Notes under the pieces: generated by a model
Told to the model about the DNA's origin: nothing
Databases searched by the model: none
The model's input: the letters and a program-made list of their open reading frames with translations, nothing else
Translations under genes and position numbers: made by a program
In this document: piece by piece, positions 1 to 64,000 of the stretch
Numbering within the stretch: position 1 is the first letter of the stretch
How the letters are laid out: every line of letters begins with the position of its first letter
Source of the DNA: Thalassomonas actiniarum
GTDB lineage: Bacteria > Pseudomonadota > Gammaproteobacteria > Enterobacterales > Alteromonadaceae
Assembly (NCBI RefSeq): GCF_000948975.2
Contig: NZ_CP059735.1
Span: forward strand, 3,286,001 to 3,350,000
Direction of reading: 5' to 3'
DNA: 64,000 nucleotides

Positions 1-1938
1 TTTTCCGAGTCCATGGGGATTGGCAACAGGCTCTGCCAGACTTAAAAAGCGTTCGCGATTGACCTGGTATTCACGCAGCAGGTGACTGAAGGTGGTAATG
101 TCAGTGATAACCTCACGGTAAGTATCTCCGAGAGCTTTTTTTTCCATTTCCAGACTTAAAGTTTGCGCCTTAAGTTTTAACCGGCATTCCAGGCCGGCAA
201 ACAGGATTTTCTTAAATAAATCGTTGGCAACAAGTTGCTGTTCCTTATGGGCCTGAATATTAAATAAGGACAAAGGCATCGACATCAGCAGCGGCCGTTC
301 GCTGATTTCGGTGAGATCGCTTAACAAGCGGTAACTGTCGAGTCCTTCGCGGGTACAGTCTTGCTCGGCGCTTACCAGGGTGCGCAACTTGCCCTGCACC
401 ACATCGGTATAAAGATTAAAGCGGATACCGTCAAAAGCCAGCAACAGGGTCAGTAATACCGCTGCCGCCATCGAACCCAGTTGAAAACGGCGCAGGGTTT
501 TCTGGGTGGAAAAATACCTTTGCTCCAGCGGAAAGGCCAAGTGCTTTTCCCCGAAGATTTTGCGGTTGACCACATCATTGACAAAGCTGACCTTGTTTTC
601 CAACGCGCCGCTAAAATAGATGCCCCTGAGCGGCAAGGCTTCCTGAAAACTGCTGCGGGCAAAGGCACTGCTGATCACTGCCTTTAACGGCTTAAATAAA
701 GCGCAGAAATTATGGCGGAACAGCATAAAACGGTCGATATCACCTATTTCCTGGCCGCTAGCCGCCACCTGCAACTGGGCCGCTTGCAGGTTTTCCATGA
801 CCTGATGAAGCGCTTCGTTGATCCAGTCTTTGCTAAAGGCGCTGTCGAGGCGGTAAGGATTAGACCAGCCGATCATTTCATCCCGCCTTGCTATAGGCTG
901 GGCCTGCCAAAAGGCATCAAAACCTTCAATACCGTCGCACTGGGTAACGATCAGGTATACCGGCAGCACAAAACCGGTTTGTTTTTGTACCTGCCATAAT
1001 TGCTGGAATAAATCTTCCCCCAGCGCCAGTAGGGTTGCCGGTTCGCGGCATTTCAGCAAGGTTTTGGCGGAGACCGTTAAAATAATACCGTCTACCGGTC
1101 TTTCCGGGCGATACCAGTGTAAGAGTTCGATCAGGTAGCTAAAACGTTTGTTTCTTTGCTGCGGGCTCAGCTCGGGTTCATGAAAGCTTGAGGCTTCCCG
1201 CTCCAGGGGATCGCTGAGCTCGGCGCTGCAGCCGGGAGCTTTATTGTCCTGATCGATGACCACGGCATGATCAAAAAAGTGCCAGCCGCTGCCGGGATCC
1301 TTTAATTTTTTCTCCCTCGGCTGCAGCTGCGCCCGGCGCCCCTTGGTAACGGCTTTGATTAGCGCACTTTTACCGCTGCCCTGCTCGCCGATAAGCAAAA
1401 ACCAGGGCATGTTATAGCGCCAGTCGCGCTTGGTGGTGAGGTATTTCATGGCATTGACGGCGCGGCGCACCTGGCCCAGATGCAACCATTGCCAGCGGGA
1501 TTTTTTCCGTTTGGCCTTACTAAACTTGCTCAGCCACTCGGACAGCAAACGAAACGGTGCCAGCAGCCAGGCAAAACCCTTTTTAATACCGGCAACCAAC
1601 AAGCCAAATAAATATTGCAGCAACTGGTTGCCGCTTTTAAGCAGCCATAACACCAGTAAAAGCGCCAATACCGCCAATAAAATCAATGCCAGTGCCTGCC
1701 ACAGCGGATCTTGCCAGATAGGCCTGAGCTGCTCCACCATGGGCAAGAGTCTATCCATCAGTGCCTGTTTAAGCTCCAGCGCCAACAGGCTGAGCTGCGC
1801 CAGGAGTTCATTAAACCTTTCCTTAAGCTGCTCAATTAACGAGCCCGCTTCGGTATTCGCGAACACGTTTATTACAGCCCCCGGAAAAGCATCAAGCTTT
1901 GCCAAAATAACGCTAAAAACCTCACTGAGCCATGACAT
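1..1938 (-). CDS. tssM: TssM (IcmF), T6SS inner-membrane complex protein, 3' part outside window
   Basis: Reading leftward from an ATG at 1938, the frame stays open for 646 codons to the window edge, so the C-terminal half is missing (the family is usually 1100-1200 aa). A hydrophobic segment near residues 80-100, a Walker A motif GEQGSGKS at 184-191 and a second membrane segment near 450-470 fit TssM, the large inner-membrane ATPase-like subunit that joins TssL and TssJ in the T6SS trans-envelope complex. The start shares one base with the tssL stop (TAATG), so translation is probably coupled. Neighbours tssL, tssK and tssJ confirm the assignment. The complete Walker A suggests a nucleotide-binding TssM. 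Confidence 0.93.
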   Translation of the reverse strand, partial: MSWLSEVFSVILAKLDAFPGAVINVFANTEAGSLIEQLKERFNELLAQLSLLALELKQALMDRLLPMVEQLRPIWQDPLWQALALILLAVLALLLVLWLLKSGNQLLQYLFGLLVAGIKKGFAWLLAPFRLLSEWLSKFSKAKRKKSRWQWLHLGQVRRAVNAMKYLTTKRDWRYNMPWFLLIGEQGSGKSALIKAVTKGRRAQLQPREKKLKDPGSGWHFFDHAVVIDQDNKAPGCSAELSDPLEREASSFHEPELSPQQRNKRFSYLIELLHWYRPERPVDGIILTVSAKTLLKCREPATLLALGEDLFQQLWQVQKQTGFVLPVYLIVTQCDGIEGFDAFWQAQPIARRDEMIGWSNPYRLDSAFSKDWINEALHQVMENLQAAQLQVAASGQEIGDIDRFMLFRHNFCALFKPLKAVISSAFARSSFQEALPLRGIYFSGALENKVSFVNDVVNRKIFGEKHLAFPLEQRYFSTQKTLRRFQLGSMAAAVLLTLLLAFDGIRFNLYTDVVQGKLRTLVSAEQDCTREGLDSYRLLSDLTEISERPLLMSMPLSLFNIQAHKEQQLVANDLFKKILFAGLECRLKLKAQTLSLEMEKKALGDTYREVITDITTFSHLLREYQVNRERFLSLAEPVANPHGLGK

Positions 1939-2681
1939 TAGCCGCCCATCCATTGGTTAAGGCTCCAGGTCAGGGAGTACCACAGGCCTGCCCCGAAAAT
2001 CAGATAAAACACCACACCATAAGTGATCGCCCGGTACCAGTTAGCCAGCGGCGCCAACCTTTGCTCCTGCTCCGACACCAACTGCTGCTGGTAGGCTTCT
2101 TTACTGATGGCGACACTTTCATCACTTTGCCCGCGGTTGACGATATTAAAAAGTTTTTTTCGGTAATAGGCCTGCTGCTGTTCATCATCGCGATAGAGTC
2201 CGAAAAACCCCAGGCGCAGCACTAACAGGTATAAGGCTGCCAGCTGCCGCTCAAGATCGTCATAATTGCCGTCACTGAGCAATTCGTCCATGTGCTGATA
2301 TAACACCGCACCGGCGGAGCAGCTTTGATAATGCTGTTGCTCCAGCAGCACCTGGTGCCAATGCGCCTTGCCCGGCCAGTCCAGATCCATGATCAATAAC
2401 TCGTCCGCCAGCGACACCATGGCAAAGCAGGCCTTGTCCAGCATATAGAGTTCCCGGTCCGTTAAACTATAGCGATACTCCAGCTGTTTTCTGTCAATCC
2501 ACTGTCCCAGCAACAAACTGATGGCAGAGGCTGTTTCACTGTCGCTGGGCAAATTATCCAGCTTTAAAATTGCCATCACTTCGTTATTGAGCTGGCCTTC
2601 GCGGATCCAGATTTTTATCGTCGCTATTTGCTGGTAAAACTGGCTCATCAGGGCCACCAGGTTAATCGCTTCAGCTTTCAT
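1938..2681 (-). CDS. tssL: TssL (DotU), T6SS inner-membrane protein
   Basis: The 247-aa protein has a helical cytoplasmic DotU domain followed by one C-terminal membrane helix (about residues 215-240), the normal topology of short TssL. There is no peptidoglycan-binding OmpA-like extension, so cell-wall anchoring would have to come from another protein. TssL binds TssM and TssK and links the baseplate to the membrane complex. It sits 24 bp after tssK and overlaps tssM by one base. Confidence 0.93.
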   Translation of the reverse strand: MKAEAINLVALMSQFYQQIATIKIWIREGQLNNEVMAILKLDNLPSDSETASAISLLLGQWIDRKQLEYRYSLTDRELYMLDKACFAMVSLADELLIMDLDWPGKAHWHQVLLEQQHYQSCSAGAVLYQHMDELLSDGNYDDLERQLAALYLLVLRLGFFGLYRDDEQQQAYYRKKLFNIVNRGQSDESVAISKEAYQQQLVSEQEQRLAPLANWYRAITYGVVFYLIFGAGLWYSLTWSLNQWMGG

Positions 2682-2705
2682 GACTCAGCCTTTCCTTGTC
2701 TGTTG

Positions 2706-4088
2706 CTATGCTTCATGGGGCAAATGCAATACGATACGTTTAGGTTGAAAATCTTTTAATTTACCGCTGGTACAGGTTAATACCAGGGTCTGGCCCACCT
2801 TGATATAATCTTTATTTTTCTTGATGTAGAAAAGTCCATGGCCGCTGGCAGCAGTGACCCCTGAACTGTCTTCGGGGTCGGGGGATGCCGTTTCTGCTCC
2901 CAATACCCGTTTGGTTTTTAAATCGTTATGTAAGGTCGACGAGGCAATACGGCAGGCTTTGAGCCATTGCTCCTGCTCCGCCAGGCTGGTATTTTCCCGG
3001 GGGATAAGCTCTATCAGCAGGTCACGGCCCGCCCAGGCCTTGTCATAAGTCAGGGTGAAGAAGCCGTCGCGGGTTTCATCAAAGGCGATGCTGGTGTATT
3101 TGAGATTAACCCGGTTAACCTGCTCGCCGATATAATCCAGAACAAAGGCAAGGCTGGGTAAAATATCTTTATGATCGTACCGGGGCAGTTTTGGCGGCAT
3201 ACGGCCGGGATCAAGTATGCTGATCCCCCCGGCCATACGAGCCAGCACCTGGTAAACTTCCCACGGAGAGCTGTTTTCATTGTCACTGACCAGCTCAAGT
3301 TCCGCCAGGTTCTGCACCATAGCGCGGATCCAGACACTGTGCTGCTCGGTGATGCGGCTGCCCAGCTGCTGCTCGCCGTCTTCTGAAAAGCCCGCCAGTT
3401 GCCGCGCCTTTTTCCTCAGGGAAAGTGCCAGCGCCTGGCACTTGTGCTGCAGCGGTTTACGGGTCTGGATAAAATCGTTGAAGGTTAAAAAATTATCGCC
3501 GCCGATGCCGAAAACCGGCGGACAATAGTCGGTAACGGAAAATTGCCCGTCGTCCACCTGGCTGATTTCCAGCAAAGGCAGCGAGATATATTGCGCTTTC
3601 ACCTTGTTGACTGCCTGCAGGGACAAAATCGGCTGCAGGTATTGCAGCACCATTTCACCTTCACCGGTATTATCATCTTTGACCGGCTGACCGTCGCTGA
3701 CATTAAAACGCTGGATGTCGGTACTGTCGCTGGCACTGCCGGGCACGCGAATGGGTACGGTCAGATGAACTTTCACCGCTTTATTTTTTGCCAGCTCTTC
3801 GTTGTCGGCCAAATCAAGCTGCAGCGCCGTGTCATGCTGCGTATTGTAATCTATATATAAACCGTCCGGCATCACGGCTTTTAACTGTCGTATATCTACC
3901 TTGCCTTCAAGCAGCTGGCCTTCATCCAGTGACAAAGCCATTATTCCCCAGCGGTACTGGGCGATGGACAGCATTTGCAGTTGCAGCTGGGCTTCCCAAT
4001 AAAGATGGTTTTGCTGAAAGTGCTGCGGCGATAACAGCATGCCTTCATGCCAGCAGATAGATTGCGGGGTGCGCGCTTTATTGTTCAT
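2706..4088 (-). CDS. tssK: TssK, T6SS baseplate-to-membrane adaptor
   Basis: This 460-aa protein begins with the typical TssK N-terminus (WHEGMLLSPQHFQQ), the shell-like domain that contacts the TssFG wedges. The C-terminal part, ending in a short beta-rich head, is the region that binds TssL and TssM in known systems. Length matches the family (about 440-460 aa). Its ATG overlaps the end of tssJ (ATGA, 4085-4088), supporting translation as one operon. Confidence 0.95.
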   Translation of the reverse strand: MNNKARTPQSICWHEGMLLSPQHFQQNHLYWEAQLQLQMLSIAQYRWGIMALSLDEGQLLEGKVDIRQLKAVMPDGLYIDYNTQHDTALQLDLADNEELAKNKAVKVHLTVPIRVPGSASDSTDIQRFNVSDGQPVKDDNTGEGEMVLQYLQPILSLQAVNKVKAQYISLPLLEISQVDDGQFSVTDYCPPVFGIGGDNFLTFNDFIQTRKPLQHKCQALALSLRKKARQLAGFSEDGEQQLGSRITEQHSVWIRAMVQNLAELELVSDNENSSPWEVYQVLARMAGGISILDPGRMPPKLPRYDHKDILPSLAFVLDYIGEQVNRVNLKYTSIAFDETRDGFFTLTYDKAWAGRDLLIELIPRENTSLAEQEQWLKACRIASSTLHNDLKTKRVLGAETASPDPEDSSGVTAASGHGLFYIKKNKDYIKVGQTLVLTCTSGKLKDFQPKRIVLHLPHEA

Positions 4089-4636
4089 GGGTTCAACTCT
4101 TTTAGCTGGTAGGCCGACTTGCCCAGGGTAATGAGCACTTCGTCAAACAAGGTGAGATCAGCAACGACCTGACCGCCGACATCAATGTAATTGGCAAACA
4201 TCAATACCTTAACGGCATCATCATAACCGTCGGGCAGGCTGATACTGTGCTTTGCCGTCAGCGGGACAATTTCGACATGGGCCAGGATCATTTTTTTATC
4301 GTACTGCAGCAATAAACCGGCTTTATTGGCGAACCACTGCGGCCCTTTCAGGTTTTTCACTACCGGGGTGACCGTCTCGTCAAAAATAAAGACAAAGTCT
4401 ATCGCCACGGGCACGGTATTGTTGCTGTCGGCATCTGCTGTGATACTGATATCGGATATGGTGGTTTTATCATAACTATAAAACGGCACCACCTTGCTCA
4501 GTGCCTGATTGATGCTGTTGCAGCCGCCGAGCAAAACCAGGCAAGCGCACAGCAATGCCGGATATAGCCATGTGCGGCGCAAAAAAAACGGCGGCAAGCC
4601 GTTTTGGCTAATGGTGAACCTGTCCTCAAAATTCAT
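4085..4636 (-). CDS. tssJ: TssJ, T6SS outer-membrane lipoprotein
   Basis: The 183-aa product has an N-terminal hydrophobic stretch ending in the lipobox LLGGC at about residues 35-39, so it should be cleaved and lipidated. The rest fits the small beta-sandwich TssJ fold that contacts the periplasmic end of TssM. The leader is unusually long: about 20 mostly polar residues precede the hydrophobic core, so an internal start is possible, although no better methionine with a ribosome binding site was seen. It lies between tssG (96-bp gap) and tssK (4-bp overlap). Confidence 0.88.
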   Translation of the reverse strand: MNFEDRFTISQNGLPPFFLRRTWLYPALLCACLVLLGGCNSINQALSKVVPFYSYDKTTISDISITADADSNNTVPVAIDFVFIFDETVTPVVKNLKGPQWFANKAGLLLQYDKKMILAHVEIVPLTAKHSISLPDGYDDAVKVLMFANYIDVGGQVVADLTLFDEVLITLGKSAYQLKELNP

Positions 4637-4732
4637 TGTTTTTTCCGTCTGCTTTTATTTTTTATATGGGTTTAATGTCAATACAAAAATAACCTTTATC
4701 TGTCCGGCCGGGCTTTCGTTTCAAGGTGAACG

Positions 4733-5782
4733 TCAGTGCACCAGGTTGAGCATAAAGCTCACCCGCCTGTCGCCTAGTTCCTTATCGCTGTCGTCATCGG
4801 CTTTTTGGCTTGAGAGCCAGGAGCCGAACCCTAAGACATTGCTTACTTGCTTCTCCTGGCTTAATAGCGCCGCACAGCCAATGCTGTGATCGCACACCAG
4901 GGTGATCTTACAGTCACAGCGGATATCGCTGATCCATTGGACCAGACGGCGCAATTTGTCATGCTCTTCGCCGCCGGGCACCAGTTGGTTTAACCTGTTT
5001 GGCGGCATAGGACCCAGCACCAGCTCAAACACCGCCTGTTGATCCCAGATATCCCGTCCCAGGGTGGCTTCTTCCCCGAGACGATGATTGGCCTGGCCCA
5101 GCAAGGTATGATCGCTGCTTTCCACTCTTAACCAGCGGCCCTGGAAACACTTCATGTCCATCAGGGGCAAGTTAAAGTTGATGTCAAATAACTTGGTCAT
5201 GGTCGGCAAGGTCATGCGGGTATTGGCCAGATCGCCGGCCAGACCGATCAGGGTATCGCTGCCCTGATGATGTAATTTCCTTTGCTGCTCGCTTAAGTGG
5301 CCGCTTAGCGACAATAAAAACCGGCCGCTTTCCGTTTTTTGCGCCGGGGCCCTGGCCAGGGTGTGATCGCTGCGGGCACGGATCAAATACCTCAGCGCCT
5401 GGATGCGGTTATTAAACAGATCAATAAAGGCCTGCATTGCCCCTTTGCCGTCGGTGATATCATCGTGGAGCATTTCGACAAAGGCTTCCGGCAAAGGCCC
5501 GCCACAACCGGCGATATTGTAGCGGCTGCAAATGATTTGTGTTTTTGCCTGTTCGCCATTGTCGGCGTTTGCCTGCCTGACTTCGCGGATTTCTCCCGGC
5601 GGGAAGTCCTGTGCACTGGAGGCATTGAAATCGATATATTGATGGATCAGGTTCAGCAGATGCTCATCCGCTTCGCGCGCGGGTAACAGCAGCCGTACCA
5701 GCTGGTAAAAGGACCAGTCGGCGTCTATTTTGGTGTACAGATCGGCTACAGTATAACCTGTTCGCCAATGCGCGCTGGCCAT
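4733..5782 (-). CDS. tssG: TssG, T6SS baseplate wedge protein
   Basis: The protein (349 aa from this ATG) matches TssG (VasB/ImpH) in length and position directly after tssF. The near-N-terminal segment with FYQLVRLLLP is characteristic of this family. TssG pairs with two TssF and TssE to form the baseplate wedge. I chose ATG 5782 because an AAGGAG lies 10 bases upstream; a GTG at 5791 is the alternative and would place the Shine-Dalgarno too close. The start lies inside the 3' end of tssF, so the two are probably coupled. Confidence 0.92.
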   Translation of the reverse strand: MASAHWRTGYTVADLYTKIDADWSFYQLVRLLLPAREADEHLLNLIHQYIDFNASSAQDFPPGEIREVRQANADNGEQAKTQIICSRYNIAGCGGPLPEAFVEMLHDDITDGKGAMQAFIDLFNNRIQALRYLIRARSDHTLARAPAQKTESGRFLLSLSGHLSEQQRKLHHQGSDTLIGLAGDLANTRMTLPTMTKLFDINFNLPLMDMKCFQGRWLRVESSDHTLLGQANHRLGEEATLGRDIWDQQAVFELVLGPMPPNRLNQLVPGGEEHDKLRRLVQWISDIRCDCKITLVCDHSIGCAALLSQEKQVSNVLGFGSWLSSQKADDDSDKELGDRRVSFMLNLVH

Positions 5783-7581
5783 TGCTTCCACACTCCTTCA
5801 CGTTTATCGCTGATAAGTTGCAGCTGGACAAAATGATTTAAGCTGGTGTACAAACCAAAGAAATAACTTAATACCGCGCCAAGCAACAGGGCATTGGCGC
5901 CGTCAAAATAATCTTCATTGATGGCTAAGGACACCCGGGTACCACGGCAATGGCCGCGCCACATTTGCCTGCCGATGCGCTTTACTACGGCGCCAGACTC
6001 CATGCCGGTTAAGCCGTCGAGTTGGCGGGCATGGGAGACAGCATTGGGATCGCAATATAAGCGCAACAACTGGCGCAGCAGCTCAAGCCGGTTCTCCCCC
6101 TCCCCCAGGGCATTGAGGTTCAACGACAGCTGAGATAACAGCTTGATATTATTTTCCCCGTCCAGGCTGGCCCCTTTAAATTTGCTCGGCATTTCCACGA
6201 CATCGGCATTGAGCATAGGTCCTGCCCCCACCAGCTGCAGTTTTTGCCCCACCCTGAGCGCCTCCGGCAAGCGGCGGTTATTACACCAGCCTTTGACCAC
6301 TAAGGTCTGGTCAATCGGCTGACTCGGGGAAAAGTCGGCATCGTAAATCGATAAAAAGGTGTCGCAGCCGCGCTCACCCGGGGTCAACAACTGGGTTAAC
6401 CGGGTAATATAATACTGGTTGGCGGTGGGTTTGGTATTGGTGCCGAGCCAGGCACTGACGGTATTGCTTTTGCCGTCAAAGGCAATGCTGCGCACCTCGG
6501 ATATGCTGTGCACTTCCGATTGCAGGTAAAAACGTTCATCCGCCAACAGCCGGTATTCATGCTGGTTTTGCTTGAGCTGCACCGGTTTAAAGGAGCGGGC
6601 AAAAAGGTTGATGGCAGGAAAGCAATTGACTTCAAAACTGGTTTTATTTAATGAGATGGCATTGCTGGTTTCATCAAGTAAAAACAGGATTTCAAAGCTT
6701 TCGACCGCACCGCTTAATGCCTGCTTTTCAAGCAACCGGGTCACTTCAAAGAAGTAAAACTTCTCGGGAAAAGTAAAATATTCCTGCAACAAGCGATAAG
6801 CCCTGTGGCTGCCGGCATCGTCGGGTAAAACATTTTCTTCCCGGCCAAAACCCAGCCACTGTATGGCGCTGTCGGCTTTATTGCCGGCATCATCGAGCAA
6901 CACTACCTTGTCGTTGACCCGCACCGCACAACCCACCAGGCGGTCGGCCAGCAGCCGGTACAGCTGAATGCGCTGGCTGATATCACCGATATAAAAACGC
7001 AGCTTATCCAGCGGATATTGATGCAAGGCTTCGGTGCCGGTATTGGCAATTTGCACCGAGATCACCGACTGAACATCGGTACGCTGGTCGAGAAAGGCAA
7101 AGTAGTTTTTCGGCAACACCTTGATTTCATCGACATCAAAGGGCCACATCGGCGTATGGTAGCAATTGATAAACTGGCAGTCGGTGCTCTCGCTCTGGCC
7201 GCCTTTGACCACGCGGCTGGCCTTGCCGATAAACTGCCGGCCTTTTTCCAGGGTATAGCCGTTGATAAAGTTAGCGCCGTCGTTTTCGACATTTGCCTTT
7301 AATACCGTCATACAGGGCAAAGAGCGGATCAGGTTGGGATAGAGGCTGTGCAGCAACTGGTTGGGAATTTGATCTCTTTGTTTTTGCAGATCGCCGCGCA
7401 ATTGCCCGGTCATATAAGCAAAGGATTGCAACAGCTGCTCGACATCGGCGTCGGCAGAGCGGCCTGCGCTTAATTTGAGCTCGGCGGCAACTTCCGGGTA
7501 GGTATGACTAAAGTCTGCTACCGAAGTACGCAAAAAGCGCATTTCCTCTTGAAAATACTCGTATAAACTGGTCACTTGCAC
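5746..7581 (-). CDS. tssF: TssF, T6SS baseplate wedge protein
   Basis: The 611-aa protein is a standard-length TssF (VasA/ImpG). The N-terminal region with EEMRFLRTSVADFSHTYPEVAAEL and the following DPDVEQLL-like segment (here DADVEQLLQSFAYMTG) are family hallmarks. TssF forms the core of the phage-gp6-like baseplate wedge with TssG and TssE. It follows tssE after 22 bp and its last codons overlap tssG. No frameshift or truncation is visible. Confidence 0.94.
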   Translation of the reverse strand: MQVTSLYEYFQEEMRFLRTSVADFSHTYPEVAAELKLSAGRSADADVEQLLQSFAYMTGQLRGDLQKQRDQIPNQLLHSLYPNLIRSLPCMTVLKANVENDGANFINGYTLEKGRQFIGKASRVVKGGQSESTDCQFINCYHTPMWPFDVDEIKVLPKNYFAFLDQRTDVQSVISVQIANTGTEALHQYPLDKLRFYIGDISQRIQLYRLLADRLVGCAVRVNDKVVLLDDAGNKADSAIQWLGFGREENVLPDDAGSHRAYRLLQEYFTFPEKFYFFEVTRLLEKQALSGAVESFEILFLLDETSNAISLNKTSFEVNCFPAINLFARSFKPVQLKQNQHEYRLLADERFYLQSEVHSISEVRSIAFDGKSNTVSAWLGTNTKPTANQYYITRLTQLLTPGERGCDTFLSIYDADFSPSQPIDQTLVVKGWCNNRRLPEALRVGQKLQLVGAGPMLNADVVEMPSKFKGASLDGENNIKLLSQLSLNLNALGEGENRLELLRQLLRLYCDPNAVSHARQLDGLTGMESGAVVKRIGRQMWRGHCRGTRVSLAINEDYFDGANALLLGAVLSYFFGLYTSLNHFVQLQLISDKREGVWKQWPARIGEQVIL

Positions 7582-7603
7582 GTCCGTTTATTCATCTTAA
7601 ACC

Positions 7604-7993
7604 TTACTCAAGATTGGCAAAAACAAACTCTTGATCGAATACTTCGTTTACCAGCTCTATCTTCAACCGGCAAACCGTGCGCATGCCCTGGTTGAGCACG
7701 CTATAGACAGTCACCCCTTTTAACCTGGGTTCATGCCTTAACAGGGTTTGCTCCAGCCTGGCCTGGTACAGCTCCTGCTGCTCCTTATTACCCGCCGACT
7801 GATCCACGATGGCCGCCATGGCATGGGGATAAATACTGTCGGTGAGCATATGGCCGGAGTCGCTGCGTAAATCCAAAGCGGCATCAATATAACCGCCGCT
7901 GTCGAGTAGCCGCGCGATGTTGTTGGTCACCGACTGCTTTAAACTCAGCGGCTGACCCGGCAGGGTCAGCTTTTCGAACAGTGACTTAACCAT
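7604..7993 (-). CDS. tssE: TssE, gp25-like T6SS baseplate protein
   Basis: This 129-aa protein has the gp25/lysozyme-like family layout: an N-terminal segment (LFEKLTLPG), a central region SVTNNIARLLDSGGY corresponding to the conserved SIxxNLxxLLNTR element, and a C-terminal RLKIELVNEVFDQE. TssE initiates sheath assembly on the baseplate. It lies between hcp and tssF. In the central motif the usual Asn-Thr-Arg is replaced by Asp-Ser-Gly, a divergence from well-studied TssE proteins. Confidence 0.88.
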   Translation of the reverse strand: MVKSLFEKLTLPGQPLSLKQSVTNNIARLLDSGGYIDAALDLRSDSGHMLTDSIYPHAMAAIVDQSAGNKEQQELYQARLEQTLLRHEPRLKGVTVYSVLNQGMRTVCRLKIELVNEVFDQEFVFANLE

Positions 7994-8089
7994 CGGCCAT
8001 TCACTCCTTCTTCCCTGATGCCGGATAGCTGATACCTGATAACGAAGTGAACAGGTAAAAGCTTACCGGCATTTTCTTAGTGCATACAA

Positions 8090-8698
8090 TTACTGCGACA
8101 AAGCACCAATAGGACGGTTTTTGGCAATACTCCAGGCCGCCGCCGAGAAGCCCTTGTTGGCCACATTGGCCCCCTGCACCTGGTGGTGCCAGGCAATTTC
8201 GGTGAAATTGAGCTTAAACTGCTCGGTCGGCATATCATTGGGGTGCGACTGGAACTGGATTTCGCTGATCATCGCCAGCCTCATCTCAAAACGCATAATG
8301 ATATTGAGCTGATCCCCGGAATTACGTAACACGTAAATCGTGGTGGGATTGCCGGTATCCGTGTCCAGGGGCTTGGCCCGCAGGCAGTAGTCATACATGC
8401 GCGGCGAGGTCACATCGACATATTTGACACAGGTAAAGTCCGAGATGATCGGCCGTCCGGAAGTACGGGAGCTGTTACTGACATCTGTCGTTACCTGCTG
8501 TTGTATGCCCTGGTTGATGGACACCAGCTCAATACAGTTTTTATGATCAAAGGTGCCGTTTGGATTCTCACCGTTATTGATGGCGTTCCAGTCGGGACCT
8601 TCCGCGCCGTCAATCAGTGATGCCCCTGTGGTACCCGACAAGGTGTCGTCGGGTTTGGTAAAGCCGCTGACACCAAATTGCAATAAAATTAAATCCAT
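8090..8698 (-). CDS. hcp: Hcp (TssD), T6SS tube protein, long form
   Basis: The 202-aa protein carries Hcp-family blocks: an IELVSINQGIQQQV strand region, the PIISDFTCVKYVD segment resembling the conserved PF(K)F(T)xxK stretch, and a C-terminal EQFKLNFTEIAWHHQVQG resembling the family's (Y)xxIxWEH element. Hcp hexamers form the inner tube that is ejected. It is about 30-40 residues longer than common Hcp proteins (about 160-172 aa); the extra length lies near residues 15-50 before the first conserved block and at the C-terminus. Its place between the sheath gene and tssE supports a structural role. Confidence 0.88.
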   Translation of the reverse strand: MDLILLQFGVSGFTKPDDTLSGTTGASLIDGAEGPDWNAINNGENPNGTFDHKNCIELVSINQGIQQQVTTDVSNSSRTSGRPIISDFTCVKYVDVTSPRMYDYCLRAKPLDTDTGNPTTIYVLRNSGDQLNIIMRFEMRLAMISEIQFQSHPNDMPTEQFKLNFTEIAWHHQVQGANVANKGFSAAAWSIAKNRPIGALSQ

Positions 8699-8730
8699 AA
8701 TCGTTCTCTCTTAAAATGACTTATCCGGGC

Positions 8731-10683
8731 CTAAGGCAATTCCGCCACCAAGCGGATGGAGGTGGTTAATTCTTCCAGCTGGAAATGCGGCCTGAGGAAG
8801 ACCACTGCCCGGTAACTGCCCGGTTTTCCCGGCACGTCGGTAACATCGATGCGTGAGTCCCGAAGCGGATAACTGGCTTTCATTTCCTGGGGCGCGGAGT
8901 CGTCCACCAGCACATAATTGCCTATCCAGTTATTGAGATAGTCGGAGGCGTTTTCCTTGGTCTGGAAGCTGCCGATCTTATCGCGCATGATCACCTTGAT
9001 ATAATGGGCAAAACGCGAGGCGTTGAGCACATAAGGCAACATGGTAGAGATCCTGGCGTTGGCATTGGCGGCATCGGTATTGTATTTTTGCGGCAAACCT
9101 GTGGTCTGGCCGCCGAAAAACGCCGCCTTGTCGCTGCCCTTACAGTGAAGAATCGCCATAAAACCTAAGTCATTCAGCTCTTTTTCCCGCCGGTCGGTGA
9201 TGGACACCTGGGTCGGACAAGTGAGCTTGATATCCCCTGCTGTGGTTTTAAAAGTATGGGTGGGTAAACCTTCCACCAAACCGCCGCCTTCTACGCCGCG
9301 GATCGCTGCCAGCCAGCCGTGCAGGGAAAAGGCATTGGTGATGCGCTGCCCGAGAATATAAGCAGGATTGCCCCACAGATATTTTTTCGCATCTGTGCCG
9401 TCAACATCTTCAACATAGTCAAAACCTTCCGCTGCCACGGTTTCCGGACCATAAGGCAGACGCAGCAGCACTTTCGGCAAGGTTAAGGTGACATAACGGG
9501 AGTCTTCGCTTTCACGGAAACTGCGCCATTTGATCAATTCGGCACTGTCGAAAATCTTGGTCAGATCCCTTGGCTGGGCCAGGCTGAAGAAGTCTTCCAT
9601 ATCAAACAGTTTTGAATAGGCGGAGGAAATAAAGGGTGCATGCGCCGAGGCGGCGACACCGGAGATTTTCTCCAATAACTCCACGTCAGCCGGGTGACGG
9701 CCAAACTCATAATCTCCCACCAAAAAGCTGAAGGGATCGCCGCCGTAGGTGCCAAACTCTTCTTCATAGACTTTCTTGAACAGGGAGCTTTGATCGAACT
9801 CCACCGCCTTTTGCAGATCTTTTAATAAGTCTTCTTTGGAGACATTAAACAACCTGAGTTTCAAATGGCTGCCGGTTTCGGTATTCATCACCAAAAAGTG
9901 CAAGCCGCGCCAGGTTGCTTCCAGGCGCTGGAAAGCGCCGTCATGCATCACCAGGTTAATTTGCTGGGTCAACTGGTTGTCGATCAGTGAGATGCGGTCG
10001 CTCATGCGATCTGAGGCGACAGGCGCAGCATTTTCCCCGGCATCTTTTAATATCGACAAGGCAAATTCACCGATGAGCTCCAGGGCATAGGGTTTCTGGC
10101 TATCATCAAGCGCCATACGACCTTCGGTAAGCATACGGGTGATAAGCTCATTCGGCTCCACCGCAGACATATCTTCTGCGCCTTCATAAACGCCGATAAG
10201 CTCGGTTTGTTTGGCTTCATCGCCGAGGATCTCGTCGAGTATGCCGTCTAAGGGGTCATTACCGTCGAGTTTCGCCATAAAATCCCGGATACGGCAGCGT
10301 GAGGCGTAAACGGTACTGGTGATGGGGATTTGCTTCACCAGGCTCAGCGGGCTGAAATCTTCGATACTGTGAAACAGTAATTCCAGATTGGTGGTTGCGC
10401 CCTCTTCTCCTGAAATGACATTGGCGACGGAATAGGCTAAACGGACTTGTGAGCCGGCCATCACATCGTCAAAGTTGTCACGGTCGATAAACACAAAAGC
10501 CCGCTCTTTGATCGGGGGTAACGCCTCTTGAGGCTTACCTGACAGATCTGCAAGAATACCGACGATCAAAGGCAACTCACGTTGCACTATGGCATCACCG
10601 ATTTCAACATCATAGGTGATGTGTACCCTTGGCGATCTGACCCTGGATAATTTTTTCTGAATACTTTCCAAAATTAGCTCCAA
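8731..10683 (-). CDS. tssBC: TssB-TssC fusion, T6SS contractile sheath
   Basis: One uninterrupted 650-aa frame contains both sheath subunits. Residues 1 to about 160 match TssB/VipA (RVHITYDVEIGDA, LPLIVGILADLSG, FIDRDNFDDVM, IEDFSP). Residues about 175-650 match TssC/VipB (DNQLTQQINLVMHDGAFQRLEATWRG, the YGGDPFSFLVGDYEF block, and a C-terminal end typical of TssC). The total is close to the sum of the two separate proteins, so nothing large is lost. In most T6SS loci tssB and tssC are separate adjacent genes. No stop, start or frameshift signal was seen at the junction (about residues 150-185). A fused sheath protomer should have fixed 1:1 stoichiometry. Confidence 0.93.
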   Translation of the reverse strand: MELILESIQKKLSRVRSPRVHITYDVEIGDAIVQRELPLIVGILADLSGKPQEALPPIKERAFVFIDRDNFDDVMAGSQVRLAYSVANVISGEEGATTNLELLFHSIEDFSPLSLVKQIPITSTVYASRCRIRDFMAKLDGNDPLDGILDEILGDEAKQTELIGVYEGAEDMSAVEPNELITRMLTEGRMALDDSQKPYALELIGEFALSILKDAGENAAPVASDRMSDRISLIDNQLTQQINLVMHDGAFQRLEATWRGLHFLVMNTETGSHLKLRLFNVSKEDLLKDLQKAVEFDQSSLFKKVYEEEFGTYGGDPFSFLVGDYEFGRHPADVELLEKISGVAASAHAPFISSAYSKLFDMEDFFSLAQPRDLTKIFDSAELIKWRSFRESEDSRYVTLTLPKVLLRLPYGPETVAAEGFDYVEDVDGTDAKKYLWGNPAYILGQRITNAFSLHGWLAAIRGVEGGGLVEGLPTHTFKTTAGDIKLTCPTQVSITDRREKELNDLGFMAILHCKGSDKAAFFGGQTTGLPQKYNTDAANANARISTMLPYVLNASRFAHYIKVIMRDKIGSFQTKENASDYLNNWIGNYVLVDDSAPQEMKASYPLRDSRIDVTDVPGKPGSYRAVVFLRPHFQLEELTTSIRLVAELP

Positions 10684-10716
10684 ATCACAATTTATTTATT
10701 GCCAATAACAAAAACC

Positions 10717-10956
10717 TTACTTGCTTTTTGTTAACCTGTAATACGTTTTGTTGTTGCGTTCTACTGAGCAGACATCACCCTGCATTGCTAAAATTTTCAG
10801 CGCGTTATCAACAGCGATCAGTGAATCTGCAAACTTCTGCTGTTTGACCCACCATTGCGTAATACCTTTGATGGTATCCTCACTTTGAGGATGCTCCTCC
10901 AGGTAATGCTTGATGAGCACAACAACATCTGTTTGATAGTGGTAATTAATACTCAT
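10717..10956 (-). CDS. Small protein heading the T6SS operon, possible winged-helix fold
   Basis: I do not recognise this 79-aa protein. It is the first gene after the sigma54 promoter at 10993-11008, with an AAGAGAG ribosome site upstream, and lies 33 bp before the sheath gene, so it is co-transcribed with the T6SS. The helix-rich sequence with a central WWVKQQKFADSLIAVDNALKIL segment and a final NNKTYYRL strand resembles a small winged-helix domain, but this is only a pattern judgement. It could be an operon regulator or a T6SS accessory protein. No signal peptide or membrane segment is visible. Confidence 0.7.
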   Translation of the reverse strand: MSINYHYQTDVVVLIKHYLEEHPQSEDTIKGITQWWVKQQKFADSLIAVDNALKILAMQGDVCSVERNNKTYYRLTKSK

Positions 10957-10992
10957 GTAGCTCTCTTAATAACTTCTCTGAGGCCCTAGTAG

Positions 10993-11008
10993 TGCATAAG
11001 GGGTGCCA
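10993..11008 (-). promoter_or_regulatory. Sigma54 (-24/-12) promoter of the T6SS operon
   Basis: On the minus strand the 16-mer TGGCACCCCTTATGCA matches the RpoN consensus TGGCACGNNNNTTGCW at 10 of 12 fixed positions, with GG and GC exactly 10 bases apart. Transcription would begin near 10982, about 26 bases before the ATG of the 79-aa gene. Confidence 0.8.
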
Positions 11009-11077
11009 GCAATCCCTTTTAAAATAAAATTGAATTATTTAATTGATATATAAGGTAAAAATTATTTTATTTTGCCT

Positions 11078-11168
11078 GGGTACATCCAGATAGAGCAGCT
11101 TTTATGGGGGAGAAACTACCCTCTTGGGTTGATTACTACCCTTTAAGCGGGTACCGCTGCTGACGGGT
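11078..11168 (-). promoter_or_regulatory. Candidate activator binding sites (ACCC/GGGT repeats) upstream of T6SS promoter
   Basis: Inverted half-sites TACCC...GGGTT (11117-11130) and TACCC...GGGTA (11137-11153) start exactly 20 bases apart; further GGGT half-sites are at 11078-11082 and 11165-11168. They lie about 70-185 bases upstream of the predicted start, the usual place for sigma54 activator sites. On the minus strand both main sites share the form ACCC-N(3-6)-AGGGTAGT. Confidence 0.5.
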
Positions 11169-11276
11169 GAAAACGAGAAAAGTGACGGCGAGCAAAAGCG
11201 CTGTCCATGAAATAATACCGGGAGCAAATTAAGAGCAAAAAAGTAAAGTAAAAACCTGGTGACTATTGATCAGCTG

Positions 11277-12344
11277 CTAATCCAGCTGCAGGCCCTGGCG
11301 GTTGATCTGATATTTTTTCACCAGTTTGCCAAAGGCCCGCCGCTCTTTACCGCACATATTGGCGGCTTTGGTGACATTACCTTTGGTTTGGTGCAGTAGT
11401 TTGGTTACGAAGCTGGCTTCAAAGTCTTCTATGGCTTTGCGTTTTGCTTCACAAAAATCCAGGCCGGTTTCTGGCTCTACTTCGGCTTTAACTTCGAGAT
11501 GACCGGACTCACTTTTACCGCTGTCAGCAAAGGGATACTGTTGAATTTGCTGCCCGCTGGCTGCAGGCGGTAAGCTGTTGTGGTCTAAGTCTATGGTTAC
11601 CGCTTCATCAATAACAGGTCCACCGGCCAGCAAGTAGTAGCGGTGAATGGTATTTTCCAGCTCACGGATATTGCCCGGCCAATGATATTGTTTAAGTTTG
11701 CTGAACAGGCGCTCGCAGATACCGCTGCGGCTCAGGCCGTATTCGTCATTAAACTTATTGATGAAATAGGCAATCAAGACCTCCAAATCGTCAAGGCGCT
11801 CCCTGAGCGGCGGCATGCGCACACTGAGGATAAACAACCTGAAATATAAATCCTGCCTGAATTCGCCGGAGGCGATCTTTTTACACAAATCGCAGTTGGC
11901 GGCGGCGATGATCCTGACATTGGCTTTAATCACCTGGCTTGAACCCACCGGACGAAACTCCGACTCCTGCAACAGCCTTAACAACGCGGTTTGTGATTTA
12001 AGCGATAAGCTGTCGATTTCATCGAAAAAAATAGAGCCGCCATTGGCCGCCACCAGCAAGCCTTCTTTATCGGTTTTGGCATCGGTAAAGGCGCCTTTTT
12101 TATAACCAAAGAGTTCACTGACAAAAAGTTCATCGGAAAAGGTCGAGCAATTGAGGGCGATAAAGGGTTTATCGGCAAAAATACCACTATAGTGCAGGCC
12201 CCTGGCAGCCAGCTCTTTCCCCGTACCTGTCTCCCCGGTGATCAACACCGGAGCGGAATATTGGGCATTGATCTTGATAAGACTTTTAACCTGAGTTATC
12301 GAGGCGGATTGTCCGATAATATTGTTATCTATGATGCTAAACAA
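11277..12344 (-). CDS. Sigma54-dependent transcriptional activator of the T6SS (VasH-like), no sensor domain
   Basis: The 355-aa protein starts directly with an AAA+ domain: Walker A GETGTGKE (about residues 37-44), Walker B region GSIFFDEID (about 106-114), the REL-type WPGNIRELENT block (about 222-232), and a C-terminal Fis-type helix-turn-helix (GNVTKAANMCGKERRAF). There is no GAF, PAS or receiver domain, so activity is probably set by expression level. The sigma54-contact loop reads GAFTDA rather than GAFTGA. Start is TTG at 12344 with GGGAGGAAAG upstream. Its position beside a sigma54 promoter for the T6SS operon makes it the probable activator, like VasH of Vibrio, although VasH carries an N-terminal domain this protein lacks. 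Confidence 0.88.
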   Translation of the reverse strand: MFSIIDNNIIGQSASITQVKSLIKINAQYSAPVLITGETGTGKELAARGLHYSGIFADKPFIALNCSTFSDELFVSELFGYKKGAFTDAKTDKEGLLVAANGGSIFFDEIDSLSLKSQTALLRLLQESEFRPVGSSQVIKANVRIIAAANCDLCKKIASGEFRQDLYFRLFILSVRMPPLRERLDDLEVLIAYFINKFNDEYGLSRSGICERLFSKLKQYHWPGNIRELENTIHRYYLLAGGPVIDEAVTIDLDHNSLPPAASGQQIQQYPFADSGKSESGHLEVKAEVEPETGLDFCEAKRKAIEDFEASFVTKLLHQTKGNVTKAANMCGKERRAFGKLVKKYQINRQGLQLD

Positions 12345-12456
12345 AGGCTTTCCTCCCTGCTGTTTAATTCATCCATGCGTGCAATGCCACTCTTTTGGTT
12401 AACCTGCTTATCAGGTTAATTTGTTCAGATAACACAAGATATTAGATAAAGGGTAA

Positions 12457-12472
12457 AGCAAAAATAGCGCCA
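12457..12472 (-). promoter_or_regulatory. Sigma54 (-24/-12) promoter of the activator gene
   Basis: On the minus strand TGGCGCTATTTTTGCT matches TGGCACGNNNNTTGCW at 10 of 12 fixed positions with exact GG/GC spacing. Transcription would start near 12446, giving a leader of about 100 bases to the TTG start at 12344. This suggests the activator gene is itself RpoN-dependent. Confidence 0.7.
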
Positions 12473-12687
12473 ATGGGCATTAATTTCTGGCCACTAACCA
12501 TTATAAATATAACAAAAAATAAATTTTCCGCCTGTTTGTTGTAGATTATTTAAACATTTCATGTTAGGGCTTCCCATGCCAAGATTGGCACAAACTGATT
12601 CCTTGTTGGCAGGACAGCAGATCGACATTAACTGTTGCCGCAGGCAAAGATTGTAAAAAGCAACCAAAACGAAACGGCAAAACATGA

Positions 12688-12793
12688 CCCGGGTTAAATA
12701 TCTCCCCGGAAAAATAACGGGTAAGCTGATCACCTTTATGGCTTTTTCCGGGTAAAAAAACACCCTCAACGGGTAATAAACTACCCCGGGTTA
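12688..12793 (-). promoter_or_regulatory. Second cluster of ACCC/GGGT half-sites, upstream of the activator gene
   Basis: Sites ACCCGGGT (12688-12695), ACCC-N5-GGGT (12762-12774) and ACCCCGGGT (12783-12791) repeat the motif found upstream of the T6SS promoter, plus isolated GGGTAA half-sites between. They lie about 215-345 bases upstream of the second sigma54 promoter. Some overlap the ldhA stop. The rest of the 12345-12790 gap shows no convincing gene. Confidence 0.4.
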
Positions 12794-13783
12794 TTTCCCC
12801 ACTAATTGCATCGCGGCAAAATCACCGGCAGCAAAAGCGCGGATATTGGCCATAGTGGTTTGGGCGATAGCGGTTAACGCTTCTTTGGTAAAAAATCCCT
12901 GATGTCCGGTGATCAGCACATTGGGAAAAGTGAGTAAGCGGGCAAAAACATCATCCTGCAATAAGGTGTTGGATTTGTCCTCAAAAAATAAATCCGCTTC
13001 TTCTTCATAGACATCCAGACCGAGATAACCGATATGGCCGGACTTTAATCCTGAGATCACCGCTTTAGTGTCAATCAGTGCGCCCCGGCCGGTATTGATC
13101 AGGGCAACGCCGGGTTTCATTTGGCTGATCGCCTGCTCGTTCACCAGGTGAAAGGTATCCTGTTGCAGGGGGCAATGCAGGGAAATAATATCCGCCTGGT
13201 GCCAGAGGTGCTCCAGGGTGACATAAGAGACCCCCAGCTTTATCAGTTCGCTATCTTGCACGGGATCACAGGCAATCACTTCACAGCCCAATCCTGTCAT
13301 GATGCGGGCAAAAGTACTGCCAATTTTTCCTGTGCCTATCACCGCAACTTTCTTTTTGTATAAGTCAAAACCTAACAGACCGTTTAAGCTATAGTCGTTT
13401 TCCCGCACCCGGTTAAAAGCACGGTGAATATTTCGGTTCAGGGATAACAACAGCGCCAGCGCATGCTCGGCCACGCTGTGGGGAGAATAGGCAGGTACCC
13501 GGCACACGGTAATACCTGCCTGTTGTGCGGCCTGTAGATCCAGGTTATTAAAGCCGGCACAGCGCAGGGCGATGAGCTTGACGCCGACCTCTTTTAAGAC
13601 CTTGATGGTGGCCTCACTGAGATCATCATTAACAAAACAGCACACCACTTCAAACCCTTGTGCCGTCACGGCAGTATGTGCATTCAACCGGGTTTCAAAA
13701 AAAGTCATGGTAAAACCGCTATCACAGTCGTTCCCAAAATATTGCTGATCATAAGCTTTGCTGGAAAAAACGGCTATTTTCAT
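12791..13783 (-). CDS. ldhA: D-lactate dehydrogenase (NAD-dependent, LdhA-type)
   Basis: The 330-aa protein belongs to the D-2-hydroxyacid dehydrogenases. The NAD-binding Rossmann motif is GTGKIGSTFA (about residues 150-159). The catalytic set is visible as Arg in NTGRGALID, Glu in the VYEEE segment and His in ITGHQGFFT. The N-terminal IALRCAGFNN is typical of D-lactate dehydrogenases, which reduce pyruvate to D-lactate in fermentation. An AAGGAG lies just upstream of the ATG. It sits upstream of the T6SS regulator but appears functionally unrelated. Confidence 0.92.
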   Translation of the reverse strand: MKIAVFSSKAYDQQYFGNDCDSGFTMTFFETRLNAHTAVTAQGFEVVCCFVNDDLSEATIKVLKEVGVKLIALRCAGFNNLDLQAAQQAGITVCRVPAYSPHSVAEHALALLLSLNRNIHRAFNRVRENDYSLNGLLGFDLYKKKVAVIGTGKIGSTFARIMTGLGCEVIACDPVQDSELIKLGVSYVTLEHLWHQADIISLHCPLQQDTFHLVNEQAISQMKPGVALINTGRGALIDTKAVISGLKSGHIGYLGLDVYEEEADLFFEDKSNTLLQDDVFARLLTFPNVLITGHQGFFTKEALTAIAQTTMANIRAFAAGDFAAMQLVGK

Positions 13784-14007
13784 ATGTTCTCCTTGACTAG
13801 CGATCGTTAAACGGCTCTCCTGTATTATTAATTTAACATAAAACCCTTGCTCCGACAGCGAGCAAATCAGTTATTTCATTGCCAAAGTGTTTACCGGCTT
13901 TAATGCTGACGTAAACAGGCATTGGCCTCAGGCCTAAAACCTGCCGGGGCATCATAGAGCAAAGTTCTTGCCCGGTTTGTCGTAATGAAAGCGAATGCTC
14001 AAAGCGG

Positions 14008-14568
14008 TTAAGATGCCAGGTTAATGCTCAGCATTGCCGACTGCTGCGGTAAATAAACAGCTGCAGTTAAGCGCTTGCCGTTATTGTTACCAGAAAATGC
14101 TTGCTTATTGTTAAGTTCATTCTCCAGCTGATTAAACAGTTTATTCAGTTTTTGATTACCGTGGTTATGGTGTACGGCATCCAGGATAAACCGTAATTGT
14201 CTGTTAAAGATTTTTAACCGCTGCTTTTGCCCGTCTGTCATCACAGCTTGCAGCAAAAACTGCCTTTGTTCATACCAGCATTTAAGCTGTTGCTTTATGC
14301 AAGTGGCATTTTCTGTCTGCTCTTGCCTGTATAATCCCTTGATATAATAATTAATTTCTATCAGTTTCTCTTTGTCGGCGGCGCTGAGGTTTAAGCTTGT
14401 CCGGGCAAAAAGCGCATCAGCCTGATCCAAAATAGCATTTACCAAAGCCAGGGCTTCATCTGTAATACCTGCAAGTGTCAGATAGTTTTTACGCTTTAAA
14501 TCGCTCTGCTGGACAATTCGCTGACCTGGTGTGGGTATTGGTGTTATTTTTCTCAATGTCTTAATCAT
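14008..14568 (-). CDS. Unknown helical protein
   Basis: I do not recognise this 186-aa protein. It is mostly predicted helix, rich in Gln, Asn and Leu, with no signal peptide or membrane segment. The central part contains a coiled-coil-like run (about residues 45-150). The N-terminus has IPTPGQR and the C-terminus is polar with SINLAS. The ribosome site (GTGAAG) is modest. It stands alone between ldhA and the DUF1800 gene, transcribed away from the latter. Confidence 0.6.
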   Translation of the reverse strand: MIKTLRKITPIPTPGQRIVQQSDLKRKNYLTLAGITDEALALVNAILDQADALFARTSLNLSAADKEKLIEINYYIKGLYRQEQTENATCIKQQLKCWYEQRQFLLQAVMTDGQKQRLKIFNRQLRFILDAVHHNHGNQKLNKLFNQLENELNNKQAFSGNNNGKRLTAAVYLPQQSAMLSINLAS

Positions 14569-14884
14569 ATGGCTTCACCCGGGGACATCCCCTACTTCAT
14601 GGCTTGTGGGAGAAAATTTAACAAAAGCAAAAAGCGGTAAACAGTTGAGAAATGCATCGCTTTGTATCCGAATGTAGCACAGGCGATTTAAGGAAAAGTC
14701 GGGTTTTTAACGGCTCCCAAGCTGATTATTGAGCGGCACCGGTAAAATTCACGGTTTGCACATAGACAGGCGGAAAATTCCTTTTTTCTTAGCGCTCTAC
14801 AAAAGCATAACATTACTCAAACAAAACTTGGCCTGTACTCTTATAAAATCAACACAGGTTTATGTATTTTGGGAGCAGATTCAA
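14569..14884. other. Divergent intergenic region
   Basis: This stretch separates the minus-strand 186-aa gene from the plus-strand DUF1800 lipoprotein gene. It contains a small GGGGACATCCCC palindrome near 14580. An in-frame GTG-type extension of the DUF1800 frame to 14729 reads through it but lacks a signal peptide and a ribosome site, so I treat it as noncoding promoter sequence. No clear promoter motif was identified. Confidence 0.5.
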
Positions 14885-16711
14885 ATGAAACGGCATTTTA
14901 GCCTAGCCCTCGCACTTGCCCTTATCGTGCAACTTAGCGCCTGTGGCGGTGGTGGCGATAGCACGGACACGAATACCGCAAACAATACCCCGGTGGTAAA
15001 TCCGGATACGGGTAACTCAGGTAGTGGTGGCTCGAATTCAGGCGGCGAAACGGGCAATGAAGGAACAACGGGCACAGATCCGGTACTGACCGACTCCGGC
15101 CAGATAAGCCGCTTCCTGACCCAGGCCAGCTTCGGAGCAACAGACGAGAGCATTTCAGCCATGCAGGGGATCAGTGTCTCAAACTGGCTAAAAAATGAAT
15201 TTGAAAAGCCGCCAAGCCTGCACTCCCCTTTGATTGCACAATACCGTGCAGTCGGCCTGCTCGAGCATGTTGCCGGTATGGCATTTTGGAAAAATGCCCT
15301 GGAAGCGGACGATCAGCTGCGCCAACGCATGGCCTTTGCCCTGTCACAAATTCTGGTGGTGTCAGATTTTGGTGAAAACCTGCTGTTTGATGTCCCCCAG
15401 TCTATAGGGTATTACCAGGATTTGCTGACCCGCCATGCCTTCGGTAATTACCGGGAGTTACTCGAAGCGGTCACCTATTCCCCCGCCATGGGGTTTTATC
15501 TGACCTATATGGGCAGTGAAAAAGGCGATCCCGACACCGGACGAATGCCAGATGAAAACTATGCCCGGGAGATACTCCAGTTATTTACCATAGGCCTGGT
15601 TGAATTAAATATGGACGGCACTGTTAAAGTGGACGACCAGGGCCAGGCGATCGAAACCTATAACAATGCCGATATTACCGGGCTGGCAAGAGTTTTTACC
15701 GGCTTAAATTTATATGAAGGCCTCGATGATAACGGCGAAGAATTAACGGAGCAGCTAAGGGTTGCCATGCCGATGCAAACCTTTGAAGACTCCCATTCGG
15801 GTTTAGAAAAAACCTTCCTCGGCCAAACCATTGCCGCCAATACCCCGGCAGAGGAAAGCATCAGCCAGGCATTGGATATTATTTTTGCCCACCCTAACCT
15901 TGCGCCTTTTATCAGCCGTCAGCTGATCCAGCGTTTCGTCACCAGCAACCCCGGCCCGGCGTATATTGAACGGGTGGCCAATGCTTTTGAAAATGGCGTA
16001 TACCGCTTTAAAGACGGCACCAGTGTCGGTACAGAAATCAGGGGAGATTTAAAAGCAACCCTGGCGGCGGTACTGGCCGATAATGCCGCCAGACAAACCG
16101 CCGCCGAACAGGGCTTTGGCAAGGTCAAAGAGCCGGTGTTAAGGTTTAGCCAATGGGCACGGGCCTTTGCCAAAGATAACATCAGCCCGGAATATATGTT
16201 CGAGTTATGGGATACCAGCTCAGCCAGCAGTTTAGGCCAGCATGCCTACCGCTCTCCTTCGGTGTTTAACTTTTATCGCCCGGGTTATATAAAACCGGCA
16301 AGCTTAACCGGCGCCGCGGGTATGACCATGCCCGAACTGCAAATTATCAACGCCACGACTTTACCCGGTTATATCAATTTTATCAGCTTCTTCATTCAGG
16401 GCGATATGGACAGTGAAGAATACAGCCGGGAATATGCGGAATTTGTCGAAGTCGATAATATCAATTTAGATCCCGGACCAGCTACCAGCAGTTTTGCTGC
16501 CGACTATAGCGATGAAATCGCTTTGGCTGATGATGCTTCGGCCTTAGTGGCCCATCTTAATACTTTGCTGGCGGCAGGCAGCTTATCAACAAGCTCAAGC
16601 GAGCGCATTATCACAGCCATTAACGCCATCGACACCGAAGATAAAGCCCAGCGGGTAGAAACCGCCATATTGATGATCATGACCAGCCCTGAGTTTCTGG
16701 TACAAGGCTAA
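14885..16711 (+). CDS. DUF1800 family lipoprotein
   Basis: The 608-aa protein begins with a lipoprotein signal peptide (lipobox LSAC, Cys about residue 21) after a GGGAGC ribosome site, so I place the start here rather than at the in-frame upstream codons. A Gly/Ser/Thr-rich linker follows, then a DUF1800 domain (RFLTQASFGATDESI near the start, RMAFALSQILVVS, ENYAREILQLFTIGL). The role of DUF1800 proteins is not established; they are secreted and commonly encoded directly before a DUF1501 protein, as here (30-bp gap), so the two presumably act together outside the cytoplasm. Confidence 0.88.
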   Translation: MKRHFSLALALALIVQLSACGGGGDSTDTNTANNTPVVNPDTGNSGSGGSNSGGETGNEGTTGTDPVLTDSGQISRFLTQASFGATDESISAMQGISVSNWLKNEFEKPPSLHSPLIAQYRAVGLLEHVAGMAFWKNALEADDQLRQRMAFALSQILVVSDFGENLLFDVPQSIGYYQDLLTRHAFGNYRELLEAVTYSPAMGFYLTYMGSEKGDPDTGRMPDENYAREILQLFTIGLVELNMDGTVKVDDQGQAIETYNNADITGLARVFTGLNLYEGLDDNGEELTEQLRVAMPMQTFEDSHSGLEKTFLGQTIAANTPAEESISQALDIIFAHPNLAPFISRQLIQRFVTSNPGPAYIERVANAFENGVYRFKDGTSVGTEIRGDLKATLAAVLADNAARQTAAEQGFGKVKEPVLRFSQWARAFAKDNISPEYMFELWDTSSASSLGQHAYRSPSVFNFYRPGYIKPASLTGAAGMTMPELQIINATTLPGYINFISFFIQGDMDSEEYSREYAEFVEVDNINLDPGPATSSFAADYSDEIALADDASALVAHLNTLLAAGSLSTSSSERIITAINAIDTEDKAQRVETAILMIMTSPEFLVQG

Positions 16712-16740
16712 CGGGCGTATGCCGTAAAGGAACAATCACC

Positions 16741-18132
16741 ATGAAAATGAATCGCAGACAATTTTTGAAAAATTCCACCGCCCTGGCCACCGCCACCGGC
16801 CTGGGCAGCTTAACGGCGGTCAGCTCTGCCCTGAGCAGTTTCAGTGCCCTGGCCGCCACGGGAGATGACTATAAGGCGCTGGTATGTGTTTTTCTCCACG
16901 GCGGCATGGACAACCATGATACCGTTTTACCTTATGATCAACCCTCTTATAACCGTTATGCGCAAATTCGCCGGTCGCTGGTCAGTCAATACCAGGGGCA
17001 AAGGGACAGAAATAATCTCTTGCCCCTGAATCCGGATAATGCTGCCGGTTTCGGCGGACGCGCTTTTGCCTTGCCGCCGCAAATGCCGGGGATCAGCAAT
17101 TTATTTGCCCAGGGCAATGCCGCCATCATAGGCAATGTCGGGCCATTGATCACCCCGGCGACACAAACGGAATTTGAACAGGAGTCGGTAGCCTTACCCA
17201 GCCGGTTATTTTCCCATAACGACCAGCAAGCCACCTGGCTTTCCAGCTCCCCCGAAGGTGCGGTTTATGGCTGGGGCGGCGCTTTTGCCGATGCCACCAT
17301 CAGCGCCGGTCAAAACAGCAACCGGGAATTTAGTGTCATCACCAGCGGCGGCAATGACCTGTTCCTCACCGGAGAGCATGCCATTCCCTACCAGATAAAT
17401 GCCGGTGAAGCACAGGAAATCAAAGCTTTAGGGGATGTTGACGATAACGAAGCGCTGGCACAGCTATTGGCCTCGCATTTTTCCGCAACAGACTTTAGCA
17501 GCAGCAATTTAGCCCAGCAGGATATTGCCGCCGCCCTGGCAAAATCCAGCGCCACCAATAACAGCTATAACCGGGCACTTGCCGGGATCGCTCCTTTAAC
17601 CACCTCCTTCCCGCAAAGTCACCTTGCCAGGCAGTTACAAGGGGTTGCCCGTACCATTGGTGCCAAAGAGACCTTAGGGGTAAAACGCCAGGTCTTTATC
17701 GTCGGCATGGGCGGTTTTGATACCCACTCAGAGCAGGCAAAAAGCTTACCCGAACTGCACGCGGCGTTAGACGGCGCCATAACCGCATTTTATACCGGCA
17801 TGCTGGAGCTTGGTCTCGGGGATAAGGTTACCTTGTTTACCGCCTCTGATTTTGGCCGAACCCTGGCGGTTAACGATGACGGTACCGACCACGGTTGGGG
17901 CGGCCATCACTTTGTCATCGGCGATGCGGTCAACGGCCGTAATATTTACGGCAATATGCCGCCGATGTCTTTTGGCCACGCTCAGGACGCCGGCAGCGGC
18001 CGCCTGATTCCCACAACCTCGGTAGAACAAATGGCGGAGCCGCTGGGTCGCTGGTTTGGCCTCACCGAGCAGCAACTGGCGCAGGCCCTGCCGAACCTGA
18101 ATAATTTCTCTTCCCGGCTGAATTTTATTTAA
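16741..18132 (+). CDS. DUF1501 family protein with Tat signal
   Basis: The 463-aa protein opens with a twin-arginine signal (NRRQFLKNSTALA) and an Ala-rich hydrophobic stretch to about residue 38, so it is exported folded by Tat. The body matches DUF1501, a sulfatase/alkaline-phosphatase-like family, with VFLHGGMDNHDTVLP near the start and a TASDFGRT...DHGWGGHHFV region near the C-terminus that probably holds metal ligands. AAGGA lies upstream of the ATG. Its partner is the preceding DUF1800 lipoprotein. Substrate unknown. Confidence 0.88.
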   Translation: MKMNRRQFLKNSTALATATGLGSLTAVSSALSSFSALAATGDDYKALVCVFLHGGMDNHDTVLPYDQPSYNRYAQIRRSLVSQYQGQRDRNNLLPLNPDNAAGFGGRAFALPPQMPGISNLFAQGNAAIIGNVGPLITPATQTEFEQESVALPSRLFSHNDQQATWLSSSPEGAVYGWGGAFADATISAGQNSNREFSVITSGGNDLFLTGEHAIPYQINAGEAQEIKALGDVDDNEALAQLLASHFSATDFSSSNLAQQDIAAALAKSSATNNSYNRALAGIAPLTTSFPQSHLARQLQGVARTIGAKETLGVKRQVFIVGMGGFDTHSEQAKSLPELHAALDGAITAFYTGMLELGLGDKVTLFTASDFGRTLAVNDDGTDHGWGGHHFVIGDAVNGRNIYGNMPPMSFGHAQDAGSGRLIPTTSVEQMAEPLGRWFGLTEQQLAQALPNLNNFSSRLNFI

Positions 18133-18180
18133 GCCACCTTTTGTACTCAATTGCAATAACACTTCATAGCAATAACAGCC

Positions 18181-18214
18181 AGGGGCAAAGTTAGCACAGT
18201 GTAACTTTGCCCCT
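18181..18214 (+). terminator. Strong hairpin after the DUF1501 gene
   Basis: A perfect 13-bp inverted repeat (AGGGGCAAAGTTA and its complement, 18181-18193 and 18202-18214) closes the DUF1800/DUF1501 unit. No long T-run follows, so factor-independent termination is likely but not certain. Confidence 0.6.
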
Positions 18215-18268
18215 GTTGCTGTTCCTTACTCAGTAACAAGCCATAAAAATAATAAAAAAGGAAAATCT

Positions 18269-18298
18269 CGGCCTGTTTCAGTGCGCTGAAGCAGGCCG
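18269..18298. promoter_or_regulatory. Hairpin in the leader of the effector candidate gene
   Basis: CGGCCTG (18269-18275) pairs with CAGGCCG (18292-18298), extended inward by TTCAG/CTGAA with one wobble pair. It lies 36 bases before the ATG of the 480-aa gene, without a T-run, so it may be an mRNA structure in the leader or an operator rather than a terminator. Confidence 0.4.
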
Positions 18299-18333
18299 GC
18301 AACTATGAAAATAAACTAAGTAAAGGAGCAATT

Positions 18334-19776
18334 ATGCTAACATCCCCCATCCAGAAGCCCACTGAAATTGCACAAACGGATTTACAGCAATTGCAGGACA
18401 CCGACACCAACAGCGGTTTTCAAGGCAGCAGCAGCGACAACACAACTTTAGGCAGCACTTCCATGTTATCCATGATGCAAACCCGGTTATCGGGCTTGAT
18501 GGACAGACTGAACCAAATGGGGCAAGGCTATGAATTTGGCGATGGTTATGATCCCAACGGTTATGCCGATATTGACAGTTTTGATCATCTTGAGGAAAGC
18601 GAGCCGACCTATAGCAACGAACAATTAAGCAAAATGCGCAAGGGGGACCATACCCTGGCGACCAAGATCAATGAGATGGACAGTCACGGCATAGAGACGA
18701 CTCAATTTGCACACAAGAAAAAAGAGCAATTGACGGAGTTTTCCAAAGACATGTGGAACCAGAAGTTTCCCAATTTCAGCATAGAACGTATGACCCATGT
18801 CAAAGATACCGCACTTGAACTCAATGAAATGCGTGATGTTTATCAGACCCTGGATGATGATGAAATACAAAGCACTATCCGCTCGACCTTAACCGGTATT
18901 GCCATGGAAGAAGCCCAGGACGCCGGTAAAAAGGTACTAAAAAAAGGAGTTGAAGCCTTCACCCACCTTGATATTGACGGCCTGGTTGCCGCCAAAGACA
19001 CTGCCGTAAAAACCGGCGATATTGCCTACCAGTTTATGACTGTCAGTGACGATACCGTACATGAATTTGCCGACAGTTTTAAAGAAATGCAAAAGGTAAA
19101 CGGCGCACAAATCCTCACCAATATGACGGTAAACAGCGGTGTTAATGCCGGCCTTAACTCCACAGGCTCTGTGTTATCAAAAGCCCCGCACCCTGTGCCC
19201 AAGGCCATCGGCTTTGGTATGCAGGGAGCTGCTAAATTAAACCAGGGAGTGACCACCTACAGCAATGTCAAAACCCTGTCCGATGTTTTTGATAAAAAAG
19301 AAGCGATGGAAAAGCAGCATCCGGGCGCTTACGACAAGATTTTAGCCGACTTAAAAGAGAGCGCCAATGCCAAGAAAGCCCAGATGAGTTCCATGCAACA
19401 AATGGACAGCCAACAGCCGGGCGACTTGCACAGTGAAGGTATGCATACTTCGGCCACTTTTGCTCAGCAAAAAGTACCGTTTTCTGCCATGGAGATGCCT
19501 TTTGGTAATTATTCACAGCAAACTTTTACCGATTACGGCAGCCAAATGCCGTTTATTTCTCAGGAAGTTGACGATGCCATGCATGAATTTTCAGATCTCA
19601 CTACCATGCTGGACCAACTGACCATGGGCTTGCACGGCCATCCCCAGGATGTGGTGGATATCACGGCATTAACCTCAGGCATAGATCTCGATGACACACA
19701 AAGCAATGCCAGTGACAGTGAAGATAACCAGGATATCCTCACGGTAGATTTTTCCGCCATGGAAGAAGTTGACTAA
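18334..19776 (+). CDS. Candidate type III secretion effector
   Basis: I do not recognise the 480-aa sequence as a known family. It looks like a secreted type III substrate: the first 60 residues are polar and disordered (rich in Ser, Thr, Gln), there is no Sec signal, and a CesT-type chaperone gene follows 39 bp downstream. A helical middle (about residues 90-330) includes a Gly-rich stretch near 265-310 that may touch membranes. The C-terminus is highly acidic with Met/Gln-rich linkers. AAAGGAGCAATT precedes the ATG. The pair lies about 23 kb from the type III island in this window. Function not assigned. Confidence 0.75.
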   Translation: MLTSPIQKPTEIAQTDLQQLQDTDTNSGFQGSSSDNTTLGSTSMLSMMQTRLSGLMDRLNQMGQGYEFGDGYDPNGYADIDSFDHLEESEPTYSNEQLSKMRKGDHTLATKINEMDSHGIETTQFAHKKKEQLTEFSKDMWNQKFPNFSIERMTHVKDTALELNEMRDVYQTLDDDEIQSTIRSTLTGIAMEEAQDAGKKVLKKGVEAFTHLDIDGLVAAKDTAVKTGDIAYQFMTVSDDTVHEFADSFKEMQKVNGAQILTNMTVNSGVNAGLNSTGSVLSKAPHPVPKAIGFGMQGAAKLNQGVTTYSNVKTLSDVFDKKEAMEKQHPGAYDKILADLKESANAKKAQMSSMQQMDSQQPGDLHSEGMHTSATFAQQKVPFSAMEMPFGNYSQQTFTDYGSQMPFISQEVDDAMHEFSDLTTMLDQLTMGLHGHPQDVVDITALTSGIDLDDTQSNASDSEDNQDILTVDFSAMEEVD

Positions 19777-19815
19777 GCCATAAGCAAACCGGCAATAATT
19801 TTTTGGAGAAAAAAT

Positions 19816-20307
19816 ATGCTCACGTATTTAAATAGCAAGATTTTACCTCAAATCGCCAAGCTGCTGGGGATTAACGATTTAACCCTGGATGCCAGCGGCG
19901 CCTGTACTTTGCTGCTTGGCAGCGGCAAACGTTTTTTTATCAAATGCAACCAGGAAAGCCGCAGGTTATATTTTTATGCCCAGGTGCTGACCCTGGAAAA
20001 TAATAAAAACCGCCCGGTTGACAATGCCCTGCTGAAAAATCTGCTTAAGTTGAATCTCAACCACAGCGGCCGCGATCAGGGGGTATTGGCAGCCGACGAG
20101 GCGCATGAGGATACCCAGGTGCTCTACCAGAGATTTCTGGAGGAGTCCGATTGTACTATTGAAACTGTCCGTCTTGTTATGGAAGATACCCTGACAGAGG
20201 CGGAAGCGATTTACTCCACCCTAAATCTGATTGAAATCGATGATTATGTTGCCGAAGCTTTGCCCGAGGGACCGGCATTAGGCGATGAACATTTTTTGAA
20301 GATTTAA
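19816..20307 (+). CDS. CesT/Tir-type type III secretion chaperone
   Basis: The 163-aa acidic protein has the class I chaperone pattern: an N-terminal helix (LPQIAKLLGI), alternating strands with a central hydrophobic RLYFYAQVLTL, and a helical C-terminus rich in Glu and Asp. Such small dimeric proteins hold one effector ready for export. Its immediate neighbour is the 480-aa effector candidate, which it most likely serves. The order effector-then-chaperone is reversed compared with the three pairs in the 41-56 kb region. Confidence 0.72.
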   Translation: MLTYLNSKILPQIAKLLGINDLTLDASGACTLLLGSGKRFFIKCNQESRRLYFYAQVLTLENNKNRPVDNALLKNLLKLNLNHSGRDQGVLAADEAHEDTQVLYQRFLEESDCTIETVRLVMEDTLTEAEAIYSTLNLIEIDDYVAEALPEGPALGDEHFLKI

Positions 20308-20327
20308 TTTTCGGTATTTCGCCCTAA

Positions 20328-20362
20328 GCGGATGCACAGCCCTTTTTTCGGCAGGCATCCGC
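20328..20362. terminator. Hairpin between convergent genes
   Basis: GCGGATGC (20328-20335) and GCATCCGC (20355-20362) form an 8-bp stem between the plus-strand chaperone and the minus-strand GST gene. It could serve both directions; T-runs are weak. Confidence 0.5.
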
Positions 20363-20393
20363 CTTCTTGCTAACGCAAAGGCGCTAACAGCAA

Positions 20394-21005
20394 CTATTCA
20401 TTTTCCGTGGCATAAGCCCTTTGTACTGCGGGACGCACCCGGATCCTTTCATAAAAGGCGCTCAGGTTCTCGTAACTTGACAGCGGACAGCTCAGTGCGT
20501 CGGTCCAGCCAAGCATGGCAAAGAGATAAAAATCGATAAAACTGACCTGCTCTCCCAAAAGATAACTTCTGCTGGCAAGATGTTTATCAATAAAAATAAA
20601 CATCTCCTGGATTTCCTCATCCGCCACTTCATAGACTTCATCGGCTGCCGGCTCGGACTTGACATAAGCGCCGGGGGCAAATGCCCGGCAATAACTGCGG
20701 TGCAACCCGGCGGAAAGTATGTTCATCCACTGATAAAATTCACCGCGGGCCTTACCGGTTTCCGGTCTGAGACTGGATGTTGGAAAATGATCGGCTAAAT
20801 AGTTAAGAATCGCCACCCCTTCGGTAAGGATCAAATCATCGTCAATCAACACCGGCACAGTCGCCAGCGGATTAACCTCCAGTAATTCCGGGCTGACCTC
20901 TTCGCCGATATTTACCCTCAGGGGCTTAAAGTCGGCATTAAGCTCTTCCAGTGAAATATGAATCGCCAGCGAACAGGCGTCCGGCGCATAATATAATTTA
21001 TACAT
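20394..21005 (-). CDS. Glutathione S-transferase
   Basis: The 203-aa protein has a thioredoxin-like N-terminal domain opening with KLYYAPDACSLAIHISLEE, where the tyrosine or serine region near residues 4-12 would activate glutathione, and the TVPVLIDD cis-proline segment. The C-terminal helical domain carries the usual FIDFYLFAML...W signature. The opening resembles beta-class bacterial GSTs. It would conjugate or reduce electrophiles in the cytoplasm. AAGGGATATATT precedes the ATG. It lies downstream of the radical SAM gene and could be co-transcribed with it (75-bp gap). Confidence 0.9.
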   Translation of the reverse strand: MYKLYYAPDACSLAIHISLEELNADFKPLRVNIGEEVSPELLEVNPLATVPVLIDDDLILTEGVAILNYLADHFPTSSLRPETGKARGEFYQWMNILSAGLHRSYCRAFAPGAYVKSEPAADEVYEVADEEIQEMFIFIDKHLASRSYLLGEQVSFIDFYLFAMLGWTDALSCPLSSYENLSAFYERIRVRPAVQRAYATENE

Positions 21006-21080
21006 AATATATCCCTTAAAATGTCATTAAAGGCAGCAAGCCTTGTTGATGCTTGCTGCGGTTAATAGAAAGTTAATCTG

Positions 21081-22271
21081 TTAGTGGTTGGCAACCAGCC
21101 CGGTTTCAGCACGGTTATTTTCAGAAACGAAATCGAGAATATTAAACTCGGTATTGGCTTCTACCCGCTCAAAAGTATCCCTGGGCATCCGGGTATCGGA
21201 AATTCTGAACTGGGCCACTTTTTCATTGTTGGGCATCATTTCTGGGTCATTGAGATAACCGCCCACTTCCGGTGTTCCCGGGGCCAGACAACCAAGCAAG
21301 GGCATCACCTGGTCCTGCAACTCGCGGGTTTCACGCGTGGTCATCATCACCGCACTTTCCGGGGCAACAAAGGCCAAAGTGGCGATCACGCGCACTAAAG
21401 CGTCATCCTGGACCAGTTTTTTATTCGAGGTGCCCAGGGCCGGGTTTAACCTCGGCAGGGAGAAAAACACGGTTTTTGCCGTGGTGCTCATCAAGTACTT
21501 GGCATGGGCGATCAGGCCGGCAACTTCCTCGCCGACATCCTTATTAACTCCCAATAATGAACCTATCTGGTGGGAAACAAAACCCATTTTCGACCAGGAG
21601 TCATGGGAGTCGATGCGGTTTTTGAAGTTTGCCTTAAAGGCATCTCCTTCCTGGGCCATAAACCGGGTATACATGGTTTCGTTATAGGTTTCCTGATTGA
21701 CACACATCGCCACCCTGTGCCTGTCTTCGGGTTTGATAAAGTCGGCAATAATTTCCATATATTCCGGCTGCAGGCTGCCGATATTCATATAAACGGTTTT
21801 GAAACCGAAATCCAGGGCGCGGCGCAGTGCATAGCCGACAATAAAAGCATTGGCGCTGCGGGCAAAACCGTCGTTATATTCACCGGTTAAAAAAGCCACC
21901 CCGCGCATATGTTGCTGCTCGTACAGGAATTTCAGCTGCTCATCTATCATCGAAGGGGTGGAAAACTGGCGCACCAGGCTGTCATTATTCTTGCGCATGC
22001 CACACATCTTACATTCGCCGTCACAGTGATTGGTCAGGTAAATAGGCACAAAACCTATGATGTTATTTTTACGGTAAGCTTTTTTCCTGCGCTTCCCCGC
22101 CTCGATTAATGCTTCGGTGCTGATATCATTATTATTGTAAATTGACAGTGCGGTTGCCGCCGCAACATCCGGGTCTTTGATGATTTTTGTCGTGGACAGA
22201 TCGATATGATCAATATCTGCGGCAAGGGTTTTCACTTTTTCATAGTTCAAGACATCTGTATAGAACGACAT
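21081..22271 (-). CDS. NosL/ThiH-family radical SAM enzyme (aromatic amino acid lyase-like)
   Basis: The 396-aa enzyme has the radical SAM cluster motif CDGECKMC (Cys83, 87, 90) within FVPIYLTNHCDGECKMCGMRKNN. It belongs to the ThiH/HydG/NosL group, with VNQETYNETMYTRFM and a FFSLPRLNPA segment. Compared from memory, the MCGMRK run, RGVAFLTGEY, VYMNIGS and the C-terminal QFRISDTRMPRD resemble NosL (3-methyl-2-indolate synthase) more than ThiH. These enzymes fragment aromatic amino acids using a 5'-deoxyadenosyl radical. No thiamine, hydrogenase-maturation or thiopeptide genes are adjacent, so the substrate is open. AAGGAGAAAGGA lies before the ATG. Confidence 0.8.
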   Translation of the reverse strand: MSFYTDVLNYEKVKTLAADIDHIDLSTTKIIKDPDVAAATALSIYNNNDISTEALIEAGKRRKKAYRKNNIIGFVPIYLTNHCDGECKMCGMRKNNDSLVRQFSTPSMIDEQLKFLYEQQHMRGVAFLTGEYNDGFARSANAFIVGYALRRALDFGFKTVYMNIGSLQPEYMEIIADFIKPEDRHRVAMCVNQETYNETMYTRFMAQEGDAFKANFKNRIDSHDSWSKMGFVSHQIGSLLGVNKDVGEEVAGLIAHAKYLMSTTAKTVFFSLPRLNPALGTSNKKLVQDDALVRVIATLAFVAPESAVMMTTRETRELQDQVMPLLGCLAPGTPEVGGYLNDPEMMPNNEKVAQFRISDTRMPRDTFERVEANTEFNILDFVSENNRAETGLVANH

Positions 22272-22551
22272 TCCTTTCTCCTTGGTTCCATATAACTCTA
22301 CCGACAGCCTATGAAATGAAAACTCATTTCAACAATAGAAAGCTTTTAGCCCTTTCGGGCAACATCAGTTTAAGAGCACACACTCCGTGTTCTTTTCCTA
22401 CCCGGCTTTTGTATGCCTTTGCGCCTTTGCGCGCAACATATAAACAGCGAGAGGGCGATAAACGAGCACAACACTTGATCGAGGTCAATAAATGGTCAAC
22501 CAGTTAGCAGGCATTTAGCAGACAGAACAAAGTGAAACTTAAGGCAATGGC

Positions 22552-25500
22552 TTAATCAAGACTGCCGAGACTGGCCAATAAACGCTGCAACTCCTGCTCA
22601 AGTTGTACCAGGGCATCTTCTGCTATTTCTACCGGCTGCTGTGCCAGGCCTTTATCGATATCGGCGGCCAGGCGGGATATGGTGAGGGCGCCGATATTGC
22701 CGGCAACCCCCTTGAGGTTATGGCTGATAGCTTTTGCTTTGCCATAGTTATGATTTTGGATGGCGTCTTTGAGCTCCGGGCTGATATGGCGAAATTTTTT
22801 GGCAAACTGCACCACAAGTTTTTCCAGCAAAGGGCGTTTGCCAAGGCAGCTGCTTAATCCTGCCTGCAAATCTATCCCCTCAACCCGTCGCTGATTGATC
22901 ATTAACACGGCTTCACGCTCCAAAGTGTCTTGCTGTTGCCCCTTTGGCGTAGTATGGTTCGGCCTCAGCCACTTGGCCAGTACCGCATAAAAGTTTTGCG
23001 CATCCAGGGGTTTGGTCAGATAATCACTCATGCCGATGCTCAAACCGACCTCCCTGTCACCTACCATGGCACTGGCGGTTAAGGCAATAATAGGCAGCTG
23101 CTGCCAGTCGGGGTTTTTGCGGATGATTTTAGTGGCTGTAACACCGTCCATTACCGGCATCTGGATATCCATCAGCACCAGATCATAAGCATGCTGTTCT
23201 AAGGCAGTGATTGCCGCCTTACCGTCTGCGACCGCTGTTATTTTTATACCGCTGTCAGCCAGCAATTCCATCACGATTTCCTGGTTGATGTCATTATCTT
23301 CTGCCAGCAGTACCTGTTTGTCCCGCCAGGCAGGTGATACCGGTTGCGGCAGTGCCTTGGGTTTATCCACAACCTCTTGTTCGCCGCACACCGCCCGGTA
23401 TAACCGGGAATAATAAATCGGCTTTTTCAGGTCATATCCGGTATAACTTGCCAGTTGCTCCGGCATAGCCTGGCCTGAGGTCAATAAATAAACCGGTATT
23501 CTCTTATCCCCCGGGGCCAGGGAGTCAGAGCGTTGACCGAGTCGCTCGATAAAGTCGATCACCGCCGCCGGGGTCAGCACAGGGTCGAAGGAATTATCAA
23601 TCAGGATCAAGTCGATATCCTGGAGCTTATCCGCTAAACCATGGACTGAATTTGCACGGCTTACAGGTATGTCGAACACCGCTAAGGTATTTGCCATACT
23701 TGTGATGGTTTTCTTGTCTGTACCGATCAGCAGCACCTGCGGCATCCAGCTTTGCTGCGGCACTGCCGGTGCGGGGGCAAGCGCCATGGGGATCTTGACG
23801 GTCACACTTGTGCCGACATTTTCCTTACTGCTGAGCACTAACTCCCCTCCCATCAAAGACGCCAACTCTTTACAAATCACCAGGCCAAGACCCGAGCCGC
23901 CAAAACGGCGGGTAATAGAAACATCTGCCTGGCTAAAGGAATGAAACAAGTTTTTTTGTGCCGCTTTGCTGATACCTATGCCGGTATCTTCCACGGTAAT
24001 TGCCAGGGTCACCATATCCTGTTTGCTCGAAACGGCTTTAAAAGTCACGGTGACATAACCCTGGCTGGTAAATTTGATGCCGTTGCTAACCAGGTTTAAC
24101 AGGATCTGTCCCAGGCGCAGCATATCTCCGGTATAATAAAGCGGCAGCGGCGGTTGCAAGTCAAACAGCAACTGTATTTGCTTATCCCTGGCCTTAGGTC
24201 CTGCCAGCATAGCCAGTTGCGATAACAGGCCGTCGATGGCAAATGATTTGCGCTCGAGATCGAGTTTGCCTGCTTCTATTTTAGAAAAATCCAAAATATC
24301 ATTGATAATTTGCAATAAAAAATTTGCCGAGCTATGGACCTTAGTCAGGTAATTGTGTTGTTTGGTGTTTAGTGGAGTTTGCAGGCAAAGTTTCGACATA
24401 TTGATAATGGCATTAAGCGGAGTCCTGATTTCATGACTCATATTGGCTAAAAAGGCACTTTTTGAGCGGTTTGCCGCCTCGGCATTATAGATGGTCTCCT
24501 GCAATTGCTGATTGGCCCGGTACAGCTCCTCACTGCTTTGTGCCACCGACTTTTTTAGTCCCCGGTTAAGATTAAGTACCGTTGTCACCACCAAAAGGGC
24601 AAGCACGACAAAGAAAATTGCGGTGCGCAGGTAAAACGCCTCCCGGGGTGCCTGTTTAAAATAATCCTGATAATGGAATCCGGTTAAATCGCCTGATTCT
24701 GGCGCCAGGCCTTTTTCCTGATAGATTTTCGAGATCTGCTTAAAGCGTCCCATATTGATATTGCCAAGCTCGGTCAATAACGGCCTGATCACCCGCCGGG
24801 TAGCCTGGGCTTCATATGTCAGCGCAGCCCGGCTTTTTTGGCTGTGATAATCCGTTAACAGCCAGCCGATCACTTGCTGTGGATTTTCCAGGGCATATTG
24901 CCAGCCGCGGATACTGGCTTTTCTGAAGGCAAGTACCAGTTCAGGATCCTGTTCAAGCAAACTTTGCGAGGTAAACAGCAGATCGCCGTAAAAGTCGATA
25001 CCGTAATTGATGGGATTGGCGATATTCACCTCTATGCCTTTTTGTTTATAGAGGAAAGGCTGATCTGTGATATAGGCGGAAATAACATCGGTATCCCCTT
25101 TGATCAGCGCCATATCATCAAAACTATGGGGCAAATACTGGTAATCACCGGGCTTTAGCCCGACTTCATAGAATAAGGCGGCGATCATGGCATCATTGAC
25201 CCCTTTTTGATACATGATGCGTTTGCCGACAAAATCCAGCGGCGATACCATTTGCTGCTCGGCCAGGCTGATCAGCACCATAGGGGAGTTTTGAAAAATG
25301 CAGGCCAGTACCACCACAGGTTTGCCATTGAGTTTATGCAGGGCTAAACTCGAGTCCGAGATGCCAAAATGAGCACTTCCGGCCAGCACTTCAGCCACCG
25401 GGGTTGAGTTGATATCCCGGGGCAAGATAGTGACCCTCATGCCGGCATCGCGATAATAGCCCATTTTTTGTGCGGCATAATAGCCGGCAAACTGAAACTG

Positions 25501-25626
25501 GTGAAACCATTTCAGACGCAGCACAACTTCACGGTCCTGGCTCTGCTGAGCCTGTAAAAGCACAGGCAAAGCACATAATCCGCCAAGGAGTAAGGCACGA
25601 AAAAATGTGATCAACGGGCTACACAT
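22552..25626 (-). CDS. Hybrid sensor histidine kinase with NMT1/THI5-like periplasmic domain
   Basis: This large protein (1024 aa from the ATG used) reads in order: signal segment (to about residue 25), SsuA/THI5-like binding domain (about 30-320, with LRLKWFHQFQFAGYYAA), membrane helix (about 334-352), HisKA with SHEIRTPLN, HATPase with ILLNLVSNGIKFT and GGSGLGL, a degenerate receiver-like domain, a true receiver (VLLAEDNDIN; phospho-Asp in LMDIQMPVMDG), and a C-terminal Hpt domain (ISHNLKGVAGNIG). It should sense a small periplasmic ligand, perhaps a pyrimidine or sulfonate-like compound, and pass phosphate to an unlinked regulator. A GTG 12 codons upstream (25662) is an alternative start. 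Confidence 0.92.
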   Translation of the reverse strand: MCSPLITFFRALLLGGLCALPVLLQAQQSQDREVVLRLKWFHQFQFAGYYAAQKMGYYRDAGMRVTILPRDINSTPVAEVLAGSAHFGISDSSLALHKLNGKPVVVLACIFQNSPMVLISLAEQQMVSPLDFVGKRIMYQKGVNDAMIAALFYEVGLKPGDYQYLPHSFDDMALIKGDTDVISAYITDQPFLYKQKGIEVNIANPINYGIDFYGDLLFTSQSLLEQDPELVLAFRKASIRGWQYALENPQQVIGWLLTDYHSQKSRAALTYEAQATRRVIRPLLTELGNINMGRFKQISKIYQEKGLAPESGDLTGFHYQDYFKQAPREAFYLRTAIFFVVLALLVVTTVLNLNRGLKKSVAQSSEELYRANQQLQETIYNAEAANRSKSAFLANMSHEIRTPLNAIINMSKLCLQTPLNTKQHNYLTKVHSSANFLLQIINDILDFSKIEAGKLDLERKSFAIDGLLSQLAMLAGPKARDKQIQLLFDLQPPLPLYYTGDMLRLGQILLNLVSNGIKFTSQGYVTVTFKAVSSKQDMVTLAITVEDTGIGISKAAQKNLFHSFSQADVSITRRFGGSGLGLVICKELASLMGGELVLSSKENVGTSVTVKIPMALAPAPAVPQQSWMPQVLLIGTDKKTITSMANTLAVFDIPVSRANSVHGLADKLQDIDLILIDNSFDPVLTPAAVIDFIERLGQRSDSLAPGDKRIPVYLLTSGQAMPEQLASYTGYDLKKPIYYSRLYRAVCGEQEVVDKPKALPQPVSPAWRDKQVLLAEDNDINQEIVMELLADSGIKITAVADGKAAITALEQHAYDLVLMDIQMPVMDGVTATKIIRKNPDWQQLPIIALTASAMVGDREVGLSIGMSDYLTKPLDAQNFYAVLAKWLRPNHTTPKGQQQDTLEREAVLMINQRRVEGIDLQAGLSSCLGKRPLLEKLVVQFAKKFRHISPELKDAIQNHNYGKAKAISHNLKGVAGNIGALTISRLAADIDKGLAQQPVEIAEDALVQLEQELQRLLASLGSLD

Positions 25627-25815
25627 ATTATCTCTGGGAGCTGGCCTGATGGCATCAAACACTAACGTTTGCTAGCAGGTGTTGCTATACAGTATAGAAG
25701 ACTGTCGGATCGGCTCTTAATGACAGAAACCGGTCCTTGCCGGTAAGCAGAAACCATCGCCCAAGCATAACCTTCCTGCCATTTAGCATCTGTGAGACAT
25801 TGGCTTTACCCTCAA

Positions 25816-26196
25816 TCAAGATAAGGCATAAAACAAAAATGCAGCGAACGCCATTGCCAGCAATCCGCCAAATGGGTGCCATTTTTTTGCCCGGGATAAA
25901 AACCATAACATCAGCCGGCTGAATTTACGCCGCCCGATAATGAGCAAAATAATGGCAGCGGTAATGGCCAAAGCGCCAACAAAGGCAATCACAAGCGGAA
26001 ACTTTGTTTTTTCGGCAACAAAAAGCAGCAACACACCCAATATCAAGCGGAAAAAAACCGCTACCAGATGTAAGAGCGGATCGGCGGTATGTTTTTCAAG
26101 AAATTGGAAAAAATCATTCGGCCTGAATACAATAACGATCCCGGTTGCAAAAATCGTCAGAAAAAAAACGCGCAATACCAGCAGTATAAAATCCAT
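25816..26196 (-). CDS. Small integral membrane protein
   Basis: The 126-aa protein is almost entirely hydrophobic with four probable membrane helices, separated by a short loop with RPNDFF near the N-terminus and a basic RRKFSRLMLWFLSRAKK segment before the last helix. The start chosen has GGGGAA upstream; an in-frame TTG at 26220 is less likely. I do not recognise a family with certainty. It follows the P-type ATPase gene by about 30 bp on the same strand and may be in its operon. Confidence 0.68.
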   Translation of the reverse strand: MDFILLVLRVFFLTIFATGIVIVFRPNDFFQFLEKHTADPLLHLVAVFFRLILGVLLLFVAEKTKFPLVIAFVGALAITAAIILLIIGRRKFSRLMLWFLSRAKKWHPFGGLLAMAFAAFLFYALS

Positions 26197-26226
26197 ATTA
26201 TTTTCCCCATAACCAATCAACAGTTA

Positions 26227-28884
26227 TCATAAAAAATTCTCCCTGGAAGCTGATAAAAACCGTTTATGGTAGAGTTTATGTCCTTCATCCACGACAATCA
26301 GTATGCTGGCTATCAACAGCAACATAGTCCACTGCTGCAATGTGACCGGAGATAAAGCCAGCCAGTCTTTTAAACCCGGGGTATACATGGCGGCTATATG
26401 GATCCCTTGGGCCGCGAGCATACCAAACAGCAGGAATTTGTTGCCGAAAAAATACTGCCTGAAAATAGACAAGTGTTCAGAGCGGCTATTTAAAACATGC
26501 ACATTTTCGAATAACACCATCAGCAGCAGTGTCAGGTTGCGGGCCTGGGCTTCGGCAACACCGGCATCAAGTTGCCATTTAAAAAAGCTAAAGGCCAGTG
26601 TTCCCATCACTAAGGCATTGATCAGCACCCGCTCTATCATCAGGGGATTGAAAATCGCTTCATCCGGCGGCCGCGCCTGTTGCCTGAGTTCATTGCCTTC
26701 GGCCGGTTCAAATGCCAGCGCCACATCCTGAATACCGTTAGTGACAAGGTTGAGCCATAATAATTGCAGCGGAAATAACGGCAAAGGGGTAGAAAAAAGC
26801 AGGGAGAACAACACCAATAAAATTTCCGCAGCCCCGGTGGAGATCAATAAGAAAATAACCTTACGGATATTATTATAAACAACCCTGCCCTGGCGGATCC
26901 CCTGGACGATGGAGGCAAAATTATCATCGGTAAGAATAATATCGGCACTCTCGCGTGCGACATCCGTACCGCGCAGCCCCATGGCAATGCCGACATGAGC
27001 CTGGGTTAATGCCGGTGCATCATTGACACCGTCACCGGTAACGGCAACAAAGTCGCCATCGTGCATAAGCTGATCGATAATTTGTTTTTTTTGATGCGGA
27101 GAAACCCGGGCAAAGACATTGCTGCCATGGATACATAAACTAAAGCTACTTTTGCCCTGCCGGTAAGCCTGAGCTAACTGCTCCCCGGTGACCGCCAGCA
27201 TTTTCCGGTCGGCAATACCTGCTTCCCGGGCCAGGGCCAGCGCGGTATCGGGATGATCGCCGGTGATCATGGCGACATTGATATCCGCCTGTTTGCACTC
27301 AGCGATGGCATCAGGCACTTCCGGACGCAGGGGATCTATCATACCCACCAAACCGATAAAGGTTAAACCATGCAATGCCTGGTCAAGCTGACCGTCAATA
27401 CTGTCCACCTGGCGATATGCCAGCCCCAGCACCCGCTGTCCACGGGCTGCCAGGGCATTTGCCTGTGCAGTTACCCCCGCCATAGCCTGCTCGGGGGCGC
27501 ACATGGTCAACAACTTTTCGACACTGCCTTTAACAAAGACAGTGTTCTTCCCCCGATAAAGATTCACACTGGCGCAATAGGCATTCTCGGATTCATAGGG
27601 GATTTGCCCAAGCTCAGGACAGGCTTTACGTGTTGTTTGATAATCCAGGCCGTATTTATGGGCCAGCAGTAAAAAAGCAACATCCACCATGTCCCCCTGT
27701 CCGCTCCAGCCCTGCGGTGATTGTTCCAGATAGGCTTCATTTGCCAACAGGCCTGCCACCACCAGCAATTCTACCCGAGCGATTTTCCCCCCCTGTTCAC
27801 AGGCCGATATTTCCCCTTCGGGATTGAGCCCCTGGCCGCTTACCTGATAGCGGCTGTTGTCCGTGAGGCAGATATTTTTTATCGTCATTTCATTGACCGT
27901 TAACGTGCCGGTTTTATCGGAGGCGATATAAGTACATGAACCTAAAGCCTCAACCGCCAGTAAGTTACGGATGATCACTTTAACTCTGGCCATGCGGCGC
28001 ATGCCGATTGCCAGGGCTACGGTAATCGCGGCGGGTAGTCCTTCGGGAATGGCCGATACCGCAAGCGCTACCGCCAGAAGAAAGACACTGCCCAGGTTAT
28101 CGCCGCGGATCAGGGTAATAATAAAAATTAACGCGATTAAGAGCAGGATCCCGTAGGTGATCCTCAGGGTGAAAGTTTCAATACGCAATAATAACGGCGG
28201 CTTGGTTTGTTCATGCCCGACATCCGAAGCGATTTTTCCTATTTCGGTATTTTCTCCGGTGGCAATCACATGCCCCAGCCCCCGTCCGCGCATGACCACA
28301 GTACCGGCATAACAAAAACACGGCTTGTCTCTTCCCTTATCATCGGTATCATTAACGGCTTTTTGCCGATCCCCTTCAAGCACAAGACAGCCAGGCTCCA
28401 AGGACTTTTCTACCGCCATCGACTCCCCGGTGATCATAGATTCATCAACCTGCAAATCATCGTGGCTGCACAAACGAATGTCCGCCGGGATCTTATCTCC
28501 CGAAACCAGTTTCACCAGGTCTCCCACCACCAGATCGGCGCTGTTGATTTTCACCACTTTATTATCCCGTATCACATAGGCATAAGAAGGCACCATCTCT
28601 TTCAGGGCACTGGCGGCTTTTTCTGCGGAAAACTCCTGTATGGTGCCGATAACCGCATTAAGTATCAGCACGGCAAAAATGAAGAAGGCATTGATGTGCT
28701 GCCCGAGGAAAAAGGACACCAGGGCAGCGACAAACAACACATAAATAAAGGGACTGATAAATTGGCGCACAAAGATACCGATTAGCTTGGGCGGTTTGGC
28801 TTCGGGCAAGGTATTACTGCCGAATTTGCTCAACCGCTGCTTAGCTTGGTCGGCCGTCAAGTGTTCAGGAAACGCAGTGGACAT
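26227..28884 (-). CDS. P-type (P2-like) cation-transporting ATPase
   Basis: The 885-aa pump contains all catalytic elements: TGES (152-155, actuator), the phosphorylation site DKTGTLT (Asp323), the nucleotide-binding domain, and GDGVNDAPAL in the hinge. The M4 motif is PEGLP (280-284). It resembles bacterial P2-type ATPases related to Ca2+ and Na+ pumps. In M6 the line reads NLVTNGIQDVALAFEP, where SERCA-type pumps have NLVTDG; the key Asp is Asn here, so Ca2+ specificity is doubtful. Alternatives are Na+, K+/H+ or another cation. Ten membrane helices are expected. Confidence 0.92.
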   Translation of the reverse strand: MSTAFPEHLTADQAKQRLSKFGSNTLPEAKPPKLIGIFVRQFISPFIYVLFVAALVSFFLGQHINAFFIFAVLILNAVIGTIQEFSAEKAASALKEMVPSYAYVIRDNKVVKINSADLVVGDLVKLVSGDKIPADIRLCSHDDLQVDESMITGESMAVEKSLEPGCLVLEGDRQKAVNDTDDKGRDKPCFCYAGTVVMRGRGLGHVIATGENTEIGKIASDVGHEQTKPPLLLRIETFTLRITYGILLLIALIFIITLIRGDNLGSVFLLAVALAVSAIPEGLPAAITVALAIGMRRMARVKVIIRNLLAVEALGSCTYIASDKTGTLTVNEMTIKNICLTDNSRYQVSGQGLNPEGEISACEQGGKIARVELLVVAGLLANEAYLEQSPQGWSGQGDMVDVAFLLLAHKYGLDYQTTRKACPELGQIPYESENAYCASVNLYRGKNTVFVKGSVEKLLTMCAPEQAMAGVTAQANALAARGQRVLGLAYRQVDSIDGQLDQALHGLTFIGLVGMIDPLRPEVPDAIAECKQADINVAMITGDHPDTALALAREAGIADRKMLAVTGEQLAQAYRQGKSSFSLCIHGSNVFARVSPHQKKQIIDQLMHDGDFVAVTGDGVNDAPALTQAHVGIAMGLRGTDVARESADIILTDDNFASIVQGIRQGRVVYNNIRKVIFLLISTGAAEILLVLFSLLFSTPLPLFPLQLLWLNLVTNGIQDVALAFEPAEGNELRQQARPPDEAIFNPLMIERVLINALVMGTLAFSFFKWQLDAGVAEAQARNLTLLLMVLFENVHVLNSRSEHLSIFRQYFFGNKFLLFGMLAAQGIHIAAMYTPGLKDWLALSPVTLQQWTMLLLIASILIVVDEGHKLYHKRFLSASRENFL

Positions 28885-28993
28885 GCTAGTTCATTGAGTA
28901 TGTATTTGTTATGACATGATATTAGCCGATAATTCTCCCTTAGGTTAAAAATACCTGCATGCCACCAAGGTTTTGCTCCACTCCCCGATGGCT

Positions 28994-29833
28994 TTACTCC
29001 TTACCCGGGGCAAGCACCGCCTTCCTGCGGTAAATAATGTGATAAACCAGAGCCACCAACACACCGCCCCCGATAATATTGCCTAGAATAACAGGCATAA
29101 GATTATGTAAAAAGCCCGCCCAGGAGAGGGCCTGCATCGTCGCATCGCCCTGTCCGGCAGCGTATTTTTCCAGCATAGCCAGGGGAATAAAGTACATATT
29201 GGCAATACTATGTTCAAAACCTGCGGCGACAAAGGCCGAAATCGGAAAAACAATCGCCACCGCTTTGTCCACAACGCTGCGCCCGGCAAAGGCCATCCAT
29301 ACCGCAAGACACACCAATACATTACATAAAATGCCTTTAAAAAAAGCCTGCCACAAAGGCATACTACATTTGATAACACCGATTTTTAGATAGGTTTCGC
29401 CAATGAGGCCCTGATTCATCTCGGTATGTCCGGATATAAACACCAGGCAGGCCAGTGCCGATGCGCCGATAAAATTGCCCAGACAAACGAGCAGCCAATT
29501 CTTTAACAACTGCTTTGTGGTAATGTGCCTTTCCGCCCAGGCCATCACCAGCAGGTTATTGCCGGTAAACAATTCAGCACCGGCAACCACTACCAGCAAG
29601 AGTCCCAGGCAAAACACTAAACCGCCGAGCAACTGGCTGGCGGCAAAACTTAACAATGGGTCGGATTTAACGATCACATAATAAAGGCCTCCCAGGCCGA
29701 TAAAGGCTCCGGCAAGCACGCCAAGCATCAATACCGACAACCAGGGCAAACCGGCCTTGGCTACACCTATATTTTTAACCCGCTCAGAAATATCTTTGGG
29801 AGCAAAGGCATCGAAACCATAAATATCCGACAT
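28994..29833 (-). CDS. focA: Formate/nitrite transporter family channel (FocA-like)
   Basis: The 279-aa protein (from ATG 29833, with GAGGAG six bases upstream; the adjacent ATG at 29836 is possible) is a six-helix FNT channel. Visible family motifs include AGAFIGLGG near the start, ELFTGNNLL, and the GFEHSIANMYFIPL block containing the central-pore His in a helix break. It moves formate across the inner membrane. It is divergent from a formate dehydrogenase operon and shares a short regulatory region with it, so formate is the likely substrate. Confidence 0.92.
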   Translation of the reverse strand: MSDIYGFDAFAPKDISERVKNIGVAKAGLPWLSVLMLGVLAGAFIGLGGLYYVIVKSDPLLSFAASQLLGGLVFCLGLLLVVVAGAELFTGNNLLVMAWAERHITTKQLLKNWLLVCLGNFIGASALACLVFISGHTEMNQGLIGETYLKIGVIKCSMPLWQAFFKGILCNVLVCLAVWMAFAGRSVVDKAVAIVFPISAFVAAGFEHSIANMYFIPLAMLEKYAAGQGDATMQALSWAGFLHNLMPVILGNIIGGGVLVALVYHIIYRRKAVLAPGKE

Positions 29834-29888
29834 CATCTTCTCCTCAAGGCAAGTCAGCCCGGATGTTTCATCTATAAGTGATATTAGT

Positions 29889-29902
29889 CTGATCCAAATC
29901 AT
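29889..29902. promoter_or_regulatory. FNR-like binding site between focA and the formate dehydrogenase operon
   Basis: The 14-mer CTGATCCAAATCAT keeps the FNR half-sites TGAT and ATCA with the standard 4-base spacer (consensus TTGATNNNNATCAA). It lies in the 145-bp gap between the two divergent genes and could activate both under low oxygen. A CRP-type protein could also use such a site. Confidence 0.6.
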
Positions 29903-29978
29903 TTTATTTGCAAAAATTTTATTCGCGACTGCCAATGCCGTCTACACTGGTAGTGCGGGTTTTGTGAAGGAGGCGAAA

Positions 29979-32072
29979 ATGTCCGAGCAAATGATCAACA
30001 GCATTTGCCCCTTTTGCGGCGTAGGGTGTGGTATTTGTCTTAAGGTGGATAAAACGCAAAGGCGCTTAAGTGTCGAGCCCATGGCCAACCACCCCGTCAG
30101 TAAGAGCAAATTATGCGAAAAAGGCTGGAGTACGGCTTACGGTGTCAGCGAAATTGACCGCATTACCACCCCGTTAAAACGAGTCAACAAAAACTTTTAT
30201 CCCATCAGCTGGCAGGAAGCACTGACGGATATCGCCGCAGAACTCAAGGATATCTCAGCCGAATCCGGGCCGAAAGCACTTGGGGTGATCTCCAGCGCCC
30301 GGGCCAGCAATGAGGACAACTATGCGGCGCAAAAATTTGCCCGCACTGTGCTTAAAACCAACAATATCGACCACTGCGCCCGTATCTGTCACAGCCCGAC
30401 AGTAGCGGGATTAAAACAAACCTTAGGTTCGGGCGCCATGACCAACAGCGCCAAGGATATCTTTGCAACCGAGCTGATCTTGATCATCGGCGCAGATCCC
30501 ACGGAAAATCACAGCGTCATAGGCGGACACATTATGCAGGCCAGGCTCGACGGCGCACAGTTAATCGTGATCGATCCCAGGGTGACCCGGCTGGCAAAAC
30601 TCAGCTCTATGCATTTACAGCTGAAACTTGGCACCAACATCGCCCTGATCAATGCCATGCTCCACACCATCATCAAAGAAAACTGGCACAATTCAGCCTT
30701 TATCCGCGAGCGCTGCTCCGGCTTTGAGCAACTGGCGCAGCAGGTCAAAGACATCGCCCCCGAGTCGGTGGCCGATATCACCGGGGTCAGTGGCGAACAA
30801 ATCAAAGCGGCAGCCAAAGCCTATAGCCAGGCGAAACGGGCAATGATTTGTTACGGCATGGGCATCACCCAATATGTCAGCGGCACCAATAATGTTATGG
30901 CCCTGTCAAACCTGGCGCTGGTCTGTGGCCATATCGGCAAACCCGGTACCGGGGTCAATCCGCTGCGCGGACAAAACAATGTCCAGGGGGCATGCGATAT
31001 GGGCTGTTTGCCCAATGTTTATAACGGCTACCAGCCGGTCGCCGATCCCCAGTCACAGGAAAAATTTACCCGGGCCTGGGGAGAAGTTGCCCGCGAGCCT
31101 GGATTAACGTCTCTGGGTATGACCAAGGCGGCGCTGTCGGGAGACTTTCGCGCCCTGATCCTTTTTGGCGAAGATCCCGTGGTTACCGATCCGGATCAAA
31201 ATCATGTGAAAAGCGCCCTGCAAAAACTGGATCTATTGGTGGTGGCCGAGCTTAGCCTGACAGAAACCGCCAAACTGGCCGATTATATCCTGCCGGCGGC
31301 TTCCTTTGCCGAAAAAGACGGGACTTTTACCAATTGCGAGCGCCGGGTACAAAGGGTGCGCAAAGCGCTGCCGGAGCTTGGCGAGTGCAAAGGCGACTGG
31401 CAATGGCTGCAGGCCCTGGCGCAGGCGATGGGCAGCACCAAGCTCAACTGGCAAAACAGCGAGCAGGTTTTTGATGAACTGGCATCCCTGACACCCGCCT
31501 ACCAGGCAATGACTTATGTAAAAATTGATCAATATCAGGGACTGCAATGGCCCTGTACAGCGCAGAGCCCGCTGGGCACTGAGATATTACACACAAAAAC
31601 CTTTCCCATAGGCAAAGCCAAACTGATCCCGGTTAATTATGTGGAAATAGATGAAGATATCGATAAAAGCTATCCGCTGCAACTGACCACCAACCGTTTA
31701 CATTTTCATTACGGCTGCGGCTCCATGACCCGAAAATCTCCCTTATTGGAGCGGGAAACTCCGCCGGGGATCTTGTTTATCAACCCAAAAGATGCCAGGC
31801 GCTATAACATCCATCAACAGGCAGCCGTCGGCATTAAATCACGCCGCGGTTATGTTGAAACCCGGGCAATGCTCACAGAAGACGTCCCCGAAGGCCTGGT
31901 GAGCATGCCTTATCATTTTAAAGAAGCGCCTTCGAACCAGCTTACCAATACCGCGCAAGATCCGGTGACCAAAATGCCTGAGCTTAAGGCTTGTGCCGTC
32001 AGTGTATTTCCGCTACTGCCGCCAAGGGAGCCCAAGCCGGTATCACAGTTGCAGGTCGACGCATTGAGGTGA
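29979..32072 (+). CDS. fdhF: Formate dehydrogenase catalytic subunit, molybdopterin enzyme (Cys form)
   Basis: The 697-aa protein opens with the [4Fe-4S] ligand pattern CPFCGVGCG...LCEKGW, then a bis-MGD oxidoreductase fold. The active-site segment ARICHSPTVAGL has Cys137-His138 where E. coli FdhF has selenocysteine-His, so this is a selenium-independent enzyme. It lacks the long N-terminal Fe-S extension of NuoG-like FdhA proteins. The start at ATG 29979 has AAGGAGG six bases upstream. It is followed by an Fe-S and a flavin subunit gene, so electrons from formate probably go to NAD(P)+ or another soluble carrier. Confidence 0.9.
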   Translation: MSEQMINSICPFCGVGCGICLKVDKTQRRLSVEPMANHPVSKSKLCEKGWSTAYGVSEIDRITTPLKRVNKNFYPISWQEALTDIAAELKDISAESGPKALGVISSARASNEDNYAAQKFARTVLKTNNIDHCARICHSPTVAGLKQTLGSGAMTNSAKDIFATELILIIGADPTENHSVIGGHIMQARLDGAQLIVIDPRVTRLAKLSSMHLQLKLGTNIALINAMLHTIIKENWHNSAFIRERCSGFEQLAQQVKDIAPESVADITGVSGEQIKAAAKAYSQAKRAMICYGMGITQYVSGTNNVMALSNLALVCGHIGKPGTGVNPLRGQNNVQGACDMGCLPNVYNGYQPVADPQSQEKFTRAWGEVAREPGLTSLGMTKAALSGDFRALILFGEDPVVTDPDQNHVKSALQKLDLLVVAELSLTETAKLADYILPAASFAEKDGTFTNCERRVQRVRKALPELGECKGDWQWLQALAQAMGSTKLNWQNSEQVFDELASLTPAYQAMTYVKIDQYQGLQWPCTAQSPLGTEILHTKTFPIGKAKLIPVNYVEIDEDIDKSYPLQLTTNRLHFHYGCGSMTRKSPLLERETPPGILFINPKDARRYNIHQQAAVGIKSRRGYVETRAMLTEDVPEGLVSMPYHFKEAPSNQLTNTAQDPVTKMPELKACAVSVFPLLPPREPKPVSQLQVDALR

Positions 32073-32075
32073 TAC

Positions 32076-33098
32076 ATGCAAAGTTATCTGCTTGATGATG
32101 TACAAACGTTACAACGCCACCTGGCGAAATCTTTTACCTTTTACCAGGTGGTAAAAAGCCCGCAGCAGCAATGTTACTGGCAACAGCTGGATGATTCAGC
32201 GCATGACGGGAAGCTGCCGCCACTTATCAGCGAACAGCCGCTGAGCTCAGCCAAAGGGTATTTTTTTGCCGAGCATGAGAAAGTACTGGCTTTTAACGGC
32301 ACAGAGTTTCGCGAAACCCTGCCCACCCCGCCGCCATTTGTGCTTTTTGGTGTACAAAGCTGCGATCTCAGCGCGATTTATTATCAGGATATTTTCTTTA
32401 AAGCAGATCCCTACTACCAGGCGAGGCGCAAGCAGGCATTATTGGTCGGGCTTGATTGCACCAGCCCCTGCCGACACGGTTTTTGTCCCACCGTCGACGC
32501 CGGACCCGGGGTCAGGAGTCATACTGCCGATCTTACCCTGCATCCCCTGGATAATAACCGTTACCTGCTGATAGAAAACACGGCTAAAGGCCTCCGGGCA
32601 CTTGCAGGCCTGGACCTGCCGCTGGCCGGGGAGCAAGACCAGGAGCAAAGGCAGCAGAATTTACAGCAATGCGAGCAGGGTTTTGCCGATGCCAGGCATA
32701 TCAGCTTGGGGATCGCAAAAATCAATGATCACAGCATTGCCGACAAGGTATGGCAGGAAATGGCAATCCAGTGCATCGGCTGCTCCGGCTGTACCAGCTT
32801 ATGTCCAACCTGCTCCTGCTACGGCACGCGGGAGAAAAAGGAAAAAAACGGTGATCTCAGCCAAGAGCGTTTCTGGGATTCTTGTTTATATGAAGGGTTT
32901 CAGCGCGAAGCCAGCTTTCATAATCCGTCAACCGAGCCGGGCAAGCGGGTACAAAGGTTTTGGCAGCACAAATTCTCCAATGCCTATCTTGATGAATTTC
33001 AACGCTACGGCTGCGTTGGCTGCGGGCGCTGCGAACAGACATGCCCCGGTATTATCGGCGTGCATTCGGTAATGAAGAGGATAGTGAACCATGGCTGA
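32076..33098 (+). CDS. Iron-sulfur subunit, sulfhydrogenase beta / AsrA-like
   Basis: The 340-aa protein carries two ferredoxin-type [4Fe-4S] motifs near the C-terminus, CIGCSGCTSLCPTC and CVGCGRCEQTCPG, preceded by a domain with FGVQSCDLSAI and DCTSPC typical of the HydB (sulfhydrogenase beta) and anaerobic sulfite reductase A family. It should relay electrons between the molybdopterin subunit and the flavin subunit. It starts 3 bp after fdhF and overlaps the next gene by 8 bp, so the three subunits are made together. Confidence 0.87.
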   Translation: MQSYLLDDVQTLQRHLAKSFTFYQVVKSPQQQCYWQQLDDSAHDGKLPPLISEQPLSSAKGYFFAEHEKVLAFNGTEFRETLPTPPPFVLFGVQSCDLSAIYYQDIFFKADPYYQARRKQALLVGLDCTSPCRHGFCPTVDAGPGVRSHTADLTLHPLDNNRYLLIENTAKGLRALAGLDLPLAGEQDQEQRQQNLQQCEQGFADARHISLGIAKINDHSIADKVWQEMAIQCIGCSGCTSLCPTCSCYGTREKKEKNGDLSQERFWDSCLYEGFQREASFHNPSTEPGKRVQRFWQHKFSNAYLDEFQRYGCVGCGRCEQTCPGIIGVHSVMKRIVNHG

Positions 33099-33933
33099 AC
33101 ACATCCCGGACAGCATACAGCTCCTGAACTATATTGATGACGGCGAAGAAGCCCGCCACTACCGCTTTTGTTTAACCAATACCAGGCACCACAACCTCTG
33201 GTCAAAGGTTCAACCGGGACAATTCTTTATGCTTTATGTCCCGGGCGCGGGAGAAGCCCCTTTTACTTTCACCTCGCCCCCTGACAGCAAGGGCGAATTC
33301 AGCGCTTTTATCCGTAAAATGGGCAAGGTCACCGGCCATTTATTCGAGCTTAATCCCGGAGCTGTGCTCGGAGCCCGGGGTCCGTTTGGCCGGGGCTGGC
33401 CGATGGAAGAACTTAACAACCGGGATATTCTCATCATCGCCGGAGGATGCGGGTTAGCGCCCCTGGTTTATTTAATTGAAACCTTAACAAATTCCGGGAG
33501 CAAGTATTGCAATGAACTGACCTTAATCTACGGCGCCCGCAACCCCAAAGCACAAATGCTCAGCCCGGAGCGGCTGCGTTGGCAACAAAAAATCAAACTT
33601 TATAACACCTTTGATGAACTTAGCCCGGTGGCAACAACACAGCCGCAACTGATTAACAGCTGCCAGGGAACCCCGCTGGATATTTTAGCCGATGTCTTCG
33701 CCGGCTATTCCAGGGCGCCAACGGTGGCCTTGTTATGCGGCCCTGAGCAAATGATGCAGGCCGCGGCAACTGAACTGGTGGACTTTGGCCTGAAACCGGA
33801 TTCGGTTTTTCTCAGTGTCGAGCGGCGCATGCACTGCGCTCTGGGACTTTGCGGCCATTGTTATATCAGGCATGCTTATGCCTGCAAGCAGGGGCCGACA
33901 TTTAGCTGGCAAGCACTGCAACCGCTCATTTAA
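33091..33933 (+). CDS. FAD/NAD(P)-binding subunit, sulfhydrogenase gamma / AsrB-like
   Basis: The 280-aa protein has a ferredoxin-NADP reductase-like fold: an FAD-binding barrel with APFTFTSPP, an NAD(P)-binding domain opening with GGCGLAPLVYLIE, and a C-terminal [2Fe-2S] motif CALGLCGHC followed by a fourth Cys in YACKQGP, as in HydG, AsrB and PyrK proteins. With the preceding Fe-S subunit it would form the diaphorase part of a soluble formate dehydrogenase complex. It is the last gene of the operon. Confidence 0.87.
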   Translation: MAEHIPDSIQLLNYIDDGEEARHYRFCLTNTRHHNLWSKVQPGQFFMLYVPGAGEAPFTFTSPPDSKGEFSAFIRKMGKVTGHLFELNPGAVLGARGPFGRGWPMEELNNRDILIIAGGCGLAPLVYLIETLTNSGSKYCNELTLIYGARNPKAQMLSPERLRWQQKIKLYNTFDELSPVATTQPQLINSCQGTPLDILADVFAGYSRAPTVALLCGPEQMMQAAATELVDFGLKPDSVFLSVERRMHCALGLCGHCYIRHAYACKQGPTFSWQALQPLI

Positions 33934-34047
33934 TGGCGTGCGCCGGGGCATAACTAGCACAGGTTATTGCTGTTACTGTTCTTTTTGTTATTTTTGCTGC
34001 TTGTGCAGTTCTGCAGCAGCAATATAGCGGCTTAACCGAACAATACT

Positions 34048-34070
34048 AACCCGGCTCGATGAACCGGGTT
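34048..34070. terminator. Hairpin between convergent diaphorase and porin genes
   Basis: AACCCGG (34048-34054) and CCGGGTT (34064-34070) form a 7-bp stem between the end of the plus-strand formate dehydrogenase operon and the end of the minus-strand porin gene. T-runs are short. Confidence 0.5.
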
Positions 34071-34089
34071 AAATCACTTAAAACCGAGA

Positions 34090-34905
34090 TTAAAAGTTAT
34101 ATTTAGTGGTATAAATAAAACCGTTTTGGTAGGTATTGGCACCCAGTTTATCCTTGGCATAACGATACTGGATACCAAAAGATAGCTGGTCGCTATAGTG
34201 ATACCACACCGATGCCGCGCCATTTAACCCGGTTGTATCGCCGTTAATGGCGGCATATTCGTCGGCGCGCAACAATTCGATTTCATTCCAGTTAAAAAAG
34301 GTCAGTTTATGATCATCGATAAAAGTAGTGTAACCTAAGGCCCAGCCGGTCATGACACCGTTAAAGCCTGCACCGATATCGCTGTTATGGACATAATGTG
34401 CCCCTAAAAACGGCCGTATCCAAAAACCACTGTCGGTATTAACTTCATAACTGAGTCCGGCGATCAGGTTTTGCTCGTAACCCCCGGCAGAATCGCTGAA
34501 ATTAAAAATATCCCCATACCAGTTCCAGTTGGAGTCCGAAATATTGATATTCACCGTAGTTTTAGCCTCGATACGAAATTGATCCGCCCCCTGCTGGCCT
34601 GCCTGATCTGCTTTAAAATCGCCCTTCGCCGGGTTTTGCAAATAAAGAAAACCATAGACATCTCCCCAGTCGTATCCGCCCCCGGCTTCAGCGCCGACAT
34701 AACTGAAGCTTTTCTTGCCGGAGCGCTCCTGTGTGCCCTGGCTCCAGTCCCAGTAATTAACCGAGACATTAACAAAACCGCTTTCCTGCTCGGCAAAAGC
34801 AGGATTAACGTTAAAGAGCAGCCCGGTAACCAATAGCTTGCTGATGATCTGGACAGTGTTTGTTTTAATTACTTTTTTCGCTGTGTTTTTAATAACTTGG
34901 TACAT
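34090..34905 (-). CDS. Tsx-like nucleoside-specific outer membrane channel
   Basis: The 271-aa protein has a signal peptide ending in NPAFAEQ (about residues 30-38) and then a beta-barrel rich in alternating aromatic strands. The first strand, FVNVSVNYWDWSQGTQERSGKKSF, follows the Tsx family pattern, and the last residue is Phe, as in most outer membrane barrels. The start at 34905 has AAGGA upstream; in-frame codons farther upstream would remove the signal peptide from the terminus. It probably admits nucleosides or similar solutes. It follows the enoyl-CoA hydratase gene on the same strand. Confidence 0.83.
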   Translation of the reverse strand: MYQVIKNTAKKVIKTNTVQIISKLLVTGLLFNVNPAFAEQESGFVNVSVNYWDWSQGTQERSGKKSFSYVGAEAGGGYDWGDVYGFLYLQNPAKGDFKADQAGQQGADQFRIEAKTTVNINISDSNWNWYGDIFNFSDSAGGYEQNLIAGLSYEVNTDSGFWIRPFLGAHYVHNSDIGAGFNGVMTGWALGYTTFIDDHKLTFFNWNEIELLRADEYAAINGDTTGLNGAASVWYHYSDQLSFGIQYRYAKDKLGANTYQNGFIYTTKYNF

Positions 34906-34954
34906 AAGAAAGTTCCTTTTAAAATTAATAGATAAATTTTGCTTACTGAAAATG

Positions 34955-35779
34955 TTAAAACTGAGTGAAGCTGGGCCGACGCTTTTCAATGAACGCCGCC
35001 ATACCCTCTTGCTGAGCTTCACTGGCGAACAGGGAATGAAAAACCCGGCGCTCGAACAAGAGTCCCTGCGTCAGCGGCAATTCCATCGACTGCTCTATTG
35101 CCTCTTTCGCCAAAGCCACGCTTAAGCGCCCTTTCTCGCTGATGCTTTGCGCCGCGAATAAGGCTTCCTCCAGCAGGGTTTCATCCGTAAACACCCGGGC
35201 CACCAGGCCGGACTGCTCTGCTTCACTGGCCGCCATGTAACGTCCGGTTAAGATCAGATCCATGGCTTTCGCTTTGCCTATGCTGCGGGTCAGCCTTTGC
35301 GTGCCACCGATTCCGGGTATAACCCCCAGGTTAATTTCCGGCTGGGCAAACACCGCACTTTCCCCGGCATAAATCAGATCGCACATCATGGCCAGCTCAC
35401 AGCCGCCTCCCAGGGCATAACCGCAAACGGCAGCTATCTTCGGGGTTTTGATGGCAGTGAACCGCTCCCAGGGACTGAAATAATCTTCGGCTAACATTTG
35501 CTGACAGGATTTACTTTGCATTTCCTTGATGTCGGCACCGGCACAAAAGACCCGGCTGTTGCCTGTGATCACGAAACAGCCGATATCCGAATTGGCTTCA
35601 AGCTGCTGCATTTTGGCGATCAATTCCTGCATTAAGGCGCTGTTTAAAGCATTGAGGGCCTGATCGCGGTTTAGGGTAAGCAAGGCGACCTTGCCGGTGA
35701 TTTCCACCCTGACATTGGCATTTGCCTCAAAGGTTTCCTCTTTGATGTTCTCGCTGTTTTTTACCTTGATATTATTCAT
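34955..35779 (-). CDS. Enoyl-CoA hydratase/isomerase family protein
   Basis: The 274-aa crotonase-fold protein shows LNRDQALNALNSALM, the oxyanion-hole segments CAGADIKEM and CGYALGGGCELAMMCD, and the catalytic Glu in a PEINLGVIPGIGGTQRL block with two acidic positions consistent with hydratase activity. It hydrates 2-enoyl-CoA or catalyses a related acyl-CoA reaction. ATG 35779 has AAAGGAATTT upstream; the ATG at 35806 lacks one. It lies 60 bp after the membrane flavoprotein gene on the same strand, so it may join the AMP-binding/flavoprotein pathway. Confidence 0.88.
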   Translation of the reverse strand: MNNIKVKNSENIKEETFEANANVRVEITGKVALLTLNRDQALNALNSALMQELIAKMQQLEANSDIGCFVITGNSRVFCAGADIKEMQSKSCQQMLAEDYFSPWERFTAIKTPKIAAVCGYALGGGCELAMMCDLIYAGESAVFAQPEINLGVIPGIGGTQRLTRSIGKAKAMDLILTGRYMAASEAEQSGLVARVFTDETLLEEALFAAQSISEKGRLSVALAKEAIEQSMELPLTQGLLFERRVFHSLFASEAQQEGMAAFIEKRRPSFTQF

Positions 35780-35839
35780 AATAAATTCCTTTAATTGTTG
35801 ATTCATAGGCCATCACCGCCCCGGTGCTGACTGTTGGGA

Positions 35840-37165
35840 TCACGAATCCCAGATAGCGCCATAAGCGGGAATGCCGCGGCTTTCCATGCCATAAACCACT
35901 TCATTGGTGAGTGCCTGGTTGGAGATACAAATCACCGCCTCGGCATTAAATTGCCTGTAGGCGCGATAAGCCAGGGCAACCATATCCGGCTTGCCTTTTT
36001 CTCTGGTATTCCAGATCTCGGCATCGGGCTGTGCCGACATGATTTCATCGACCAGCTCATCGCCGTAGGTTTTGCGCGGATCACGGGTTGCCCATACCAG
36101 CAAGGCAGGCACCTTGGCAGCCAATAAATGCGGCAAACAGGGGCCGATACCACTGCCTGTGGCAATGTAAATAACGCGCTTAAATAACACCTCGATATTG
36201 GCGACCCCGGCGGTTGGTATGCCCCGCACCCAAAGATGCGAAGGCATATCGTCGATAAGCTCACCGGTCCAGTCACCGGCGCGTGAAATGGTCAGCCTGA
36301 ACCCGGGTTCATTCGGGCTCGGCACATTGGCGAACGAATGCCACTGGGTTAACGGGCTGCGGCTAATGGCGGTCGATGAACCGGCAAACGGTGTCACCCC
36401 GTAATCAAACTTGGCCAGCGCCACGTGGGAAGACGGCCGGGTGATAACTACAGGCACTTTTTTTAACCTGAGCCAGGGCAAAATGATGCTGATGGTAACC
36501 AGGCAAAGCAGCCAGAATGCCGGGCTTTGTAACAACGGGGCTAATTCACCGTTTGCCGGGATAACAGACAACCAGGTATGCAGCCAGAAACCCGCTAACA
36601 CGCTCCAACCGCCAAACCTGTGGACGATTTCAAACAGGTTGTGATAATCGCGCCGTATGGCAGGCAATGCACAAAGTGCTATCAGCAATAACGTTGCAGA
36701 CAATACCGTCGACAGCGCCAGTAAAAAGTCCGGCACCAGGTTTATGCCCTGCAGCGAATAAAACCAGAGCGAGGCGTTATAAATGAAAAACCAGGCCGTG
36801 GCGAAGGTCGCACATCCACTGTGCAAGCCGCCGAAATGGTAGACCTTGGCTAAGTGCCAGCGAATGCTCAGCGGCCAGCTGGTAGGGGCACGTGTCGCCA
36901 GCCAAAACAAACCATTGATCACATATTGCTGACGAATTAAAATCGCCACCGTCAGGTTCACCAGCATCAGCTCGCTGATGGTTTCCAGGGCAAACCCATT
37001 TTCATGCCACCAGTGCTCGGTAAATACGCCGTTAAATAAAAAGTAGAGATTAACGGCGCTCACCAATAAAAATAAACGCTGGTAATGGGCCAGAAACGGA
37101 TATTTCAATAAACGCTTTGCCAGCGGCTGCTGCTCGGGCAGCGCCAATGCCATTGAATTATTCAT
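35840..37165 (-). CDS. Six-TM flavoprotein with FAD/NAD(P)-binding domain (TmpA/TmpL C-terminal-like)
   Basis: The 441-aa protein has six predicted membrane helices in its first 260 residues, with conserved His residues (WHLAKVYHFGGLHSG, FEIVHRFGGW) that could bind heme as in ferric reductases, then a cytoplasmic reductase-like domain. A TGSGIGPCLPHLLA nucleotide-binding segment stands near residue 335. From family knowledge this matches the membrane part of fungal TmpA/TmpL. The ATG (GGAGG upstream) lies within the last codons of the AMP-binding gene (8-bp overlap), so the two are translated together, equivalent to the fused fungal TmpL. Confidence 0.78.
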   Translation of the reverse strand: MNNSMALALPEQQPLAKRLLKYPFLAHYQRLFLLVSAVNLYFLFNGVFTEHWWHENGFALETISELMLVNLTVAILIRQQYVINGLFWLATRAPTSWPLSIRWHLAKVYHFGGLHSGCATFATAWFFIYNASLWFYSLQGINLVPDFLLALSTVLSATLLLIALCALPAIRRDYHNLFEIVHRFGGWSVLAGFWLHTWLSVIPANGELAPLLQSPAFWLLCLVTISIILPWLRLKKVPVVITRPSSHVALAKFDYGVTPFAGSSTAISRSPLTQWHSFANVPSPNEPGFRLTISRAGDWTGELIDDMPSHLWVRGIPTAGVANIEVLFKRVIYIATGSGIGPCLPHLLAAKVPALLVWATRDPRKTYGDELVDEIMSAQPDAEIWNTREKGKPDMVALAYRAYRQFNAEAVICISNQALTNEVVYGMESRGIPAYGAIWDS

Positions 37166-38888
37166 AACTGACCTCCGCCGGGGAAAGCCCCTGTACTTGC
37201 AAGGGCTCATCTGCTTTAGGCTTAGTGGCCAAATAACCGGCCAGCAAAGCCCGTTTATCCACCTTTCCCCTGGGGGTCATCGGCAGCTCTGCCAGGGGCA
37301 TGATAGCCTTGGGAACGGCGTAATAAGGCAAGCCTTGCTCAGCAGCTTGTTGCAGTTCACTTGTGTTCAGCTCTGCCGGAGTGACAAAGGCGATCAGGCT
37401 TTCCTTATCCAGTTTTAACGTGACCGCCTGGCGGCAACCCGCCACCTTTTCCAGGCAGGCAGAAACCGAGTCCAGCTCCACCCGAAAACCTTTAATCTTC
37501 ACCTGATCATCAATGCGTCCCAGGTGCTCAAGCTCGCCGTCGGCATTCCAGCGCCCGAGATCGCCGGTCCTGAACATCATGGCGCCGTTGCCGCGAAAAG
37601 GATCGCTTTTATATCTTTGTGCGGTAAGGACATCGTTGCCAAGATACCCCTGGGTCACGCACTCTCCCCCGGCCCACATCACACCGGTTTCCCCGATACG
37701 GCATGGCTGCTCGTTTTCATCGAGCACATAGACGGTATTATTGGGGGTCGGACTGCCTATGGTTAACGGCTTAAGTCCCGGCTGGTAATCTTGCATGGTA
37801 TTGACAATAGTGGTTTCGGTCGGGCCACAGGCGTTATAAAAACGGCAATAGCCAGACCATAAATTCGCCAGGGGCTCAGGGCATGGCTCCCCCGCCACCG
37901 CCACGCACTTAATCTTGCTAAAGTCGGCCGGGTTAAGCGCGGATAAGATCGACGGAGTGGCAATAATGGTTTCAATATCCGGGTCAATATCGCTGATTTT
38001 TTTGCCGCGAATACATAAGGTTGCACCATGCGCCAGGCTAGTGAAGATTTCCCAGGCCGCCATATCAAAAGCGATGCTGAGCACTTGCGCCACTTTTTGC
38101 CTGGGTTTAGTCATCAGGTTGCCGGGGGCTGTTAAAACAATATTGCACAGATTGCGGTGGCTGACGCAGACCCCGTTGGGTTGACCGGTAGTGCCCGAGG
38201 TGAACAGCACAAAGCTCAATAAACTGCCGTCCCGGTACCGGCTCAGATCCGGCAAGGACAAGTGCTGATAGCTTTCGGTTATCACTTCATCCGCCCACAC
38301 CAGTTGGCATGCATGTGTTGGCGGTAGTAAATGAGCAAGATCGGACAAGGTTAAAATAACCTTGATCTTGGCCACCTTAATGATATGCAATAATTGCTGG
38401 TCTTTGGTCACTCCTAAATGCTGCGGCACATAAGCCGCACCAAGTTTCAGCACCGCCAATATCCCCACCACCATGGCAATAGAGCGGGTTAAAAACAGCC
38501 CCACCTTATCGCCGGGGTTCACCCCCAGGATTATCAGCTTTTTCGCCAATAAATCTGCTTTTTGATTTAACTGGCCATAAGAAATGCTGCTGCCCAGGTG
38601 GGTGACGGCAATATCATCGGGATTAAGACGGGCATATTGTTCAAAGGCCTGATGGATCAAGTGATAATCCGGCGCTTGTGCCATCCCCTGACCGAAAAAC
38701 TCGAACAGGATCCGATCTGACAAAGCTAATTCCTGCAAGGGTTCAGGTAAAAATGCCTGCCTTTGAACGCCTGCTTTTTGACGAATTTGTTCAGATATAA
38801 GTCCTTTGGCACTACTGCTTTTGAGCAGGTAAGGACTCGGTTTGGTTTCATTTACACTTTCTGCTTGGGTTAATTTATTTGTACTCAT
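37158..38888 (-). CDS. Stand-alone AMP-binding (NRPS adenylation-like) enzyme
   Basis: The 576-aa enzyme contains the adenylation core motifs: A3 FTSGTTGQPNG (229-239), A5 YNACGPTETT (about 350), A7 FRTGDLGRW, A8 GRIDDQVKIKGFRVEL and A10 PRGKVDKR with the catalytic Lys. It lacks carrier, condensation and thioesterase domains, so the activated acyl-adenylate must go to a separate acceptor. The first 50 residues are a non-conserved extension. AAAGGAACGATT precedes the ATG. It is upstream of and overlapping the six-TM flavoprotein gene. Substrate not predictable by eye. Confidence 0.88.
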   Translation of the reverse strand: MSTNKLTQAESVNETKPSPYLLKSSSAKGLISEQIRQKAGVQRQAFLPEPLQELALSDRILFEFFGQGMAQAPDYHLIHQAFEQYARLNPDDIAVTHLGSSISYGQLNQKADLLAKKLIILGVNPGDKVGLFLTRSIAMVVGILAVLKLGAAYVPQHLGVTKDQQLLHIIKVAKIKVILTLSDLAHLLPPTHACQLVWADEVITESYQHLSLPDLSRYRDGSLLSFVLFTSGTTGQPNGVCVSHRNLCNIVLTAPGNLMTKPRQKVAQVLSIAFDMAAWEIFTSLAHGATLCIRGKKISDIDPDIETIIATPSILSALNPADFSKIKCVAVAGEPCPEPLANLWSGYCRFYNACGPTETTIVNTMQDYQPGLKPLTIGSPTPNNTVYVLDENEQPCRIGETGVMWAGGECVTQGYLGNDVLTAQRYKSDPFRGNGAMMFRTGDLGRWNADGELEHLGRIDDQVKIKGFRVELDSVSACLEKVAGCRQAVTLKLDKESLIAFVTPAELNTSELQQAAEQGLPYYAVPKAIMPLAELPMTPRGKVDKRALLAGYLATKPKADEPLQVQGLSPAEVSYE

Positions 38889-39303
38889 AATCGTTCCTTT
38901 TAAATATAAGCACGAAATAAGTTAACCAAATGCCGCAGAAAATAACTCACACATTAATAACGATTCGATCACGGTTCTCTAACGTTTTAATCTCATTTTT
39001 ATCACATAAGTATCACACGCCAGATTAGTGGCTCTAATCATTAAAGCTCCAGATTTATCATAAAACCCCGCATCGCGCCCAAGCAGGCAATTGCATTAAA
39101 AATAAATAAAATGAATAGCAACAATAGGCAGCTAATGAGGCCGGGGCTCAAGAAGTCAGATCGTGATGTGGCTTTTGTCGGGCCTCCCCGGCAACAGGCA
39201 TGCTTTAAATGCCAGGCGGAGCAAGTATGGTTGTCCCGATATAAAGTAAAACGCCCCGTAACTTAAAGCTAAGGGGCGATAGTGTGAGCAAGCATTAAAG
39301 TTG
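38889..39303. other. Intergenic region upstream of the AMP-binding gene
   Basis: The 415 bases contain the presumed promoter of the AMP-binding/flavoprotein genes (AT-rich, near 38930-39050) and, at the right, the terminator of the GNAT gene. I see no gene on either strand and no recognisable operator. Confidence 0.5.
39242..39278 (-). terminator. Rho-independent terminator of the SET/GNAT unit
   Basis: On the minus strand CGCCCC pairs with GGGGCG (39252-39257 and 39273-39278 on the plus strand), followed by TTTTACTTT. It lies about 25 bases after the GNAT stop codon. Confidence 0.75.
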
Positions 39304-39816
39304 TTAACTCTTGCTCTTTTGGGCAATATTTTCCCGGCTTATTTTCATCAACCATAAAGGTTCATCCGCCGGTTTCATCATGGCTACCAGGTCAAAACCC
39401 ATACGCTGGTAAAAGCGAATAACCGCTTTGTTATTATATTGTACATTCAAACTGATCCCGGCAAATTCCGGAGACTTGATAATAAAAGCATATAACCTTT
39501 CAAAAACCGCCCTGCCGACCCCCGAGTTTTGAAAAGCAGTATCGACCTGGAAACCGCCAAACCAGAGATAATCATCAACATCCTTGACCAGGGTAAAAAA
39601 GCCCGCCACCTGATCGGCTATAGTAATCACAAAGACTTCAAACGGCGGTTTGTTATCTTTACGATCGAAAATATACTGGCTTTGCACTTTCATCGGCGAC
39701 GGTACAAATGCCTGTTGTAAGGGGTACAACCGGATGCGTAAAATTTTCGACCAATGTGCCGGTTTTAAAGGTTCGATATTAATATCCGCTGACGTTATCA
39801 ATTTGCTCTTCCTCAA
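39304..39816 (-). CDS. GNAT family N-acetyltransferase
   Basis: The 170-aa protein has a GNAT acetyl-CoA fold: a VAGFFTLVKD strand, the motif A region LWFGGFQVDTAFQNSGVGRAVFE with the Q/GxxG/A pyrophosphate loop (QNSGVG), and the C-terminal NNKAVIRFYQRMGFDLV segment. It would acetylate an amine on a small molecule or protein. Its start lies inside the end of the SET-domain gene (38-bp overlap), so expression is probably coupled. The substrate cannot be predicted. Confidence 0.86.
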   Translation of the reverse strand: MRKSKLITSADINIEPLKPAHWSKILRIRLYPLQQAFVPSPMKVQSQYIFDRKDNKPPFEVFVITIADQVAGFFTLVKDVDDYLWFGGFQVDTAFQNSGVGRAVFERLYAFIIKSPEFAGISLNVQYNNKAVIRFYQRMGFDLVAMMKPADEPLWLMKISRENIAQKSKS

Positions 39817-41050
39817 ATAAAGCCAATAAATCTCTCTGATAGCGGGTTTCTAATTCCTGTTGAATATAATCAATACGCTTGCCGTGAGTCAGAAAGGTTA
39901 ATGCGGTCGAGACAAACGAAACATAGTGCTTAAGGGTTTGCTTTTCCTGGGCAAGAAATTTTTTGCAATCTGCTATATTTTGTCCTCCCCGCTGAGGCAC
40001 TTGCGTAACTTCATTGCTGTCATACAGGGCCAGCATTTGCTGGCAAGTTTGCAAAAATGCCTGCAAGGCCAAAATTTCATCAAGCCTGGTACGCGGTTTT
40101 TGGTAACAGGACAACTCTGATTGCAGACACTTTGATGTACTTATTCGTAAAAACATCAGTGCTTTTAAAAAACCTTCCGGCTCACCCGGGCCGATATCTA
40201 TGTCCAGGGCATAGTTTTCTATCTCCATCAAGGCTATCTTTTCTGCTATCAGGGAGTCTGCCACATCCAGAGATACGGTGATCCTGGCGCTGTTAAAGCG
40301 GCTATCATCATGGACAAAGCCATAGCTGGCAAAAAGGCGGCGGTTACTTTTACGGCCGTAACTGACGGTAATCTCTTCACCGGCAGCAATGTTATCCTGA
40401 CTGACCAGCACTAAGGCATTTTTTTCCTTATTTTGCTGCCAAAGGCTATTGGGCCTGGACATGTGATTGGCCATATCGAGCAACGGGCCAAGCACCACTT
40501 CACCATTGAGGGTAAAGCAACGACTGTTGATTACCGTTCGTGCCCACATGTATTGAACAAGGGTCACGTCTTTCATTTCAGGAAGTTCCCTGAGCCGGTG
40601 ATAATCCTGCTCCAGGGTAAAACGCCTCATCAGTATCATTTCAATAACGGGAGAACCCTGTAACTGACAGAGCATGTCGGTGGAATAAAATAACGGGATG
40701 TGGTTAAAGTGTGCCGGCAACATCTCCAGATAAGGCGCCCAAAAGGAGTTTTCCCTGTTGTTTTCTTGCAGCAGATAAGCTGACAGCAAGGCATGCCCCT
40801 CCTTAATCCCGGCTTGCAGCAGTTTTTCTCCGATATCGGATTGTCGGGCTACCCCGCCCCCCATCAAATGGGACTGGGGCAAAGTTAACAATTTCTCCCC
40901 CGCCATTAATGGGTAAGCGGCCACTAGCCGGCGCTCACCATCGGAGGACGTATTAATGACAAGTTTTGTTGTATCTATTCCGGCAGAGCTCAACCAATTG
41001 GACAATTCATGGTCAGCGCCGTATATTACCTGATCTTTGGTTACTAACAT
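39779..41050 (-). CDS. SET-domain protein of the RuBisCO LSMT/SETD3/SETD6 class
   Basis: The 423-aa protein has a split SET domain like plant RuBisCO large-subunit methyltransferase and animal SETD3/SETD6: RTVINSRCF (171-179), DMANHMSRPN (192-201) and GEEITVSYGRKSN (224-236) with the catalytic Tyr in VSYG, then LFASYGFV. A helical C-terminal domain (about 255-420) corresponds to the substrate-binding domain. These enzymes transfer methyl from SAM to Lys (or His73 of actin for SETD3). No Sec signal or linked chaperone is seen. It could act inside the bacterium or, given the nearby type III genes, on a host protein; the latter is speculation. Confidence 0.82.
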   Translation of the reverse strand: MLVTKDQVIYGADHELSNWLSSAGIDTTKLVINTSSDGERRLVAAYPLMAGEKLLTLPQSHLMGGGVARQSDIGEKLLQAGIKEGHALLSAYLLQENNRENSFWAPYLEMLPAHFNHIPLFYSTDMLCQLQGSPVIEMILMRRFTLEQDYHRLRELPEMKDVTLVQYMWARTVINSRCFTLNGEVVLGPLLDMANHMSRPNSLWQQNKEKNALVLVSQDNIAAGEEITVSYGRKSNRRLFASYGFVHDDSRFNSARITVSLDVADSLIAEKIALMEIENYALDIDIGPGEPEGFLKALMFLRISTSKCLQSELSCYQKPRTRLDEILALQAFLQTCQQMLALYDSNEVTQVPQRGGQNIADCKKFLAQEKQTLKHYVSFVSTALTFLTHGKRIDYIQQELETRYQRDLLALFEEEQIDNVSGY

Positions 41051-41464
41051 ATTGCTCTCTCATTAGCTTTTTAAGTAAGTAACCAGTAATGTTTTTTGGT
41101 CGCAAAAACATTATTAAAAATGAACACCAGCCGGCCAGGAAACAACTCTTTATCGTAAACTTTCTTTATATGCTTATCAGGCAAGAAAACAATACCAGGT
41201 AAACTTTTCAGCCTGTTACCTTTGGCCTGAATATGTCCTCTTTGAGCTAAATGAGGTATGAATATCACAGTATTTGCATCAAGCCGAAGTCAGGAATCAG
41301 GCTTTACTTTTGTACTTTATCTCGCTGGCAATGTTGAGTTAGGATTGCCGTTTTTTGCATCCTGTATTCTTAATAATGGGGAGCCTGTGGGCTCAGCTCC
41401 CCATTCACTATATTTACCGGTCGAGCCTTTAACGACCCATTAAGGTAAAATTAGCTGTCAATTC
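41051..41464. other. Intergenic region between the Josephin-like gene and the SET gene
   Basis: This 414-base stretch holds a terminator hairpin at 41375-41405 and the presumed promoter of the SET/GNAT pair. A minus-strand frame of 65 codons (41071-41268) has no convincing ribosome site or homology and is not called. Confidence 0.5.
41375..41405 (-). terminator. Hairpin after the Josephin-like effector gene
   Basis: A 10-bp perfect inverted repeat AATGGGGAGC/GCTCCCCATT (41375-41384 and 41396-41405) lies 60 bases beyond the stop codon. On the minus strand it is followed by ATTAAG rather than a T-run. Confidence 0.55.
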
Positions 41465-43165
41465 CTATTCTTTACTGGCCTTCTTATCTGCTTTCTCCGG
41501 CTCATTGCTGTTATTGTTACTTGTTGAGTCATTAGCCGGCTGTTTACTGGCCTCTTTATCTACTTTCTCCGGCTCATTGCTACTATTGTTGTTATTGTTG
41601 TTATTGTTGTTATTGTTGCCTATTGAATGATTAGCCGGCTGTTTCGCTAACAGTGTAGCCATAGCATGGTCGTTTTTATTGCTCCCGACCAAATGCTTTA
41701 TAGCGTCACTCGGTTTTTCAAATCCTTCACTTACCCCCTTTGCACGACTATCAAGGATATGCCACTTCTCTGTTTGCTCTGAATAATTTAAGCTATAGGA
41801 GTGTGTATTGGATGAGCGGCCAAGCAACATCCCCGTTACTCCGCTCTCAGCCAACTCATCAGCTTTCGCAGATATATCATCAAGTTGCACTCCCTTCTCT
41901 ACCAATTCTTTTTGCTTATCTGTCATTTTATCTGCAGGCGTTTTTTGCAGCTCTCCAGAAAATATAGCAGTATTCTTCCATGAACTGTCAATCTGACCTT
42001 GGTCGGCTAAAAATTCAAGTAATGCTTTTCCTTGATTATAATCAACCCCTTGTGAAACATTCGGTGGCTTATTATCAACATTATAAGTTTCAGCATCACT
42101 CTTGGTACGGAATCTTGAATTTTTATCACCCATATCTGACTCTAGAAAGGCTTGCGCCACATTAGGGTTTGCCACTTGTTTGCCTATCAAATGATTAATG
42201 GCATGAAGTGTACACATATCATCACTGATATTTTCATGATAAAGACCGGTATTTTCATCTACCCCCACTTTACCGAGATCTTTACTTTCAAATTTAACAG
42301 CTCTTTGTTCGTTACTAAATGCGATCAAAGTGGACTCTGAGTAGTTTTGTTTTTTGAGCCACTTATCATCAACCGGGAGCCATTGTCCACTTTGAGGATC
42401 GGCACGCAATGCCCCATTTTTCTGTTCATTAAGTTTAAGTAACGTTGGTTTAAAAGATTTAAAATCAGCTGACTTTTCATTCTCCTTCAACTCATCCTGA
42501 GCATTATTGCTACCTTTTTTCTCTGCCGGATTGGCGACAACAAAATAATCCCGGTTAGGGTTCATTTTCAGTAGGCCATTTGTCAAAACTTGTGCATCTT
42601 GGGTCCAGTTTTTTGCATCATAGCCAATATCATCTATGTTTGCGGTAGTGTTACGGGATACTGAAGGAGCAGTGCCGCCGCCCATGATCTGGTGGGGGTT
42701 TTTTCCCAGTTCTACTGCCTTATCAAAACCTCTGACAGCACGTGCCATAAAGATACTCTCGGCGCGATTATGCTGTGCAAAGTCATGTTTACTCTTTACA
42801 CTTTTTCTCTTGCCGTGGTCTGGATAAGCTTTTTGCAAGTCATTAAAATACTTATCATCGTTAAGTCGGCTCAGTATGCCCTTTTCTTGTTCACTGGTAG
42901 GGGCGGCTTTTGCTTCCGATTTAGTGCTGCTGGCCTTATCGGCACTTTGTGAAGAATACTCCTTAGAGTTACTTGCAGGGGCACTCATACTGGATATCGC
43001 CCTCTGCTTCCATGGCCCCCTATACTTGTCTTTATTCTCCTTCATATTCTCAATCAATGAGTTCGCGGCCGCCTCACTCATCGGCTTGCTTTTTTTTGCT
43101 TCAAATCTATTTGTCTCAGGGTTTTTAAGCATGAAATTGACTTGGTATTGTGCTACTTGCGCCAT
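41465..43165 (-). CDS. Candidate type III effector with Josephin-like cysteine protease domain
   Basis: The 566-aa protein has a polar, disordered N-terminus (about 1-100) as in type III substrates, a middle domain of unknown fold, and at about 310-495 a segment resembling Josephin deubiquitinases: MCTLHAINHLIG (Cys318, His321, Asn324; ataxin-3 has SLCAQHCLNNLL), then NTHSYSL (His455) and WHILDS (Asp472), giving a plausible Cys-His-Asp triad in the right order and spacing. The tail has an 11-Asn tract and a duplicated KQPAN...NEPEK unit. The gene directly upstream encodes a CesT-type chaperone. Predicted activity: removal of ubiquitin or a like protein in host cells. Any C39- or C1-like peptidase is the alternative. 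Confidence 0.68.
   Translation of the reverse strand: MAQVAQYQVNFMLKNPETNRFEAKKSKPMSEAAANSLIENMKENKDKYRGPWKQRAISSMSAPASNSKEYSSQSADKASSTKSEAKAAPTSEQEKGILSRLNDDKYFNDLQKAYPDHGKRKSVKSKHDFAQHNRAESIFMARAVRGFDKAVELGKNPHQIMGGGTAPSVSRNTTANIDDIGYDAKNWTQDAQVLTNGLLKMNPNRDYFVVANPAEKKGSNNAQDELKENEKSADFKSFKPTLLKLNEQKNGALRADPQSGQWLPVDDKWLKKQNYSESTLIAFSNEQRAVKFESKDLGKVGVDENTGLYHENISDDMCTLHAINHLIGKQVANPNVAQAFLESDMGDKNSRFRTKSDAETYNVDNKPPNVSQGVDYNQGKALLEFLADQGQIDSSWKNTAIFSGELQKTPADKMTDKQKELVEKGVQLDDISAKADELAESGVTGMLLGRSSNTHSYSLNYSEQTEKWHILDSRAKGVSEGFEKPSDAIKHLVGSNKNDHAMATLLAKQPANHSIGNNNNNNNNNNNSSNEPEKVDKEASKQPANDSTSNNNSNEPEKADKKASKE
41585..41617 (-). repeat. AAY trinucleotide tract encoding 11 asparagines
   Basis: A run of Asn codons (AAC/AAT interspersed; read as GTT/ATT on the plus strand) lies in the low-complexity tail of the Josephin-like gene. 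Length changes would stay in frame. Both flanks carry copies of the NEPEK and KQPAN unit. Confidence 0.85.
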
Positions 43166-43224
43166 AATATTTACCTCATTTAAAATTACGTTATTATTTA
43201 GCTTTCTTTTGCCCGAAGATGATT

Positions 43225-43692
43225 TTAAAGTCTCAACATCCCCAGCATGGCATTGCCATCATCTTCTATATTTCCAACAGCTTTATTTACATTGCTCTTC
43301 AATTCCTTCTTTAACTGTTCCGCCTTATCGATAAAGTTATCCAGAATGTTTTTAAAGTCCTGATATTCCCTTTTATCAAAGGTTTCAGTAAAACAAAGAA
43401 ATAGCGCTCCAACGGTTTCATCCAAAGCAATTGCAGCGCCTTTGGTTTCTAATTGATACATGTTTAACGATAAGGCATGGCTTAAGAGCTGCTCACGCTC
43501 CTGATCCGGTAAATCAAGCAGGTGACAAGAAATGGAATAGCCTTCATTTAGTTCATCGGCAAATAAGGCAAAAGAGGTTTTCTTACCAGCCTGTAACATG
43601 CAGCTACCTTCATTGGTTAATGTAAACTGGGTATCAAACTCAGTTCCAAGCTCGTTAAGCCAGTGTTGAAGTTGGTGGTTTTCATATGACAT
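43225..43692 (-). CDS. CesT-type type III secretion chaperone
   Basis: The 155-aa acidic protein has the class I chaperone layout: an N-terminal helix with LQHWLNELG, strands including CMLQAGKKTSFALFADE and GAAIALDETVGALFLCF, and a long C-terminal helix. It lies 59 bp upstream of the Josephin-like gene on the same strand and most likely binds that effector. The region before the ATG contains a clear palindrome (43723-43743). Confidence 0.8.
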   Translation of the reverse strand: MSYENHQLQHWLNELGTEFDTQFTLTNEGSCMLQAGKKTSFALFADELNEGYSISCHLLDLPDQEREQLLSHALSLNMYQLETKGAAIALDETVGALFLCFTETFDKREYQDFKNILDNFIDKAEQLKKELKSNVNKAVGNIEDDGNAMLGMLRL

Positions 43693-43722
43693 CCGATCGC
43701 TTCCTATCTTTAATAAAACTCA

Positions 43723-43743
43723 TTACACCCGTTAAAGGTGTAA
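43723..43743. promoter_or_regulatory. Palindrome TTACACC-N7-GGTGTAA upstream of chaperone gene
   Basis: A perfect 7-bp inverted repeat with a 7-base spacer sits 31-51 bases before the chaperone start codon. Its symmetry and location suit a dimeric repressor or activator; no T-run follows. Confidence 0.45.
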
Positions 43744-43850
43744 ATTTTCATGGTTCAAAGATAAGAAACAGCAAGATAAAAAGTGTTTGCAGTTAATTCA
43801 ATTCTTGAGCTTTAGGGGAATATGTTATGAAGGAACATCAAGGTATAAAG

Positions 43851-44228
43851 TTAAACAAAGGTGGCGATAATTTTTCGTGTTGTCATCCCTCTAGAATACA
43901 GGTACAAGCTCTTATCAGCCATCGAGGTAAATCGGGATTGGGATTTCTTGGTAAGTTTTGCCTCAAAACTACTGTCTCTGTCATGCGGCGTTTCTGGCTA
44001 AAACTGGCCATCTACTGTTCAGATCTTCTTACTGGAGAAGCCATTGCATTGATTATCTGAGTGAAACTTTTCATGCTTGGAATAACCAAGATGATCTTCT
44101 AATTCTGCTTTAGAAGCAGCTTAGACGGTAACTTTAATAAGCACCTGCCTGAAGTTAGCCAGATATTGCCCGGATTTGATATGTTTCTCGACCTCTTTAG
44201 CAAAGGCTTTTAGTTCTTTATTATTCAT
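43851..44228 (-). pseudogene. IS256-family transposase remnant
   Basis: Reading leftward from an ATG at 44228, the frame matches the N-terminal third of IS256-family transposases: KELKAFAKEV, FRQVLIKVTV, AELEDHLGYSKHEK, GFSSKKI, a DGQF...PHDRDSSFE segment, RFTSMADKSLYLYSRGMTTR. It is broken by four in-frame stops (codons 36, 70, 77 and 126) and then stops resembling the family, so about 125 of about 400 codons remain. It is inactive. It lies between effector-chaperone pairs and records past insertion in the island. Confidence 0.85.
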
Positions 44229-44280
44229 AACCTGCCTATCCTTTAACTATATAAAGAGTAGTCATGACAGGCAGTTACGC

Positions 44281-44473
44281 TAATTTAATGCAGTCTCCTT
44301 GAGATCACAAATAAAGCTCTCAAGTATTTTCTTTGGCACGGTGGAGACTATCAGGTTGATTAAGCTCTGAAAATCAAATCTGACAGCTCAATTAAGACTT
44401 ATTCACTTTATCAATAAACTCTCTCCAGGACTCATCAGCGAAAAACCCCGGGTTATCCTGATGACAAAATGCT
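44281..44473. other. Noncoding stretch with possible coding debris
   Basis: Between the transposase relic and the 329-aa gene there are short minus-strand frames (one of about 31 codons ending near 44286, one ending near 44396 with FFADESWREFIDKVNKS) that read like gene fragments in different frames. I could not identify the parent gene. This may be further debris from insertion events. Confidence 0.35.
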
Positions 44474-45463
44474 TTATCTATTACCGAAGATCCCCATCAT
44501 ACTATCAATAACCTCATCATAATCATCAAGCATCTCCTGCGACTCCTGGACAATAGCAGCCATATCCTCCTCAAAAGCGGCGGCAATATCTTCATCCTGA
44601 TAAACAATATCAACCTCGTCATCTTCATTTTGATAAACGATATTGATATCAAGTTCGTCATCTTCCGATGTTTGTACAGCCCCGAACCTGCTCAGATCGA
44701 TCTTCTTGCTGACCAGTTCATCTGTGGTATCAAGTAAGGCATTTAGCCGCTCAATAATGTCCTGATCCATAGGCTCGTTGGGCTTAGTCCCCTGTTCAGA
44801 GATCTTGCGGTTAACCTGATCTTTGAGATTATCAATATTGTCCAGCTGCTGCTCAAGTTTTTCCAGGGTACCGTCATGTAAAGCCAGGGCCCGGTAATCA
44901 TTGCTATCGACGGTGATTTTTTCTAATGCTTCAAGTTTTGAACTGATCAAGGCTGAGCTGACGTTGAGGCGATCCAGGCACTCGGAGTACGTTGTGGCAA
45001 CCTGTTTGCTTTTCGTGCTATCAGGCTCATCCACAAAACTCACCGGAGTATTAGCGAAGCTGACTTTCGTTTCTTGCACTTTCTGCTCTACCGCATCGGG
45101 ATTAATCATACTTTCATAGGCGGCGGTGACCGAATGCAAGGCTTCCATGCTCAGGCTGTTTTTATGGCCGCCCTTATACCAGCTGTCTTCCATTTTCTTA
45201 TTTAATATTGAGAACAGCACGTCTTTTATTTCTTCATTATTAACCCCGGGAAGATCTATCTGATGAATCGCTTCTCTCACCGAACGCAGGGCCAGATCAA
45301 AACTTTCCTTTTTCTCGGCATTTTTCATGGCAAAATACGAGGGCTTTGATTCACCATGTAATTGTACCTGACCAGTGTTCTCGTTTTTGCTGGCACTTAG
45401 GCGAATATCTTTCCCGGGGGCATCGTTAACATGGGTGTTAACATAGCTACATAAACTGTCCAT
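44474..45463 (-). CDS. Candidate type III effector or secreted substrate
   Basis: I do not recognise this 329-aa protein. It has no Sec signal or membrane segment, a polar N-terminus, a helical coiled-coil-like region (about residues 150-235) and a strongly acidic tail with a near-repeat (DINIVYQNEDDEVDIVYQDED, about 280-300) before a final Met-rich DSMMGIFGNR. It lies 21 bp downstream of a small acidic chaperone-like gene on the same strand, the usual layout of an effector pair. The acidic tail could be a chaperone- or host-binding segment. Confidence 0.65.
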   Translation of the reverse strand: MDSLCSYVNTHVNDAPGKDIRLSASKNENTGQVQLHGESKPSYFAMKNAEKKESFDLALRSVREAIHQIDLPGVNNEEIKDVLFSILNKKMEDSWYKGGHKNSLSMEALHSVTAAYESMINPDAVEQKVQETKVSFANTPVSFVDEPDSTKSKQVATTYSECLDRLNVSSALISSKLEALEKITVDSNDYRALALHDGTLEKLEQQLDNIDNLKDQVNRKISEQGTKPNEPMDQDIIERLNALLDTTDELVSKKIDLSRFGAVQTSEDDELDINIVYQNEDDEVDIVYQDEDIAAAFEEDMAAIVQESQEMLDDYDEVIDSMMGIFGNR

Positions 45464-45484
45464 CTCGGCTCCTAAAGTACAGGC

Positions 45485-45964
45485 TTATGCCCGGATCATG
45501 TTTGGGTTCATAAAAGAGATATTGTCCACCAGCTTTTGCTTATCCTGGCTCGTTGCCGTCGGCCAGCTTTTAAGCAGATAGCGCCAGTGGATCATTTGTT
45601 CTGCAAAATTAAAAAAGATCGCAGAAAACTCTAAGGTATTTAACGAGGCCGCACTGTAATCCCCGAGTAATAAACAACTGTCGCCACTGCCGCTTAAGGC
45701 AGTTTTTACCGACCTTTGCTCCTGGCCCAGGGCATTAAAGGTCAGGAAAAACTTATACAGCTCCAGCTGGTCTTGCTTTTCTATGGCCCCGGCTTCGCCG
45801 CTAAGGGTAAAACTGTCATCTTGCTGATGGTAATAAACCCAAACCAGTTCGCTGTCGCCGTATTCAATGAGCCAATAGCCATTTTCAAACTGCACCACCG
45901 AACTCGCCTTGAGCACTTCACCTATGTCTGCCATCAATAATTTGAATTTATCTAGCGGTTCCAT
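45485..45964 (-). CDS. CesT-like type III secretion chaperone
   Basis: The 159-aa protein is small, acidic and alpha/beta, with a strand-rich centre (GYWLIEYGDSELVWVYY, DSFTLSGEAG) and helical ends, as in class I chaperones. The match to CesT is by pattern, not clear identity. Its neighbour is the 329-aa candidate substrate, 21 bp downstream. It precedes the translocon operon's last gene by about 95 bp in map position and is transcribed in the same direction. Confidence 0.68.
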   Translation of the reverse strand: MEPLDKFKLLMADIGEVLKASSVVQFENGYWLIEYGDSELVWVYYHQQDDSFTLSGEAGAIEKQDQLELYKFFLTFNALGQEQRSVKTALSGSGDSCLLLGDYSAASLNTLEFSAIFFNFAEQMIHWRYLLKSWPTATSQDKQKLVDNISFMNPNMIRA

Positions 45965-46060
45965 ATTTACCCTGCATTCTTTTCAATAAGCGTTAAAGAA
46001 TCGACAAAACAGACTCAGGTGGGTTGCCCCACCTTTGTCACATTTCCAAACCAATCGCAA

Positions 46061-47044
46061 TTACACGCGGCTGCCGACGATTTCACTGTTGGTCTGGTGT
46101 CTGGCATCGTTGATGGCCTTGATCATATTCATGGCATCGTTGATGATCTGTTTTGAATCTCTGAAGTACTGATTTTGATCTTCAGATTTGGAGCGGTACA
46201 AGCCAGACTCGGTTTCCGCCCTTTGCTGCTCTTCCTGATCTTCGGTAGACACAAAGGTAATGGTTGAACCGGTTGTTCCGGCAGCGCCTTCGAGGATCTT
46301 ACCGGCAGCGGTATATTTCGCCGTCGTTGCCTGTGCCTGTGCTTCGGTCATTTTCGGACCGGCTTTACTGGCGTTACTTGTAGTGCTGCTCGCCGTTGAC
46401 GCCGTGGTAGAACCTTCACTCATGCCTTCGGCCAAACCGTTGGAAGTTTTCACCGTACCGCCGGAAGTATTGCCGGTGGTATTGGTGGGCGTAGGCGCTT
46501 TAGGCGCCGCTGCTGCACCGGTAGACGGTGTGCTTAAGCCTTTCAGGGTTTTAATACCGCCGGCCATTGAAAGTGCGCCACTGACAATAGTCACGGCGTT
46601 GGTGATCATACCCACCATAAAGTCTTTGGCGGCTTTATCACGCATGGCTGAAATGGCTTCTTCACTTTTTACCACCATCATCTGGCGGTCGCCGTTACGC
46701 ATTTCCCGGTTGACATCCCTTTGCTCACGTACAGTTTCCAGGAATAACTTCATGATTTCATTAAAATCCGCCATAAAATCACGACCAACTACCCTGTCTT
46801 GTGATTCATCGCTGCCGGCTTCCAGTTTAGGCGGTGTCAGTTGCGGCACATCATGGATAGTAATAGTGCCCTTGTCGGTTTTTACCACCAGATCGTCATC
46901 CACTAACTGGATATTCTGGACGGTACCGATATCCTTTCCCTGGATACCGTTGGTGGTGCCGCTGCCGTCTGCTGCGGTAAAAGTCACCTGGTAGTCGCTA
47001 TTTAAATAATCTGTTACTTGTGCATTGGGTGTTACTGTGGCCAT
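46061..47044 (-). CDS. SctB-like type III translocator (SseD/EspB/YopD-like)
   Basis: The 327-aa protein has one hydrophobic region (about residues 142-172, MVGMITNAVTIVSGALSMAGG) flanked by a helical DFNEIMKLFLETVREQRDVNREMRNGD segment that is common in minor translocators, and a final coiled-coil-like helix (IINDAMNMIKAINDARHQ). The linker is rich in Thr, Ser and Ala. Translocators of this class form the host-membrane pore with the SctE/SseC partner. It lies 44 bp after the SseC-like gene, as sseC-sseD do in SPI-2. Confidence 0.78.
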   Translation of the reverse strand: MATVTPNAQVTDYLNSDYQVTFTAADGSGTTNGIQGKDIGTVQNIQLVDDDLVVKTDKGTITIHDVPQLTPPKLEAGSDESQDRVVGRDFMADFNEIMKLFLETVREQRDVNREMRNGDRQMMVVKSEEAISAMRDKAAKDFMVGMITNAVTIVSGALSMAGGIKTLKGLSTPSTGAAAAPKAPTPTNTTGNTSGGTVKTSNGLAEGMSEGSTTASTASSTTSNASKAGPKMTEAQAQATTAKYTAAGKILEGAAGTTGSTITFVSTEDQEEQQRAETESGLYRSKSEDQNQYFRDSKQIINDAMNMIKAINDARHQTNSEIVGSRV

Positions 47045-47088
47045 AATTTCTTCCTTAATATTTTGTAAAAGTGTTAAATCAACAGGGA

Positions 47089-48111
47089 TTAAACCGCTGT
47101 GTTGTTCATGATGGTGCTGCTAAGCTCGGTACTGGCGGTCAGGGTTTCCATGGCAATTTTGATCCCCTGGGCATATTGCTGCATGATTTCTTCCAGCTTG
47201 TCCTGGTAATCACCCAGTTTCATCATCAGCTCATTGATAAACATTTGTTGCTCGGCAGCATCGGCGCGGGCATCAGCCGCTTCTTTGGTATAAGCCGTAG
47301 TCGCAAGACCGGCTCCGCCCTGACCTACGGTTGCCGCGCCACCGACTACGCCACTGATAGCAGCCACTTTAGCCGCCATAATGGCTAGCGTGCCTGTTGC
47401 CGCAGGGCCCATCATGGCCGCACCACCGGAGGCAAGTGAAAGCACCATAACCGTCGCCAATACAGTGATTTGCGCCGCCATCATGGCGTCTTCTTTGGAC
47501 ATATCGGGGTCAATTGCCATAAAGACTTCCGCCAGGCCCTCATTCATCCAGTCGCCGGTTTCCCCCGAGATTTGCGAGGTCAGCATCACGGCGCCAGCCG
47601 CTATCATCAAGGTACCGGCAACGGCGCCGACACCGGTGGCGATTAACGCTGCCCCGGCCACTATCATGGCGGCACTGGCAATCCAACCAAACACCTTGCC
47701 GATACCGCTGCTTTCTTTGGCTTTTTCTATCGCCTTGAGAGCATCTTCAATTTTTTTGATGCGCTCGTCATGGTGCTGCTGCGTGGTCAGCTGGTTGTTT
47801 TTAATATTTTCCTTGGCATTAACCGCCTGCTCTTCGGTCACCTCCTGGTTCAATGAAGTCAGCATAAGCATAAGGTCATTCATGCTCATGTCTCCCAGCT
47901 GAGGGGCGGCCAGCTTGACCGCATTGGCAATGGCCTCGGCATCGCTTTGGGCCGTGCCCTGGCCATCGGTCAATATGGTGACAATTTGCTGACCCAGGGC
48001 CGAGCCGGGGGAAATATTGGTATTATCCGCATTGCTATTGTTTACATTGATATTGCCCATATTGGTGTTGTTTTGCGGCGTCGTTGGCTTATTTACCGTT
48101 ACATCGCTCAT
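47089..48111 (-). CDS. SctE-like type III major translocator (SseC/EspD/YopB-like)
   Basis: The 340-aa protein has an Asn-rich disordered N-terminus, a coiled-coil helix (about 90-130) and two strongly hydrophobic segments (about 137-182 and 216-262) of the kind that insert as a hairpin into host membranes. The first includes GKVFGWIASAAMIVAGAALIATG, typical of SseC/YopB proteins. The C-terminus is amphipathic. It sits directly downstream of its probable class II chaperone gene. Confidence 0.85.
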   Translation of the reverse strand: MSDVTVNKPTTPQNNTNMGNINVNNSNADNTNISPGSALGQQIVTILTDGQGTAQSDAEAIANAVKLAAPQLGDMSMNDLMLMLTSLNQEVTEEQAVNAKENIKNNQLTTQQHHDERIKKIEDALKAIEKAKESSGIGKVFGWIASAAMIVAGAALIATGVGAVAGTLMIAAGAVMLTSQISGETGDWMNEGLAEVFMAIDPDMSKEDAMMAAQITVLATVMVLSLASGGAAMMGPAATGTLAIMAAKVAAISGVVGGAATVGQGGAGLATTAYTKEAADARADAAEQQMFINELMMKLGDYQDKLEEIMQQYAQGIKIAMETLTASTELSSTIMNNTAV

Positions 48112-48123
48112 ACTCTCTGCTCC

Positions 48124-48612
48124 TTAAGATAATTTATTTTTCACAAGTGCCAGCATCTTGGTGGCCTTGTCTTTTACTTCTTCATAGCCGCCCTGGTTGC
48201 CGGCAAATTCCAGCGCCGCACTAAAGCCGCTGGCAGCATTTTCAAAATCTCCCAGTGCCAGGTAGCATTCGGCGGCATGCAGTGGCGGCAGCGGGTTGCT
48301 GATATCCAACAGGGCCGCCATAGAATAGGAGTTGATGGCATCTTTATATTGCTGCAGCATTTGCTGGCAGCCGCCGATACCCATAAGATATTTCTTTTCC
48401 AGGTGGTCGTATAATCCCAGGAATTTAAAGACCTTAAGCGCGTCTTCATATTTGGCATTCTGATAAAGGTTGTAGGCCACGTAATAGATGGCTTCCATGG
48501 TTTTTTCATCGACATTTTTCAGCTCGCGTAAAGCACCGCCTTTACCGATAAAGTCAAATACTTGCTCACCTAATGCCAGAGTGTGGTCTATTTTTTCTTG
48601 TGTAAAATTCAT
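48124..48612 (-). CDS. SycD/LcrH-type TPR chaperone for translocators
   Basis: The 162-aa protein consists of three TPR-like repeats (EAIYYVAYNLYQNAKYEDALKVF, KKYLMGIGGCQQMLQQYKDAINSY, PLPPLHAAECYLALGDFENAASGF), the structure of class II type III chaperones. These hold the hydrophobic translocators in the cytoplasm. ATG 48612 has AGGAG upstream; an in-frame GTG at 48633 is less likely. It is 12 bp before the SseC-like gene, as expected for its cargo. Confidence 0.9.
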   Translation of the reverse strand: MNFTQEKIDHTLALGEQVFDFIGKGGALRELKNVDEKTMEAIYYVAYNLYQNAKYEDALKVFKFLGLYDHLEKKYLMGIGGCQQMLQQYKDAINSYSMAALLDISNPLPPLHAAECYLALGDFENAASGFSAALEFAGNQGGYEEVKDKATKMLALVKNKLS

Positions 48613-48749
48613 GATGACTCCTGCTGTTGTCACTTGCTGTCTGTTGAGTCTCAGGCCCCGGGCTATTCCATCAGTTGGTAATAGCCCGACAAAGGTGCCT
48701 GATAAAAATAAAGGTGCACAAATACCGCTGAAAAATTGTGCACTTAAGG

Positions 48750-49241
48750 TTAAATACGGGTATTGCCGATAATGGAGTCTTTTTCCCCGTGAGAAGTACT
48801 TAAGAAGTTGGTTTGCTGTTTGATCACTTCATCGTACTTGTTCATAATCGCCTGCAGGTCAATCAGATCCGTTTGCGAAGTACTGGTTAAGCTGTCGATT
48901 TCGGTTTGCATATTTTCAATCACCGCCGTCCACTCATCCTTGCTGTATTTGTTATCATTATCGTCATTAGGCACATCAACGTTGTTGGCCTTGATAAAGG
49001 CAGTGAACTCCGGAGACATCTCGGTAGTTTTTCCCTTAGCCTGTTCGCTGCGCCCTTCCTGCAAAAAAGTATTGAACTCTTTTAACAGGGCATTTTTATC
49101 GGCGATCATTTTTGCCTGCTCGCGGATCTGATCATCGAGAATCTCTGAACGTCCACTTAATGCTTTCATCATTACCGTTTCCAGAGACAACTTGTGCTCT
49201 ACAGTCCCCAGGGTATTCGTGCTATTGACTGGATTAGCCAT
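48750..49241 (-). CDS. Type III filament protein (EspA/SseB-like), short paralogue
   Basis: The 163-aa protein is helical with a long C-terminal coiled coil (about residues 105-155: TEIDSLTSTSQTDLIDLQAI then MNKYDEVIKQQTNFLS) ending SIIGNTRI, the layout of EspA/SseB filament subunits that extend the needle toward the host. The N-terminal region LETVMMKALSGRSEILDDQIREQA and the C-terminal 45 residues closely match the 421-aa protein encoded two genes upstream, so the two are paralogues. Family naming is by architecture and operon position before the SycD and SseC genes. Confidence 0.8.
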   Translation of the reverse strand: MANPVNSTNTLGTVEHKLSLETVMMKALSGRSEILDDQIREQAKMIADKNALLKEFNTFLQEGRSEQAKGKTTEMSPEFTAFIKANNVDVPNDDNDNKYSKDEWTAVIENMQTEIDSLTSTSQTDLIDLQAIMNKYDEVIKQQTNFLSTSHGEKDSIIGNTRI

Positions 49242-49326
49242 AATTAATTTCCTTTTCTTTTCCGCTTAACGCTGTCATGGTTAAGCGGTTTATTAATGAA
49301 TCTTGATGTATTTAGGTCTCAAATCA

Positions 49327-49632
49327 TTAGATAAAAGCACGGTGCCTGGCTTTTTTCGCCGCACGCACCGGCATATCCCGGTACTTGGCCCGGTCGCGGG
49401 CATCGCGCTGGGCCTGGGCAATTTCATCCCGAAAAGCCTCCGATTTTTTCTCTAATTGTTCCTTTTCATGGGCCGTTAACTCTGAAGTGTCCGACAACAT
49501 CGCCTTGGTAATACCATAGCGTTGATACAGATCTTCTTTTTGTTTCAGCAGCCCTCGGGCTTGTGCCAGGGTGTCTTTACTTTCCTTAAGAAAAGCTTCC
49601 AGTGCGGTTTGTTTGGACATTTCATTCGCCAT
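49327..49632 (-). CDS. Small coiled-coil protein, putative filament chaperone
   Basis: The 101-aa protein is nearly all helix, with heptad-like leucines and a basic C-terminus (RAAKKARHRAFI). It is encoded between the two filament paralogues. SPI-2 SseA and EPEC CesA/CesAB are about 100-aa coiled-coil chaperones for filament subunits encoded in the same place, so that role is the most likely inference. I cannot see direct sequence identity with them. Confidence 0.65.
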   Translation of the reverse strand: MANEMSKQTALEAFLKESKDTLAQARGLLKQKEDLYQRYGITKAMLSDTSELTAHEKEQLEKKSEAFRDEIAQAQRDARDRAKYRDMPVRAAKKARHRAFI

Positions 49633-49668
49633 GATTTTTTCCTTTATAAATACGTTTTAGCTCAAGGA

Positions 49669-50934
49669 TTAGATACGGGTGTTGCCGATAATAGAGTCGT
49701 TTTCACCGTGTGCCGTACTCAGCATGTTGGTTTGTTGCTTGACGTTTTCATCGTATTTATTCATTAACGATTGCAAGGCAATCAACTCGGTTTGCGAGCG
49801 GCTGGTGAGGCTGTCAACATAATCAGAAGACATTTGCGCCAGGTTTTCTTTCTCTGCCGGGGTAAAGACCAGGGCACTACCGTATTGCAAGGTTGAAATA
49901 TCGGCTCCCATTTCTTCTAATAAAGCAATATTCTCCGGAGTTGCTTCTATGGTGAATAAGCTTTCCATCGCCGTTTTTACCGAAGCCATTTCGGTAGAGG
50001 TTAATACCAGTGCGCCGCCTTCGGTATAATCCGCCGGATCAAGGCCTGCCTTGGTTAACATTTCCTTATTTTTATCCGTCAGCGGCAGCGTAGTAATTTC
50101 TTCGGTAACTTCGGTTTGCGCCACTTTTATACCGCCGGAAATATCGTCGCCGTTAAGGGCGGCCCAGTCGCTCATATCGCCATTGTTGGTGACAAAAATG
50201 GTGCCGTCATTTTTAGTGGCATCATCAAATAAGCTGCCGTCGCTGGCGACGTCCAAAAAGTCATTGCCCTGGCCGCCGCCGTTGGCGTTATCACTTAAAC
50301 CGGTAACTACCGCCTGATCATCGCCGCGGGAAATATAAAGGTTATCCGTTACCGTAGCGCCACTGTTGCCATAAGGAGCGGTTTCAACGGTGATCTTGAC
50401 GCCTGTTGGGGTAATAAAAGTTGATTGCTCGTTAAAATCGAAGTCGACGGAATCGTCGTCGCCTTCATCAACATGCGGGTCACCCCAAACACGGGTTGAA
50501 TTGGTAAAGGTAGGATCGGCCCCTTCAGCTCTTTGCTCCGCCGGATCATACTCAACCATTTTCCAGGAGCGGTTGTCGCCGGATCTTTCAATAACCACAC
50601 CGGTACCGTCGCCAAAATCGATAAAGTCATCGCCGTTGCTTAATTTCGAAGTGGTGAAATCCGGGTAGTCGGCATCGGAAAAGTCATCCATCTCGCCGAC
50701 GGTTAAACCCGCGTTATTGGCGCCGATATTGGTCAACTGGGACATTTTATTAGCAGCAACAATTTGTTGGTTGGCCGCTTCAATGCTGGCCGCTTGTTCA
50801 CGAACACCGTCATCAAGGATAGTATCGCGCTCACCCAATACCCGCATCACTAATGATATCGTGGCTTCACGGCTCATATGTGCACTGCTTGTTGCTTCTG
50901 TTCCTACGCCACCTGCTACTGGTTGATTCTGCAT
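49669..50934 (-). CDS. Type III filament-like protein with internal MIIA (DUF1521) autocleavage domain
   Basis: The 421-aa protein has EspA/SseB-like ends nearly matching the 163-aa paralogue (N-terminal ERDTILDDGVREQA; C-terminal SRSQTELIALQSLMNKYDEN to SIIGNTRI). Between them, about residues 95-265, lies a DUF1521 domain: TRVWGDPHVDEGDDD with the cleavage motif GDPHVD (scissile Asp152-Pro153), FDFNEQSTFITPTGVKITV, NLYISRGDDQAVVTGL. In Bradyrhizobium NopE1 and in a Vibrio coralliilyticus protein this domain cuts itself between Asp and Pro when Ca2+ or similar ions bind. A 100-residue linker rich in acidic residues follows. The start chosen has GGAG seven bases upstream of ATG 50934; two in-frame ATGs lie just before it. 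Confidence 0.85.
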   Translation of the reverse strand: MQNQPVAGGVGTEATSSAHMSREATISLVMRVLGERDTILDDGVREQAASIEAANQQIVAANKMSQLTNIGANNAGLTVGEMDDFSDADYPDFTTSKLSNGDDFIDFGDGTGVVIERSGDNRSWKMVEYDPAEQRAEGADPTFTNSTRVWGDPHVDEGDDDSVDFDFNEQSTFITPTGVKITVETAPYGNSGATVTDNLYISRGDDQAVVTGLSDNANGGGQGNDFLDVASDGSLFDDATKNDGTIFVTNNGDMSDWAALNGDDISGGIKVAQTEVTEEITTLPLTDKNKEMLTKAGLDPADYTEGGALVLTSTEMASVKTAMESLFTIEATPENIALLEEMGADISTLQYGSALVFTPAEKENLAQMSSDYVDSLTSRSQTELIALQSLMNKYDENVKQQTNMLSTAHGENDSIIGNTRI

Positions 50935-51343
50935 ATCCATTCTCCATTTCATTTTTTAAAAAGTTTGCCCGATGCCTTCTCATCAGGCGGTCATAAACTT
51001 TGTAACCAATAAAAAAAAATGGTTGTAAACTTCTTGCGATTTTTATCTTAAAAAAAGCAGTAAATGATGGCTGTATTGGCAATAAATACGTAAACAAACA
51101 TAAATAAGACTATATAAATCACTGATTTTTAATCAAAATATCAAAGTGGAATTTTGTTATTAATGAAAGGAAATAAAATTTAAGATTTTCGCTATTTATG
51201 TCGATTAAACGGCAAGACTTTTACCTTCAGGCAGATAAAACGTCACTTTGCGATGATTTTATCTACACTTGTCTGCGGAGATATTTTCAATATTCAGCAA
51301 GCATTCTCTGTTACTACCGGTCTGCTTGAAAAAGGGGGCTGGC
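50935..51343. other. AT-rich divergent promoter region
   Basis: The region separates the filament/translocon operon (minus) from the DUF3179 gene (plus). It is strongly AT-rich (especially 51000-51180), with a short interrupted hairpin GCCCGATG/CATCAGGC near 50967-50988 and A-runs near 51008. It probably carries the main promoter of the translocon operon, but I cannot point to a specific box. Confidence 0.5.
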
Positions 51344-52381
51344 ATGATGCAAAAATTATTTGCTCGCTGGTATGCAAAACTGTCATCCAGGCAGGTACTG
51401 CCGCTTATTCCACTCACTTTAGCCGCGGTTTTTCTGCTGGCAGATGTCTTCATCTCCATCCAGGGGGCGATACCCGGTTTTGGCTCCGCCAGCAACGGTT
51501 TCGATTTAAGCCAAACCTCTGTGCCTAGCAAGCAGATACATCATGGCGGTCCACCCCGTGACGGTATCCCTGCCCTGAGCCATCCTAAGTTTATCGCTGC
51601 CGATAAAGCCGGTTTTCTGCTGCCTCAATCTCGAATATTGGGCGTGAGTGTTGCCGGTCGGGCAAAAGCCTATCCCATTGCCATTTTAAACCACCATGAA
51701 ATTGTTAACGACACACTGGCAGGAAAAGATATTGCCGTAACCTTCTGCCCTTTATGCGGCACCGGCATAGTCTATAACGCCAGAGTTGACGGGCAATTGC
51801 TGGAATTTGGCGTTTCCGGCTTGCTTTATAACAGCGATGTTTTGCTTTATGACAGGCAAAGTGAGTCTCTGTGGTCGCAGATCCTCTCCCAAGCTATCAG
51901 CGGCCCTATGAAAGATAAAACACTCACCCGTCTGCCAGCCCTGCATACCAGTTGGCAGCACTGGCAAAAATTGCACCCCCATACCCGGGTTTTATCGCAA
52001 CACACCGGCTATAGCCGCAACTATCAACAAACCCCCTATGCCGGTTATAACCAGTCTGAAGCCATTTATTTTCCTGTGGCCCATCGCGATAAGCGTTATC
52101 ACAGTAAAGAAGTGGTGCTGACAGTGGAAATAAACGGCAAGGCCAAGGCCTATCCGTTTAAGGAGCTGGCGTTATATCAGAAACAAACCGGTCGCAGTAA
52201 AATAACGGATTCCCTGGCCGGACACACAGTCGTGGTAGAATTTGACCTGGCTTCACGCTCTGGCCGTATCACCGGAGTTTCTGGCAAAGAAATTCCCGGC
52301 TTTCAGGCATTTTGGTTTGCCTGGATCGCCTTTCATCCCGATTCCGAAGTCTTTACCGTAAAGCAGGCAAAACAAGGCTAG
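51344..52381 (+). CDS. DUF3179 domain-containing protein
   Basis: The 345-aa protein has a membrane-anchor or uncleaved signal segment (about residues 19-36, VLPLIPLTLAAVFLLADVF) and a DUF3179 body: FCPLCGTGIVYNARVDGQLLEFGVSGLLYNSDVLLYDRQSESLW with the conserved CPLC pair and SLW motif, and a second half with IEINGKAKAYPF-like repeats. Function is not established. AAGGGGG precedes the ATG. It ends 4 bp from the convergent lipoyl gene. Confidence 0.86.
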   Translation: MMQKLFARWYAKLSSRQVLPLIPLTLAAVFLLADVFISIQGAIPGFGSASNGFDLSQTSVPSKQIHHGGPPRDGIPALSHPKFIAADKAGFLLPQSRILGVSVAGRAKAYPIAILNHHEIVNDTLAGKDIAVTFCPLCGTGIVYNARVDGQLLEFGVSGLLYNSDVLLYDRQSESLWSQILSQAISGPMKDKTLTRLPALHTSWQHWQKLHPHTRVLSQHTGYSRNYQQTPYAGYNQSEAIYFPVAHRDKRYHSKEVVLTVEINGKAKAYPFKELALYQKQTGRSKITDSLAGHTVVVEFDLASRSGRITGVSGKEIPGFQAFWFAWIAFHPDSEVFTVKQAKQG

Positions 52382-52385
52382 CGGA

Positions 52386-53108
52386 TCAGCCCAGTAAAAC
52401 AGCCGTGACCAATACGCCAAGCACAAGGCCGATAATACCAAAAAGTAAACTGCCGGGAGCAAACACGCCTTTGCCGGTGCTTTCTTGTGTATTAACTACA
52501 GGATTGGCTTCACCTTTCATAGCGGCAACTTGCTGTGTCTGCCCGGCAGGTTCAGGGGGCGTTTCGAACATTTGTGGCGTTAACTGCATCACCACTTGCT
52601 CTGAGTTCACCCAGTGACCTTGTGCAATAGTAAAGTCACTGACAATGCCACTCGTTTCGGCTACCACTTCAAGTATTACCTTATCGGTTTCAACATCAAA
52701 TAAACCCTGGTCCCTTTGCACCTGCTGCCCGGGAGTAACATGAATTGTCGATATTACGCCATCAGCCACTGATTCAGGCAATATCGGCACGATCACATCC
52801 AGGGGATCGGTATTTTCCCTTTGTTCAAGATAAACGCTATTTTTTGCTTCAACAGGCACCTCACCATCACGTTGCGGCCTTATTTTCATAACCACTTGCC
52901 TGGAAGTGACACTATCATCTTTGCTGATGTTAAACTCATCGATAATACCAGTGACATCAGCAACCACTTCAAGTACCACCTTGTCAGTTTCAACATCAAA
53001 TAAATGATCGCCAACCTTAACCTGCTGGCCCTGATTAACATAAATATCTGCGATCTCAGCCTGGGGAACGGCTTCTGGCAAATGTGGAATGACAACGTCG
53101 GTGTGCAC
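52386..53108 (-). CDS. Tandem lipoyl-domain protein with C-terminal membrane anchor
   Basis: The 240-aa protein (from GTG 53108 with AAGGA upstream) contains two lipoyl/biotinyl domains exactly 100 residues apart, each with FDVETDKV and the modifiable lysine (Lys43 and Lys143). A Gln/Pro-rich linker and one C-terminal membrane helix (about 214-238) follow. Pyruvate- and 2-oxoglutarate-dehydrogenase E2 proteins carry such domains, but the E1-binding and acyltransferase domains are absent. An in-frame ATG at 53210 would add 34 residues with no similarity and no ribosome site. Role unknown; it could be a membrane-tethered swinging arm or membrane-fusion-like protein. Confidence 0.8.
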   Translation of the reverse strand: MHTDVVIPHLPEAVPQAEIADIYVNQGQQVKVGDHLFDVETDKVVLEVVADVTGIIDEFNISKDDSVTSRQVVMKIRPQRDGEVPVEAKNSVYLEQRENTDPLDVIVPILPESVADGVISTIHVTPGQQVQRDQGLFDVETDKVILEVVAETSGIVSDFTIAQGHWVNSEQVVMQLTPQMFETPPEPAGQTQQVAAMKGEANPVVNTQESTGKGVFAPGSLLFGIIGLVLGVLVTAVLLG

Positions 53109-53337
53109 GAAATTTCCTTGAGTAAAATGCGCAGTAATTTCGCACATTTTTTGGTACTGGAATGGATAACGGGACAATAATCGAATTCCCACGGCAATAC
53201 AAGCTTTCATCTGTGATGATTAAACAAGGTTGAAATTAAGGCCTGGGGGGCGTTGAGGTTTATCTCATCAGGAGAGCAGCAAAAACAGTAGATAAGGCGC
53301 AGACACGCACGGATAATCAAAAACACACAGTTAATTA

Positions 53338-53369
53338 GCCGCAGCCGACAGGCATTCTCCGGCTGCGGC
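53338..53369 (-). terminator. GC-rich hairpin after the transglutaminase-like effector gene
   Basis: GCCGCAGCCG (53338-53347) pairs with CGGCTGCGGC (53360-53369). It lies about 45 bases beyond the stop codon and is followed on the minus strand by TAATTAAC, without a long T-run. Confidence 0.55.
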
Positions 53370-53413
53370 AGGCACAAGCTTGCCGCATGATCCGGTTACA
53401 TTCCAATAAAGCG

Positions 53414-55063
53414 TTACTGTTCAGGATCTTCGGTTAAAAACTCTATGCTTTGATCGTCCAGCTTAGTGCGGACAAGGGTAAGCAGCTCATCTTTTTGGGG
53501 GCCCTGATCCGCTAACAAGTCACCGTCAATAAAGGCATAAGCGAGCATATTGCGTAAACCGTCAGCATCGTCGGCATTAATAAGCGCATGTATTTCATGA
53601 CGGTAATCGGCAAAACTCAAGCCCCCCCAGTCTGATCTCACACTCATATTGCTGTCTTCCGACAAACGGGAGGACTGCCTTGGTAGGATAACATCATCAC
53701 CGACAAACTCGTCCCCATGATCAGCATCCTGACTTGCTATACTGGCATCATCTGCACTGACGTCATCGGCAAGTCGCGGATCCTGGTTTAAAATTTCGAC
53801 ACTTGGATCGGCCAGCTCGCTCCGGATACGGGTGAGCAGTTCAAGTTTTTGGCTTTCCTGATCGGATGTCAGCAGTTCATCGGTATAATATTCATTTTCC
53901 ACCAAGTCGCGTAATTGCTCGGTTTGGCCCGCATTGATCAAGGCATGGGCTTCATGGCGGTAATCGGCAAAACTCAAACCGCCCCAGTCGGATCTGTCAC
54001 TCATATCACTGTCTTCAGACAATAGCGAAGGTTGCCTCAGGACAACATCATCACCAACGATCAACTCGTGATCCATGACATGTTGTGCCAACTGGTTGAC
54101 ATCATGCTTGGCATTGGCAGCCTCTTCAACTTTAGCTGCATTGTCTGTGTAGACACCACTGGTATGCAGCAGGGCATAAAGCGGCTGACTCATCTTTGAG
54201 AAAGTCGAAGTTTCCTGGGTACTTTCGTTAATATACAAGACAGGAGCATCGTCTTCGCGAAAATGCGCGACATCATACATGTGTCCCGATGTTGCGACCA
54301 TCTTCAGGCAATGGCGCTCATAACCGCCGTCAAATTGGGAAAAGTCCTGAAAATGCTGGGCACCTGAATATAATCCCTTTGCCGTTTCTGTTCGTAGCAT
54401 ATGGTCTATTGCCGGATCACCATCAGGATTCGGATCCCGCTGATCAAGTACCCTGTAATTTTGAGCATCCAATGACTTAACCAAAGTACTATACGGCATT
54501 AAGTGTACACTCGGCTCTGAGCCGTATGAATCATAAATGGCGCACATACCATACTTATCGGGTCCTTCAACGGTAAACGCATGGTTGATGTCCGGATTCT
54601 CCGGGTCTTCCCAGCCAAAACGCTGCAATTGCAGATCATGCCCTTCTGCGGCGCGATAGAGGAATACCAGGGAGCTGATATTGCCGCAGGTGCCGCCGCC
54701 GGTCCGCAAGGATCCGATGGCCTGCCCCTCGGTGGAAAGTTTCGAGCTAATGCCGTACTCTTTGGCATTTGCGGCCTCATAGGCCTTACCGTCAGACATG
54801 GTAAACAAGAAATTGCTGAAACCGCCGGACTTCATAATATCATCGGTGCGGTTGCCGACCAGGGGCACTATGGTTCTGGAGTACATATTGGCCCTCTCCC
54901 CCCGGGCCATGCCTTTAAACAGTTCGTCTGAAACTTTCTGGGTTTTCACGTCATGGCCGTCATAATTCTTTTGCTTGGCCACTTCTATGGTATCTGTGCC
55001 CTTTCCCTGGCCGGTAATAGCCGAAGGAGGCGTATTTAATATACTACGGTTGATAACATCCAT
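53414..55063 (-). CDS. Candidate type III effector, transglutaminase/cysteine-protease-like, duplicated C-terminus
   Basis: The 549-aa protein has a polar N-terminus, then a domain whose order of motifs suggests a papain/transglutaminase-like Cys-His-Asp triad: GGGTCGNISSLVFLYRA (Cys126), DINHAFTVEG (His161) and MCAIYDSYG (Asp178). This resembles the HopX/AvrPphE-type effector core, although the family match is by motif only. The last 215 residues contain two copies of a ~95-aa unit (336-430 and 454-549; shared SDWGGLSFADYRHE). A CesT-type chaperone gene lies 11 bp upstream. Expected to act in the host cell on an unknown protein. Confidence 0.68.
   Translation of the reverse strand: MDVINRSILNTPPSAITGQGKGTDTIEVAKQKNYDGHDVKTQKVSDELFKGMARGERANMYSRTIVPLVGNRTDDIMKSGGFSNFLFTMSDGKAYEAANAKEYGISSKLSTEGQAIGSLRTGGGTCGNISSLVFLYRAAEGHDLQLQRFGWEDPENPDINHAFTVEGPDKYGMCAIYDSYGSEPSVHLMPYSTLVKSLDAQNYRVLDQRDPNPDGDPAIDHMLRTETAKGLYSGAQHFQDFSQFDGGYERHCLKMVATSGHMYDVAHFREDDAPVLYINESTQETSTFSKMSQPLYALLHTSGVYTDNAAKVEEAANAKHDVNQLAQHVMDHELIVGDDVVLRQPSLLSEDSDMSDRSDWGGLSFADYRHEAHALINAGQTEQLRDLVENEYYTDELLTSDQESQKLELLTRIRSELADPSVEILNQDPRLADDVSADDASIASQDADHGDEFVGDDVILPRQSSRLSEDSNMSVRSDWGGLSFADYRHEIHALINADDADGLRNMLAYAFIDGDLLADQGPQKDELLTLVRTKLDDQSIEFLTEDPEQ
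53417..54058 (-). repeat. Two-copy in-frame duplication in the effector C-terminus
   Basis: Units of about 95 codons (54058-53774 and 53704-53417) encode related segments sharing VGDDV, RLSED/LLSED, SDWGGLSFADYRHE and HALINA. The copies have diverged, so the duplication is not recent. Confidence 0.8.
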
Positions 55064-55074
55064 GAGCTGCCTCC

Positions 55075-55530
55075 TTACACTAAAATCGCATGGGAAGACA
55101 GAGGTTGTTCCTCACCCGGCAAGGGTTGTGCTTCGTTGTCGTTTAACAGGGTATGCCAGAGCAGGCTATGATCCAGTAAGTTGTCAAAAGCCTGCTGTAG
55201 CCGGCTAAGCTCAAGTCCCTCACTTTCAAGACAAAAACTTAACGCCACCGCCTTTTTCTTCGGACAGATGCCTAAGCTGGCACCGGCTAATTCATCCTGG
55301 TTATGGTTGGCCAGCAGCAGGGTTTCATAAAGCTCAATGCGATTTTCCTCTTTAATCGGCGCTAAATAAGCAATCAGGTGACAGCGCTCCTCCTGATTTA
55401 GAATATTAATCTGCACCTTATTGTCTATCACCAAAGCAAAACCTTTATCATCGACATCGGCACTGTTCTCATAGCCGAGCTGTTTGGCAAATAGTTTAAT
55501 AATTTCCAGTTGCGCTTGATTTACCTGCAT
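55075..55530 (-). CDS. CesT-type type III secretion chaperone
   Basis: The 151-aa acidic protein has the class I chaperone pattern: helix QLEIIKLFAKQLGYENS, a strand with GFALVIDNKVQINIL, a helix ELYETLLLANHNQDELAGASLG and a strand VALSFCLESEGL, then a long C-terminal helix. It lies 11 bp upstream of the transglutaminase-like effector gene and most likely serves it. An 8-bp inverted repeat TTACTTAC/GTAAGTAA (55532-55539, 55568-55575) flanks the region just before its start. Confidence 0.85.
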   Translation of the reverse strand: MQVNQAQLEIIKLFAKQLGYENSADVDDKGFALVIDNKVQINILNQEERCHLIAYLAPIKEENRIELYETLLLANHNQDELAGASLGICPKKKAVALSFCLESEGLELSRLQQAFDNLLDHSLLWHTLLNDNEAQPLPGEEQPLSSHAILV

Positions 55531-55721
55531 ATTACTTACCCAAATCTGTTTTCGTTATTATCAGGAAGTAAGTAACCGGGGAGAGCAAAAGGTTACAAAA
55601 ATAGTGAGAATTTTATGAGTAGTGTATTTATTCCGGCACCAATGCCATCTAATGATGTCGCTGTTTAGCAATGTACAAACAGCGACAGAGGAAAAATCAG
55701 TAGCTTTACCCGACGGTGACT

Positions 55722-56147
55722 TTAGCTAAAAACGGCAATCGCTTCCCGCACCACCATCACAGCCAGCACCAGCCAGGAAAGGATAAAAAGGACAAAACGT
55801 ACCATCACACGGTCGACTGTTGCCTGCACCAAAGAATGGCCAATTCGCAACACGGTATAACTCCAGGCACAGGCGACATAAAAGCTGTCAACATGCCCCA
55901 GGGCCGCGATAGAAATCGCCACCGCATAAAACAGCGTCGGTTGCTCAAACAGGTGATTGTAGTTGTTTGAGACCCGGTTCACTTCCTTTGGCAATAACTC
56001 CTTCAGCTTTGCCGTGTCCTGGCCTTTTTGCGGATGAATCTTGAGCTTCTTCATCGCCGGGACCCGGGTGAAAAACATCCAAAGGGTCATCGCGACCGTC
56101 AGTAAGCCAAGTACGAATACCGGCTGTAAAATTGCGCTTGCTTCCAT
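55722..56147 (-). CDS. MAPEG family membrane protein
   Basis: The 141-aa protein has four predicted membrane helices and the MAPEG layout, with the loop segment VNRVSNNYNHLFEQPTLFYAVA (about residues 57-78) that resembles the conserved (R)AxxNxxE-P-FF stretch of glutathione-dependent membrane enzymes. Bacterial members are poorly characterised; glutathione transferase or peroxidase activity is possible. It is not obviously linked to the type III genes around it. Confidence 0.85.
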   Translation of the reverse strand: MEASAILQPVFVLGLLTVAMTLWMFFTRVPAMKKLKIHPQKGQDTAKLKELLPKEVNRVSNNYNHLFEQPTLFYAVAISIAALGHVDSFYVACAWSYTVLRIGHSLVQATVDRVMVRFVLFILSWLVLAVMVVREAIAVFS

Positions 56148-56273
56148 TTTATCTTTCCTGATTGTTATTTGTCGTGTTTGCTTATGATATTAAAGACAAT
56201 TTACCAGGGCGAATAGTGCGGAATCAGCCAAAATAAAGGCCATTTGGGTAATGGTAGGCTAGGGCCTGTGCTG

Positions 56274-56310
56274 CCTAAAAGCACCTGTCGCTAAGACAGG
56301 TGCTTTTAGG
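56274..56310 (-). terminator. Rho-independent terminator of the first PEP-CTERM gene
   Basis: A perfect 16-bp inverted repeat (CCTAAAAGCACCTGTC/GACAGGTGCTTTTAGG, 56274-56289 and 56295-56310) lies ten bases after the stop codon; the TTTT within the stem end can serve as the T-run. Confidence 0.75.
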
Positions 56311-56319
56311 CAAAGCGAG

Positions 56320-57024
56320 TTACTTTTTCAGGCGGCGTACGCCCAGGCCGGTCATGGCCAGTGCCAGGATAGCCAGTGAAGACGGCTCCGGCACCTCGGC
56401 AGGCTGCGAGAAACTTGCCGAGGTGATCTCAGGCATACCGCTGCCGGGGCCTGCAATATTAATATAGCCAAAGCGCATTTCGCCGGTGGTCACAGAGCCG
56501 CCGTCCAAAATGGTGCCGCCGGCGCCAAAGCCCAGGTCTTCCAGGGTGATCGCACCAAGGTTATCAAAGCTTGCATAGTTAGTGCTGTCCAGGATAATGT
56601 CAGTGTCGTAAACCGAAACCGTCGCTGATGAGCCGGTTGCACCGATAGTCAACCTGGTGACGGTATTGGCAACATCGCGATCGCTGCCCCAGGGGGTGTA
56701 ACCCGGTGACTGATCATGAATGTTATAAAAGTCCAGGGCATAATCGATAATGCCGTCACCATTGAGATCGATCGCCAGCGAATCATCAAACAAGCCGCTG
56801 AAGTTAAATTCCAGATTAATATCCGACATCACTTCGCCGGCTGCGCCTTCGACCGTCAAGGTAAAACCGTCATAGGCCGAACCGCTCTCGAACCCCGGCG
56901 CTATCGCCGGCCAGCTGCCGTTGTCTGTGATCAGGTCGATAGAAGTCAGCATTCCCGCAGAAGCGACATTAAAAAAACAGCTGGCGGATAAGAGTAATCC
57001 TGCGTGCAATAATTTTGATTTCAT
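56320..57024 (-). CDS. PEP-CTERM sorting domain protein
   Basis: The 234-aa protein has a Sec signal peptide (SASCFFNVASAG, cleavage near residue 23) and a C-terminal PEP-CTERM domain: VPEPSSLAILALAMTGLG then RRLKK, recognised by exosortase for surface export. The middle is a beta-rich extracellular domain with a DLNGDGIIDYALDF calcium-loop-like segment. AAGGA lies before ATG 57024. No exosortase gene is in the window. Confidence 0.88.
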   Translation of the reverse strand: MKSKLLHAGLLLSASCFFNVASAGMLTSIDLITDNGSWPAIAPGFESGSAYDGFTLTVEGAAGEVMSDINLEFNFSGLFDDSLAIDLNGDGIIDYALDFYNIHDQSPGYTPWGSDRDVANTVTRLTIGATGSSATVSVYDTDIILDSTNYASFDNLGAITLEDLGFGAGGTILDGGSVTTGEMRFGYINIAGPGSGMPEITSASFSQPAEVPEPSSLAILALAMTGLGVRRLKK

Positions 57025-57150
57025 TAAACTTTCCTTAATTTCTTTGATGTGAATAACAGGATAATAGTCGGTAAGACATATGGTTATTTTCAATAAACCG
57101 GGTAAATATCAATAACGGCGCCAAGTATAGCGCCGTTTGGGCAGGCAACA

Positions 57151-57169
57151 TCCCCCCTGAATGGGGGGG
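57151..57169. other. C6/G7 hairpin upstream of the first PEP-CTERM gene
   Basis: CCCCCC (57152-57157) and GGGGGGG (57163-57169) flank TGAAT, making a very stable small hairpin about 130 bases before the PEP-CTERM start codon. It may be a regulatory structure or the end of an upstream transcript. Confidence 0.4.
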
Positions 57170-57366
57170 CTGGCGCGGCATTGTTAGCGCACAGCCTTTA
57201 CTGGCTGTTTTTATGCTGAGTATTGGTCCTGATTTTTCTGTATGGCAAAGGCGGGTATGCAAGGTTTAATATGCGGGGGGTACGATATTATATCGAACGG
57301 GTCATGGCATAGCCGAAGCTGTTATTACCGTTAACCCGTCCGCTGCTTGCTCCGTTTAAGTCTTAG

Positions 57367-57654
57367 TTAAGGTCGTTGTTTGCGGTTAAGCGCCCGCCAG
57401 CGGTCCTGCAGCTCCTCTATTTTTTCCCGGTAACCGATGACCTGATATTTGAGCCAGTAGCACAGGTGCCTGATGCCTTCACTGGTGTGCTCGGTGATGC
57501 ACTCGGGTTCGCGGCTTACTGCAGCCAGAGCATCGAACAAAAAGGCGCATTCTTCACTGAATTTGCTATAGTCTTCACGCAGGTTGGCAAAACCGTCCGA
57601 CAGCTGCTCCCTTTTGACGGCATCCTCCGTCAGGGGTAACTTTGATTCAGACAT
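57367..57654 (-). CDS. Small protein of unknown function
   Basis: I do not recognise this 95-aa protein. It is helical, with a central FSEECAFLFDALAAVSREPECITEHTSEGIRHL region containing three cysteines or cysteine-like polar positions and a final coiled-coil helix ending in basic residues. No signal or membrane segment. Its ATG overlaps the end of the preceding 53-aa frame (ATGTCTGA), so the two are translated in series. The GGAGGGGG upstream is a strong ribosome site. Confidence 0.7.
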   Translation of the reverse strand: MSESKLPLTEDAVKREQLSDGFANLREDYSKFSEECAFLFDALAAVSREPECITEHTSEGIRHLCYWLKYQVIGYREKIEELQDRWRALNRKQRP

Positions 57655-57808
57655 GACAGCCCCCTCCGTTGTTATTTAGCGGCGCATAGCTGCTGGCATC
57701 AGTTACCGGTGAAACCCGGGTGATGGCGGCAAGTGTATTTTCTATTAAACTTTCTGTTAGGTAAGCTTTAACCGATTGAAACTCTGGCATATCATTAGGT
57801 TTAGCCAT
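57647..57808 (-). CDS. 53-aa small protein with NNNGGGCHV tail
   Basis: This short frame has an ACAGGAG ribosome site 8 bases before ATG 57808 and ends inside the start of the 95-aa gene (8-base overlap). The sequence is an N-terminal leader-like helix (VKAYLTESLIENTLAAI), a Ser/Thr/Pro stretch and the tail YAPLNNNGGGCHV. The shape is like a ribosomal peptide precursor (leader, then a short Gly/Asn/Cys core), but no modifying enzyme is nearby. It may equally be a small structural or regulatory protein. Confidence 0.55.
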   Translation of the reverse strand: MAKPNDMPEFQSVKAYLTESLIENTLAAITRVSPVTDASSYAPLNNNGGGCHV

Positions 57809-58132
57809 GATGGATACTCCTGTTATCTGTTGTGGTTAGCTGTCTCTGAGTGTGTCCGCACTTAGGGGCAGCGCCTGGTTTATCTGCTAATGTTTTTTTA
57901 CGTTTTAAGTGCACCTCCGTTGGTGAGTTATTCACTTCCTAGTGATAGTACAAAATATTCAAAAAATCAGGCTGGGGGTGGATTTAATATTGGTGCAAGT
58001 TGATGGCACTGTATGACTTACTGTACGAAGCGTGTAACTAAATGAAAAGTAATAAATAAAATACAGAGGGGAATGAGTGGCTTAAACCTCTGAAAAAATC
58101 AGAGGTTCAACAGCATCATTTAGCTGATAGCA
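57809..58132. other. Intergenic region with a hairpin
   Basis: The region contains the presumed promoter of the small-protein pair (AT-rich, near 57880-58060) and a 9-bp inverted repeat AACCTCTGA/TCAGAGGTT (58085-58093 and 58099-58107) that probably terminates the second PEP-CTERM gene. I see no other gene. Confidence 0.5.
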
Positions 58133-58984
58133 TCATTTGCCTGCTCTTCTTTTTGAGAATACTAATCCCAATAAAGACAGTCCAAATATAGCCAAAGTCG
58201 AAGGTTCGGGTATTGTCGATAAACGAACAAAAGTATAAAGATCAGTTGACAGTTCTTCCTCGGTCCAGATACGACCCGGTGGCAGCATAGTACTGCCGTC
58301 GGCATCAAAAGAAATATAAATTTCTAACGCGTAGCTGGTGCCATCGATATAAAACGGTATCGAAAACGGCAGGGTATCCGGTAAAGGAGCCGTATTATCA
58401 ACGGTGTAATCAAAGTAGTCGTCACAGGCCGATAGGAAAACATGGCTGGGACCACCGGGAACACCATCTTCATCCTCGGCACTACAGTTAGCGGGAATTG
58501 ACTGGTTGAAGGTTTCTTTAAAGCCAATACCAAATTCACTGCTCGCATCGGCGGTAAAGGCATCGGCAATAATCGAACTGCCAAAGGCCGTGGCAATACC
58601 GCCGGTATTGGTGCTGGTGAAAATCAGATCCCCTAAAATCTCCGCTTCCGTCAACCAGGGCAGAAACTCCGCACTGATCACAAAGTTATTGTGGGTTAAC
58701 TTCGAAATCATATACGGGGTATCCAGCAAATCAATATCCGGCATAAAGTTTTCCAGGATTAAAGAGCTGAATGCCCCGTCGCCCCCCCAGCGAACCCCGG
58801 CATGTTTAACGCCGTCGGTCTGATCAGGGTCTGCGCTGCCATCAAGTAGCGTATATTCTCCGGCATCTTTCATTACGAAACCGCCGTCAGCTTCGATTGT
58901 CATAAAGGTTGCGTTAGCTCCAAAAGAAAGCGTACTAGCAAGAATTATCGCAATCAAATTCTTCATTAATGCAATATTTTTCAT
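58133..58984 (-). CDS. PEP-CTERM sorting domain protein
   Basis: The 283-aa protein has a Sec signal (ILASTLSFGANA, cleavage near residue 25), a beta-rich body with a Cys pair (CSAEDEDG and LSACDDYFD) that could form a disulfide, and the C-terminal motif IPEPSTLAIFGLSLLGLVF followed by SKRRAGK. It is exported by an exosortase system not encoded here. AAAGGAAAGG precedes the ATG. Its repertoire resembles the first PEP-CTERM gene only in layout. Confidence 0.88.
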   Translation of the reverse strand: MKNIALMKNLIAIILASTLSFGANATFMTIEADGGFVMKDAGEYTLLDGSADPDQTDGVKHAGVRWGGDGAFSSLILENFMPDIDLLDTPYMISKLTHNNFVISAEFLPWLTEAEILGDLIFTSTNTGGIATAFGSSIIADAFTADASSEFGIGFKETFNQSIPANCSAEDEDGVPGGPSHVFLSACDDYFDYTVDNTAPLPDTLPFSIPFYIDGTSYALEIYISFDADGSTMLPPGRIWTEEELSTDLYTFVRLSTIPEPSTLAIFGLSLLGLVFSKRRAGK

Positions 58985-59257
58985 TACCTTTCCTTTAACA
59001 CATGAATTTTGCTAAACCAGGAATTTGGTTTAACTCGTTACAGCGCGGAAAAGGCAGCATAGAGCATACCGAAAATCCAAAATCAAGAGAAAACAATGGG
59101 CTGACGCTTAAGTTATTTTTGTTGCCGCTATTTATGTAAAATGTGCTGACACCGGGTATATGCTAAGACAATAGCGGACGAAAATTCAGCTCCTTGCTTA
59201 TGCCGGTAAAATCCAGCCCAATCTAAAAACATGAATAACGGATACGGCTGGCAAACG

Positions 59258-59286
59258 ACAAAAAGCCGGAGATATAACTCCGGCTT
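59258..59286 (-). terminator. Rho-independent terminator after sctL
   Basis: A 9-bp stem AAGCCGGAG/CTCCGGCTT (59263-59271 and 59278-59286) followed on the minus strand by TTTGTC. It lies 22 bases after the sctL stop and ends the structural type III operon. The rest of 58985-59257 holds no gene and would be the promoter region of the second PEP-CTERM gene. Confidence 0.85.
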
Positions 59287-59307
59287 GATAGATAAAAAAC
59301 GGGCAGG

Positions 59308-59940
59308 TTAAGTGCGGTAATGACTGGCTAATGTCTTGCTGATAACTTCCAGCTGGGTATCTACCAGGGCATCTACCACACCGGTTTCTGTTTCCAGGAT
59401 ACACCCTTGTTGCTCGCTTAAGGCATGATCGGCTTCGATATGGAGGTAGCCCAGTCCAGGGTAGTCTGCCACAATTTCCGCCAGTTGCGCTTCCATTTGC
59501 TGCGCTGATTCAGGGGCCACCCTTAAGGTGATGCTTTTTTCATCGGTAATGGTTTTCAGGGTTTGTTTGATCACTTGTGCCGTCACTTCTTGCGGGGCTA
59601 AATCATCGATAATACGGCGCAGGGCGACCATCACCAATGCCACCAGTTCGTCATTGACCTTATGCAGGAAATCCTGCACTTTTACCGTGGCATCAAGGTG
59701 CAGCGCCGCCAGCTCTTTTTTCCCTTCAGCCAAACCCTGCCGGTAACCCAGTTGGTGTTGCTGGCGGTAGACTTCTTTAGCTTCTGCGAGGATCTGGTCA
59801 CTTTGTTGCCGTGCCTGGCGAATGATATCATCGGCCCGGGTCAGGTGCGCAAACGTTTGTGCCTTAAGAATTTGCTCATCCGCGAACGTCTGCTTTTCAC
59901 TGATATCGGACTCTTGTGCTATTGCAGCATATTTGAACAT
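59308..59940 (-). CDS. sctL: SctL, type III secretion ATPase stator
   Basis: The 210-aa protein resembles SctL/YscL and FliH: a charged helical N-terminal half (about residues 20-80, with AEAKEVYRQQHQLGYRQGLAEGKKEL), a DELVALVMVALRRIIDD segment and a compact C-terminal domain. SctL dimers hold the SctN ATPase on the export gate. ATG 59940 is chosen with GGAG 11 bases upstream; an in-frame GTG at 59952 is possible. It overlaps the end of sctK. No SctN gene follows in this window; the operon ends here. Confidence 0.85.
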   Translation of the reverse strand: MFKYAAIAQESDISEKQTFADEQILKAQTFAHLTRADDIIRQARQQSDQILAEAKEVYRQQHQLGYRQGLAEGKKELAALHLDATVKVQDFLHKVNDELVALVMVALRRIIDDLAPQEVTAQVIKQTLKTITDEKSITLRVAPESAQQMEAQLAEIVADYPGLGYLHIEADHALSEQQGCILETETGVVDALVDTQLEVISKTLASHYRT

Positions 59941-60707
59941 TGGGGTAAGCACTCCACTATAATTCGTTTAATTAACAGGGCATCGGCATTTTCATCGATA
60001 GCCATCAGGGGATCCGATTGCAATTGTTGCCGCTCCAGGTACCAGCAATAGGGTAACTTGCTAAATAGCCGCATTTTTAACGGCTCAGCCAATAAGCTCA
60101 GCTGGGCAAACATCAGCTTTAATCCTATGTGCTGCAAGGTTTGCGCTATCCCCTTTTCGACACTGTCTTGTTCGCCGTTGATGGCCGGCTTGGCACTGGC
60201 ATTTCTTAACGAGGGCAACTTCTTTTCTTTAAGCAATGCCGACAGCAGTTTCTGCCCTTGCAACCGGCGAGCTTCTTTAACCTGCTCTGTGCCCCTTTCC
60301 TGACCTGAGATAAAAGGCGCCAGCTTAATGGCAAACTGGTAGCCGTCCTCTCCTACGGCGGCGCGAATTTTTGCCACATCCCGGGCATTGATCAGGTGCC
60401 TGATTTCTTGTGAGCAGTACCAGATCCCCAAATAAAGCAAGACTTGCTGTAATTGCTCGGCCGGTAAGATCGCCAGTTGCCCCGGCCAGCGGATGGCTTC
60501 AAAATCATATTTTCCCATCCAGGCATAATGACTTTGCAGATACTCCTGCAACTTGCCCCTGGCCTCTTCCCTGGTAGCCAGTTTCAGGCAAAGTTCGCCA
60601 TGGGGTAAATGGCTCAACCAGGAGGTATGTATCTGAGCCAGGGGATCAATATTGCTCTGGAGCATTAATTTAAAGCTGTATTCATCCTTAATGATCAGGT
60701 TTTCCAT
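59919..60707 (-). CDS. sctK: SctK-like type III secretion sorting-platform protein
   Basis: The 262-aa protein lies between sctJ and sctL, the standard sctK position, and its content (aromatic-rich N-terminal half with AILPAEQLQQVLLYLGIWYCSQEIRHLI, helical C-terminal half) fits SctK, which links the cytoplasmic sorting platform to SctD. SctK is the least conserved core component, so the name rests mainly on position and length. Its end overlaps sctL. Confidence 0.75.
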   Translation of the reverse strand: MENLIIKDEYSFKLMLQSNIDPLAQIHTSWLSHLPHGELCLKLATREEARGKLQEYLQSHYAWMGKYDFEAIRWPGQLAILPAEQLQQVLLYLGIWYCSQEIRHLINARDVAKIRAAVGEDGYQFAIKLAPFISGQERGTEQVKEARRLQGQKLLSALLKEKKLPSLRNASAKPAINGEQDSVEKGIAQTLQHIGLKLMFAQLSLLAEPLKMRLFSKLPYCWYLERQQLQSDPLMAIDENADALLIKRIIVECLPQCSNMLQ

Positions 60708-60716
60708 ACGCTTGCC

Positions 60717-61505
60717 CTACTCTGCTGTCGCCGCAGTCAATGCCGTTGATTTTTGCGCTTGCTGGTCTTTGTGCTGCTTAAACCAGGTATAAAGGTTAAA
60801 GGCAACAGAAGCCGTTAACAGCAGCAATAGGGTTAAGGTGATCTGCCAAAACCTTGAAACCGAGCTTTGTGCGACATTCACCGACAATACCTGCTCCAAT
60901 GCTACCTGCCCGGCGCTAGAGCTGGCTTCAGCGGTGGGAAACAGCACTACGTTGACATTGTCATATTCAAGGCCTTCAACCGAGCTGCTGACCAGTAACT
61001 TAATTTGCGGAATGGAATTATCCAGGGCGACATCCGACAGGTGTTTGATAAACACCGAGGCGGTGGAAGGATCCTGCTTCTTACTGCGCTTTGAGCTTTC
61101 CTTCGGGATCACCACATGTACCCGGGCATCGATCACACCGTCGATTTGCGACAAGGTATGGGAGATCCCCTGCGACAGTGCAAACATAAAACGGGCACGC
61201 TCGGCGGTCGGGGTTGAAATCAAACCGTCTTCCGGGAAAACATCGACAATATCGGCAAACTTGCGCCCGGGTAGACCGGCGCGTTTTAACAGCTCTATGG
61301 CGCGGCTCATTTGTCCATCTTCCACCAGTAAGGACACCATTTCATCCTTAACATCGGTTTTCTGGGCAGCAATATTCGCCTCCAATAAGATCGCCAGCAT
61401 CTTGTTGGCTTCCTTTTCACTGAGATTTGAATAGAGTACGCTTTTACAGGCGGTTAAGCTCAGTAAGAGCGTAAAAACCAGCAGACATTTGATTAACTTG
61501 TTCAC
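60717..61505 (-). CDS. sctJ: SctJ, type III secretion inner-membrane ring lipoprotein
   Basis: The 262-aa protein has a lipoprotein signal with lipobox SLTAC (Cys about residue 19), then the YscJ/FliF ring-building domain: LYSNLSEKEANKMLAILLEANIAA, a KRAGLPGRKF segment, and EGVIDARVHVVIP. A C-terminal membrane helix (about 225-243) anchors it. SctJ forms the 24-mer inner ring with SctD. It sits 11 bp after sctI and 9 bp before sctK. Confidence 0.94.
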   Translation of the reverse strand: MNKLIKCLLVFTLLLSLTACKSVLYSNLSEKEANKMLAILLEANIAAQKTDVKDEMVSLLVEDGQMSRAIELLKRAGLPGRKFADIVDVFPEDGLISTPTAERARFMFALSQGISHTLSQIDGVIDARVHVVIPKESSKRSKKQDPSTASVFIKHLSDVALDNSIPQIKLLVSSSVEGLEYDNVNVVLFPTAEASSSAGQVALEQVLSVNVAQSSVSRFWQITLTLLLLLTASVAFNLYTWFKQHKDQQAQKSTALTAATAE

Positions 61506-61515
61506 ACCTGACTCC

Positions 61516-61944
61516 TTATTGGGTTTTCAGCAGAGAATCCAGGTTCTGCGTGCTTTTACTTGCGGTTTTTGCGATCATATCCTGCTGCAGGCTCAACCGG
61601 GATAACTTTAGTTGCAGCCCCAGCAGGCTCTGGACATCGAGATCAGGAGTAGCCAGCGACACGTTGATGCTTTCAACTTCCGCCTCATGGACATTTTTAA
61701 TTTTCTCTAAGCCATCAAGCACCTTATCGCCGATATTACTGCCCTGCTCATCAGGCGAAGGTTTGCTGCTCATTTCTTCGAGCTCCATCACCTCATTCAC
61801 CTTGTACTGGTGTTGCTGCTGACCATTGTTCATGGCCGCTTCCATCCGTGCCACGTCTCCCGGCGGCGGCAGTGCCGGGCCCTGTGCTTCCTGTACGCCA
61901 AGCTGCTCTATTGCCTTGACGGCGCTAATTGCTTCAGTAGTCAT
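61516..61944 (-). CDS. sctI: SctI, type III secretion inner-rod protein
   Basis: The 142-aa protein ends in the YscI/PrgJ hallmark LQLKLSRLSLQQDMIAKTASKSTQNLDSLLKTQ (split here for length: LQLKLSRLSLQQDM then IAKTASKSTQNL), a long hydrophobic helix that packs in the rod. The N-terminal half is acidic and variable. ATG 61944 has AGGAGAG upstream; an upstream in-frame start would run into the sctG gene in a different frame. Between sctG (11-bp overlap) and sctJ. Confidence 0.9.
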   Translation of the reverse strand: MTTEAISAVKAIEQLGVQEAQGPALPPPGDVARMEAAMNNGQQQHQYKVNEVMELEEMSSKPSPDEQGSNIGDKVLDGLEKIKNVHEAEVESINVSLATPDLDVQSLLGLQLKLSRLSLQQDMIAKTASKSTQNLDSLLKTQ

Positions 61945-62377
61945 ACTGATTCTCTCCTGCTGATTCGATCTCTGCGGCCAATTCCCGGGCCAGCTGCGCG
62001 GCTGCCGGGTTATTGCTCTCTTGTGCCTGCCGACTGTAAGCCAGTCCCTGGGCCATTTCATTATTGAGATAACACACCAGGGCAAGAAAGGCATGGGCAA
62101 AATCACCGTCCTGCTCGCTCTGGCTATGGCGCTGCAATAAAGTGGTCGCCGTGGCAAACTGCTTCTTCTTCAGGGCGATAAAGGCAAAGCCCAGATCTGT
62201 GATAAAGGCGCCGGGGCGGACATTAAGCAGGTAATTAAAAATGGTTTGCGCCTGCTCAATTTCACCATGGGTTACCGCCAGCAAACCGGTTTCGGCTAAA
62301 GATTTCAGCACCTGTGACCGGGACATTTCCCCGCTATTTGTCCCGCCAGTCAGTGCTGCCCCGCTGATGTTATTCAT
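61934..62377 (-). CDS. sctG: SctG-like TPR chaperone of the needle subunit
   Basis: The 147-aa protein contains TPR-like helices (LLAVTHGEIEQAQTIFNYLLNVRP, GFAIALKKKQFATATTLLQ-like, HAFLALVCYLNNEMAQGLAY), matching the YscG/PscG/EscG family that, with SctE, keeps the needle protein SctF monomeric in the cytoplasm. It follows sctF by 8 bp, the typical place, and overlaps sctI. Confidence 0.85.
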   Translation of the reverse strand: MNNISGAALTGGTNSGEMSRSQVLKSLAETGLLAVTHGEIEQAQTIFNYLLNVRPGAFITDLGFAFIALKKKQFATATTLLQRHSQSEQDGDFAHAFLALVCYLNNEMAQGLAYSRQAQESNNPAAAQLARELAAEIESAGENQYDY

Positions 62378-62385
62378 AACCGCTC

Positions 62386-62607
62386 CTACATTTTCTGGAT
62401 AACGCCACTGACGGCGTCACTTAAGGATTTCATGGTGGTACTGGCCAAACTGGTGGCATTGCCCCATTCACCAATGGCTTGCTGGAATTTAAGCAAGTTA
62501 CCGGTGTCGGTGAGATCCAACTCAGATGTCTCCCTGACCTTGGCATCTTTTTCTTCAAACAATTTTCCCATGCTGTTGGTGATGGCTTCGGTATTAAAGG
62601 TGCTCAT
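62386..62607 (-). CDS. sctF: SctF, type III secretion needle protein
   Basis: The 73-aa protein has the needle-subunit size and shape: two helices around a DTGNLLKFQQAIGEWGNATSL region that corresponds to the conserved PxxP turn area, and a C-terminal helix with SDAVSGVIQKM. The hydrophobic C-terminus is used to pack the needle. It lies between the chaperone genes sctE-like and sctG, as in Ysc-, SPI-2- and LEE-type systems. Confidence 0.9.
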   Translation of the reverse strand: MSTFNTEAITNSMGKLFEEKDAKVRETSELDLTDTGNLLKFQQAIGEWGNATSLASTTMKSLSDAVSGVIQKM

Positions 62608-62634
62608 AATATTCTCCTTGGTTGATATAAAGTT

Positions 62635-62862
62635 TTACTGGTGCAATTTGTTCCAGACACTGTCGATCACTTCCAGCGCCGCCGCTAACGCCTGCTTTTC
62701 CAGTTCCAGTTGCCGAAATTGCTCGGCGGTGCCGCCACAGGCCATTTGCTGTTTCAGCTTTCTTTCCCGGTCCATAAAAACCTGCTTTTGCCGACCGATA
62801 AACTGGCCGTTAAAATCTTTACTGATCTCATGTTCCATCGGTATTTTCAGCCAGTTATTCAT
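62635..62862 (-). CDS. SctE-like (YscE/EscE) needle co-chaperone
   Basis: The 75-aa helical protein (DRERKLKQQMACGGTAEQFRQLELEKQALAAALEVID) is the size of YscE/EscE/SsaE proteins, which pair with the TPR chaperone SctG to hold the needle monomer. Its place directly before sctF and after sctD supports this; identity is by position and shape. GGAGGG lies 8 bases before the ATG, which overlaps the end of sctD. Confidence 0.75.
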   Translation of the reverse strand: MNNWLKIPMEHEISKDFNGQFIGRQKQVFMDRERKLKQQMACGGTAEQFRQLELEKQALAAALEVIDSVWNKLHQ

Positions 62863-64000
62863 TGTGTTGCCCTCCGATAAGATAAATCATCGCCTTGCCT
62901 GCTTTGCTCAGTACCACCCGGTCCGGCCCTATTGACTCAATCAGGTAACCGCCAGCCAGCTTACCGCCGGTGATCACCCGTTTGCCGTCGGCAGTTGTGA
63001 TGTAAGGCACGGCGCCCAGGCTGACGCCTTTGATCTCCTGTAGGGTTTTCTCTATTCTTTGCGCCGAAAATTCCAGTTTGGGTAACCCCAGGTAACGCTG
63101 TTTAAATTCCTGCTCTATCTGCTGCCAACTGGCCAGCGAACCGGCGGCAATTTCACCGCTAACGACAATGGCGGACGCTTGTTTTGCCAGTGCAAGGTTA
63201 TCCAAACCGTCCTGCGATAAACGGTTTCTCAGCCAGGTGGCCCTGGATGCCAGGGTGTCAAAATTGGCGCTGATATGACCTAACCCGGCGACATCCCGCT
63301 CCAGCTTACTTTTAAGGTTTTGCCAACGGCTGTTATCACTCAGGTAACCGCCGATAACAAAATCTCCCGCCTGCTCACCGTAATGCACTGTCAGATTCGG
63401 ATAACCCAGTACTTTAAGTAAGTAACTGAGGTTATTAAAAAGTTGCGACAAAACCCGAATATTCATTTTTACCGGGTAACCAGCTCCGGCAATAAGCTGC
63501 TGTAATTGTTCCTGTTGCTTGTTATCGGCAACAAAACCTTCCAGCACCAGGGCTTTACCCAGGGATAAGTTTTGCTTTTTAAAGTGAAGCTGCTCCAGAC
63601 CTGCTGCAGTTAACTGCTGTTGCAAGCTTTGCTGCGCATGCAGGCCTTGCTCTGCCAAACTCAGCGGCGCCGGTTCGCTGCTGCCTGGAGATGAAAAACC
63701 CAGGAACATACCGCCGCAGGCAAGGGTCATGCCCAGCACTAGCGAAGGTAGAACCACTGAAGAGCGTGTTTTCTTGCTCTCGGGATTAACTTCGTCTTGT
63801 TGCATTTGCTCAGGGGCCTCAGCATTTTGCTCGTCTTCAACAGATTCCGGGTCTTGCTCCGGCTGCTCTTGTTGCAGCTGTGGCAATTCCACCTCGGGCC
63901 AGGTTTCATTTTTAGGACCATAGACCAGGTGCAGCAAACCTAAGGTGAGCACTTCAAAGGGTTTGACCGGCACCTTAACCGCCTGTTGCTCAACCGCCTT
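62855..64000 (-). CDS. sctD: SctD, type III secretion inner-membrane ring protein, 5' part outside window
   Basis: The frame stays open to the right edge, so the start is beyond base 64000; the nearest internal start (63973, GTG) would cut off the FHA domain. The visible part begins with the end of the FHA domain (PFEVLTLGLLHLVYG), then an acidic linker, a membrane helix (LPSLVLGMTLACGGMFLGF) and periplasmic ring-building repeats, as in SctD/PrgH/YscD. SctD encircles SctJ and contacts the outer-membrane secretin. It heads the visible part of the structural operon. Confidence 0.9.
   Translation of the reverse strand, partial: KAVEQQAVKVPVKPFEVLTLGLLHLVYGPKNETWPEVELPQLQQEQPEQDPESVEDEQNAEAPEQMQQDEVNPESKKTRSSVVLPSLVLGMTLACGGMFLGFSSPGSSEPAPLSLAEQGLHAQQSLQQQLTAAGLEQLHFKKQNLSLGKALVLEGFVADNKQQEQLQQLIAGAGYPVKMNIRVLSQLFNNLSYLLKVLGYPNLTVHYGEQAGDFVIGGYLSDNSRWQNLKSKLERDVAGLGHISANFDTLASRATWLRNRLSQDGLDNLALAKQASAIVVSGEIAAGSLASWQQIEQEFKQRYLGLPKLEFSAQRIEKTLQEIKGVSLGAVPYITTADGKRVITGGKLAGGYLIESIGPDRVVLSKAGKAMIYLIGGQHNE

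Follow-up and report, generated by a model that had tools for sequence, protein, structure and literature searches.

The subunits EspA and SseB, to which type III secretion filaments are compared below, have, as far as we know, no inserted enzyme-like domain. Domains of the MIIA (DUF1521) type are described for other proteins associated with type III secretion, among them VIC_001052 of Vibrio coralliilyticus, which is encoded in a T3SS cluster and contains a DUF1521 domain with a GDPH motif. Without calcium, the MIIA domain of this protein is reported to be largely disordered; it binds two Ca2+ ions with Kd of 3.6 µM or below and, on calcium-induced folding, is cut at GDPH in the presence of Ca2+ (cleavage took place at 100 µM) or Mn2+ and not Mg2+, the calcium site itself being only modelled and not a firm feature of the family (PMC6506597). 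NopE1 and NopE2 of Bradyrhizobium also undergo DUF1521-dependent autocleavage and are secreted via the type III pathway (PMC6506597). The self-processing module of FrpC resembles these domains in its way of working, that is, a calcium-triggered cut at Asp-Pro in an exported protein, although FrpC is an RTX protein and its module forms an anhydride and an isopeptide link (PMC7078468). Catalytic domains displayed on filaments are represented by flagellinolysins, where such a domain occupies the surface region of a minor subunit accompanying a plain one; they differ in being part of the flagellum and in carrying a zinc protease that cuts other proteins (PMC7643111).

Here, we describe a gene combining both themes. 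It lies in a stretch of 64,000 nucleotides (hereafter the window) taken from contig 1, positions 3286001-3350000, of the 7.49 Mb genome of Thalassomonas actiniarum, and its product carries a DUF1521 domain between terminal regions shared with a short paralogue, both genes belonging to the operon of a T3SS translocon (Table 1). The preliminary description, made from the sequence alone, thus proved correct as an observation, and its coordinates were right. The gene is assigned to the minus strand because the plus strand over 49669..50934 contains many stops; its open frame extends over 49669..50952 with in-frame ATGs at 50952, 50940, and 50934. Pfam model PF07481 matched the protein with E 2.2e-17 and 64.0 bits (cut-off 23.6), and the long gene is the only place in the whole genome where DUF1521 is found. 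Since the match spans positions 38-153 of the 169-position profile, the former designation of the domain as "complete" was slightly generous, while predicted strands from residue 94 to 259 speak in its favor. The cleavage motif GDPHVD (residues 151-156) is intact, as had been noted. The protein has no cysteines. Searching PDB with the long protein alone gave one row at chance level, and tblastn against plasmids matched nothing.

Table 1. Features of the window related to the long filament-type subunit and its operon (positions in the window; residues are those of the long protein)
Feature	Position	Strand	Details
SctB/SseD-type translocator	46061..47044	-	NF038055 1.8e-7, below cut-off
SseC/SctE-type translocator	47089..48111	-	PF04888 1.3e-18
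SycD/LcrH/SscA translocator chaperone	48124..48633	-	TIGR02552 2.4e-43
Short paralogue, plain filament subunit	48750..49241	-	163 aa
Helical protein between both subunits, probable filament chaperone	49327..49632	-	101 aa; SseA/CesAB position
Long subunit: filament ends and inserted DUF1521/MIIA domain	49669..50934	-	421 aa, from ATG at 50934
Predicted C-terminal long helix	49675..49860	-	residues 359-420
Small alpha/beta module, two copies	49822..50088	-	residues 283-326 and 328-371; duplication seen by eye, secondary structure predicted
Exchanged cassette segment	49981..50700	-	75-89% nucleotide identity to Thalassomonas sp. RHCl1; sides 94-100%
DUF1521/MIIA beta domain	50149..50655	-	residues 94-262; Pfam match 145-265 = 50140-50502
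GDPH motif	50473..50484	-	residues 151-154 (sequence); cut predicted between Asp152 and Pro153
Predicted N-terminal long helix	50710..50871	-	residues 22-75; residues 27-55 match short paralogue
Separate needle subunit, SctF-like	62386..62607	-	TIGR02105 5.7e-5, below cut-off; beside YscE-family and CdsG matches

The ends of the two paralogues had been called almost identical. This is overstated: the C-termini match closely, with 78% identity over the final 49 residues (E 5e-23), and the N-termini clearly but less so, residues 27-55 of the long protein being similar to the start of the short one (45% over 29 residues, E 4e-5). The small alpha/beta module is present in one copy in the short paralogue versus two in the long protein. 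Attribution of these ends to the EspA/SseB type, also proposed in the preliminary description, stands on operon order, fold, and weak matches in relatives, while the HMMs of EspA and SseB do not match the long and short proteins of the window, so that the HMM evidence does not carry the assignment. For 11 short proteins compared with Pfam, the 25 families listed out of 41 do not include EspA, and SseB (NF052422) matched two of the 11 (best 0.028, below cut-off). The closest approach to SseB is observed for genome G968, where the short protein matches almost the whole model (1e-4) and the long one reaches 1.3e-3, both below cut-off; its small upstream protein has a weak match to the filament chaperone CesA (0.015) among other coiled-coil matches. 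For the structural model of the short paralogue, the EspA filament ranked first in Foldseek (probability 1.00, E 2.9e-3) with two long helices in common, but the fold match is not specific: no hit has an E-value under 0.001, probability 1.00 is likewise reached at rank 4 by a mycobacterial coiled-coil protein (5y06), and unrelated coiled coils tie with EspA by Z.

In the direction of transcription, the operon encodes the long subunit, the 101-aa protein, the short subunit, SycD/LcrH, SseC, and SctB. The succession chaperone-filament-SycD-SctE-SctB expected of EspA/SseB-type subunits is therefore found in the window, and we take its order to correspond to sseA-sseB-sscA-sseC-sseD or, equally, to lcrG-lcrV-lcrH-yopB-yopD. 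The 101-aa protein weakly matches the chaperone Btc22 (E 0.012, below cut-off), and similar small ORFs occur in the relatives. Matches to SctD, F, I, J, and L (SctF below cut-off) lie at 59-64 kb of the window, and those to SctC, V, X, Y, W, N, Q, R, S, T, U, SycN, and TyeA (SycN below cut-off) beyond it; the apparatus is a Ysc-like set with its own needle gene. The presence of a separate SctF-like gene makes it probable that the filament-type proteins are not the needle.

A scan of named genomes matched 156 stretches, 132 of them relatives, the best 80 of which were kept; ORFs running off the end of a locus or shorter than 100 aa were left out before counting. A closed ORF with the DUF1521 motif was found in 78 of these best 80 (loci L041 and L051 are without it), and filament ends occur in 11 of the 80; the others gave no match at 1e-3 or better (two at 0.33 and 0.59). 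The 11 comprise gammaproteobacteria, namely Algicola sagamiensis, Thalassomonas sp. RHCl1 (whose locus is also carried by G775), three Photobacterium, and gammaproteobacterium 45_16_T64, together with systems of Sulfidibacter corallicola, Acanthopleuribacter pedis (two), and a Holophagae MAG (two), Acanthopleuribacter and Sulfidibacter being Acidobacteriota. With the window, two more Thalassomonas (G013 and G776), and G846 and G968 from the family of Photobacterium, the long/short pair is registered in 16 systems of Thalassomonas, Algicola, Photobacterium, other gammaproteobacteria, and Acidobacteriota. As far as is known, bacteria carrying such pairs are marine. Among 92 loci examined that contain an ORF with the DUF1521 motif, the filament profile matched 20, corresponding to 15 different genes; the sixteenth, that of G968, is too divergent for it. 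Together with the 16 systems, these matches make the arrangement more than a chance event. As the G968 proteins are weakly SseB-like and yet escape the profile, MIIA is found within the ends of two filament lineages that have diverged strongly. By eye, the long gene of G968 is placed about 5.5 kb past the short gene and adjoins a second SycD-like gene. In relatives with loci of sufficient length (two of 3.4 kb being too short to count), phmmer with the proteins of the window as queries detected SycD in 13 of 13, SseC in 12, and SctB in 10.

Distribution of the domain is patchy. All four genomes examined from the genus of the window genome contain DUF1521, each with a long/short pair, while wider samples that include the window genome gave 3 of 59 genomes for the family, 1 of 394 for the order, and 5 of 398 for the phylum. 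In the family of G777, DUF1521 is present in 7 of 329 genomes and the filament family in 5, both being detected by these models in G777, G778, and G846, and plain subunits only in G786 and G1109. That the arrangement is not real is ruled out by the DUF1521 matches in the window genome and in 4 of 4 genomes of its genus, each with the pair; a single odd fusion is ruled out by the 16 systems; and obligatory association of MIIA with every such filament is ruled out by G786 and G1109. In the latter genome, four plain filament paralogues without a DUF1521 match are arranged in tandem (G1109:C27:24939-27490; L112, L117, L118, L122). Ten myxobacterial loci (L026, L036, L053, L054, L058, L061, L063, L071, L073, and L092) have a DUF1521 ORF without filament ends about 4-7 kb from an ORF recognized by eye as SctU-like from its NPDH motif, so the domain may go with T3SS there too.

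Relationships between the ends of the long and short proteins were compared with those of the domain. The last 50 residues of the long proteins are 45-96% identical to their own short partners versus means of 22-51% to the long proteins of other groups. In the tree of ends, long and short proteins mix by lineage with no fewer than five changes required, and the data reject one common clade of long proteins both for C ends (p 5.8e-8) and for both ends together (p 1.6e-5), the tree of N and C ends giving long-branch warnings. Sorting is not complete: shuffled labels gave values as low in 5 of 500 cases for the N+C tree, which means that clustering of labels exceeds that in most shuffles (137 of 500 for C ends), and long proteins group together within Thalassomonas, Photobacterium, and some Acidobacteriota. 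Particular exceptions are the long proteins of Acanthopleuribacter system 2 and Holophagae MAG system 2, which are 83% alike and only 45-48% identical to their own short partners, the Algicola long protein, equally close (70%) to Photobacterium long proteins and to its own short one, and the long end of G846, which does not differ from those of Photobacterium. For the DUF1521 parts of the 16 long proteins, one clade is not rejected (p 0.27), while the best tree, a quick one confined to ORFs with a GDPH-type motif (loci L007, L011, L102, and L103 being among those left out), needs three changes. Short paralogues were omitted from the structure alignment A6, as MAFFT had misplaced their N ends in A4.

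Ends grouped largely by lineage and not by paralogue are what would be expected if both subunits share one filament, and selection for compatibility with one lattice or one chaperone appears to be the best account of their likeness. Recent duplication as an explanation of the like ends is rejected by dS between partners, which over the last 50 codons exceeds 1.1 or is saturated in 13 of 16 pairs; in three pairs of Acidobacteriota (dS 0.44-0.71), recent duplication or conversion is possible. The partners of G968 retain 85% protein identity in C ends at pS 0.91 and 76% in N ends at pS 0.78. Grouping by lineage could otherwise have arisen from repeated insertion of the domain.

Between the long gene of the window and that of Thalassomonas sp. 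RHCl1, identity falls to 75-89% in the segment corresponding to residues ~79-318, with six consecutive 90-base steps at 75-82%, and is 94-100% in the ends of the gene. Outside the long gene, 90-base steps over window positions 45571-53400 are 89-100% identical except for two at the end of the alignment (62 and 46%) and one intergenic (77%). Correspondingly, dS between the two genes reaches 1.04 in DUF1521, compared with 0.053 for the N helix and 0.026 for the C helix, and the window groups with G013 and G776 in the domain tree, leaving RHCl1 outside, while in the tree of ends it equals RHCl1. Divergence confined to the DUF1521 segment indicates that the domain was exchanged as a cassette by recombination, the ends being unchanged. 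Within the domain, dN/dS is ~0.11 against RHCl1 and about 0.06-0.11 among the four Thalassomonas. A variable central region on a conserved core is the rule for flagellins (PMC7643111), which carry domains in this region as we propose for the MIIA domain on the long subunit.

VIC_001052 is one of the closest known systems, and in our collection it was matched to L097/L106 of genome G920 by ten features given in PMC6506597: length of 370, D116, W172, W223, D178, D180, D184, E186, E189, and 42 acidic residues within 73-243; the one mismatch concerns basic residues, 21 in the paper versus 12 Lys+Arg (15 with His) in L097/L106. So identified, it lies, by eye, between SctD-like and regulator-like genes and, unlike the long proteins, lacks filament ends, being matched neither by the two filament profiles nor by SseB. 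That VIC_001052 already exhibits the architecture described here is thereby rejected, and the embedded arrangement is not the published one. The position of W223 is kept in all 16 long proteins, and so is GDPH, all four Thalassomonas included. The site formed by D178, D180, D184, E186, and E189 is not conserved as a whole in the 16, single positions being acidic in some, nor in two NopE-like proteins aligned, so calcium dependence of the filament proteins may differ from that of VIC_001052. The closest DUF1521 matches in the phylum sample are four ORFs, three of them with two DUF1521 matches, which are NopE-like by resemblance only and unmatched by the filament profiles. The long proteins of five Acidobacteriota loci (L018, L019, L020, L068, and L086) show, by eye, in the module preceding the C helix a loop of the EF-hand-like type (DxDGDGxx or similar); this loop is absent from their short partners and is a possible second calcium site.

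GDPH cleavage is also a property of VWD domains in animal extracellular proteins such as FCGBP and mucins, and a VWD-like fold for DUF1521 may be considered as a lead suggested by profile and weak fold matches. A profile of 66 sequences matched FCGBP, which has many VWD domains, with 3.5e-13, a value accumulated over weak repeats of which the best alone gives 0.11, and a second construct with 9.4e-4; the GDPH motifs are aligned with each other, as are the DF residues downstream. Structural matches are split between two registers: VWF is matched from model residue 88 and mucin D3 from residue 143, the mucin D3 register alone being consistent with GDPH at the start of VWD. Most long proteins have an aromatic-Asp-Phe sequence 7-10 residues past GDPH (8 in FCGBP), replaced by WMF or FEF in three of 16. 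Disulfides hold the first strand of VWD, in contrast to the cysteine-free long protein, but some VWD domains also dispense with the first-strand disulfide (PMC10880436). Mutation of Asp or His in GDPH abolishes VWD cleavage, and cleavage makes the domain more protease-resistant (PMC10880436). Calcium is not mentioned in the one VWD paper searched for it, and among the literature matches listed the only paper naming NopE1 does not mention von Willebrand factor.

Taken together, the data incline us, with somewhat better than even confidence, to a mixed filament whose MIIA domain is optional, exchangeable, and outward, and would fold and nick itself on reaching calcium-rich water. The long gene would then encode a second filament subunit of the Ysc-type system, having polymerising N- and C-terminal helices of the EspA/SseB type with MIIA as an inserted, outward-facing domain, and would join the same filament as the plain short paralogue. 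By analogy with VIC_001052, the acidic domain may stay unfolded in the low-calcium bacterium and so pass the export channel. Seawater contains ~10 mM calcium. Judged by a Kd of 3.6 µM or below, the protein would encounter the trigger as it leaves the bacterium and not as it enters a host cell, and the domain would bind calcium, fold, and cut its own chain at Asp152-Pro153, as the intact motif suggests. The halves most likely would remain in the filament, held, as no cysteine is available, by helix pairing and the beta sheet alone, so that the cut would mature or loosen the displayed domain and not break the filament; this consequence is the least certain step.

Operon order is also compatible with an unlikely reading in which the long protein, present once per filament or needle, takes the distal position as LcrV/IpaD do, with the domain between two coiled-coil helices, and its calcium-driven nicking at the tip gates assembly of the translocon. 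The lcrG-lcrV-lcrH-yopB-yopD order, the Ysc-like apparatus with matches to SctX, SctY, TyeA, and, below cut-off, SycN, weak LcrV matches in three of 11 short proteins (best 0.005), and the first place of the long gene in the operon of the window are all in its favor; it is opposed by the EspA filaments found as fold matches of the short protein, by the filament or tip position being already taken by the short partner, and by long ends kept like short ones, which points to a place in the same lattice. EspA-type subunits are bound by their chaperone via the ends. Like ends could thus reflect a shared chaperone, and they would serve only as export and chaperone-binding signals if the long protein were a released effector whose halves act elsewhere. 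Secretion of the MIIA proteins NopE1 and NopE2 (PMC6506597) speaks for such an effector, but we consider it unlikely, given that both ends are kept and not an N-terminal signal alone, that C ends in G968 are still 85% identical in spite of synonymous divergence (pS 0.91), and that VIC_001052, a MIIA protein of a T3SS cluster, manages without such ends.

The preliminary description, whose idea of a filament-type T3SS subunit with MIIA and an intact motif is supported, went on to suppose that high calcium breaks or shortens the filament, releases its tip, or frees the C-terminal helix. The cut site does lie between both end helices and no cysteine would hold the halves. Yet breaking found no support and appears improbable: the predicted helices, one on either side of the cut, should remain paired in the manner of flagellin-type proteins, which the model resembles, and nicking would not necessarily disrupt the filament; VWD domains cleaved at GDPH are stabilised by cleavage (PMC10880436), which also argues for halves staying together; and the trigger would be always on in seawater. 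At the other extreme, the domain might be no more than variable decoration of the surface, as an adhesin or an immune or phage decoy, with cleavage slow or absent; cassette exchange does resemble surface-antigen variation and the modelled calcium site of VIC_001052 is not kept, but GDPH intact in 16 of 16 long proteins and the low dN/dS of the domain render this quite improbable. A very doubtful variant is that the calcium-triggered cut at Asp152-Pro153 proceeds via an Asp anhydride and the Asp end bonds to a neighboring subunit or to amino or hydroxyl groups of host surface or mucus, the precedent for covalent linking being the FrpC module (PMC7078468) and NeissLock (PMC7846742). In this variant, the plain subunit would dilute the reactive one, strains would exchange the reactive cassette, and the injection filament would be welded to itself or to its target.

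Literature searched for DUF1521, MIIA, VIC_001052, and combinations of filament and Thalassomonas, with most subscription journals outside its scope, gave among the matches listed no title or beginning of abstract naming a filament subunit with such a domain. Should the mixed filament be confirmed, it would, to our knowledge, be the first among type III filaments to carry a self-processing, calcium-switched domain, and would show that filaments of injectisomes can be functional surfaces, more than pipes. Pairing of plain and MIIA-carrying rod proteins in distant bacteria suggests that syringe rods can carry a chemically active coat, in parallel to enzymatic flagellins with their two-subunit design and exchangeable outer domain, and gives the MIIA domain a place where its role is directly addressable. 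The VWD link, if it holds, would join bacterial MIIA proteins to GDPH cleavage of mucins.

Several observations concern the surroundings of these genes. The small chaperone-like proteins have a basic C-terminal stretch, often with R-x-F-I or RMRI, those of other systems being 15-26% identical to that of the window; in a profile search against PDB, their best rows were designed proteins and other coiled coils. Three large proteins of the window without a Pfam match (41465-43692, 44474-45964, and 53414-55530, minus strand) each adjoin a CesT-type chaperone and are likely effector-chaperone pairs; one of them, of 566 aa, has by eye a Cys, His, Asp pattern resembling a cysteine protease. A SET-domain protein (39779-41050, minus strand; PF00856 7.4e-9) adjoins this effector region. 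In locus L107 (3683-4992, minus strand), two consecutive genes for ECF sigma factors are located within the T3SS cluster, between SctC and SctV.
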